Source: Nitrosomonas sp.
GTDB taxonomy: Bacteria; Pseudomonadota; Gammaproteobacteria; Burkholderiales; Nitrosomonadaceae
Assembly (NCBI GenBank): GCA_020852475.1
Contig: JADZAR010000010.1
Coordinates: 1 to 35,718, forward strand
Direction: 5' to 3'
Length of the DNA stretch: 35,718 bases
Shown piece by piece: positions 1 to 35,718 of this stretch. Position numbers and translations under genes: made by a program. The notes below the pieces were generated by a model. It was not told where the DNA came from. It searched no databases and saw only the letters and a program-made list of their open reading frames with translations. How positions within the stretch are numbered: the stretch's first letter is position 1; every line of letters begins with the position of its first letter.

Positions 1-1523
1 AGTTCCGCATAGCTTAGCCGCGCTTCGCCAAACTCCACCGCAATCCGCGACGGTTCCCGCTGCGCCCACCGCCCGATCCCGGCATGCACCGCCTCGAATG
101 CCGCAAAATCGCCGCTCATCGTACCGCTGTAGGCCGTCAGCGCTCGCCGCTCAACATCATCCATGATATTCAGATTTGCGAGACACTGCGCTGTATCAGC
201 GGCAACCTGGCGCAACAGAACGCTATAATAACGATGCCAGCGCGCTATCGTAGCGGCATCGAAACGTTCCGCCGCGTAAGCCCAGATGCCCTTGATGACA
301 CCGGTTTCATCTTCTTCGGTATGCAGCGCCAGTTCAAACTGCGTATTGGCCGCAGTGCGTTGGTAGCGATCAATAACCAGTCCGGATAACTGTTTCAGCG
401 GCGCGAAATCACGCTTCTGATGGTTATACAGCACCTGAAACAACGGGTGATGATCAAGGTGGCGCTCGGGTTGCATGGCTTCGACCAGCCGCTCAAACGG
501 CAGGCTTTGATGCGCTTGCGCATCCAGAACGGTCTGCCGTACCGCCGCAAGCAACGCATGGATGGTCAGATCACCGTGCAACACGCCGCGATACACCAAT
601 GTATTCACAAAAAGACCGACTATGCCTTGTGTTTCTGGATGATCGCGATTGGCCACCGGAATACCGATATGCAAAACCGATTGTCCGGTCAGCCGGTACA
701 GCAGGATCTGGAAAACTGTCAGCATGACCATGAATACAGTCGTCTCTTCAGCCTGCGCCAGATCACGCAGTGACTGCGCCAGATCCGCATCGAGTTCGAA
801 AGCATGGACAGCGCCATGATAACTGTCTGCCGCCGCGCGCGGCCGGTCGGCGGGCAGCGCCAAAGGCTGCACAGTAGCTTCGCCGAGTTGCGCCATCCAA
901 TAGCTGAGTTGTTTATCGCCTTCCGCACCAGCCAGATAATCCCGCTGCCACTGGACATAATCGATATAGCGGATGGGCAATGGCGGCAATTCCGGCGCGC
1001 GGCGCTCAACGGCGGCGCTGTAACACTCGGCCAATTCCGCCATCAGGCGATTCATCGACCAGCCATCAACCGCGACATGGTGAAAATTCATCAGCAGCAC
1101 GAATTCATTCGCGGCGCACTTGACCAACGTGGCCCGCACCGGCCTTCCCTGTTTCAGATCGAACGGCTGTTGCGCATCCTGCGCCGCTGCTTCATCCAAT
1201 CGTGACGCAATGACTGCCTGGTCACGCAATCCGGAAAAATCGATCACATCCACCGTCAGAGCATACGCCGGATGAATGACCTGAAACGACTCACCCGCTG
1301 CTTCATGCAGACTGGTGCGCAGGGATTCATGGCGCTCAACGAGTGCGCTCAATGCGCTGTTCAGAGCATCAATGCGCAAATCACCGGTGAATTTCAATCC
1401 GCCGAGAATATGGTAAGTACTGCTTTCCGGCGCCAGTTGCGATAAAAACCACAGGCGTTCCTGCGCATACGACAACGGCGCGCGCATCACACGGTCATTA
1501 CGGACGATACCGGCGCACGAAGC
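1..1523 (-). other. NRPS module 4: C domain and start of A domain (cut)
   Basis: The C domain shows APLSYAQERLWFLSQL and FHHVAVDGWSMN (near residue 3382), an LCL-like pattern that matches the absence of an epimerase in module 3. From about position 200 to the edge the sequence reads like the N-terminal part of a further A domain (ending LSYAE). Its substrate cannot be judged because the pocket lies outside the window. Confidence 0.8.
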
Positions 1524-4500
1524 CGTCTCCGGTGGATGATCGCTCGCCAACCGGGCGACAAGCTGTTCTATCGTCGGGTGTTCGAACATCAGGCGCGGCG
1601 TCAGTTTGATTCCCTGACGGCGCACCCGGGCAATCACCTGCAGACTCAAAATCGAATCGCCGCCCAGCGCCATGAAATGATCATCGATGCCAACGGCATC
1701 GACACCGAGCACTTCGCACCAGATCGCGCATAACAGCTGTTCCATCGCATCACGCGGCGCACGGTAGGCCTTGTCCGCGGATTTACCCGGCAGCGGCAGC
1801 GCCTGGCGGTCAATCTTGCCGTTCGGGGTGCGGGGAATCGCGTCCAGCGGAATCAGGACAGGCATCATATAGTCCGGCAGGCGGGCGGCCAACGCGGCAC
1901 TTATCGTATTTTCGGAATGCCTTGCAGTGTCGTCGGGTACATAATAACCCAGCAATTGCGTCACCATGCCGTTCTCCGCCCGCTGCGGCACCACCACACC
2001 GTCGCGCACGCCCGGCAGCATCCGCAGCTGCTGCGCAATTTCACCCGGTTCGATCCGGTAGCCGCGAAGTTTAATCTGCTCATCGCTGCGACCAAGGAAT
2101 TCGATCCTACCTGCGCGGTGCACCACGCGATCGCCGCTGCGATAAAGCCGCTCACCGTTGCCGAAAGGATCCGGAACAAACCGTTCGGCGGTCGCTGCCG
2201 GATTATCGTGATAGCCGCGCGCCAAACCCGCGCCGCCGATGTAGAGTTCGCCCGGTATTTCCGCGGGCAGCGGATTGAGCGCCGCATCCAGCACATAGGC
2301 GCGCACGTCCGGCAGCGGACCGCCAATCGGAACACGATCACCGTCCGCTCGAGTCAGCTCATGCGTCAACACACCCACACAGGTTTCCGCCGGGCCATAA
2401 TGATTCACGATTCTGCACTGCGGCCGCAGCGTTTTCACCCGGCGGATCAATGCGGGATCGGCCGCTTCGCCGCCCAGCACCAACATTTCACCAGGCAGCA
2501 CGGAATCGCCCTGAACCGCATCAAGCAGACCTTGCAAGTGGCCGGGCACGATCTTGAGCACGGCGACGTTATGCTGCTGCATATAACTGCCCAGCGCCGC
2601 CGGATCGGCAGCGCGTTCCGCCGAAATCAGATGCAGCGGATTCCCAGATACCAGCGCACCGAACAAAACGGTGTTGCCGAGATCGGCCATCGGTGTGGAA
2701 ATCATGGCCATGCTGCCGGAACCGGACAATGCCAACCGCTGCAACACGCCGCCAACATAATGCGACAGTGCGCGATGACTGATCGCAACCCCTTTGGGAC
2801 GCCCAGTCGAGCCGGAAGTATAGATCACATAGGCAAGATGATCAGGCGACACGGCCGGAATCACCGCATCAGCCGCATAGCATGCAATTTGCGGGTCATC
2901 AATACGGATCACCGTAACCCCGGAATCCGGCGCTGCGATGGTATTTTTCCGGTCGGTAATTACCCGGCTGACGCCTGCATCGCGCAGCAGCTGGCGCACA
3001 CGTTCATCCGGCAGATCCTGACTGAGCGGCAGATAGGCCGCACCCGCCTTGAAAACGGCGAGTATGCTGAGCACCCATTCGTCCGAGCGGTCGGCAAGGA
3101 GAAGTCCGATGCGATCATCCGCGGTCACGCCCTGACTCAGCAGCAGACGCGCCAGACGATTGGCGGCCTGATCAAGCGCCGCATAGCTCCAGCGGCGATC
3201 CTCATAGTGAATGGCGATCGCATCCGGACGCTCAGCTACCCGGCGCGACCAAGCGGCCAGCACCGGCAGCGGTTCGCACGCATGCGGTTCACCCCAGAAT
3301 TGTCCTTGTTCCGGTTCAGCGCCCGGGGAAATAGCGCTTAGCCGCAACGAATGACCGGTTGCCAATTGTTCGATTAACGATGGAGTATATTGCGCGAGTG
3401 CGCGGACAACGTCGCCATCCACCCGGTCACGGCGCCAGGAAAAGGTCAACGTCAATCTTTCCTGATGCAGCGATGCAATTAAGCTCAACGGAAAATTGTT
3501 GCGGCCGGGCTGGTCGTCTTTTTCCTGAGGGCGCTGCGCTTCCAGCAAGCTGATAGCAAGCCCGTCTGATTGTTTCAGCAGGATTTCATCCAACGGATAA
3601 TTCTCAAATACAAGAATGGATTCAAAAAGACCGACACCTTCACGCATTTCACTCACCCGCTGAATTTCGTGCAATGGCGTAGCTTCATAATCCTGCAACG
3701 CCGCATTCTGACGCTGCAACTGTTGCAGCCAGGCTGTGACCGTTTCATCATCCGCAACACGGACACGCAACGGCAGTGTATTGATCAACAGACCGACCCA
3801 CTCTTCGATGCCCGGAATGGTTGCGGAGCGTCCAGATACAGTGATGCCGAACACCACATCACTGTGTCCGCTGTAGCGCGCGAGCATCACTGCCCATACG
3901 CCTTGCATCAAAGTATTCAACGTCACGCCCTGACGCTGTACGGCCTCCTGAATGCGGCGTGTCGCATCCGCATCCAGATTGCAATTCAGCTCAGCATAGC
4001 CGAGAGAGTCCTGCAACCGGCCGCCCGGTATCGGCGTCAGCGTATCGAAACCGGCAAGCTGCCGCCGCCAGTATTGCAATGCCTGCGCCTGATCCCGTTT
4101 CGCCAGCCAGCGCGGATAATCGGAATAGGTATAGCGCGCGACGGCATGCCAGGACTGTTGCTGTTGACAGGCGCGGTATGCCTGCATGACATCGCGCAGC
4201 ACGATTCCCATGCTCCAGCCATCCAGCACGATGTGATGCTGGCTCCAGATAAACCACCAGACGTCCTCGGCAACGCGGATTAAGCGTAACCGCAAAGCCG
4301 CCGCCGCGCCGAAATCAAACCCCTGCCGGCGTTCTTCCTGCAACAGGCTGTCGAGTCTTGACCACTGCTCAGTCTCGCCGAGTTCCCGCCAGTCCGTGTC
4401 AATCATTTGTACGGACGCCGACTTGCAGACTGTCTGAACCGGCGTACTCAACCCTTCCCATTGATAGTTGCTGCGCAGCGCGGCATGGTGATTCGCCACC

Positions 4501-7500
4501 CGTTCCCACGCGTGTTGAAAATGCGCAACGGACAATGCGCCGCGCAACACAAAACCCCGCTGGTAAAAATACGCATCCGCCCCCGGTGATTCGAGCGCAT
4601 GGTACAGAATACCTTGCTGCAAAGCGGTAAGCGGGCAGATATCTTCAATTCGCCGGATAGATCGGCCCAGTGCATCCAGATCTTCCTGACGCAACTGCAC
4701 GAGCGGAAAATCGGACGGCGTAGCACCCTCAGTTTCCTGACCCAGGCAATGCGTAATGATCGCTTCCAGATTGGCGCGATAGGCTGCAACAATCAATCGC
4801 ATGGTATCTTCGCGATACTGCGCGCTGTTGTAACGCCAATTCATCACCAGTTCACCGTTATGGACGTAGGCATTGATCTCCAGCGCATTGATCAGCGGCG
4901 CGGCGGCATCGCGATCCTGTCCTGGTGAATCTTCGTTCCATTCGAACAGACCACCGTCAACGCCAAAACTGGTATCCAGCCGCCCGAGATAATTAAAAGT
5001 CACCGTTGGCCGCTGCCAGTAGCCAGCCTGTTCACGCAGCGCAACGGGAGCACAGTACCGCAGCAATCCGTATCCCAGGCCTTCATGCGGTACACTGCGC
5101 ATCGCCTGCTTGACATCCCTGATGCAATCACCCAGATCATCCGCGAAGGTCAAGCGGAGCGGATAAATGACCGTGAACCAGCCAACGGTACGGCTTAAAT
5201 CAACTTCTCCGGATTGTTGCGGAAGCGGACTGCGGCCATGTGACTCCACTTCGACGATCATGGCTTCAGCACCGCGATAGGCCGCCGCCGTCCGCGCCAG
5301 AGCAGCCAGCAGCAGTTCGTCGGCACGTGTCCGGTAGGCTTGCGAAGCCTCTTCCAGGAACATCCGCGTGCGCTTGCTATCGATACGCAGTGCAATTTCC
5401 GCGGCGTCGCGCGTGCACGCGGCGGCATCCGGCGCATCCGGTGGAAAGCCCGGCATCGCACCGGCTGTGACGGTATGCCAGTAACCGGCTTGTTCCACCA
5501 GCGCGGCATGCCCGGCGAAATCATTCAGCGCCTGCGCATGCTGGCGAAACGACTGCATAACCGCTGGCAATTGCGGGGACACACCGCCGGCAATCTGTTG
5601 ATAGGCCTGTTCGAAATCTTCGAGCAGGATGCGCCAAGATACGCCATCCACGACCAGGTGATGCATCACCAGCAACAGGTTTTGCCGTTTGTCCGGGTAC
5701 GTGATAAATACAGCCCGCACCAGCGGCCCATGCGCGAGATCGAGGCTGTTCTGCGCCGCCGCGCAGAGTTGTTCCAGTTCGTGCTGACTGCTGATTTCGC
5801 GCATCCACAGTATTTCCTGGCCTGCCGCCATCCGGCGCGGCGTATACCGCTGCGACCAGCCGTCCGGTGTTTTCCGGTAACGCAGACGCAAGGCATCGTG
5901 ATGCGCTACCAGCGCCGCAAGCGTTGCCTGCAGAAAGTCTTTTTCCAGTGGCTGGCGCAGTTTCAGCAGCAACGACTGATTCCAGTGATGACGATTCGGG
6001 ATATTCTGACTGAAAAAATCGGCCTGAACCGGCGTCAGCGGCGCTTCACCGGTTTCCGGTTCCAGCGCGCTCGCCGATTGCGATCCGGTGGAAACAGTAA
6101 TCGATTCCGCGAGTTTTTCTATCGTCTGATGACGGAAAAGCGTTGCCGGGGACAGGTTGATTCCGGCACTGCGCGCACGGCTGACTGCCTGAAGCGCGAT
6201 GATGGAATCGCCGCCCAGTTCGAAAAAATTATCCGTAATGCCGATGTCTTCGATTTTCAGCAAAGCTCGCCAGATCTCCGTCAGGCGGCACTCCAGTTCA
6301 GTTCGCGGCATTATCCGGGCCTGACACTCGGGTTGCGGCTCGGGCAGCGCCCGATAATCGATCTTGCCATGCGCGGTTCGCGGCAGATGATCCACCGCAA
6401 TGATGGCGGAAGGCATCATGTAGCCCGGCAGACGCTGTTCCAGCGCCTGTTTTGCACTGGCGGCAATCCCGGACTGATCCTCGGTTGCCGCGACATAGGC
6501 GATCAGTCTGGCTGCGCCGGTCGATCCGCTATGCAGCGTCACGCAGGCTTCGCGTACTTCGGGCAATGTCAGTAATTGCGCCTCGATTTCGCCAAGTTCG
6601 ATCCGGTAACCCCTGAGCTTGATCTGGCGATCATTGCGGCCCAGAAATTCCATGTCGCCGCTGACCAAACGGCGCGCACGATCGCGCGTACGATACATCC
6701 GGCTGCCCGGCAGTCCATAAGGATCGGGGATAAAACTTTCGGCGGTCAGCGCCGGACGCTGGAAATAACCGCGCGCGAGACCGCTGCCGCCGATATAGAG
6801 CTCGCCCGCCACACCGGATGGCGCGATATTGAGGTCGTTGTCGAGTACATGCGCGGTTCTGTCGCCGACAGCCCGACCAATCGGTGCATAAGGCGTCGCA
6901 CAAGGCGTATCGGCAGGCGCAGCCCACAATAGCGGTGTGATAATCGCTTCCGTCGGACCATAGCCGTTAATCAGTAGTTGCGGCCGCAATCCGTGATGTA
7001 TCCGCGCCACCGCGTCGCGCGCCACGGCCTCGCCGCCTACCGTGCATAACCGTACCGGCAGCTCTTCGGCATTGCCGGATGCCCAATCGGCAAGCTGAAG
7101 AATCGGTGCGGTCGGCGGATAAATCAAGGTAATGCCATGCGTGCGAATCGCCGCCACCATGTCCTCGATGCTCCATAGGCCGGTATCGCCGATCAGCAGC
7201 CGCGCGCCCGCCAGTAACGGCACCAGCCATTGTTCTACCGCTGCATCAAAAGTAAAACGCGCGGCATGCAACGCGCAATCCGTCTGCTGCAGCCCGTAAT
7301 CCTCCGCAACCGCGCGACAGTGCATTGCCAACGGACCATGCGCCACGCCCACGCCTTTCGGTTGTCCGGTCGAACCCGAGGTATAAATGACATACGCCAG
7401 CTGCTGCGGTGTCACGCTAATTGCCGGTGGATCAGCCGGATCATCGTCATATGCCGCCGGATTGAAATAGATGCGGCTCAGCGAAGCGGGAAGATCGATT

Positions 7501-10500
7501 TGCGATTCGAGCGATTCCTGCAACAACACCACGCCAACCTGCGCATCATCGAGAATGTAGCGCATGCGCTCCGCCGGATAATCCGGATCGAGCGGCACAT
7601 ACGCCGCACCGGCCTTCAGTATCCCCAGCGCGCCGATAACGAGATCTACGCCGCGTCTGACCAGTAACCCCACACATTGCTCGGCGCCAACGTTCATCCG
7701 CGTCAGCTGCCGTGCAATCCGGTTTGCCTGATGCTCCATCTCAGCGTAAGTCACTTCCCGTTCCGCATCGATCAGCGCGACACTGTTCGGTTGTTGCTGC
7801 GCAAGCGCGCTGATACGCGCAAAGACCGGGACGAAACCCCCGCTTTCATATTCGTCAGGACGCGGTCTTGCGTCCGCCTGTTGCAGTTGCAGCGCGTTCA
7901 GGCGTTGCGCCGGATCGGCTATCCAGTATGCCAGAATCGTCTGAAAATGCGCAGCCATGCGTTCGATCGTGGCGCGATCGAATAAATCCGTCGCATAAAC
8001 AAAGACGCCGCGGATAACACCATCCGGATCTTCTTCGGTTTCCAGGCTTAAATCGAACTGCGATCCGCCGCCAGCCCAATCAATCCGTTCGACTTTCCAG
8101 CCGGCCGTTTTCTCCAGCGCCGCATAATCGATCTGTAAATGGTTATAAAGCACCTGAAACAGCGGAGAAATACCCAGCTCACGCACCGGATGCAATGCTT
8201 CCACCAGCTGATCGAACGGTAATTCGGCATGATCCTGCGCCGCAAGCACAGTCGCACGGATTTGCGCCAGAAGTTGATGAAAATTCAGCGCCCCGTCGAC
8301 TTGCGAGCGGATCACCAGCATATTCACGAACAGGCCGATGATTCCGGTTACCGCCATCTGATTGCGATTGGTCACCGGCACGCCTACCCGCACATCCGAT
8401 TGTCCGCAATAACGGTAGAGCAACGCGGCAAAAGCCGTCAGCAACCCCATGAAGGCCGTCGCACCTTCCGTTTGCATGATTTGACGAAAACGCGCGCTGG
8501 CTTGCGGATCGAGCGCAAAACGCACAACATCGCCGCATCCGCTTGGCGCAACCGGACGCGGATGATCCAGCGGCAAATGCATCGGCGACTGATCGTCACC
8601 GAGTTGTTCAACCCAGTAATTCCGTTGCGGCGCCAGTTCTCCGGCGTCAATCCGGTTGCGCTGCCAGATCGCATAATCCACGTAGCGAACGGGCAATTCC
8701 GGCAATTCCGTCCGGTTTCCCTGCGCCAGTCCGGCATAAATGCCCGCCAGCTCGTTCAGCAAGACATTAACCGACCAGCCATCAGCAATGATATGGTGCA
8801 TAACCAGATACAATTCGTAATCATCATGACCGCGTTCGATCACCAGCAAACGCCATAGCGGCCCTGCCGCCAGATCAAATGGCTGCAATACAGCTGCAAA
8901 AGCGAACGATCGCCGCTGCCCGGCATGCTGATCATTCGAGTCAGCGGTCACCCAGCGCAGATCGGTGAGCGGTTCGGCAAGAATGACTTGTTCCGGCGTC
9001 TCTGAAGCGGCGGCGAACACCGTACGCAGCGATTCATGACGTTGCGCCAGCCGGATCAGCGTCCGCTCAAGCACGCTGCGCAGCAGTTCCCCGTGAACGC
9101 GCGCCGCGCCGGTCATATGAAAAGCTGTATTTTCCGACGCAATCTGATGATGAAACCATATCCGCTGCTGCGCGTACGATAATGGAAAGCGATTCCCGTC
9201 CGCGCGGCGCAGTGCAAGTTCGGAAGAAACCGCGCCTGATTTGCGCCCGCAGCTATCCAGACGCGCGGCAAAAGCAACGATGTCAGGCGCTTCAAAAACG
9301 GCGCTGGCTTCCAGATCAATGAATAGACGTTCACGCACCAGCGCCAGCAGATGCATGGCGTCGATTGAATTGCCGCCGAGCGCAAAAAAACCGGCGTTAC
9401 GATCGATCACCGGAACGCGGAGCACTGCCTGAAAAAGCGCGGCGACCTGTTGCTCGGTGTCCGTCCATTCAACAGCCGCTGCCGCTGCTTCCGGCGCAAC
9501 CGGAGTCTGCCCGGACTGATACACCGCGTACGGCTGCAACGCGCCATCCTGCCAGTCGTGCCAGCATGCGCGCCGTTGCAGTTTACCGCTGGTCGTTTTA
9601 GGTAACGCGCCGGGTTGCAGCAACAGGATGACACTGGCGGGTTCCTGACAAGTCAGGGCCAGCGTCTCATTGATCAAGTCGAACAAGGCCTGCGGCGGAA
9701 CCAGTTTTTGCGTACTCCGGCCGATTTCGGCGGCGATGCCGATACCTTCACCGTCCGAGTGCGCCGCCGCAAAAGCGGCGATCCGTCCCTTGCGCAGTAC
9801 TTCGATGTTTTCTTCCAGCAGGATTTCAAGATCTTGAGGATATAGATTCTGTCCCCGGATCAAGATCAGATCCTTCAGCCGTCCGGTGATAAATAACGCG
9901 CCATGCCGCATAAACGCCAGATCACCGGTACGCAGCCAGGTTTCGCCGTTCATGCCGACAAATCCCGCCGCGGTCGCGGCATCGTTGCGCCAGTAGCCAT
10001 GCGCGACGCTGGGACCGGCAACCCAGACTTCGCCAATCATGCCTTCACTCACCGGTTCGCCCGATTGTGGATGCATCAGCATCAAAGTATGCTCATCCTG
10101 CACCGCACCGCAGTTGACAATCGCCTGCCCGGCGGCATCCGCTTCGAATCGTCCGGCTGCCATCGCATCGGCACTGATGTTGACAGCACCTGCACCGCTA
10201 CCGGGGCGGCCGCCAGTGACCAGCAGGGTTGCTTCAGCCAGTCCATAGCAAGGATAAAGCGCACCCGGATTCAAGCCCGCCGCGGCAAATTTATCGGCAA
10301 ACGCCGTTAACGTTTCCCGGCGGATCGGCTCCGCGCCGCAGAACGCAATACGCCAGGTGCTTAAATCCAGTGCCTCAAGCGCATTCTCGCCGATGCGTTC
10401 GACGCACAGCCGGAAAGCAAAGTTCGGCCCGCCACTGATGCTGCCGCCGTAGCGCGTGATCGCTTCCAGCCAACGCACCGGGCGTTCCAGAAAATGCTTC

Positions 10501-11225
10501 GGCGACATCAAGGTCAGTGTGATGCCGCTGTACAACGGCTGCATGAGCCCTCCTACCAGGCCCATATCATGAAACAGCGGCAGCCAGCTGACAAAACTGT
10601 CCGCTCCGGTTATTTCAAAGCGTCGCTGAATCGCCGCTTCGTTAGCCATCAGATTGTCATAGCCGACCATCACGCCCTTCGGCGCCGATGTGGAACCGGA
10701 GGTATATTGCAGAAACGCGATGCTGTCATCGCGCAATACCGGCGGCCGCCAGGATTGCACCGTTGCGTAGTCGATTTCCTCAAACGCGATGATTTTTGCA
10801 TCGATTGAATCGAACAAAGATCCCATCCGCTCTGTCACCGTTTCGATTAAATCGCGCTGAGTCAGAATCAACGCAGGACTGCAATCCGCCGCGATCGCGC
10901 GCAACCGCGCGTTATATTGCGGCCTGAGGCGTTCGGGCGGATAAGCCGGAACCGCGATGACTCCGGCATACAGGCACCCTAAAAACGCGGCGACATAATC
11001 GGGGCTGCTCGGCAACAGCAGGAGCACGCGATCCCCAGGCTTGACCAACGTTTGCAGGTAACCGCCAACCGATCGCGCGCATGCGTCGATGTGCGCATAG
11101 CTGTATTGCGCGTCAATCCGCTCGCCGTCGCCGAGAAAACGTAGCGCCAGTTGCTCCGGCTGGCTTACCGCCAGGCGCTGAAACCGTTCAAAAATATTTT
11201 CCTGCTGCCCTGCAACCCTGCGCAT
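1..11225 (-). CDS. Giant siderophore NRPS, FAAL-initiated (partial, runs off left edge)
   Basis: One uninterrupted reading frame covers the first 11225 bases on the minus strand: 3741 complete codons with no stop. Conserved motifs of all modules (near 8801, 5666, 4211 and 1091) fall in the same frame, so this is a single polypeptide. The start ATG at 11225-11223 follows GAAGGA. Visible order is FAAL, ACP (Ser620), C, A, PCP (Ser1674), E, C, A, PCP (Ser3191), C and the start of another A. A fatty acid activated as acyl-AMP is loaded on the ACP, then amino acids are added by the thiotemplate mechanism in the cytoplasm. The architecture resembles PvdL of pyoverdine and the acyl-peptide siderophore synthetases. 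It sits 54 bp downstream of the hydroxylase gene and is probably the distal gene of the operon beginning with the receptor at 15996. The terminal modules and release domain are outside the window. Confidence 0.95.
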   Translation of the reverse strand, partial: MRRVAGQQENIFERFQRLAVSQPEQLALRFLGDGERIDAQYSYAHIDACARSVGGYLQTLVKPGDRVLLLLPSSPDYVAAFLGCLYAGVIAVPAYPPERLRPQYNARLRAIAADCSPALILTQRDLIETVTERMGSLFDSIDAKIIAFEEIDYATVQSWRPPVLRDDSIAFLQYTSGSTSAPKGVMVGYDNLMANEAAIQRRFEITGADSFVSWLPLFHDMGLVGGLMQPLYSGITLTLMSPKHFLERPVRWLEAITRYGGSISGGPNFAFRLCVERIGENALEALDLSTWRIAFCGAEPIRRETLTAFADKFAAAGLNPGALYPCYGLAEATLLVTGGRPGSGAGAVNISADAMAAGRFEADAAGQAIVNCGAVQDEHTLMLMHPQSGEPVSEGMIGEVWVAGPSVAHGYWRNDAATAAGFVGMNGETWLRTGDLAFMRHGALFITGRLKDLILIRGQNLYPQDLEILLEENIEVLRKGRIAAFAAAHSDGEGIGIAAEIGRSTQKLVPPQALFDLINETLALTCQEPASVILLLQPGALPKTTSGKLQRRACWHDWQDGALQPYAVYQSGQTPVAPEAAAAAVEWTDTEQQVAALFQAVLRVPVIDRNAGFFALGGNSIDAMHLLALVRERLFIDLEASAVFEAPDIVAFAARLDSCGRKSGAVSSELALRRADGNRFPLSYAQQRIWFHHQIASENTAFHMTGAARVHGELLRSVLERTLIRLAQRHESLRTVFAAASETPEQVILAEPLTDLRWVTADSNDQHAGQRRSFAFAAVLQPFDLAAGPLWRLLVIERGHDDYELYLVMHHIIADGWSVNVLLNELAGIYAGLAQGNRTELPELPVRYVDYAIWQRNRIDAGELAPQRNYWVEQLGDDQSPMHLPLDHPRPVAPSGCGDVVRFALDPQASARFRQIMQTEGATAFMGLLTAFAALLYRYCGQSDVRVGVPVTNRNQMAVTGIIGLFVNMLVIRSQVDGALNFHQLLAQIRATVLAAQDHAELPFDQLVEALHPVRELGISPLFQVLYNHLQIDYAALEKTAGWKVERIDWAGGGSQFDLSLETEEDPDGVIRGVFVYATDLFDRATIERMAAHFQTILAYWIADPAQRLNALQLQQADARPRPDEYESGGFVPVFARISALAQQQPNSVALIDAEREVTYAEMEHQANRIARQLTRMNVGAEQCVGLLVRRGVDLVIGALGILKAGAAYVPLDPDYPAERMRYILDDAQVGVVLLQESLESQIDLPASLSRIYFNPAAYDDDPADPPAISVTPQQLAYVIYTSGSTGQPKGVGVAHGPLAMHCRAVAEDYGLQQTDCALHAARFTFDAAVEQWLVPLLAGARLLIGDTGLWSIEDMVAAIRTHGITLIYPPTAPILQLADWASGNAEELPVRLCTVGGEAVARDAVARIHHGLRPQLLINGYGPTEAIITPLLWAAPADTPCATPYAPIGRAVGDRTAHVLDNDLNIAPSGVAGELYIGGSGLARGYFQRPALTAESFIPDPYGLPGSRMYRTRDRARRLVSGDMEFLGRNDRQIKLRGYRIELGEIEAQLLTLPEVREACVTLHSGSTGAARLIAYVAATEDQSGIAASAKQALEQRLPGYMMPSAIIAVDHLPRTAHGKIDYRALPEPQPECQARIMPRTELECRLTEIWRALLKIEDIGITDNFFELGGDSIIALQAVSRARSAGINLSPATLFRHQTIEKLAESITVSTGSQSASALEPETGEAPLTPVQADFFSQNIPNRHHWNQSLLLKLRQPLEKDFLQATLAALVAHHDALRLRYRKTPDGWSQRYTPRRMAAGQEILWMREISSQHELEQLCAAAQNSLDLAHGPLVRAVFITYPDKRQNLLLVMHHLVVDGVSWRILLEDFEQAYQQIAGGVSPQLPAVMQSFRQHAQALNDFAGHAALVEQAGYWHTVTAGAMPGFPPDAPDAAACTRDAAEIALRIDSKRTRMFLEEASQAYRTRADELLLAALARTAAAYRGAEAMIVEVESHGRSPLPQQSGEVDLSRTVGWFTVIYPLRLTFADDLGDCIRDVKQAMRSVPHEGLGYGLLRYCAPVALREQAGYWQRPTVTFNYLGRLDTSFGVDGGLFEWNEDSPGQDRDAAAPLINALEINAYVHNGELVMNWRYNSAQYREDTMRLIVAAYRANLEAIITHCLGQETEGATPSDFPLVQLRQEDLDALGRSIRRIEDICPLTALQQGILYHALESPGADAYFYQRGFVLRGALSVAHFQHAWERVANHHAALRSNYQWEGLSTPVQTVCKSASVQMIDTDWRELGETEQWSRLDSLLQEERRQGFDFGAAAALRLRLIRVAEDVWWFIWSQHHIVLDGWSMGIVLRDVMQAYRACQQQQSWHAVARYTYSDYPRWLAKRDQAQALQYWRRQLAGFDTLTPIPGGRLQDSLGYAELNCNLDADATRRIQEAVQRQGVTLNTLMQGVWAVMLARYSGHSDVVFGITVSGRSATIPGIEEWVGLLINTLPLRVRVADDETVTAWLQQLQRQNAALQDYEATPLHEIQRVSEMREGVGLFESILVFENYPLDEILLKQSDGLAISLLEAQRPQEKDDQPGRNNFPLSLIASLHQERLTLTFSWRRDRVDGDVVRALAQYTPSLIEQLATGHSLRLSAISPGAEPEQGQFWGEPHACEPLPVLAAWSRRVAERPDAIAIHYEDRRWSYAALDQAANRLARLLLSQGVTADDRIGLLLADRSDEWVLSILAVFKAGAAYLPLSQDLPDERVRQLLRDAGVSRVITDRKNTIAAPDSGVTVIRIDDPQIACYAADAVIPAVSPDHLAYVIYTSGSTGRPKGVAISHRALSHYVGGVLQRLALSGSGSMAMISTPMADLGNTVLFGALVSGNPLHLISAERAADPAALGSYMQQHNVAVLKIVPGHLQGLLDAVQGDSVLPGEMLVLGGEAADPALIRRVKTLRPQCRIVNHYGPAETCVGVLTHELTRADGDRVPIGGPLPDVRAYVLDAALNPLPAEIPGELYIGGAGLARGYHDNPAATAERFVPDPFGNGERLYRSGDRVVHRAGRIEFLGRSDEQIKLRGYRIEPGEIAQQLRMLPGVRDGVVVPQRAENGMVTQLLGYYVPDDTARHSENTISAALAARLPDYMMPVLIPLDAIPRTPNGKIDRQALPLPGKSADKAYRAPRDAMEQLLCAIWCEVLGVDAVGIDDHFMALGGDSILSLQVIARVRRQGIKLTPRLMFEHPTIEQLVARLASDHPPETASCAGIVRNDRVMRAPLSYAQERLWFLSQLAPESSTYHILGGLKFTGDLRIDALNSALSALVERHESLRTSLHEAAGESFQVIHPAYALTVDVIDFSGLRDQAVIASRLDEAAAQDAQQPFDLKQGRPVRATLVKCAANEFVLLMNFHHVAVDGWSMNRLMAELAECYSAAVERRAPELPPLPIRYIDYVQWQRDYLAGAEGDKQLSYWMAQLGEATVQPLALPADRPRAAADSYHGAVHAFELDADLAQSLRDLAQAEETTVFMVMLTVFQILLYRLTGQSVLHIGIPVANRDHPETQGIVGLFVNTLVYRGVLHGDLTIHALLAAVRQTVLDAQAHQSLPFERLVEAMQPERHLDHHPLFQVLYNHQKRDFAPLKQLSGLVIDRYQRTAANTQFELALHTEEDETGVIKGIWAYAAERFDAATIARWHRYYSVLLRQVAADTAQCLANLNIMDDVERRALTAYSGTMSGDFAAFEAVHAGIGRWAQREPSRIAVEFGEARLSYAE
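1600..4658 (-). other. NRPS module 3: DCL-type C, Asp-type A, PCP
   Basis: The C domain begins CPLTALQQGILYHAL, the style of condensation domains that follow epimerases (DCL), and has HHIVLDGWSM near residue 2330. The A domain has YTSGSTGRPKG, a VLKIVPGH stretch and NHYGPAETCVG. Hand alignment to GrsA gives pocket residues D,L,T,K,L,L,H,V,G, closest to the known aspartate code DLTKVGHIG; asparagine usually has E in place of the H. The PCP is GGDSILSLQ (Ser3191). With the SyrP-like hydroxylase alongside, beta-hydroxyaspartate is the likely product residue. Confidence 0.78.
4760..9203 (-). other. NRPS module 2: C-A-PCP-E (D-amino acid)
   Basis: The C domain has SYAQQRIWF and HHIIADGW (near residue 811), intact for catalysis; as the first C after the ACP it should acylate the first amino acid. 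The A domain has YTSGSTGQPKG. By hand alignment to GrsA its pocket residues are D,A,E,I,C,V,G,I,T, a code I do not recognise. The PCP has FELGGDSI (Ser1674). The following epimerase domain is complete: HHLVVDGVSW near residue 1855, VESHGR near 1991, GWFTVIYPL, and FNYLGR near 2076. The residue should therefore enter the peptide in D configuration. Confidence 0.85.
9250..11225 (-). other. NRPS loading module: fatty acyl-AMP ligase plus ACP
   Basis: Residues about 1-575 form an adenylating domain whose A3 motif reads YTSGSTSAPKGVMV (Tyr174). The SxPKGVMV form is characteristic of fatty acyl-AMP ligases rather than amino-acid A domains. Residues about 590-660 are a carrier domain with GGNSID, and the phosphopantetheine serine is Ser620. 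Known relatives start lipopeptides such as pyoverdine precursor, taiwachelin and cupriachelin. Chain length cannot be read from the sequence. Domain limits are approximate. Confidence 0.9.
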
Positions 11226-11279
11226 GACCTGATTCCTTCAAAAAACTGATTGATTACTGCGATCGATACAGCCGGAGTA

Positions 11280-12269
11280 CTACGCCTGATGACCTTCCGC
11301 CATTGCCACCACGACACGGCGCGGCCCCTTGAAAGGTTCACGGGCATGCGCCGTCAGCATGTTGTCCAGCATCAGTACATCGCCTTGCTGCCAGGGAAAG
11401 GTTACTTTGTGGTCATCGAGTACTGCGCGGATTTCATCCAGCAAGGCATCCTCGATCGGTTTGCCGTCACCGTAATAGACATTGCGCGGCAAATCCTCCT
11501 CCGCCACAACATCCAGCAGGGTTTCGCGCAATGCCGGTTCCAACGCGGAAATGTGAAACAGGTGCGCCTGATTGAACCACACCCTATCATGCGTGCACGG
11601 ATGCCGGGCAACCGCCTGGCAGAGCTGGCGCGTGCGCAACTCGCCGTCGGCTTTCCATTCACAGATAATGTCATGCATCCGGCAGTACTGTTCCACCACC
11701 GCGCGATCATCGGTATTGAAAACCTGCGTCCAGGGCACATCCAACCCGCTGCCGTAGTTGCGCACATACATCAGCCCGCGCTCGATAAAGCGGTCGCGGA
11801 TTTCCGGCGCGATGGCGCGGTAGATTTTCCGGCTGTCCGCGATAGGCGTTGCGCCGCCCGATTGCGCGGCGACCGCGCAAAAGAACCATATTTTCATCGG
11901 CCAGTCACGTGTATAGGATTGCTCGTTATGCAGCGGAATCGCCTGATGCGGCGGATATTCGGTTGATGTGTAAATGCCTTCCGTCACTTGAGTGCGCGGC
12001 GTGGAGGCAAACTCATAGCTCAGCAACGGGTGACCGAAACCGACAGCAAACTGCTGAAACGCCTCGACGCCGGCGACGTCAAACCCGCGGAAAAGCAGGC
12101 CGCCGCAATGCAACAAATGGGTTTCGGCAAGCCCCCGCAATTGCGCTGACACTGCCTGCAAGGATATTTTCTTTTTCGGACGCACAACAAGCGGCAGCGC
12201 TTCAAATCCGTCCAGGCAACCGAGTTCAAGCTCCGTTGTTGCTGCGATAAACGTGGTATTCATGTTCAT
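11280..12269 (-). CDS. SyrP-like aspartyl beta-hydroxylase (TauD/Fe-2OG family)
   Basis: This 329-residue protein belongs to the TauD/SyrP family of non-haem iron, 2-oxoglutarate-dependent oxygenases. An HxE-type iron site is visible as PLHNEQSY, and the C-terminal LDNMLTAHAREPFKGPRRVVVAM carries the distal His and the 2-oxoglutarate-binding Arg. SyrP-type enzymes hydroxylate Asp at the beta carbon while it is bound to an NRPS carrier, making the OH-Asp ligand of siderophores such as cupriachelin and serobactin. The frame is open up to 12395, but that would overlap the MbtH gene. I place the start at the ATG at 12269 (MNMNTTF), 32 bp after the mbtH stop; 12263 is also possible. No strong ribosome site is seen, so coupling to mbtH is likely. 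It stands between mbtH and the NRPS. Confidence 0.88.
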   Translation of the reverse strand: MNMNTTFIAATTELELGCLDGFEALPLVVRPKKKISLQAVSAQLRGLAETHLLHCGGLLFRGFDVAGVEAFQQFAVGFGHPLLSYEFASTPRTQVTEGIYTSTEYPPHQAIPLHNEQSYTRDWPMKIWFFCAVAAQSGGATPIADSRKIYRAIAPEIRDRFIERGLMYVRNYGSGLDVPWTQVFNTDDRAVVEQYCRMHDIICEWKADGELRTRQLCQAVARHPCTHDRVWFNQAHLFHISALEPALRETLLDVVAEEDLPRNVYYGDGKPIEDALLDEIRAVLDDHKVTFPWQQGDVLMLDNMLTAHAREPFKGPRRVVVAMAEGHQA

Positions 12270-12301
12270 GCCATCATCAAAATTATTGCCGTCACCGGTC
12301 G

Positions 12302-12526
12302 TCAGTTTTTCCGGGCTTCTTGCTGGCTGTCCATGAACTGACGCAAACTCAAAGGGCGCATGTCCGTCCACACCGTTTCGATGTAATCGAGACATTCTTT
12401 TTTAGTGCCGGTTTTTCCGGCGTCACGCCATCCGGCGGGGATATCCTTGTATTCCGGCCAGATAGAATATTGTTCTTCGTGATTGACGACAACCCGGAAG
12501 ATCATATCTTCACTATCAAAACTCAT
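12302..12526 (-). CDS. MbtH-like NRPS adenylation partner
   Basis: At 74 residues this has the family's usual length. It carries the full signature: [10 protein letters not shown], then [30 protein letters not shown]. MbtH proteins bind A domains and are needed for their folding or activity in the cytoplasm; they have no reaction of their own. A strong GAGGAG ribosome site precedes the ATG. It lies in the predicted receptor-acetyltransferase-mbtH-hydroxylase-NRPS operon, 57 bp after the acetyltransferase gene, and presumably serves one or more of the A domains encoded downstream. Confidence 0.97.
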
Positions 12527-12583
12527 TGATTCTTCTCCTCAAAAGATGTTATTCAATTAAATCTAGGCTTTATCGGTCATGGA

Positions 12584-13654
12584 TTACAAAAACTGGTCGA
12601 AATAGACTTCCCGCGGCAACACCATCATCGCGGCGCGTTTATGCGGAAAATCGAATTCCTTGATCTTATGAAAGCCTGCCGCCTGCATGTAAGCGATCAT
12701 TTTGGCGTTGTCCGCCCGCGGTTCCGCGACCACATTGCGCGTACGCGGATCATCCAGAAACAGGCAATGCGCCAGTGATTTCAACCAGGCGCTGACGAAA
12801 TGCGGTCCGCGAAAACGTTCTTCACCGACCAGCATATGCAAGCCGCGATCGTAGTCATCAACATTGTAAAAAGGCGCAATACGGTCTTCTTTTGCCCAGT
12901 AGGCTTCGAAATAACCGAATGGCTCGCCGTCAAAGCAACCGATGAGCGGATGCAAATGCGCATCCTGCAGAACGCTTTCGATATAACGCGCATGTTCTGC
13001 CTGATCGCCCTGCATTTCCCAAAAATGGGCGACTCGCGGCGCATTCATCCAGCGATGGAATGTTTCCAGATCGCCGGCGTCTATCGTGCGAAACGATACG
13101 GTTTTATCAAGCGCGCCGATATAGCGCTGATACAGCGTGCCCGGCGGTGTCAACGGCCGCAGCGGATGACGCTTGCCATTCGTGACGGTATAGTACAAGG
13201 GGTAACAAGACGGCTGCCTGGTCATCCACAGTTCCGGTGTTTGCCAGAGTATTGCACGACGGCATTCGAGCCTGTCCGCGCAATCGTCGCGCTGCAACGG
13301 ATAAGCCAGCCCGCGCTGCCACAGCATTCCCGCAAGATCCGGATACGCACTCAAATCCAGTTCAATAGTCTGCATATCAGACGCATCATCAAACAGGCAG
13401 TACAATGCCGCCAACAAATCCCGCAATAATGGCGCCGCGCCGGACGGCGCATGTTTCATCAACCTGAGCGCGAAACGCCCCGTCCCGCCATCACAGCTCA
13501 CCACGAAACGCAATTCGTTACCGTTATCAATCGTCAGGCAGGGCTCAGGCCCCTGCCGCCAATGCAGCCTGCGGCCATCCGGCAAACACCGCTCAATCAA
13601 ATCATTTTGCCCACTGCAGTTTCCGTTCTGCATCAACACACTATTATTTTTCAT
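12584..13654 (-). CDS. IucB/AlcB-type siderophore N-acetyltransferase
   Basis: The C-terminal half (about residues 185-350) matches the GNAT-fold acyltransferases of hydroxamate siderophore pathways. Landmarks are FRTIDAGDLETFHRWMN, VAHFWEMQG, a GLHMLVGEERFRG loop and VVAEPRADNAKMIAYMQAAGF. These enzymes move an acyl group, usually acetyl, from CoA to the N-hydroxy side-chain amine of lysine or ornithine, completing the hydroxamate. The N-terminal half is the variable IucB-like extension. The substrate should come from the flavin monooxygenase at 23019-24374. It starts at ATG 13654 with GGAA about 12 bases before it. It lies 149 bp after the receptor gene. Which acyl group and which amino acid it uses is not decided by sequence alone. 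Confidence 0.85.
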   Translation of the reverse strand: MKNNSVLMQNGNCSGQNDLIERCLPDGRRLHWRQGPEPCLTIDNGNELRFVVSCDGGTGRFALRLMKHAPSGAAPLLRDLLAALYCLFDDASDMQTIELDLSAYPDLAGMLWQRGLAYPLQRDDCADRLECRRAILWQTPELWMTRQPSCYPLYYTVTNGKRHPLRPLTPPGTLYQRYIGALDKTVSFRTIDAGDLETFHRWMNAPRVAHFWEMQGDQAEHARYIESVLQDAHLHPLIGCFDGEPFGYFEAYWAKEDRIAPFYNVDDYDRGLHMLVGEERFRGPHFVSAWLKSLAHCLFLDDPRTRNVVAEPRADNAKMIAYMQAAGFHKIKEFDFPHKRAAMMVLPREVYFDQFL

Positions 13655-13803
13655 CGATATGGAATTCCGGAGATCATTACAGAAAATTCAGGCAGGTAAC
13701 CGGCGGATGCGTGATGACATGCACCACGCAAACCGGCAGCGACAATCTTGCATGCGTCTTCAGAAATTCCAGAAAAGCCCATGCCAGGACTGTCCTATCC
13801 GCG

Positions 13804-15996
13804 TTACCAGCCATAGCGCAGGGTTGCAAATACCGTCCGGCGAAGGCCGTAATAGCACGATCCGTTACCGCATGTGGAAACATAAACGTTATCAAATATA
13901 TTGTTCATATTGACGCTGAGCTGGGCGCCCCGCAACCTGGGATGCAAATGGCGCATGTCGTAACGTACCGCCGCGTCGAACAACGTATAGGAAGGCGCTT
14001 TCACGCTGTTGATGATATCGCCGAAATTCGAGCCGATATGCCTGACACCGCCGGCAAGACCCAATCCGGCAAGCGCACCACCGTAAAAAGTATAATCCAC
14101 CCAGGCGGAAACCTGATGCCGCGGCGTCAGCGCAAGCCGGTTGCCCAGCTCATCCGGATTGTTGCTTTTGCTCACGTTTGAATCCGCGAAAGAGTAACTA
14201 CCGATCAGATTCAATCCATCAATGGGGCTCGCCTTGATTTCCGTCTCAATCCCGCGCACGCGCACCTCACCGGTCTGCACAAAGAATCCCGTATGTCCTG
14301 GCGTCAGATCGGGTGTGAGTACATCACGCTGTTTCAGATGATAGGCCGCGACCGAAAACAAGGCGTTGTAGTTGACCGGCTTATATTTGACACCCACCTC
14401 GTATTGACGGCCGGTGGTCGGCTTAAGTGGATCGCCATCGAAAGTAGCACCCGGTGACGGCTGAAAAGATTCCGCATAACTCGCGTAAGGTGCAATGCCA
14501 TTGTCGAACAGATAGGTCAATCCGGTACGGTAAGTAAATGCGCGATCGTTCTGCCGGGTACGGGTTTGTTCGTCAAAAAACATATCATTATCCCGTGTCC
14601 GCGTGTTGGCCCAATCGCTGCGAACACCCAGCGTCAGCAACAGGCGGTCGTATTTCATCTGGTTCTGCGCATAGAGACCTATCTGACTGAGATTCTGGTT
14701 TCTGACGAAGTCGATCATCGGCGGCGCAAAAGACTGTCCATATACCGGTTCAAATGCGTCGATAAACAGAAAATCCTCCGAAAAGCCACGGCGATTCCTG
14801 CCGGACATATGCCGGTAATCGACACCCATCAAAAGATTATGCTTTACCGGCCCCGTATCGAATTTGCCATGTACCCGGCTATCCATCGTAAACGTGCCTG
14901 CATTATCTTTATAGAGCGCAGCCACGCGATCAAGGGTACGGAAATCGATCGGATTACCGTTCTCGTCGAGTGTGAAGCCCAACGAAAAGATATTGGGGTA
15001 ATTACTCTTTACATCAGCGTAGCGCAAATTCTGCTGGAAACTCCAGGCATCATTGAAGCGATGATCAAACGCGTAGCCGACGGTGTACTGATCCCGTGTG
15101 TAGCGGTCATAGCCCGGTTCACCGTGAAACGTGCGGGTTGAGATTCTGCCATTAGGATTCGGCAGCAGCGAGCCTTCCGGCGGCAGAAACATCAGCGAAT
15201 TGCCGGTATCGTCCCGCTGATAATGACTGAGCAGCGTCAGAGTTGTATCCGAGCCCATACGCCAGGTCACGCTGGGCGCAATAAAATAACGATCCAGATG
15301 CGCGTGCTGAATCTGTGTATTGCTGTTACGCACCAATCCGGTCAGCCGGAAAAACAGTTTGCCATCGTTACCGACCGGACCGCCGATATCCAGTCCGCCC
15401 TGAATGCGGTCAAAGCTTCCACCGGTAATGAACAATTCGCGCACCGGCACCGCTGTGGGGCGCTTGCTGGTCATATTGAGCAATCCGCCCGGCGCGCTCA
15501 GTCCGTATACGGTCGCAGAAGGACCTTTCAACACTTCAACACTTTCCAATCCGTAAGGTTCAATGCGGAGATTGGCGTAATTCGATCCCACCAGTCCCAA
15601 TCCGTCCAGAAATTGCGTTGCACTGAAGCCACGGATATTGAAGTAATCGTCCCGCATCGCATCACCAAACATTCCGGTCAACACTCCCGGCGTATAGACT
15701 ACCGCGTCACTGACCGTTTGCGTCAGGCGCGCGTCGAGTTCTGAGCGGGTAATCACATTGACTGTCTGCGGGATCTCAATCAGCGGAATATCCGTTTTGG
15801 TTGCGGTACTGGTCGTTTTTGGCGTAAAGCTTTCCACAACCGATACACGGTCCTTGATGGTGATTTCCGGCAGCTTTGCCGCCCCCTGCGTATTTTTATC
15901 CTGCGATTTCTTTGCCACATCCTCACTCTGCGCGCTTGCCAACCCTGTTACACCAAGCAATAGGATGACCCAGTGCACTGATCGTATCCAATTCAT
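13804..15996 (-). CDS. TonB-dependent siderophore receptor 1
   Basis: A 730-residue outer-membrane receptor for a ferric siderophore, at the usual size. Residues 1-22 are a signal peptide ending GLASAQ. A plug domain follows (IPQTVNVITRSELDARLTQTVSDAV; VLKGPSATVYGLSAPGGLLNMTSKRP), then a 22-strand beta barrel ending in an aromatic residue (RYGW). There is no extra N-terminal STN signalling domain, so it is a plain transporter rather than a FecA/FpvA-type transducer. AAGGA lies 11 bases before the ATG. As first gene of the NRPS operon it most likely takes up the product made here. A Fur-box-like element lies about 175 bases upstream (16168-16202). Confidence 0.95.
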   Translation of the reverse strand: MNWIRSVHWVILLLGVTGLASAQSEDVAKKSQDKNTQGAAKLPEITIKDRVSVVESFTPKTTSTATKTDIPLIEIPQTVNVITRSELDARLTQTVSDAVVYTPGVLTGMFGDAMRDDYFNIRGFSATQFLDGLGLVGSNYANLRIEPYGLESVEVLKGPSATVYGLSAPGGLLNMTSKRPTAVPVRELFITGGSFDRIQGGLDIGGPVGNDGKLFFRLTGLVRNSNTQIQHAHLDRYFIAPSVTWRMGSDTTLTLLSHYQRDDTGNSLMFLPPEGSLLPNPNGRISTRTFHGEPGYDRYTRDQYTVGYAFDHRFNDAWSFQQNLRYADVKSNYPNIFSLGFTLDENGNPIDFRTLDRVAALYKDNAGTFTMDSRVHGKFDTGPVKHNLLMGVDYRHMSGRNRRGFSEDFLFIDAFEPVYGQSFAPPMIDFVRNQNLSQIGLYAQNQMKYDRLLLTLGVRSDWANTRTRDNDMFFDEQTRTRQNDRAFTYRTGLTYLFDNGIAPYASYAESFQPSPGATFDGDPLKPTTGRQYEVGVKYKPVNYNALFSVAAYHLKQRDVLTPDLTPGHTGFFVQTGEVRVRGIETEIKASPIDGLNLIGSYSFADSNVSKSNNPDELGNRLALTPRHQVSAWVDYTFYGGALAGLGLAGGVRHIGSNFGDIINSVKAPSYTLFDAAVRYDMRHLHPRLRGAQLSVNMNNIFDNVYVSTCGNGSCYYGLRRTVFATLRYGW

Positions 15997-16167
15997 GAAT
16001 TACTATTCCTTCTAAAAAAATAAAATTCAGCTATTTTTTAAATATTCTGTTTATGAACTTCACAAGCTCATGTCATTACACTGATTTAATTGATTTTTAT
16101 GTAATGACATCAACCTGCTCAGGTGACTTAGGCATTAAACAATGCTCGTTAGCGCTCAACTATATAT

Positions 16168-16202
16168 GATAATGTTAACGCTAACAATAATTCTTCTCAT
16201 TT
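16168..16202 (-). promoter_or_regulatory. Fur-box-like element upstream of receptor/NRPS operon
   Basis: It contains GATAATGTTAACGCTAAC followed by AATAATTCTTCTCATTT. The right part resembles half of a Fur box. The left part (AATGTTAACGCTAACAATAA) matches the elements at 28401 and 18542. It lies about 175 bases before the receptor start, where iron repression of the minus-strand operon would be expected. The match to the Fur consensus is imperfect. Confidence 0.5.
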
Positions 16203-16400
16203 ATAAAAAATTCTATGACGCTGAAATGCACTTATTGATACAGATCGCGATACCGATCACAGTGACCGGATCGTTGACATCCGCGGTTTTACCACTGCAA
16301 CACTGCGGACAGAATCAGCACCCCGGATGCTTTTAAATGAAAAAAAACCTTGTAACCGGCGCGGATCAATTTTAAGAACACAACACGCATTGATTCGGCA

Positions 16401-16438
16401 TCCGGATCATAGCAAAGCGTCCTTGGCCATGATCCGGA
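16401..16438. terminator. Inverted repeat, possible hairpin after P-domain gene
   Basis: TCCGGATCAT at 16401-16410 and its exact reverse complement ATGATCCGGA at 16429-16438 enclose an 18-base loop, 27 bases past the stop of the gene at 16465. There is no clear T run on the minus strand, so an intrinsic terminator is only possible. Confidence 0.35.
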
Positions 16439-16464
16439 CTTACACTTTTAATGCATACCGATGA

Positions 16465-17460
16465 TTATCGGGTAGCACGATTGCGTTTATCTTTCTCGGT
16501 CGCAATCTCCAGACTCCAACCGCCTTTGATCTCTCCTGCAAACCAGTAGAAATCGTCCGCGACGATCAGTTTCCAGACACCGGTTGGTGAAATGCCGTGC
16601 AGATTGCTCAGTTTCGGTCCGCTCAGCACCCTCTTATAGGTGCTCGGATCCGCTGCCACCACGGTGCCAAGCACGGTAGACTGCGTCAAACCAACAGAAT
16701 TTGTGGAACTATTAAACGTATTGATTCCGACAACGCTACCCGGAAAATGATCGGTATCGGGGAAATTATCGTAATCCGACGGCTTATACGTTCTCAGACT
16801 CTTATCCGTCCAGACACCGACCCATTCATCATAGATGACGTTATACAGCGGATTGTTAATATTACCGCTCAAGCGGCCGTCGTCGCGCACGGAACGCGGC
16901 AGCGGCAGCGGCGCGGAATCATGAAAGCGCCAGTTCAATCCTTCCGCCTTGATCCCCAGAATACCGCCTTCCGGGGTTGCGCCCGCAGAACTGACGTTTG
17001 ACGCCAGCATGACCCAGCTACCGTTCGGTGCAACCAGCATGATATCCACATCATTCAGGTAATCATGATGAATGTCGTGAATGGTAACGCTGATGTCGGA
17101 AATCACCGCATCATCCCGGAAAGCGCCTTCCGGAACCACGATTGTTGACGGGGTAGCCACGACAACCGGAACCTCGGGTGGAAATTGTCGAATTTCGCCG
17201 GCTTGATTAGGCGGCAGCTCCGGATTGTATAAATCCAACAGCGCCGCGCAATCCGGCTGGTCCGGATTAGCACAGGTATCGTTAATTTGAATCCGTGTCG
17301 GATTACTGAACACGCCAGCCTTGCCATACGGCAATGACGGCGGCGCCGCATTAACCCCAAACGGCACAGCCAGCGCGACTGAAAGCACGGCGGAGGCAAT
17401 CATACCCGCCAGTGGCTTTTGGCCCGCCTTTTGCATTACATGAGGCCTAAAGTTTGTCAT
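16465..17460 (-). CDS. Exported protein with proprotein-convertase P-like domain
   Basis: 331 residues. The N-terminus has a long basic stretch then a hydrophobic signal segment (AGMIASAVLSVALAVPFGVNAA), so export is expected. From about residue 95 the pattern VISDISVTIHDIHHDYLNDVDIMLVAPNGSWVMLASNV, a later SPTGVWKLIVADD and GEIKGGWSLEI is typical of P/Homo B jelly-roll domains, which usually follow subtilisin-type proteases. No protease domain is present, so this is a stand-alone P domain of unknown role, perhaps in carbohydrate or surface binding. It starts at ATG 17460 with GGAG eight bases before it. It follows the exported protein at 17584-18153 and may be co-transcribed with it. Confidence 0.75.
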   Translation of the reverse strand: MTNFRPHVMQKAGQKPLAGMIASAVLSVALAVPFGVNAAPPSLPYGKAGVFSNPTRIQINDTCANPDQPDCAALLDLYNPELPPNQAGEIRQFPPEVPVVVATPSTIVVPEGAFRDDAVISDISVTIHDIHHDYLNDVDIMLVAPNGSWVMLASNVSSAGATPEGGILGIKAEGLNWRFHDSAPLPLPRSVRDDGRLSGNINNPLYNVIYDEWVGVWTDKSLRTYKPSDYDNFPDTDHFPGSVVGINTFNSSTNSVGLTQSTVLGTVVAADPSTYKRVLSGPKLSNLHGISPTGVWKLIVADDFYWFAGEIKGGWSLEIATEKDKRNRATR

Positions 17461-17583
17461 TTTTTCTCCATGAATATGAATTATTAAATTAAGGGATTTT
17501 TATATAAAACGCTTCAACGCCAATCCCGGTACGTGAAGTCTTGTATACTTAATTTTTTTTGATCGCTTGCGGCTCAGCAGCAA

Positions 17584-18153
17584 TTACCAGATGCAGGAAA
17601 TTTCTGTCCATTCGGTATTGGTTATCCGATGTTCCGGATTAATGCGCAGGTCCTCGTCTCTTCTTGAATGTGCGGTTGCCAGCACTTCTTCGCGCTTCAG
17701 CCGTTTGCTGAGACCGGTGATCTTGATCTGCCCTTCATACGCATAAGCAGGTTCAGGATCATCCCCCAGGTCCGCCGTCAGAATCGCGGAGCCTTGTGCA
17801 ACAACCGGTGTTCTTGTGCCGGAAAAACGCTCAATCTTTGCCTGTCCGGTTGACGGCCATGTTCCGCCTTCAAAATCGCCCGGCCCGTCGATCTGGAACA
17901 CCTTGGCGTCGAACTGCACTTCCTGCTCGCTGTTGTTGAGGATATTGAGCGTTACGAAACGCGCCGCCAATTCCAGATCAATAACAGGACCGCCTTCGAC
18001 ACCGCTTAGCGCGATATTTTCGACAGGACCTGTTGAAAGACAGATCGACCGGTTGTTTCTCGGCGAACGCTCGTCATCCGCGATCGCCAGACCTGAAAAA
18101 GCCATGGTCAGAAAACCCAGTCCCAGAATCATTGTTTTTTTTCGTATTTCCAT
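17584..18153 (-). CDS. Exported protein of unknown function, 189 aa
   Basis: I do not recognise a family. It has a clear signal peptide (MILGLGFLTMAFSGLAIADD) and AAGGAG eight bases before ATG 18153. The mature part looks like a compact beta protein. It has a segment about stabilising filaments or accessory domains (ARFVTLNILNNSEQEVQFDAKVFQIDG) and two cysteines (CLSTGP near the N-terminus, SCIW at the extreme C-terminus) that could form a disulphide. It precedes the P-domain gene by 123 bp in the same direction. A Fur-like site (18252-18280) lies about 100 bases upstream, which hints at iron control. A link to the siderophore pathway is inference from position only. Confidence 0.7.
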   Translation of the reverse strand: MEIRKKTMILGLGFLTMAFSGLAIADDERSPRNNRSICLSTGPVENIALSGVEGGPVIDLELAARFVTLNILNNSEQEVQFDAKVFQIDGPGDFEGGTWPSTGQAKIERFSGTRTPVVAQGSAILTADLGDDPEPAYAYEGQIKITGLSKRLKREEVLATAHSRRDEDLRINPEHRITNTEWTEISCIW

Positions 18154-18251
18154 TTCATAAACTCCTTGAAAAAATCAGTTTCTTTTAATGCATCACCGGG
18201 TTCTTGATGCATCACTATCGAAAAATTCTTTCTTTTACCTGCAAAGTAAAT

Positions 18252-18280
18252 AAGAATTGTTCCTATTCTTATTATCATTA
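18252..18280 (-). promoter_or_regulatory. Fur-box-like site upstream of exported protein
   Basis: AAGAATTGTTCCTATTCTTATTATCATTA in two halves: the right half read on the minus strand is AATGATAATAAGAATAGG, close to the repeated TGATAAT/GATAAG half-sites of Fur boxes. It lies about 100 bases before the start at 18153. Confidence 0.45.
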
Positions 18281-18367
18281 CCATAATTATGGATGTCAAG
18301 CTTTATCAGGAGATAGTGAATTAAGACATCTGATTCACTCGAAGCTGTCGCGATCTGCACCCGTTTC

Positions 18368-18382
18368 TCCGGTTAAACCGGA
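18368..18382. repeat. Small palindromic hairpin TCCGGT-TAA-ACCGGA
   Basis: A perfect six-base stem with a three-base loop. Almost the same hairpin (TCCGGT-GAA-ACCGGA) occurs at 24442-24458. Role unknown; it may be a small repeated palindrome or a weak terminator. Confidence 0.4.
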
Positions 18383-18541
18383 TTCAGGTCTTCTGTAAAT
18401 TTATCATTTGAAATCAATACATCACCTTCTCCATGCATCGTCCGGTAATTCTCTATGATTCTGTCCGTCAGCTTTAACCGGCTGTCAAAACCCATTACTC
18501 TGTTGAGGAAGGATGACAAAGGGCTTGCGCATCACATCTAC

Positions 18542-18580
18542 AAATGCTAGTGTTAATAATAATACGAATTGTTATCATTT
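18542..18580. promoter_or_regulatory. Fur-box-like element, shared 39-base form
   Basis: Aligned without gaps it matches the element at 28401-28439 at about 30 of 39 positions: a left GTTAATAATAA block and a right CGAA...TTATCATT block that looks like a Fur half-site. It lies about 325 bases before the exporter start at 18907, so the exporter mRNA would have a long leader if this is its operator. Confidence 0.5.
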
Positions 18581-18906
18581 GTTATGTATGTTGATTTATA
18601 GAAAAACAATAGCCCCAATCGCGATAGCGCAATACGATCTCAGGATCGCAGTCACATGATTAATCACAATGATAAAGCGCCGCACACAGAGCAATGCGCG
18701 GATTCATCATGGCGCAGCTTCTGGCTTCTACTTCGCACTGGATAAACATGAGCGGTTACAGGCTGACATCAGCGCGATATTTTTCGCTTACAAGGCTATG
18801 ACGCCGGCAACAACACAGCATTGGCCGCGTCTATCGTTTTTAAACTGCGTATCAGGACACTTTTTGTTTCAGTAAGCACTGACACTGGATTTCAGGACTC
18901 ACCGAT

Positions 18907-20565
18907 ATGAACATCATTCAATTATTATCGCAGCAGCACAGAATACTGCTGATTGCCGTGATGACGCTAAGTATCGCCGCTGCCGGTCTGAGTATCAGCG
19001 TTATTGCATTTATCGATGAGTATCTGATTCCCAATGCAGGCGACGCCACCTTTGTTTTATACGCGCAGTTTTCCGCGCTCATTCTGCTGCTTTTTATTCT
19101 CGGCACCGCATCGCATATTGCGATAACGACGCTCGGACACAAGCTCGTCTATCAGATGCGTCGCACGCTAATCAAGCGTATTCTCGATACCAATGTTGAA
19201 CACCTCGAATCCCTGGGCACCGCAAGACTACTCGCGTCTCTCAACAGCGACACAGCCAGCATCACTTCGGCATTTATTGCCTTGCCGGCCATAATCTACG
19301 GTCTGACATTGAGTATTGCCGGATTTTTTTACCTTGCATGGCTTTCGCTGCCGCTGTTTCAGATTATTTTTGGCTGGCTGGCGCTCACCGTTTTTATCGG
19401 TTGGCTGCTGCTGAAACGGACACACACGGAAGTCATGCACGCACGCGAAGCCGAAGATGCGTTATATCAGGATTATCAGGCGATTCTTGAAGGCCGCAAG
19501 GAACTCAGGCTTAACCGCGCCCGCGCGCAGCGATTCTACGATGAAGAGTTCAGCCGCGATGCCGGCAAAAACCGCGATCATGACATTCGCGCGGATATCT
19601 ACAACGGCGTCAATGACAACTGGGTCAATGCGATGATACTGGGATCCATCGGATTGGTATTCCTGCTGACCTATGGCGCAGCCTGGGCGCCAGCGGAAGT
19701 CGCTGTCACCTTTGCGCTCACCATTCTGTTCCTGCGCACGCCGCTATCCAATCTGGTCATGGCGGCTCCCAGTCTGGTCGCGGGGAATGTTGCGCTGTTA
19801 AAGCTGAGATCGCTTGATCTTGCCGATTATCGCCCGTCATTCAGCGATCCGGACACAGCGCTTGCGGACAACTGGAAAACACTCGACCTGAAAGGTATCT
19901 GCTATCAGTATCAGGCGATTGGCGGCGACTCCGGATTTGCTGTCGGCCCGGTGGATTTAAGCATCCATCGCGGTCAAACAATCTTCATTATTGGCGGCAA
20001 TGGCAGCGGCAAGTCGACATTAATCCGTATTCTGGTGGGTTTATACGACGCGCACGACGGACAGATTCAAATTGGGAATCAGGTGATTGAGCAGACAGCG
20101 CACGCCGCTTTCCGGCAATTATTTTCCACGGTTTTCTCCGATTTTTATCTGTTTCCCGCATTGCTGGGACCGGATGGCCAGCGCGCCGGTCAAGAAGACA
20201 TCAACACCTGGCTGTCTGCGCTGGCAATGACCCATATTGCAACCGTCGATGACAGCAAACTCGCTAATACGCAATTATCGCAGGGACAGCGAAAACGGCT
20301 GGCGCTCCTGGTCGCCATTCTGGAAAAACGACCTATTCTGGTTCTCGATGAATGGGCAGCGGATCAGGACCCACAATTCCGCCGGTTTTTCTACACACAC
20401 CTGCTGCCGGAGCTGAAAAACAGGGGCATCACCATCATTGCCGTCACGCACGATGACCGCTACTTTCACGTCGCCGACCGCATATTGAAAATGGACAACG
20501 GCCAGTTGCAGGAACTGGATCATCAGCACCACGCATGCGATGTGCTGTCAATTACCGGCCGCTGA
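18907..20565 (+). CDS. PvdE/SyrD-type cyclic-peptide ABC exporter
   Basis: 552 residues, the usual length of this half-transporter family in which membrane and ATPase domains are fused. Residues 1-300 hold about six membrane segments (for example LLIAVMTLSIAAAGLSISVIAF, IIFGWLALTVFIGWLLL). The ATPase has Walker A GGNGSGKSTL, the signature LSQGQRKRL, Walker B PILVLDEWAADQDP and a switch His in AVTHDD. Members move lipopeptide or pyoverdine precursors from cytoplasm to periplasm. It opens a three-gene operon with the acylase 10 bp downstream and the hydroxylase, the order expected for a precursor exported before maturation. The ribosome site is weak (AGGA). The likely cargo is the acyl-peptide made by the NRPS at 1-11225. 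Confidence 0.93.
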   Translation: MNIIQLLSQQHRILLIAVMTLSIAAAGLSISVIAFIDEYLIPNAGDATFVLYAQFSALILLLFILGTASHIAITTLGHKLVYQMRRTLIKRILDTNVEHLESLGTARLLASLNSDTASITSAFIALPAIIYGLTLSIAGFFYLAWLSLPLFQIIFGWLALTVFIGWLLLKRTHTEVMHAREAEDALYQDYQAILEGRKELRLNRARAQRFYDEEFSRDAGKNRDHDIRADIYNGVNDNWVNAMILGSIGLVFLLTYGAAWAPAEVAVTFALTILFLRTPLSNLVMAAPSLVAGNVALLKLRSLDLADYRPSFSDPDTALADNWKTLDLKGICYQYQAIGGDSGFAVGPVDLSIHRGQTIFIIGGNGSGKSTLIRILVGLYDAHDGQIQIGNQVIEQTAHAAFRQLFSTVFSDFYLFPALLGPDGQRAGQEDINTWLSALAMTHIATVDDSKLANTQLSQGQRKRLALLVAILEKRPILVLDEWAADQDPQFRRFFYTHLLPELKNRGITIIAVTHDDRYFHVADRILKMDNGQLQELDHQHHACDVLSITGR

Positions 20566-20575
20566 TTAACGCGCG

Positions 20576-23017
20576 ATGTCAATTATTAAAAAAATCAGTT
20601 CAGCGATCTTCGGCGGATCAATTCTGGCAGTCCTTGCCGTTTTGCTCGCGCTGTATGCCTCTTTGCCCCACTATACCGCAACACTTACACTCGAAGGATT
20701 ACAGCATCCGGTGGAAATCCTCCGCGACGAGCAAGCTGTTCCGCATATCTACGCGCATAGCGAGCTGGATGCCTATTATGCCTTAGGGTATACCCATGCC
20801 CAGGACAGGCTCTGGCAGATGGAATTTAATCTGCGGTTCGCCACCGGGACACTCGCGGAATGGTTTGGCGGCAGCATGCTGTCCATTGACCGGTTTCAAC
20901 GCAGGCTGGGCCTGTCTGGCCTGATCAGCCAGGATTTCAATCTGCTGGATACCGACACGCGCGCCATTCTGGCTGCCTATGCCGAAGGGGTGAACGCTTA
21001 TCGCGACGCGATGCCCGTTCCGCCACCGGAGTATCTATTATTAGCTGCATCTCCCCGCGTCTGGCAAGCGCAGGATTCTTTGCTGTTGCTCAAGCAGATG
21101 GCTTGGCAGCTTTCCCGTAATTACTGGGACGAATTACTGCATGTTGTGCTGCGTCAGAATCTATCCGCACAGGAGATGGACGAGCTTCTTCCGGCTTATC
21201 CGGATGATGCGCCGCTACCGCCACTGCCCGACCCTGAGCACCTCTACGCGCAACTTGCCGGACCGGCTCAGGCAATTCTTCATCATGCCGCACTGAAACC
21301 TGCTGCGGGGGCAGGATCGAATAACTGGGCGCTCACCGGAGCGCGCACAATGAGCGGAAAACCGATTCTCGCCAACGATCCGCACCTGAAGCTCACGATT
21401 CCGGCACCCTGGTATCTCGCGCATATTGCCACACCGAATATGAACCTGATTGGTGCGACACTGCCCGGCATACCGGCACTCATATTGGGGCGAAATGACG
21501 CTGTCGCCTGGGCGTTTACCAATACCGGCGCTGACAGTCAGGATTTGTATCTGGAACGATCACCGCCCGAACACCCTGAATATTACGAAACGCCGCATGG
21601 ATTAGCGCGCTATGCAATCCGCACCGAAACGATCAAAGTACGGTTTGCGCAGGATGAGCGCATCACCATCCGTCATAGCCAGCACGGGCCGATCATTTCG
21701 GATAGTGATGCAGAGATTCAATCCATGCTGCCCGACGCCGGAAAATTGTCGCTCGCTTTGAACTGGACAGGTTTCCATCCGGGCGATATTACGCTGCAAT
21801 TTTTTCACAAAGCGGCGCGCGCCGATTCAACCAGCGCGCTGCTGGATGCTGCCCGGGATTATCAGGCGCCGCTGCAGAATATCGTTTACGCGGACCAATC
21901 CGGCGCTATCGGATTCATCGCCGCCGGACGCGCACCGCTACGCGGCGCGGAAAACGACTTGCAGGGACGCGCGCCCGCGCCCGGCTGGTCAGCCGCTTAC
22001 GAATGGTTGGGATTTATTCCTTTTGAACAGTTGCCGCAAGACCATGCGCCGGTTTCTGACGCTATTGTCACGGCCAATTATAAAATCACACCGGAAGATT
22101 ATCCCTATCTGATCGCTGCCGACTGGGCGCCGCCTTACCGTACCGACCGGATTACCGCGCTGCTCGATCAGCAAACCGGTCATCGCCTGATTGACTCTCA
22201 GTCGATTCAACTGGACATCCGCAGCACGGTGGCCGAACGCCTGCTGCCACTGCTGCTGAAAGCACAACCGCACGAGCCGCTCATGCAAGACATCCTGGAA
22301 CGGTTAAAACAATGGGATTTCAATATGCACCGCCGCGCACCCGAACCGCTCATTTTTATTGAATGGACGCGACAACTGACAGCGCTGTTGTATCAGGATA
22401 AATTCAGCAGGCTTAGCGAATTGATCGGCGACGACAATCCGGAATTCCTGATCCGCGTATTGCGTAGCCGCGATGCCCAGTCCCGCTGGTGCGGGCAGAC
22501 AACCACTACTGCGGATCCCTGTACAGCGTTAATCGAAGCTGCGTTGCGAACCGCGATTACGCAATTGCATGATCGCCATGGCGATAATCCGGATGCCTGG
22601 TCCTGGGGAGCAGCGCATATCGCGACAGTGCGTCACGCCCTGCTGGGAAAACTCCCTATTCTGGGGCAGCTCGCAAATTTGACCAAACCAAGAGACGGCG
22701 GACGGGATACCGTCAATTTCAGCGGTTATTTTTATAACGCGGATGATGGCATTTATATCGAAGAAGTTGCACCCAATTTACGTGCGATTTATGACTTGGC
22801 AGATCCGGGAAGCTCTGTTTTTTCGTTAAACAGCGGACAATCCGGCCATTTTCTCTCCCCTTACTACAAGAACCTGACAGCCGGATGGAACGCAGGACAT
22901 TATTTTCCGATCCGCACCGATTACGATGCGGTCAAGCGCAATGCTATCGGCTGGCTGGTCATGAATGCCCCTGATGAACCCCTGACGAACTCCGATCAAT
23001 CCACAGAGAACCATTAA
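20576..23017 (+). CDS. PvdQ-like Ntn-hydrolase acylase (penicillin acylase family)
   Basis: 813 residues with the layout of penicillin/acyl-homoserine-lactone acylases: an N-terminal hydrophobic segment (about residues 12-29), an alpha chain, and an autoprocessing site AGAGSNNWAL. The new N-terminal nucleophile would be Ser248 (codon at 21317). NDPHLKL and LPGIPALILGRND downstream are typical of the beta chain. In Pseudomonas PvdQ removes the fatty acyl group from the pyoverdine precursor in the periplasm. The hydrophobic segment here should likewise send it to the periplasm. It sits 10 bp after the exporter and 1 bp before the hydroxylase, inside a siderophore operon with a FAAL-initiated NRPS, so siderophore deacylation is the best reading. 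Quorum-signal hydrolysis or another amide substrate remains possible. Confidence 0.88.
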   Translation: MSIIKKISSAIFGGSILAVLAVLLALYASLPHYTATLTLEGLQHPVEILRDEQAVPHIYAHSELDAYYALGYTHAQDRLWQMEFNLRFATGTLAEWFGGSMLSIDRFQRRLGLSGLISQDFNLLDTDTRAILAAYAEGVNAYRDAMPVPPPEYLLLAASPRVWQAQDSLLLLKQMAWQLSRNYWDELLHVVLRQNLSAQEMDELLPAYPDDAPLPPLPDPEHLYAQLAGPAQAILHHAALKPAAGAGSNNWALTGARTMSGKPILANDPHLKLTIPAPWYLAHIATPNMNLIGATLPGIPALILGRNDAVAWAFTNTGADSQDLYLERSPPEHPEYYETPHGLARYAIRTETIKVRFAQDERITIRHSQHGPIISDSDAEIQSMLPDAGKLSLALNWTGFHPGDITLQFFHKAARADSTSALLDAARDYQAPLQNIVYADQSGAIGFIAAGRAPLRGAENDLQGRAPAPGWSAAYEWLGFIPFEQLPQDHAPVSDAIVTANYKITPEDYPYLIAADWAPPYRTDRITALLDQQTGHRLIDSQSIQLDIRSTVAERLLPLLLKAQPHEPLMQDILERLKQWDFNMHRRAPEPLIFIEWTRQLTALLYQDKFSRLSELIGDDNPEFLIRVLRSRDAQSRWCGQTTTTADPCTALIEAALRTAITQLHDRHGDNPDAWSWGAAHIATVRHALLGKLPILGQLANLTKPRDGGRDTVNFSGYFYNADDGIYIEEVAPNLRAIYDLADPGSSVFSLNSGQSGHFLSPYYKNLTAGWNAGHYFPIRTDYDAVKRNAIGWLVMNAPDEPLTNSDQSTENH

Positions 23018-23018
23018 C

Positions 23019-24374
23019 ATGAAAGAAACCACAGCTCCACTTAATCTCGCGGGTGTTGGCATTGGCCCCTTCAATCTCAGTCTTGCAGCCTTATTGGCGC
23101 CACTGACTCAAGTCAATAGCTGTTTCTTCGATCGCCGCCCGGCCTTTGCCTGGCATCCCGGCATGATGCTGCCCGGCACGCGCATGCAGACTTCTTTTCT
23201 GAAAGATATGGTTACACCCGTCGACCCCACCAGTCCCTACAGCTTTCTGGCCTATCTGGTCGCGCATGGGCGCTTTTACCGCTTTCTGCACGCGGAATTC
23301 CCGCGTGTACGGCGAGCTGAATTTGCGGACTATTTACGCTGGGTCGCGGAACAGCTGCCGAACCTTGCTTTCAATCAGGACGTCGCCGGGATCGATTTCG
23401 ATCAGCACGGATTTTTACTCAAATTCAACAACGACTACGCCGTCCGTTCCGCAAATCTGGTCATCGGCACCGGCGTAGCGCCCTATATTCCGACCTGGGC
23501 GCAGATTCACATGGGTTCGCGCTGCTTGCACAGCAGTCATTATATGATCACCGATCATCAATTACAGGACCGGCGCGTCGTCATTATCGGCGGCGGACAA
23601 AGCGGCGCTGAAATTTTTCTCGACGTTCTGTCGGAAGCGCACGGAAAGCCGAAAGAAATCATCTGGATCAGCCGTCGCCCCAACCTTGAACCGCTGGATG
23701 AAACCGCGTTTACTAACGAATACTTCACACCGGATTACGTGAAAAATTTCCATCGCCAGCCGGACAGCCGCCGCGACCGCATCGTCCGCACGCAAACGCT
23801 GGCCGGGGATGGCGCCTCCCCGCAAACACTCATCGAAATCTCACAGTATCTTTATGAAAATGATTTTCTGCGACACAAGGACAGCAACCATCAATATCGT
23901 ATCATGACCAACCGCGAGGTGCGGCGCATGACCCGGAATTCGACGGACTGGCAGCTGCACATGCACAATCGGTTCGATGAATCCGACGAAAGTGTCTCTG
24001 CCGATGTAGTCATACTGGCCACCGGATACAGACAGGCCGTTCCCGATTGTCTTGCACCGCTGACCGGACGATTCGAACGCGACAGCGAAAATAATATAGT
24101 GCTGACCAAAGATTATCAGGCGTTGTGGGACGGGCCCGCAATCCACCGGATTTACATGATGAATGCCGGGCTGCGAACACACGGCATCGCCGACCCGCAA
24201 TTGAGTCTTGCGGCCTGGCGGGCGGCTGTCATCGTCAATAGCCTTCTCGATCAGAAAATTTATTGCACTGACCCGGCGCCATCACCCCTGTACTGGAGCG
24301 AAGCCAGTAACGGCTATGACGAGGAAAACCATGCCACGCCATCGACATTTTCCGCGTGCGCCGGACGCGAATAA
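23019..24374 (+). CDS. L-lysine/L-ornithine N-monooxygenase (siderophore hydroxylase)
   Basis: 451 residues, the usual length. It has the FAD motif GVGIGPFNLSLAAL, the FLKDMVTPVDPTSPYSFLAYL segment, the NADPH-binding GGGQSGAEIFLD and the C-terminal ATGYR. Such enzymes use FAD, NADPH and O2 to hydroxylate the side-chain amine of ornithine or lysine, the first step to a hydroxamate. The stretch WHPGMMLPGTRMQTSFLKD with YRFL and EFADYLRWVAE reads closer to lysine-type IucD/AlcA than to ornithine-type PvdA, so substrate is open. The start ATG lies one base after the acylase stop, implying translational coupling. Its partner would be the acetyltransferase at 12584-13654. Confidence 0.92.
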   Translation: MKETTAPLNLAGVGIGPFNLSLAALLAPLTQVNSCFFDRRPAFAWHPGMMLPGTRMQTSFLKDMVTPVDPTSPYSFLAYLVAHGRFYRFLHAEFPRVRRAEFADYLRWVAEQLPNLAFNQDVAGIDFDQHGFLLKFNNDYAVRSANLVIGTGVAPYIPTWAQIHMGSRCLHSSHYMITDHQLQDRRVVIIGGGQSGAEIFLDVLSEAHGKPKEIIWISRRPNLEPLDETAFTNEYFTPDYVKNFHRQPDSRRDRIVRTQTLAGDGASPQTLIEISQYLYENDFLRHKDSNHQYRIMTNREVRRMTRNSTDWQLHMHNRFDESDESVSADVVILATGYRQAVPDCLAPLTGRFERDSENNIVLTKDYQALWDGPAIHRIYMMNAGLRTHGIADPQLSLAAWRAAVIVNSLLDQKIYCTDPAPSPLYWSEASNGYDEENHATPSTFSACAGRE

Positions 24375-24401
24375 GTTCATATCATTATTCAGAAAATCTT
24401 G

Positions 24402-24459
24402 CGTCAACACTTACCGCAGCTCAGCTGCAAGATGTGTTGACGTCCGGTGAAACCGGACG
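24402..24459. terminator. Two adjacent hairpins between convergent genes
   Basis: CGTCAACAC (24402-24410) pairs with GTGTTGACG (24434-24442), with an inner GCAGCT/AGCTGC. A second perfect hairpin, CGTCCGGT-GAA-ACCGGACG, spans 24441-24459. They lie between the hydroxylase stop and the efflux gene stop. On the minus strand the first is followed by a short T run (GATTTTCT), so a terminator for the minus-strand gene, perhaps bidirectional, is plausible. Confidence 0.55.
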
Positions 24460-24518
24460 AATGACATCGGCACTACAACAGAAACACGACAGCGGAAGCA
24501 CCATAACGGAATAGCCCG

Positions 24519-25913
24519 TCAGGCATCCCCACCCAACGCCAGATAAAGATTAATCCGATTGCTCAGTAACTGCCGGATTACCGACAAATGCGCCGTCTGC
24601 GCATTCAAGGTACTGCGATAGCTATCCAGCAATGTAAGAATTTCAATGCTGCCGTTGCGGTAAGAATGTACCGCCAGCTTCTGGCTGGATTCAGTATATT
24701 CAACGGCTTTTTTCAATGCGGCCTCCTGCTGTCGCAGCCACTCTTCAGCAGCCAGCGCCTGCTCGACTTCGCGGAAGGCATTTAAAGCGGTATTCTTATA
24801 GTGATTCAAGGCTTCTTCCGCGCGCGCCTGATTGCGGAAGATTTCGCCCTCGATGCGCCAGCCGGTAAACAAAGGCTGCATTAATCCCGCAAACACATTC
24901 CAGGCCGCTGCTCTGGGATCAACCAGTTCGGTCAAATCTACGCTGCGGCTACCGCCCGCCGCAGTCAGGGTGATGCGCGGCAAGCGCAATTTCTGCGCGC
25001 TGACGGCACGCAAATCCGCCGCCTGCAGACGACTGAATGCCGCCGCCAGGTCCGGTCTTCGCTCCAGCAGCTCGGCAGGCAAACCGGCCGGTAGCGCAGC
25101 TGGCAGTGACGGCAACGCATCGGTAGCCAGATCCTCGCCGGACGGATATCGTCCCAGCAGAATCTCCAGGCGGCGCGCCAGCGCCTGTTCTCGATTGCGC
25201 ACCTCCTGCAATTGCGCTGCAGCCGTGGTCAAGTCATTCATCGCCAGACGCAAATCCAGCCCGCGCACCAGACCGCGCTGAAAGCGGCCGCGTACCAGTT
25301 CCGTGATAATTGTCCTGTCCCTGATCGATTGTTCGACAATCGCCGCCTGAAGCTTTGCTTCGATCAATTCAAAATAAATTTGCGCGACCCGCGCCGCCAG
25401 CGACAGCCGCGCACCATGAAAATCACTTTGACTGGCCTGCGCCTCTGTCAGTGATGCCTGATACTGGTCACGGATCCGTCCCCAGACATCCACTTCCCAG
25501 CTGACACCAAACAATGCTTCGAACGCACTGAATCGCGATGAACCGAAGCCGGCTTCGCGAACCTGCACCTGCTGATGATCCGCCATGAAAGAGAGTTGCG
25601 GCCAGCGCGGTGAACCATCTATACGGGCCTGCGCGATCACCGCCTCCACTCGCGCCGCAGCCGCTTTCAACTCATAGTTGTTCGCTAGGGCGGCATCGAC
25701 AAGCGCCACCAGTCTGCTGTCATCGAATATCGTTGTCCATCGAGATAGCACCGGTGTGGCCTGCCAGTCGTTATTTCCCCAGTGCAGTGGAACTGCATCA
25801 CCCGCATCCTGCGCATCGCGCTGAGGCAAAGCGCCGCATCCCGTCAGCATAATGAACAGCAGAATACCGCCATAATGCTTTAAATCCGCGCCGCGGCGCC
25901 TGATTCCGCTCAT
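24519..25913 (-). CDS. NodT/OprM-family outer-membrane efflux lipoprotein
   Basis: About 464 residues. The lipobox LTGC near residue 26 marks a lipoprotein. Two repeated outer-membrane efflux domains follow, with coiled-coil-like Ala/Gln-rich helices (ALANNYELKAAAARVEAVIAQA; RRPDLAAAFSRLQAADLRAV; FREVEQALAAEEWLRQQEAALKKAVEYTES). These proteins trimerise as channels across the outer membrane with RND or ABC pumps. In Pseudomonas, PvdR-PvdT-OpmQ secretes pyoverdine; no pump or adaptor partner is encoded in this window, so export of the siderophore is only inference. I choose ATG 25913; a GTG at 25925 in the same frame is possible, and neither has a good ribosome site. The strand is opposite to the exporter operon and convergent with it. 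Confidence 0.85.
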   Translation of the reverse strand: MSGIRRRGADLKHYGGILLFIMLTGCGALPQRDAQDAGDAVPLHWGNNDWQATPVLSRWTTIFDDSRLVALVDAALANNYELKAAAARVEAVIAQARIDGSPRWPQLSFMADHQQVQVREAGFGSSRFSAFEALFGVSWEVDVWGRIRDQYQASLTEAQASQSDFHGARLSLAARVAQIYFELIEAKLQAAIVEQSIRDRTIITELVRGRFQRGLVRGLDLRLAMNDLTTAAAQLQEVRNREQALARRLEILLGRYPSGEDLATDALPSLPAALPAGLPAELLERRPDLAAAFSRLQAADLRAVSAQKLRLPRITLTAAGGSRSVDLTELVDPRAAAWNVFAGLMQPLFTGWRIEGEIFRNQARAEEALNHYKNTALNAFREVEQALAAEEWLRQQEAALKKAVEYTESSQKLAVHSYRNGSIEILTLLDSYRSTLNAQTAHLSVIRQLLSNRINLYLALGGDA

Positions 25914-25925
25914 CCGGTTTAACAC

Positions 25926-26075
25926 AGTCAGTCACAATCCCATTGTGAATAAAAAAACATCCGCGAGCGCCCGCATGATTGCTTTGCGCAAGCACCCCGC
26001 TTTATCCATCCTGCCGCACATTTCAAATGTATGGCAGAAAATATTGAACGACAATCCAAACTGAGATTGCAATCC
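25926..26075. other. Intergenic spacer with short inverted repeat
   Basis: Between the second receptor and the efflux gene. It contains TCACAAT-CCC-ATTGTGA at 25932-25948, a perfect seven-base inverted repeat 7 bases before the GTG (19 before the ATG) of the efflux gene. It may be an operator or a leader hairpin. No gene is seen. Confidence 0.4.
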
Positions 26076-28310
26076 TTAGAATCTGAATTTTAATGTACCC
26101 AGAACTGTTCGCTCCAGTCCCGGATAAGCCCGCCAGCCGGGATCATTGTAGGACAGATAATTGTTATTGAATATATTGCTGGCATTCATGATAAATATCC
26201 ATGGCCCATAATCATAACGTAGCATGGCATCAAATAACGTGTACGATGCGGTTGTGCTGGTATTTTCAAGATCATTGAAAATCCTGCCCACGTAACGCAC
26301 GCCGCCGCCGATTCCAAACCCTTTCATCCAATCGGGAACCCCCAGATTGCCAAAAGAATAATCCAGCCATCCTGACGCCATCACATTAGGCACCTGAATC
26401 GGCATTTTTCCATCATCGATATCCGTACTTTTAGTCACAGTCACGCCGTGGTAGGTAAACGTTCCAATCATATTCAAACCGGGCAGCAGTTCAGCTCTTG
26501 CTTCCACCTCCACACCGCGCGACCCGACTTCTCCAGTCTGCCTGCTGCGGAATTGCGGATCGTTGGGATCAGGTGTCGGCACGTTTGTCTTGGTCAAATC
26601 AAAAAACGCGACGGAATACAAACTTCTGCCATTCAGCGGCTGGTATTTCACACCCACTTCAAACTGTTCGCCGCGCGTCGGTTTAAATGCCTTGTCGCTG
26701 GAATCGAATCCCGGTATCGGCAGAAATGACTGTGAATAGCTCGCATAAGGCGCGATACCATTGGAAAACAGATAGGTCAACCCGGCTCGCCCGGTAAATG
26801 CATCATCCTTGTTGAGCGTTCTCGAATCGGTCAAACGATCAGTATCCCGTGTATGAATCCTGTCATAGCGCCCGCTCAAAGTCAGAATCCAGTTTTCACC
26901 ATATCTGATCTGATCCTGTATATACCCACCCAGTTGATCAATTCTTTGTTTTGCATTCGAATCCAGCAAACTCGGTTTTGGAATGGGTATGCCATAGCGC
27001 GGATTAAATACGTCGATGCCAGGTGCATCGCCTGAAAAAAACCTGAGCGATGCATTGGTCACGTTCCAGTCAACACCTGCCAAAATCGTATGCTGTAACG
27101 GGCCGGTATTGATTTTGGCCTGAACATGCGAATCAAGCACGGTTTGCGTTAAACGTTCTTTTGTGGAAATGGCCGTGCGTTGCATCAGTGTGGGCAATTC
27201 AGTACTGAAATCCGCGCGAAACATGTCATTGAAATCACCGTCTTGCTGCATGTAGCGGAAATTCTGGCGCACGGTAAAAATTTCGTTGAAATGATGCTCG
27301 AGCTGATAACTGAAAGAAGACTGGTTAGTGGCGTATTTAACGAACTTCGAATCGGTCTGCACCACATTTGTCCGGCTGCCGTCAGGCGCGTTCAAATAAA
27401 ACGGTGAAGCTTCCGCCCGGTTGTTCAGAATCTCGCCCATCAGCGTTACCGTTGTATCAACTGTTGGACGCCAGATTACCGATGGTGCAATGTAAAATCG
27501 CCGCAGCCCGGCACGATCTCCGCCGGTATTCGGATATTTGACCTGCGTGTCGGAATCCAGTCCGAGCGTCACGAGACGGAACATCAAATTTCCATCCTTA
27601 CTGACAGCACCAAGATCGGCAGCGATACGTTTCCGATCGAAATTACCGTATTGAAATTCGATCTCGCGAATCGGAACGGGACTGGGACGCTTGGTCACGC
27701 GGTTAACAATCCCCCCGGCATCACCACGCCCGAATGTAACCGACGCGGGCCCCCGCAACACATCAATACGCTCCAGGCCATAAGTCTCGGTGATAAACGA
27801 GTTAAAATACAATCCCTGCCCGGCCATACTCAATCCATCGCGAAACAACGATGTGGTCAATCCCTGAAAACCGCGTAACAGCAGATATTCATAGCCTCGC
27901 CCTTCAAAACCCCACTGATCCACGACGACGCCAGGTACATACCGCAGCGCTTCGCTCATATCCTGCGCACCACGCGCGTCAAGCTCATTACGGGTAACAA
28001 CTGAGATTGATTGCGGCACCTCAATCAGTGGCGTATTGGTTTTCGTGCTCACGCTGCTCTTATTGGCTACGTATCCGCTGGTCGCGACACCCTTGACAAC
28101 CATCGATGGCAGCACCATAGTATTCGACAGATCAGCTATAGTTTGACCTGCCGCCGGACTTGCCGTAGTGGACTGATTTTCGGTCTCTCCGGATTTCCCT
28201 GTCTTCGGTGCGCTGATCTGCTGCGCTTGGACAGGAAGCACAAAAATCAACGTACCAAGACACAGTATTAATTTCTTTAAAATCGCTGTTTTCCTCTTAC
28301 TATCTCTCAT
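26076..28310 (-). CDS. TonB-dependent siderophore receptor 2
   Basis: 744 residues. Signal peptide ends near residue 30 (FVLPVQAQQ). A long linker leads to a TonB-box-like VLPSMVVKG, then the plug (PQSISVVTRNELDARGAQDMSEALRYVPGVVVDQWG; VLRGPASVTFGRGDAGGIVNRVTKRPSP) and the barrel, ending GTLKFRF. It lacks an STN signalling domain. It shares the overall pattern of receptor 1 but is clearly diverged, so it may take up the same compound in another form or a foreign siderophore. It starts at ATG 28310, with AGGA about 12 bases before. A Fur-like element lies about 90 bases upstream (28401-28439). Confidence 0.95.
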   Translation of the reverse strand: MRDSKRKTAILKKLILCLGTLIFVLPVQAQQISAPKTGKSGETENQSTTASPAAGQTIADLSNTMVLPSMVVKGVATSGYVANKSSVSTKTNTPLIEVPQSISVVTRNELDARGAQDMSEALRYVPGVVVDQWGFEGRGYEYLLLRGFQGLTTSLFRDGLSMAGQGLYFNSFITETYGLERIDVLRGPASVTFGRGDAGGIVNRVTKRPSPVPIREIEFQYGNFDRKRIAADLGAVSKDGNLMFRLVTLGLDSDTQVKYPNTGGDRAGLRRFYIAPSVIWRPTVDTTVTLMGEILNNRAEASPFYLNAPDGSRTNVVQTDSKFVKYATNQSSFSYQLEHHFNEIFTVRQNFRYMQQDGDFNDMFRADFSTELPTLMQRTAISTKERLTQTVLDSHVQAKINTGPLQHTILAGVDWNVTNASLRFFSGDAPGIDVFNPRYGIPIPKPSLLDSNAKQRIDQLGGYIQDQIRYGENWILTLSGRYDRIHTRDTDRLTDSRTLNKDDAFTGRAGLTYLFSNGIAPYASYSQSFLPIPGFDSSDKAFKPTRGEQFEVGVKYQPLNGRSLYSVAFFDLTKTNVPTPDPNDPQFRSRQTGEVGSRGVEVEARAELLPGLNMIGTFTYHGVTVTKSTDIDDGKMPIQVPNVMASGWLDYSFGNLGVPDWMKGFGIGGGVRYVGRIFNDLENTSTTASYTLFDAMLRYDYGPWIFIMNASNIFNNNYLSYNDPGWRAYPGLERTVLGTLKFRF

Positions 28311-28696
28311 AGTATTAAAATTCCTAAATTTTTCTTTTAATTGTCTTGGGCGAAGCGATTTATATATTGCTCACTGCATAAACTTGCACACCTCACTTAT
28401 AAATGTTAACGTTAATAATAACGCGAACGATTATCATTAAAGTATATAATAACCAATATAGAACCTATATGCAAAGATTATGCGTATAACTTAATGATTA
28501 TTAATAAATATAAAAGAAAAGCCTATTTTCTTTTACTCAATGGCTTCACCGAACGTTCATTAAGATGACATAAACCATCCGTAATATGCAGCTACATAGT
28601 TCAATACGAGGAAAAACTTTTGGCGAACACCAAAGTATTGTAACGACATTGAAGTTTGTCATAGGTGCTCGGCAATTTGATTGAAACAAACATGCA
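28311..28696. other. Divergent promoter region between receptor 2 and csgD-like gene
   Basis: 386 AT-rich bases between two genes facing away from each other. The Fur-like element (28401-28439) lies in it, nearer the receptor. No gene is seen. Promoters for both directions must lie here. Confidence 0.6.
28401..28439. promoter_or_regulatory. Fur-box-like element, shared 39-base form
   Basis: AAATGTTAACGTTAATAATAA is followed by CGCGAACGATTATCATTA. The right part resembles a Fur box; the left part is a TTAACGTTAA palindrome shared with 16171-16190 and, less exactly, 18543-18562. It is about 90 bases upstream of receptor 2 and about 260 bases upstream of the csgD-like gene. Confidence 0.55.
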
Positions 28697-29356
28697 ATGA
28701 ATACAAGAATACTTCCGCACAAAGTTATCCTGATCACCAAAAAAAGTGTTCAGGTGGATTTTCTTATCAAATTTCTCAGATCCAAAATGATCGCCTGCAT
28801 GCAGGCTGAAACGCTGACCATCGATGAATCCAGTCGTTATACCTCAACGCTGTTAATGATCGATTATCAGACAATTCGCCTGGAATGGATCGATGAATAT
28901 ATGAATACGCTCAACAGGAATTTACCGTCTCCGCCCATTTTTGGCTTATTTAACCTTGAGCCAAGATGCAGGAGTGAAAACCTGATCAGACTGACCAACT
29001 GGAAAAATTTCAGATTCTGTTTTCCCAACAATATCTCCGAAGAACAGCTATTGACAGGCATCTCGGCCGTTGCTCAAGGCGATTACTGGCTGCCGCGCGA
29101 ACTGTTGAACACTGTACTGAAAAAGTTCCACTACTCGAACGATACCGTTCCCAAACTGCAATCGACAAACCTGACAAAAAAAGAACAGGTGATTCTTAGT
29201 CTGATCTCAGAAGGCTATTCCAACACGCGAATAGCGGACAGCCAGTTTGTGACGGTACATACCGTGAAACGGCATGTTTACAATATCTTCAAAAAGATAA
29301 ATGTAAACAATCGGGTACAGGCTGTGCAGTGGCTCAACTCCATGCACCACAACTAG
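28697..29356 (+). CDS. csgD: CsgD-like LuxR-family regulator of curli
   Basis: 219 residues, near the E. coli CsgD length (216). The N-terminal half is a degenerate receiver-like domain. The C-terminal LuxR-type helix-turn-helix reads LTKKEQVILSLISEGYSNTRIADSQFVTVHTVKRHVYNIFKKINVNNRVQAVQW. It is the first gene of the plus-strand curli cluster and overlaps the possible extended frame of csgE by a few bases. As in enterobacteria it should activate curli structural genes. No strong ribosome site is seen before the ATG. The N-terminus lacks an obvious phospho-acceptor Asp, as in CsgD. Confidence 0.85.
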   Translation: MNTRILPHKVILITKKSVQVDFLIKFLRSKMIACMQAETLTIDESSRYTSTLLMIDYQTIRLEWIDEYMNTLNRNLPSPPIFGLFNLEPRCRSENLIRLTNWKNFRFCFPNNISEEQLLTGISAVAQGDYWLPRELLNTVLKKFHYSNDTVPKLQSTNLTKKEQVILSLISEGYSNTRIADSQFVTVHTVKRHVYNIFKKINVNNRVQAVQWLNSMHHN

Positions 29357-29385
29357 CGGAAGAAAATGGATCAGTACCCGTAGTC

Positions 29386-29901
29386 ATGCGCAACCGTTCC
29401 ATTTTTCCGCTACGGAAAAGCCTTTGCAATCACGCAACCCCGTCAGATTACCAGCGAATTGCCACGCCCCTCCTGGTTGCCGCGATGCTTTTTTGTATGA
29501 ATACGCCGGCATTGGCGCTGGATGACGGCGTCATAGAAAATAGCACGCCGGATTCGCAGGATCAGTTGCTGCAGGATATCGACGGCAGCATTGTTGTCGA
29601 TCACACCATTACCATGATCGCGCATGAATTCTATCAGCACTTCGTGAAATTCTGGCGCGATCAACCCGCGTCCGCGACGCATAATTTAGCGATTTATGAA
29701 CGGCCGACAGCAGCTTGGGGCAGTATTGTATGGATTGAACATGACAGTAAAGTTATTTTCCGGGCCAATCTGTTCAGCGCACGATCCAAAACAGAATCTG
29801 TCGCTGAAATGGCGGCGACCAGTATCAGTCAACAATTGGAACAAATCAGTTTGCAACAGTTATTGTTTGACGATCCCGACCTGACCAAAGAAGGTTATTA
29901 A
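29386..29901 (+). CDS. csgE: CsgE, curli secretion adaptor
   Basis: 171 residues from the ATG at 29386. An upstream GTG at 29329 extends the frame by 19 residues into the csgD end. A signal sequence (ATPLLVAAMLFCMNTPALAL) precedes the mature protein. The mature sequence SIVVDHTITMIAHEFYQHFVKFWRDQP...LAIYERPTAAWGSIVWIEHDSKVIFRANLF matches the CsgE core, including the basic and aromatic positions used to cap CsgG. CsgE is periplasmic and gates the CsgG pore, delivering curlin subunits. It is followed by csgF after a tandem-repeat spacer. The N-terminal part before the signal is unusually long (about 26 residues), so the true start is not certain. Confidence 0.88.
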   Translation: MRNRSIFPLRKSLCNHATPSDYQRIATPLLVAAMLFCMNTPALALDDGVIENSTPDSQDQLLQDIDGSIVVDHTITMIAHEFYQHFVKFWRDQPASATHNLAIYERPTAAWGSIVWIEHDSKVIFRANLFSARSKTESVAEMAATSISQQLEQISLQQLLFDDPDLTKEGY

Positions 29902-29933
29902 ACACAATAAACACAATAAACACAATAAACACA
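29902..29933 (+). repeat. Tandem repeat ACACAATAA x3.6 in csgE-csgF gap
   Basis: Three perfect nine-base copies and a partial fourth directly after the csgE stop codon, ending beside the AAGGA ribosome site of csgF. Repeat-number change would alter the csgE-csgF spacing without touching a reading frame. Confidence 0.85.
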
Positions 29934-29947
29934 AGGATAAAGACAAG

Positions 29948-30355
29948 ATGAGAAAGTCGTATTTTTTACTGATAATTTACATGATATATGCACCTTCGGT
30001 CCATGCAACCGAGCTGGTTTACACATTTGAGAATCCGTCATTTGGCGGCAATCCTTTGTATGGCGCCGCGCTGTTGAACAACGCGCAGGCGCAGAACGAC
30101 AAGGAAGATGCTTCAGCGAATCAGACACCACTGGAAAAATTCAATGAAACACTGCAAAGATCGATTTTGAATCGCCTGAGCTCGACAGTGGCAGGTCAGG
30201 TCATCGGAAATCAGGGAGAGCTTGTACCCGGAACCGTGGAAACAACCGACTTCATAATCAATATTGCCGATGCAGGCGGCGGCTTATTGACGATAACGAC
30301 CACCGACAAGGCTACGGGCAACAGCACCTCTTTTTCAATCGACAACAATTTTTAA
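29948..30355 (+). CDS. csgF: CsgF, curli nucleation/secretion accessory
   Basis: 135 residues, the family's length. Signal peptide MRKSYFLLIIYMIYAPSVHA. The mature N-terminus TELVYTFENPSFGGNPLYGAALLNNAQAQND is the conserved CsgF motif that inserts into the CsgG barrel. In curli assembly CsgF links the CsgG pore to the CsgB nucleator at the cell surface. AAGGA lies 11 bases upstream. The gene ends one base before csgG, so the two are translationally coupled. Confidence 0.93.
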   Translation: MRKSYFLLIIYMIYAPSVHATELVYTFENPSFGGNPLYGAALLNNAQAQNDKEDASANQTPLEKFNETLQRSILNRLSSTVAGQVIGNQGELVPGTVETTDFIINIADAGGGLLTITTTDKATGNSTSFSIDNNF

Positions 30356-30356
30356 G

Positions 30357-31280
30357 ATGGCGCTTTTCTTTTCAAGCAGACTGCTCCACACAGGCAGGCG
30401 CCTCGTATTGGCGTTTATTCTACCAACCATACTTTTAATCCACGGTTGCGCAACCAGTATCGTAACCACGCAAACGCCCGCACGTCTGACGCCTGCATCC
30501 GCGACTTACAAAGACCTCATCAGCCTGCCGAAATCAAAAGGCAAAATACGGATCTCCGTTTATGGCTTCCGCGATCAGACCGGTCAATTCAAGCCAACCC
30601 CTGCAAGCGCTTTTTCCACATCGGTAACACAGGGCGGCGCAAGCATGCTGGTTAAAGCGCTGCTGGATTCACAATGGTTCATACCGGTCGAACGCGAAGG
30701 TTTACAGAATCTGCTGACGGAACGAAAAATCATTCGTGCCGTGGAACAGCAGCGGACAGACAGTACCGAGGAATTGCCCACCTTGTTTCCTTCCAATGTT
30801 ATTCTGGAAGGCGGCATTATCAGTTACGACACGAATGTCAAAACAGGCGGCCTGGGTGCGCGTTATTTCGGCATAGGCGGCTCCGGCGAGTACCGGACGG
30901 ATCAGGTCACGGTCACGCTCAGGGCAGTGGATGTCAGAACAGGCAATATCTTCAGCAGCGTATCGACAACCAAAACCGTATTTTCCTATGCGCTTGAAGC
31001 CGGCGTATTCAAATTCCTGACATTCAACCGCTTGCTGGAAGCCGAAGGTGGATTCACCAGAAACGAACCCGCGCAGCTTTGTGTCAACGAAGCCATTGTA
31101 GCAGCGGTTATTCATCTGATTATTGACGGCATTGAGAATGGAAAATGGTTTCTGCAGAATCCCGAAGACTACCAGTCACCCATCATTCAATCCTATGTTC
31201 AGGAACGCAAGGAATTGCTCTCGCTGGAATCTCTGGCACCCAATAGAATACTTCGCGGCGACTCCCGGAGTGACTGGTAA
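30357..31280 (+). CDS. csgG: CsgG, curli outer-membrane secretion lipoprotein
   Basis: 307 residues (E. coli 277). Lipobox LIHGC near residue 31 after a hydrophobic signal segment. The body has the CsgG pattern: TPARLTPASATYKDLISLP, KIRISVYGFRDQTGQFKP, FSTSVTQGGASMLVKALLDSQWFIPVEREGLQNLLTERKII, GARYFGIGGSGEYRTDQV, and the late LEAEGGFTRNEP. CsgG forms a nonameric pore that lets unfolded curlins cross the outer membrane. The start follows the csgF stop by one base. Confidence 0.95.
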   Translation: MALFFSSRLLHTGRRLVLAFILPTILLIHGCATSIVTTQTPARLTPASATYKDLISLPKSKGKIRISVYGFRDQTGQFKPTPASAFSTSVTQGGASMLVKALLDSQWFIPVEREGLQNLLTERKIIRAVEQQRTDSTEELPTLFPSNVILEGGIISYDTNVKTGGLGARYFGIGGSGEYRTDQVTVTLRAVDVRTGNIFSSVSTTKTVFSYALEAGVFKFLTFNRLLEAEGGFTRNEPAQLCVNEAIVAAVIHLIIDGIENGKWFLQNPEDYQSPIIQSYVQERKELLSLESLAPNRILRGDSRSDW

Positions 31281-31785
31281 ACAATCGCGGCCCGCGAACA
31301 ATCAGGAATAGTCAGCGGCAGTTCTACAGAATGCCGCCGCTGGCATACTTTCTGGCTTCCCACCTGCGACGCAGTCCCCGCAGATGCGGCATGCAGCATA
31401 GAATTGCTATGTAAGAAGACATTTTTTGCGAGCAACAAAATGTTGTGACAGAATTTGAATTTGCCCTATTGCCATATTCCCTGTCTGTAGCAGACTAATA
31501 ACACACTTACCGGAATACGGCTTCTTTACTCCCCCTCACTTTGAATGGCTGCATGATGAAAAACGCATCGGTAAGGTTCCGGCATGCATACGAAGCAGGA
31601 TAACGCTTGATTCCGAACACTCGAAGCTATTTTCCCAAGTCATTCCACAGCAGATCATTTCTCATACTTTAGTATTATTTTTTGCAGACGCATTGTTGAA
31701 AAATTCATGCTTTCTGTCAATTTTCTCTGATGGTTTTGAATGTAAACATAAGCATGTTTTCAAAATTGGATAATGCAAAAAAATC
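31281..31785 (+). other. Intergenic leader between csgG and csgB-like genes
   Basis: About 500 bases with no gene seen. A hairpin at 31315-31337 may end the csgDEFG unit; further small stems follow (CATAG-AATTG-CTATG, CAACA-AAA-TGTTG). The rest, an AT-rich stretch, is a likely place for the promoter and CsgD-binding sites of the curlin genes. Confidence 0.5.
31315..31337 (+). terminator. Hairpin downstream of csgG
   Basis: GCGGCA-g-TTCT / AGAA-TGCCGC forms a ten-base-pair stem with one bulge, 34 bases past the csgG stop. A T run is only weak (TACTTT), so termination is a guess. Confidence 0.45.
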
Positions 31786-32289
31786 ATGCCGGATCTGACG
31801 AACCTGATAAGCCGACTGCTCACACCATGCGTCGCTCTGCAGCTTATATGCATGAGTATGGTGAGCGCGCAGACAGGTTACGATCTCGCAGCCTATTCCG
31901 ACCTTGAAGTCAGAATAGACCAGCATGGCCGCCATAACCACGCCGTGTCAGTACAACACGGCATGGAGCACATCGCAACAATAACCCAGGACGGCGCGCA
32001 TAACCGCCTGCAAAGCGATCAATCCGGTCAATCACATCAGAGTATTACGCATCAAACCGGTATGGATAACAGCATGGATATCGTGCAATCAGGTTATGGC
32101 AACCGGGCTTACGTGAATCAATCGGGAAGCGCCAATTTTGTTGACATACACCAGTCGGGTGATTTCGGCACCGCTGAAATCATTCAGAATGGAACGGGCA
32201 ATCAGGTCATGCTGGAGCAGTTAAATACGGGTTCATTCATCACCATTCACCAGCTCGGTAACGCTATTTTAACCGAGATATGGCAATGA
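31786..32289 (+). CDS. csgB: CsgB-like curlin nucleator
   Basis: 167 residues, similar to E. coli CsgB (151). Signal peptide ends near SAQ. Then five to six curlin repeats of about 22 residues, for example MEHIATITQDGAHNRLQSDQSG, QSHQSITHQTGMDNSMDIVQSG and DFGTAEIIQNGTGNQVMLEQLN, with the Q-x-G-x-N pattern of cross-beta strand-turn-strand units. Smaller size, histidine content, and position in front of the large curlin suggest the nucleator. No clear ribosome site precedes the ATG. Confidence 0.83.
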   Translation: MPDLTNLISRLLTPCVALQLICMSMVSAQTGYDLAAYSDLEVRIDQHGRHNHAVSVQHGMEHIATITQDGAHNRLQSDQSGQSHQSITHQTGMDNSMDIVQSGYGNRAYVNQSGSANFVDIHQSGDFGTAEIIQNGTGNQVMLEQLNTGSFITIHQLGNAILTEIWQ

Positions 32290-32494
32290 CATGCCCCCCC
32301 CCACCGCCCCACATTTCCGCTGCAATTATCATCAGTTAACTTAACTAAAAGGAACACCGAGCGCAACTAAACACAACAATGCTATTAAATTTTTAATAGC
32401 AGCATGTTAAGGCTATATCGATGATCATGAAATATGCCTGGCATACTGTCTATCGCTGCAATGAATTTCAAACACAACCCAAAGGAGTTTTAAA
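32290..32494 (+). other. csgB-csgA spacer with C9 tract and A/T hairpin
   Basis: A run of nine C (32294-32302) follows the csgB stop by four bases. A perfect ten-base inverted repeat TGCTATTAAA/TTTAATAGCA lies at 32380-32401. AAAGGAG precedes csgA. The hairpin could be a transcript-processing or attenuation site; nothing else is seen. Confidence 0.55.
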
Positions 32495-33421
32495 ATGTAC
32501 AACAAACGAACAAGCGTACTGTTAATCGCGGCAATTTTTGGCATGAGCAGCGCCGCACTGGCTGCGAATGAAGTCACCATCAATCAGGACGGCGACGACA
32601 ATACTGCTGATGCACAGCAATTCAGCACTATTGACTCGACAGCAATCATCACCCAGACAGGCGCGAATAACGCTGCGGATACGACGCAAAGTAACGTAAC
32701 CAACGCTTCAGCCAGCACGACCCAGACAGGCGATGACAATTATGCCAGCATCGCTCAGTCCAACAGCACTGCGTCAATGACGGCGACGATCAGTACCACG
32801 GGTGACAATAACATTGACATTATCACTCAGGATGACTCATTCAATGCGGTAGCAACCATATTGCAGACGAATGTTTCTGACAGCGATGCTTGGATAACAC
32901 AGGTGAATACATCCGATGATTCCACGGCGACGATAACGCAAACCAATACGACGGCCAATGCCGCTACTATTGAGCAAGATGACGCCGACAATTCCAACGC
33001 CAGTATTTATCAGGATAATTCATACGCTGCCGAAGCCGAAATTCAGCAGGTTTCTGTCGCCAGCGCTTCCGCCGCGATCAACCAGACCAATGGCAGTGAT
33101 AACAGCACAGCATTCATTTTCCAAACCGGCGGCACCAATCTGTCAGCTTCTGTAGTACAGGACAGAGCAGTTTCCAGCAATGCGGACATATACCAGGACG
33201 GCAACGATCTGACCGCAAATATTTATCAGTCCAACAGCTACAATGATGCCTATATTGATCAATCGAATGAATTCAATATCGCCACGATTAACCAGTCCGG
33301 ACTGGGCGTCAGTGGAAATGCAAACGAAGCATACATTACACAACAAGGCGTGGGTGATATCGCGACCATTAACCAGACCGGGGGAGCTGGCAATTTCGCA
33401 AGCATCTTCCAGGGATACTAA
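32495..33421 (+). CDS. csgA: CsgA-like major curlin, expanded repeat number
   Basis: 308 residues, twice the E. coli length (151). Signal peptide ends ALAAN. Then about 12 repeats of 21-27 residues with the curlin signature (VTINQDGDDNTADAQQ; AIITQTGANNAADTTQ; ATINQSGLGVSGNANEAYITQQ; ATINQTGGAGNFASIFQ). The sequence is rich in Asn, Ser, Thr and Asp, with several repeats short of Gly at the turn. It is secreted through CsgG to form extracellular amyloid fibres. A strong AAAGGAG lies before the ATG. It is followed by a hairpin and the csgH-like gene. Confidence 0.92.
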   Translation: MYNKRTSVLLIAAIFGMSSAALAANEVTINQDGDDNTADAQQFSTIDSTAIITQTGANNAADTTQSNVTNASASTTQTGDDNYASIAQSNSTASMTATISTTGDNNIDIITQDDSFNAVATILQTNVSDSDAWITQVNTSDDSTATITQTNTTANAATIEQDDADNSNASIYQDNSYAAEAEIQQVSVASASAAINQTNGSDNSTAFIFQTGGTNLSASVVQDRAVSSNADIYQDGNDLTANIYQSNSYNDAYIDQSNEFNIATINQSGLGVSGNANEAYITQQGVGDIATINQTGGAGNFASIFQGY

Positions 33422-33475
33422 ACCGGAGAATTCCGTTTGACCGTTAAGTTTTTACGGTTAGCTGATTATGCTTAT

Positions 33476-33522
33476 CGCGTTTCAAAATCCGGCGGCAGCA
33501 TCAGTCCGGATTTTGAAACGCG
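33476..33522 (+). terminator. Strong 17-bp hairpin between csgA and csgH-like gene
   Basis: CGCGTTTCAAAATCCGG at 33476-33492 and its exact complement CCGGATTTTGAAACGCG at 33506-33522, loop of 13. It lies 55 bases past the csgA stop and no T run follows. More likely a 3' stabiliser or partial terminator for csgA mRNA than a clean terminator. Confidence 0.6.
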
Positions 33523-33556
33523 ACGCGGTGTAGTCGCCTTTCAACAACCTGTCAGA

Positions 33557-33931
33557 ATGAGAAATTTACTGATCCTGCTGATGACGCCCATTATTGCCAC
33601 CGCCGGAACGCATGCCGGGTCCGCGGATCTGATGTTATGGATTGAAAAAGAGGTTACAAAAGAGAATCAGGTTATCTTGACGCCGTATGTTAAATCGCCC
33701 TCCGCCGCCACGCTGCGGTATAGTTTTGAAGTCGACAAACACGGAAAATCAGGACGTTCCACGACACGGCAAAGCGGACTAATGTCTTTCCAATCCAATC
33801 AACCGAAAGCGCTATCAACATTAGCTTTACATCTAAAGCCGAAAGACCACTGCCGGATCGAACTCAAGCTTTATGACGAAGACAGACTGGTAGCCGAACT
33901 GGTATCCGAAGCACCTGACTCTCTTCCCTGA
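33557..33931 (+). CDS. CsgH/CsgC-like curli chaperone
   Basis: I place the start at ATG 33557 (MRNLLILLMTPIIATAG), which gives a signal peptide; the open frame back to 33437 runs through the hairpin and lacks a signal sequence. The 124-residue product has an Ig-like beta pattern: LMLWIEKEVTKENQVILTPYVKSPSAATLRYSFEVDKHGKSGRSTTRQSGLMSF. The SGxSxxRQSG segment resembles CsgH, the periplasmic chaperone that keeps CsgA from forming amyloid early (CsgC in enterobacteria). Its place directly after the major curlin supports that. No ribosome site is obvious, so it may depend on coupling or have low expression. Confidence 0.72.
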   Translation: MRNLLILLMTPIIATAGTHAGSADLMLWIEKEVTKENQVILTPYVKSPSAATLRYSFEVDKHGKSGRSTTRQSGLMSFQSNQPKALSTLALHLKPKDHCRIELKLYDEDRLVAELVSEAPDSLP

Positions 33932-33994
33932 GAATCGCTTTCCCGTTGCATAAATCCTCGATGCGGCTTCAAGGCATCACAAAACCACCACGCA

Positions 33995-34708
33995 TCACGC
34001 TGCTGCCTGACCTTCCAGCAAACGTTTCACCAACACCTGAAGAAACCATGCCTCTGATTGACGCAGAAAAAAATGCCCGCCATCGAACCAGTCGAGTGTG
34101 AATAACTGACTGCTTTCCTGCCGCCACGCATCCAGACTGTCCGCATTGATCGCATCCGTTTTTCCGCCGAAACAATGAATGGGCAAAGCAAGTGGTGCTT
34201 GCCGCGTATATTGAAAACTTTCACACACCCGGTAATCGGCGCGCAACAAATCGAGTGTCATCGCCAGAAGCTCCGGGTTGTTGAATACTTCCTCCGGTGT
34301 CCCGCCCTGCTGACTCAGATCGGCGATCAAATCCGCTTCGGTACGGATTTTGCTGTAACACCCGCTATCCTGGCGCGATGGAGCGGCACACCCGGCAATC
34401 AGCAACGCCACCGGCGACACCGCATGTATCTGCCGCAACTGTTGTGTAACGCCAAATGCCAGCAAAGCGCCCATGCTGTGACCAAACACAGCATAGTTTT
34501 GCGGTGCTGACCGCGCGATTTCATCACTCAAGAGATTGGTTAATGCCGGGTAATTGCTCCGAGCAGTTTCGTTCAGGCGCATGCCGCGGCCCGGCAGTTC
34601 GATTGGAACAATCTTAATCCGCGCAGGCACCAGCCTTCTCCAACGCAGATAGATTGTCGCGCTGGCGCCTGCACAAGGCAGGCAATACAGCGTTAACTGA
34701 ACAGACAT
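33995..34708 (-). CDS. Type II thioesterase (GrsT-like) for NRPS
   Basis: 237 residues, the usual length. Alpha/beta hydrolase with GHSMG (nucleophile Ser), Asp in GGKTDAI and His in DGGHFFL, the catalytic triad in order. The N-terminal LYCLPCAGASATIYLRW and PIELPGRG are classical for type II thioesterases. These remove wrong or stalled acyl groups from carrier domains in the cytoplasm and so keep NRPSs active. It is convergent with the curli operon and 46 bp after the DUF6746-like gene, so the two may be one unit. Its most likely client is the NRPS at 1-11225, over 20 kb away. Confidence 0.9.
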   Translation of the reverse strand: MSVQLTLYCLPCAGASATIYLRWRRLVPARIKIVPIELPGRGMRLNETARSNYPALTNLLSDEIARSAPQNYAVFGHSMGALLAFGVTQQLRQIHAVSPVALLIAGCAAPSRQDSGCYSKIRTEADLIADLSQQGGTPEEVFNNPELLAMTLDLLRADYRVCESFQYTRQAPLALPIHCFGGKTDAINADSLDAWRQESSQLFTLDWFDGGHFFLRQSEAWFLQVLVKRLLEGQAAA

Positions 34709-34754
34709 GAGTTTATGCGCGGTTGAATCTCTATTTCTCTATTCAAAAACGCGC

Positions 34755-35126
34755 TTACTTGATCATCTGGCGCGCTCTATCGAGATACCGCGCGCCTTCC
34801 GCTTGTGTCGCCGCGGTATCGCCCGACTCAGAGCCCACATGAACGGCCTCAAGCAAAGCCGCCAGCTCAATCATTGATGCATTGATTTTTTCCAGTGCAT
34901 TTTCAAGCGTGTAAGTCAGTTCGTGGATATTTTGCATATCCACGGGGTTTAGCTTGTCCTGTTTCAGAATTGCCGCAAGTTTATCGTTGTATTCCGTAAA
35001 GTTGCTCAATGCCGCTTCCAGTGTCTCCGAAGGCTTACCTTTAAAATGACCTGATTGCTCATCTGCTGCCGCAAAAGCTGAATAACCGAGTAACACTACC
35101 GCCAAAACCATCACATTTTTTTTCAT
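34755..35126 (-). CDS. Small exported protein, DUF6746-like
   Basis: 123 residues from ATG 35126, which has AAAGGA eight bases before it; an upstream in-frame ATG adds 11 residues. Signal peptide MKKNVMVLAVVLLGYSAFAAAD. The mature part (HFKGKPSETLEAALSNFTEYNDKLAAILKQDKLNPVDMQNIHELTYTLENALEKINASMIELAALLEAVH) is helical with no cysteine after the signal, and looks like the family DUF6746; function unknown. It lies upstream of the thioesterase on the same strand, with a Fur-box-like site 190 bases before its start. Confidence 0.7.
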   Translation of the reverse strand: MKKNVMVLAVVLLGYSAFAAADEQSGHFKGKPSETLEAALSNFTEYNDKLAAILKQDKLNPVDMQNIHELTYTLENALEKINASMIELAALLEAVHVGSESGDTAATQAEGARYLDRARQMIK

Positions 35127-35315
35127 AGCAATTCCTTTAAAAAATTTTAATTTAATCATTCGATATCCATTTCATATCATCGAATTACGATAGAAGATGG
35201 ACGGATGTTTATCACCGATCCGCAAGCGTCGCACTGTTGTGGTCCTGCCTGAAAACTGCTTCAGCACGAACAACGATGAGCTAATAGACACCCGCATGCG
35301 CAATTCTATCACTTA

Positions 35316-35336
35316 AAATGCGAATCATTCTCATTT
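35316..35336. promoter_or_regulatory. Fur-box-like site
   Basis: AAATGCGAATCATTCTCATTT matches the common GAATCATTCTC form of proteobacterial Fur boxes well, the best such match in the window. It lies 190 bases before the DUF6746-like/thioesterase unit and 20 bases before the small open frame at 35356. Confidence 0.6.
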
Positions 35337-35355
35337 TTACCAAGAAGTAACTATT

Positions 35356-35526
35356 ATGGATACAAGGAACACACTCCATGCCACCCTGCGTAAACCTGAT
35401 GTAAGACTTCATTCACCCAAGAACATAACGTATAGAGCATCAAAAATAGTTTCACCAATCATTCGTATTTGCATTATTATTTTTAATACCTGTATTCTAA
35501 TAAAATTAAACTTACATACGTGTTAA
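35356..35526 (+). CDS. Possible 56-residue small protein after Fur box
   Basis: The frame starts ATG 35356, 20 bases after the Fur-like site, and ends TAA at 35524. The product has a basic N-half (MDTRNTLHATLRKPDVRLHS) and a hydrophobic C-half (IVSPIIRICIIIFNTCILIKL), which could be a single membrane segment. It does not resemble HemP. The ribosome site (AAGAAG) is poor. It may simply be untranslated leader. Confidence 0.25.
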   Translation: MDTRNTLHATLRKPDVRLHSPKNITYRASKIVSPIIRICIIIFNTCILIKLNLHTC

Positions 35527-35530
35527 AAGA

Positions 35531-35718
35531 ATGAAAACCGTTGTTAAATGCTCTGCTGTAATACTGACGCTGCTGCTCATGTTACCGATCGCATCCATCG
35601 CTGAAGACGAATTTGATCCGCCCGAGATCGCGATGGGCGAGCGTCTTTTTCTGGAAACACGTTTCGCCCAGTTTTTTGCCGCGCACGGCACTGGCGGCGA
35701 TCCGATTATGGAAACGAC
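35531..35718 (+). CDS. N-terminal part of a probable cytochrome c/di-haem protein (cut)
   Basis: Sixty-two codons are visible. A signal peptide (CSAVILTLLLMLPIASIAEDE) is followed by PPEIAMGERLFLETRFAQFFAAHGTGGDP. The GERLFLETRFA pattern is like the N-terminus of di-haem peroxidase-type cytochromes, in which CxxCH follows. No haem motif falls inside the window, so the call rests on this start only. The AAAAG before the ATG is a weak ribosome site. Confidence 0.5.
   Translation, partial: MKTVVKCSAVILTLLLMLPIASIAEDEFDPPEIAMGERLFLETRFAQFFAAHGTGGDPIMET

Follow-up and report, generated by a model that had tools for sequence, protein, structure and literature searches.

A probable acylate-export-deacylate siderophore locus without visible chromophore genes in Nitrosomonas

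Among the systems closest to the locus considered here are pyoverdine, whose secretion uses PvdRT-OpmQ, and cupriachelin, whose cluster has genes for FAAL, TauD-type, hydroxamate and TonB functions. Pyoverdine maturation along the PvdL-PvdE-PvdQ pathway, as laid out in the accessible part of PMC6206403, relies on a FAAL-type start, a peptide-export ABC transporter, an Ntn acylase, an N-hydroxylase and a TonB receptor, with PvdE classed there with the transporters of modified cyclic peptides. Cupriachelin appears in the excerpts available as a lipopeptide with beta-hydroxyaspartate and, because cupriachelins are described as lipopeptides, they would retain their fatty acid. The ability of an Ntn acylase to deacylate nonribosomal lipopeptides has been shown for GdnD of Schlegelella brevitalea and the glidonins; in the part of PMC10587159 that could be consulted this enzyme is called PvdQ-like, its gene lies 1,002,342 bp from the cluster, unlike the acylase gene described below, and the glidonins are not presented as siderophores.

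The present locus was found in a 35,718-nucleotide stretch of Nitrosomonas sp. (hereafter the window), which forms contig 10 in a draft assembly of 2.97 Mb (GCA_020852475.1, JADZAR010000010.1). Its core is a plus-strand run of three genes at positions 18907-24374, for an exporter, an acylase and an N-hydroxylase, separated in the ORF calls by gaps of only 10 and 1 bases and flanked by the genes listed in Table 1. As in the cupriachelin comparison, a FAAL start, a TauD-type enzyme, hydroxamate genes and TonB receptors are present, and the hydroxylase, the TauD enzyme and the two siderophore receptors mark this as a siderophore locus. The real start of the TauD gene possibly lies further inside than the long ORF suggests. 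The outer-membrane efflux protein is the likely partner of MFP and RND genes on contig C131. A search with the 19-base Fur-box consensus (up to three mismatches) gave 0 matches, a result that says little because 0.00 were expected by chance anyway.

Table 1. Features of the window (G445 and G028, other genomes of the genus; T and E, NRPS domains as labelled in the module string)
Feature	Positions	Strand	Family or conservation
NRPS 1, truncated at contig start: FAAL-T-C-A(DAEYTGGIT)-T-E-C-A(Asp, DLTKVGHVG)-T-C-	3..11225	-	
TauD-type dioxygenase, probably Asp beta-hydroxylase	11280..12395	-	79% in G445, 65% in Methylomagnum
MbtH-like protein, overlapping start of long TauD ORF	12302..12526	-	97% in G445
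IucB-like acetyltransferase	12584..13654	-	PF13523
TonB-dependent siderophore receptor 1	13804..15996	-	TIGR01783; 86% in G445
P-domain protein, no assigned role	16465..17460	-	kept beside exporter in G445
Small protein, no assigned role	17584..18153	-	kept in G445; Pfam: nothing at 0.001
Peptide-export ABC transporter	18907..20565	+	TIGR01194; also passes equivalog NF007813 (YojI-like)
Ntn-hydrolase acylase, nucleophile Ser248, predicted N-terminal helix 2-28	20576..23017	+	PF01804
Lysine/ornithine-type amine N-hydroxylase	23019..24374	+	PF13434
Outer-membrane efflux protein (NodT family)	24519..25925	-	
TonB-dependent siderophore receptor 2	26076..28310	-	TIGR01783
Type II thioesterase	33995..34708	-	PF00975; 67% to type B locus of G028

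A sequence-only reading of the window had recognized the pyoverdine trio in it, with a PvdE-type exporter and a PvdQ-type acylase. The joint presence of a FAAL-NRPS, a peptide exporter and a Ser248 acylase was borne out, while both family labels had to be loosened or dropped. The exporter scores 392.1 bits against the cyclic peptide exporters of TIGR01194 (cut-off 286.2), a subfamily that counts PvdE among its members and in which it can safely be placed. A strict PvdE type was not confirmed for it; it also passes the YojI-like equivalog NF007813 (680.7 bits, cut-off 604), and the plasmid proteins that it matches include relatives annotated as YojI, 45-47% identical to it. Its orthologs reach 84-85% in G445 and 55% on a plasmid of Methylomagnum.

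The acylase is a member of the Penicil_amidase family (PF01804, 689 bits against a Pfam cut-off of 21.3). Its residue 248 aligns with residue 1 of the beta chain of solved Ntn acylases, and S248, H270, N501 and R522 are conserved in 58 out of 58 aligned rows; the autoprocessing serine and catalytic residues expected of PvdQ are present. The predicted helix and a hydrophobic stretch at the N-terminus would fit an exported or anchored protein. The identification of the enzyme as PvdQ was nevertheless rejected. Against the PvdQ model NF051460 it obtains 53.5 bits, best over residues 243-443 and far below the cut-off of 950, and its closest solved structures are D-succinylase, followed by cephalosporin acylases. 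In a quick, midpoint-drawn tree of 89 rows it falls among general penicillin acylases, outside the PvdQ/AHL side, which is represented there by four Q rows, PvdQ itself being absent, that form one side with three type B acylases (see below) at support 100. The Q rows themselves score 547, 504, 376 and 302 bits with NF051460, each under the cut-off; against PvdQ structures, one row reaches 408 bits. This grouping with penicillin acylases, which the sequence-only reading had named among the outcomes that would speak against it, makes it less likely that the acylase is PvdQ and leaves unaffected the idea that its function resembles that of PvdQ. The D-succinylase from Cupriavidus (7ea4, 7eby) is 28% identical to it and acts, by its name, on a small molecule; we know of no such gene context for that enzyme. 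Among the best 80 of at least 585 acylase relatives, whose loci span at least 22 kb in 45 cases, none carries a hydroxylase, acetyltransferase, TauD, exporter or NRPS gene in the fetched flanks (1e-20) and one shows a weak ligase match, and the locus therefore seems to have acquired its acylase from a family usually found without such neighbours.

At the level of the assembly line, the FAAL-type domain that opens NRPS 1 has 18 solved matches at E <= 1e-40, the best 15 being fatty-acyl-AMP ligases, acyl-CoA synthases or synthase ligase domains and the others two amino-acid adenylation proteins and one McyG. Further NRPS pieces of the same genome lie on contigs C131, C212 and C213; as the line is spread over four contigs, its continuity was taken from G445, to whose first NRPS the window protein is 76.8% identical, with 54.5% to the second for the NRPS start on C212 and 78-79% to the third for the pieces on C213 and C131. 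The plasmid of Methylomagnum ishizawai bears three NRPS genes with the same module order. Substrates were assigned by code similarity only, the code column at position 278 having been set by the Asp (DLTKVGHVG) and Ser (DVWHISLID) codes. The latter and DILQLGVIW are taken by us to stand for Ser and Gly, respectively. The remaining codes are of the DAED type or, in two instances, the ornithine-like DAEYTGGIT. In the accessible text of PMC12283262, DAEYTGGIT finds a counterpart in the ornithine code DGECTGGITK, and the arginine pattern given there is matched by DAEDIGAVT and DAEDVGAVT and missed at one position by DAEDTGAIT and at two by the G445 code DAEDNGTVT. A text search of the accessible literature found neither DAEYTGG nor DAEDTGA. 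The predicted product is an octapeptide comprising an acyl group, D-X1 (ornithine-like code), (beta-hydroxy)Asp, Ser, a basic-type D-residue, Gly or Ser, a D-residue with an arginine-type code, D-X1 and an arginine-like last residue, in which positions 3 and 5 and the epimerisation at position 4 rely on the orthologs of G445 and Methylomagnum, the genome's own assembly being broken.

The nature of X1 is bound to the hydroxylase, a Lys/Orn monooxygenase (PF13434, 373.7 bits) that best matches the structures of a 'monooxigenase' (6xbb, 246 bits), putrescine N-hydroxylase (7us3, 238 bits) and desferrioxamine lysine 6-monooxygenase (5o8p, 220 bits), with a lower 138 bits for the L-ornithine 5-monooxygenase 3s5w, which we take to be PvdA. 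Since it is closer to lysine/diamine enzymes than to 3s5w, X1 may be either N-hydroxy-ornithine or N-hydroxy-lysine. Together with the PF13523 acetyltransferase, this agrees with the earlier description of the pair as IucD/IucB-like.

The sequence-only reading had also noted the lack of chromophore genes, and this was sustained for the sequences scanned. No pvdM-, pvdN-, pvdO- or pvdP-like gene was seen by Pfam among 19 window proteins, a set that leaves aside the small ORFs at 33437-33931 and 34755-35159. As regards flanking DNA, none was found by position in the G445 ORF list over 161890-209415, where each listed ORF of at least 90 aa is the counterpart of a window gene or an NRPS. PF01244, presumably the PvdM family, had 0 matches in the draft genome in a search that matched 4 of 14 genomes as a control. 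None of 14 codes (six from this genome and eight from G445), nor any of the eight of Methylomagnum, is aromatic, and a Glu-Tyr-Dab chromophore precursor is therefore not expected. In contrast to the acyl-Glu-Tyr-Dab of PvdL, the line starts with DAEYTGGIT plus an E domain, followed by Asp. On the predicted codes, the missing aromatic module would be a stronger argument against a chromophore than the lack of pvdM/N/O/P in a stretch of 36 kb.

Loci of the same type (type A) were found elsewhere. In G445 the locus occupies one contig, with 91% for the hydroxylase, 75% for the acylase and 84% for the exporter, and also holds the two small role-less proteins, receptor 1, the acetyltransferase, MbtH, TauD and three NRPS genes. 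Acylase and hydroxylase are adjacent in all three type A loci found (window, G445 and the Methylomagnum plasmid); Methylomagnum is a methanotroph of another order. Its exporter, the best plasmid match, lies on the same plasmid about 93 kb from the NRPS genes and adjoins a receptor 52.6% identical to receptor 1. On plasmid pAcX50f of Azotobacter chroococcum, an exporter of this kind (51.6%) is the first gene of a locus that also has MbtH, two NRPS genes, a receptor, an acetyltransferase and a hydroxylase. FAAL queries score no higher than 92 bits there, as ordinary A domains do, and positions 218715-290000 match none of three acylase queries (1e-6). This contrast, a single case, fits the idea that the acylase accompanies the FAAL.

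Across 85 genomes of the genus, the hydroxylase query matched 36 (E <= 1e-30) and the exporter query found 39 places in 34 genomes, which are related and do not represent 39 independent events. Type A occurs in two of the 85. The commoner type B, whose hydroxylase is 31-34% identical, is present in 27 and consists in G028 of a FAAL-NRPS with a PKS module, exporter, acetyltransferase, hydroxylase, receptor, OMF-MFP-RND and acylase. Type C (G016) combines a FAAL-NRPS, a receptor, sulfotransferases and OMF-MFP-RND with an adjacent exporter and acylase. For types B and C the FAAL was confirmed in a single genome each; several further contigs of these types start or end within an NRPS. The type B exporter of G028 fails NF007813 (397.9 bits against 604), and its acylase stays under the cut-off of the PvdQ model with 169 bits. 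Type B was also considered as a true pyoverdine cluster and rejected, as the interval between NRPS and exporter in G028 holds a di-haem oxidoreductase, an imelysin and a PepSY protein and a PKS module is present. A PF01804 gene lies within 20 kb of the exporter in 26 of the 39 places and within 1 kb in eight; in the other 13, nine have none on the contig and four, in single-contig genomes, have one only at a great distance. The type B exporter, hydroxylase and acylase of G474 stand together with no NRPS match in the surrounding 80 kb read, and beside the exporter of G459 there is no more than a fragment of a type C acylase. The acylases of types A, B and C occupy three separate parts of the 89-row tree, and the parts list is therefore the same with an acylase of different origin. 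It is quite possible, though somewhat less likely than not, that the genus has set up an acylate-export-deacylate assembly at least three times, for three FAAL-NRPS products and with an exporter and an Ntn acylase of a different clade each, in which case the fatty tail would be a general tag for export or self-protection and not a feature of the pyoverdine dye. This recurrence bears also on whether the acylase instead degrades acyl-homoserine lactones, beta-lactams or N-acyl amino acids and owes its location to chance or co-regulation, as the breadth of the penicillin acylase family and the nearest solved relatives would allow; with acylases of three clades repeatedly beside FAAL-NRPS loci, and a methanotroph from a different order carrying the same gene pair with the same type of NRPS, we regard such a role as quite improbable.

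Considering the genes, their order and conservation, the catalytic residues, the predicted fold and the module order, the locus probably makes a non-fluorescent peptide siderophore, with hydroxamate and beta-hydroxyaspartate groups, by an acylate-export-deacylate route. Its substrate, membrane side, order of steps and RND secretion, and every chemical step down to the deacylation, are what we infer from those data. The FAAL would load a fatty acid and NRPS 1-3 would then assemble the octapeptide, with the hydroxamate arising from the N-hydroxylase and the IucB-like enzyme and Asp being hydroxylated by the TauD enzyme. The acylated precursor would cross the inner membrane through the TIGR01194 exporter. 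In the periplasm the acylase, self-cleaved at Ser248 and probably held to the membrane by its N-terminal helix, would cut off the tail, the free peptide would be secreted by the OMF-MFP-RND pump and the TonB receptors would recover the siderophore. The notion of a siderophore acylated and then trimmed, already put forward from the window alone, gains from the gene packing, the conservation in three genomes, the predicted peptide and the recurrence in two other NRPS locus types; its PvdQ family label is the part that was lost. Several observations count against this explanation, namely the 13 exporter places lacking a near PF01804 gene, the gap in Methylomagnum, G474, the split assembly, the single Azotobacter case and the fact that the acylase subfamily is widespread.

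Removal of the tail could also come later. Marinobactin-type siderophores reportedly undergo such acylase action as finished lipopeptides, and other bacteria secrete lipopeptide siderophores with beta-hydroxyaspartate, of which cupriachelin is an example in the descriptions available. Here, trimming after secretion or re-uptake would serve as a switch between membrane-bound and soluble forms or as iron release. We consider this unlikely, because the acylase lies between the exporter and a biosynthesis gene, which favours a step before secretion, and adjoins the exporter in types A and C. Still less probable is that the acylase serves self-protection, deacylation detoxifying a membrane-active acylated cationic peptide. 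Several modules have basic, arginine-like codes, detoxification or self-resistance is suggested for the acylases GdnD and Tem25 in the available part of PMC10587159, and PMC6095874, in the part available, places Nitrosomonas within the 20 leading genera for cationic NRP clusters, although this survey would have missed the present locus because clusters with a lysine/ornithine N-monooxygenase were left out; however, hydroxylase, TauD and two siderophore receptors point to a siderophore. Self-protection is in any case compatible with acylate-export-deacylate and does not exclude it. The best reading of the locus is thus a variant of the pyoverdine-type logic, in which acylases were recruited separately and the periplasm sees no dye chemistry, and not a member of the pyoverdine pathway, from which it differs in the clade of its acylase, in an exporter passing the YojI-like model and in RND pump genes in the place of PvdRT-OpmQ.

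The host is probably an ammonia oxidiser. The AmoA family PF02461 was not found in its own draft; of the 10 genomes searched within the genus it occurs in 5, one of them complete and with three copies, and none of 5 genomes from elsewhere in the order has a match. According to the accessible part of the review PMC9693385, no in vitro study of siderophore production exists for any ammonia oxidiser, and N. europaea is without a siderophore system of its own, aerobactin genes being noted in two others. A search for literature on an acylase in such a cluster, or on NRPS siderophores of Nitrosomonas, found no description of this locus at the level of titles and abstract beginnings, subscription papers being mostly beyond reach. 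Since a siderophore-type N-hydroxylase occurs in 36 of the 85 genomes, self-made siderophores may be common in the genus. The presence of the export and deacylation parts where no periplasmic chromophore step is to be expected separates the fatty tail from dye chemistry, and makes this a locus in which ideas on the role of the tail in transport and protection become testable.

A match to PF01804, the penicillin acylase family, was found in 83 of the 85 genomes of the genus, mostly one of about 440-485 bits. Four of the copies in this score range, including that of the window's own genome on contig C184 of G000 (L002), form a separate clade in the acylase tree. An additional acylase, scoring 662 bits in PF01804, adjoins an AMP-ligase-like gene in genome G008 (L089, C100), and none of the exporter matches listed for the 85 genomes is in G008.

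Among solved structures, cephalosporin acylases are the closest to the acylase of the PKS-containing type B locus of G028, whose N-terminus is lipobox-like. The type C exporter of G459 is adjoined only by an acylase fragment covering query residues 557-769, which looks as if it had decayed. Sulfotransferase genes are present in the type C NRPS loci L142 and L143, and in G024 one type C NRPS ends in a reductase domain; we know of no siderophore resembling these loci.

Coordinates of features in the window and at the type B and type C loci
Feature	Position	Remark
Two proteins without known siderophore role	16465-18153	G445 counterparts adjoin the exporter
Efflux protein	within 24519-28310	
Receptor 2	within 24519-28310	
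Curli-type gene set	28697-33421	flanked by receptor 2 and type II thioesterase
Type II thioesterase	33995-34708	
Type B acylase (G028, L224)	12296-14686	
Type C exporter with acylase fragment (G459, L253)	C1:610927-613347	

In the window, the two proteins beside the exporter show 83% and 78% identity to their counterparts in G445, the other genome of the genus carrying a type A locus. The curli-type set comprises a LuxR-type regulator, CsgE, CsgF, CsgG and two curlin-repeat proteins. The efflux protein (72-75% identity), receptor 2 (61-62%) and the type II thioesterase (67%) resemble genes of the type B siderophore loci compared, and neither an efflux protein match nor a close receptor 2 was seen in the surroundings of the G445 type A locus. 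On this pattern, two loci may be combined in the window as a hybrid.
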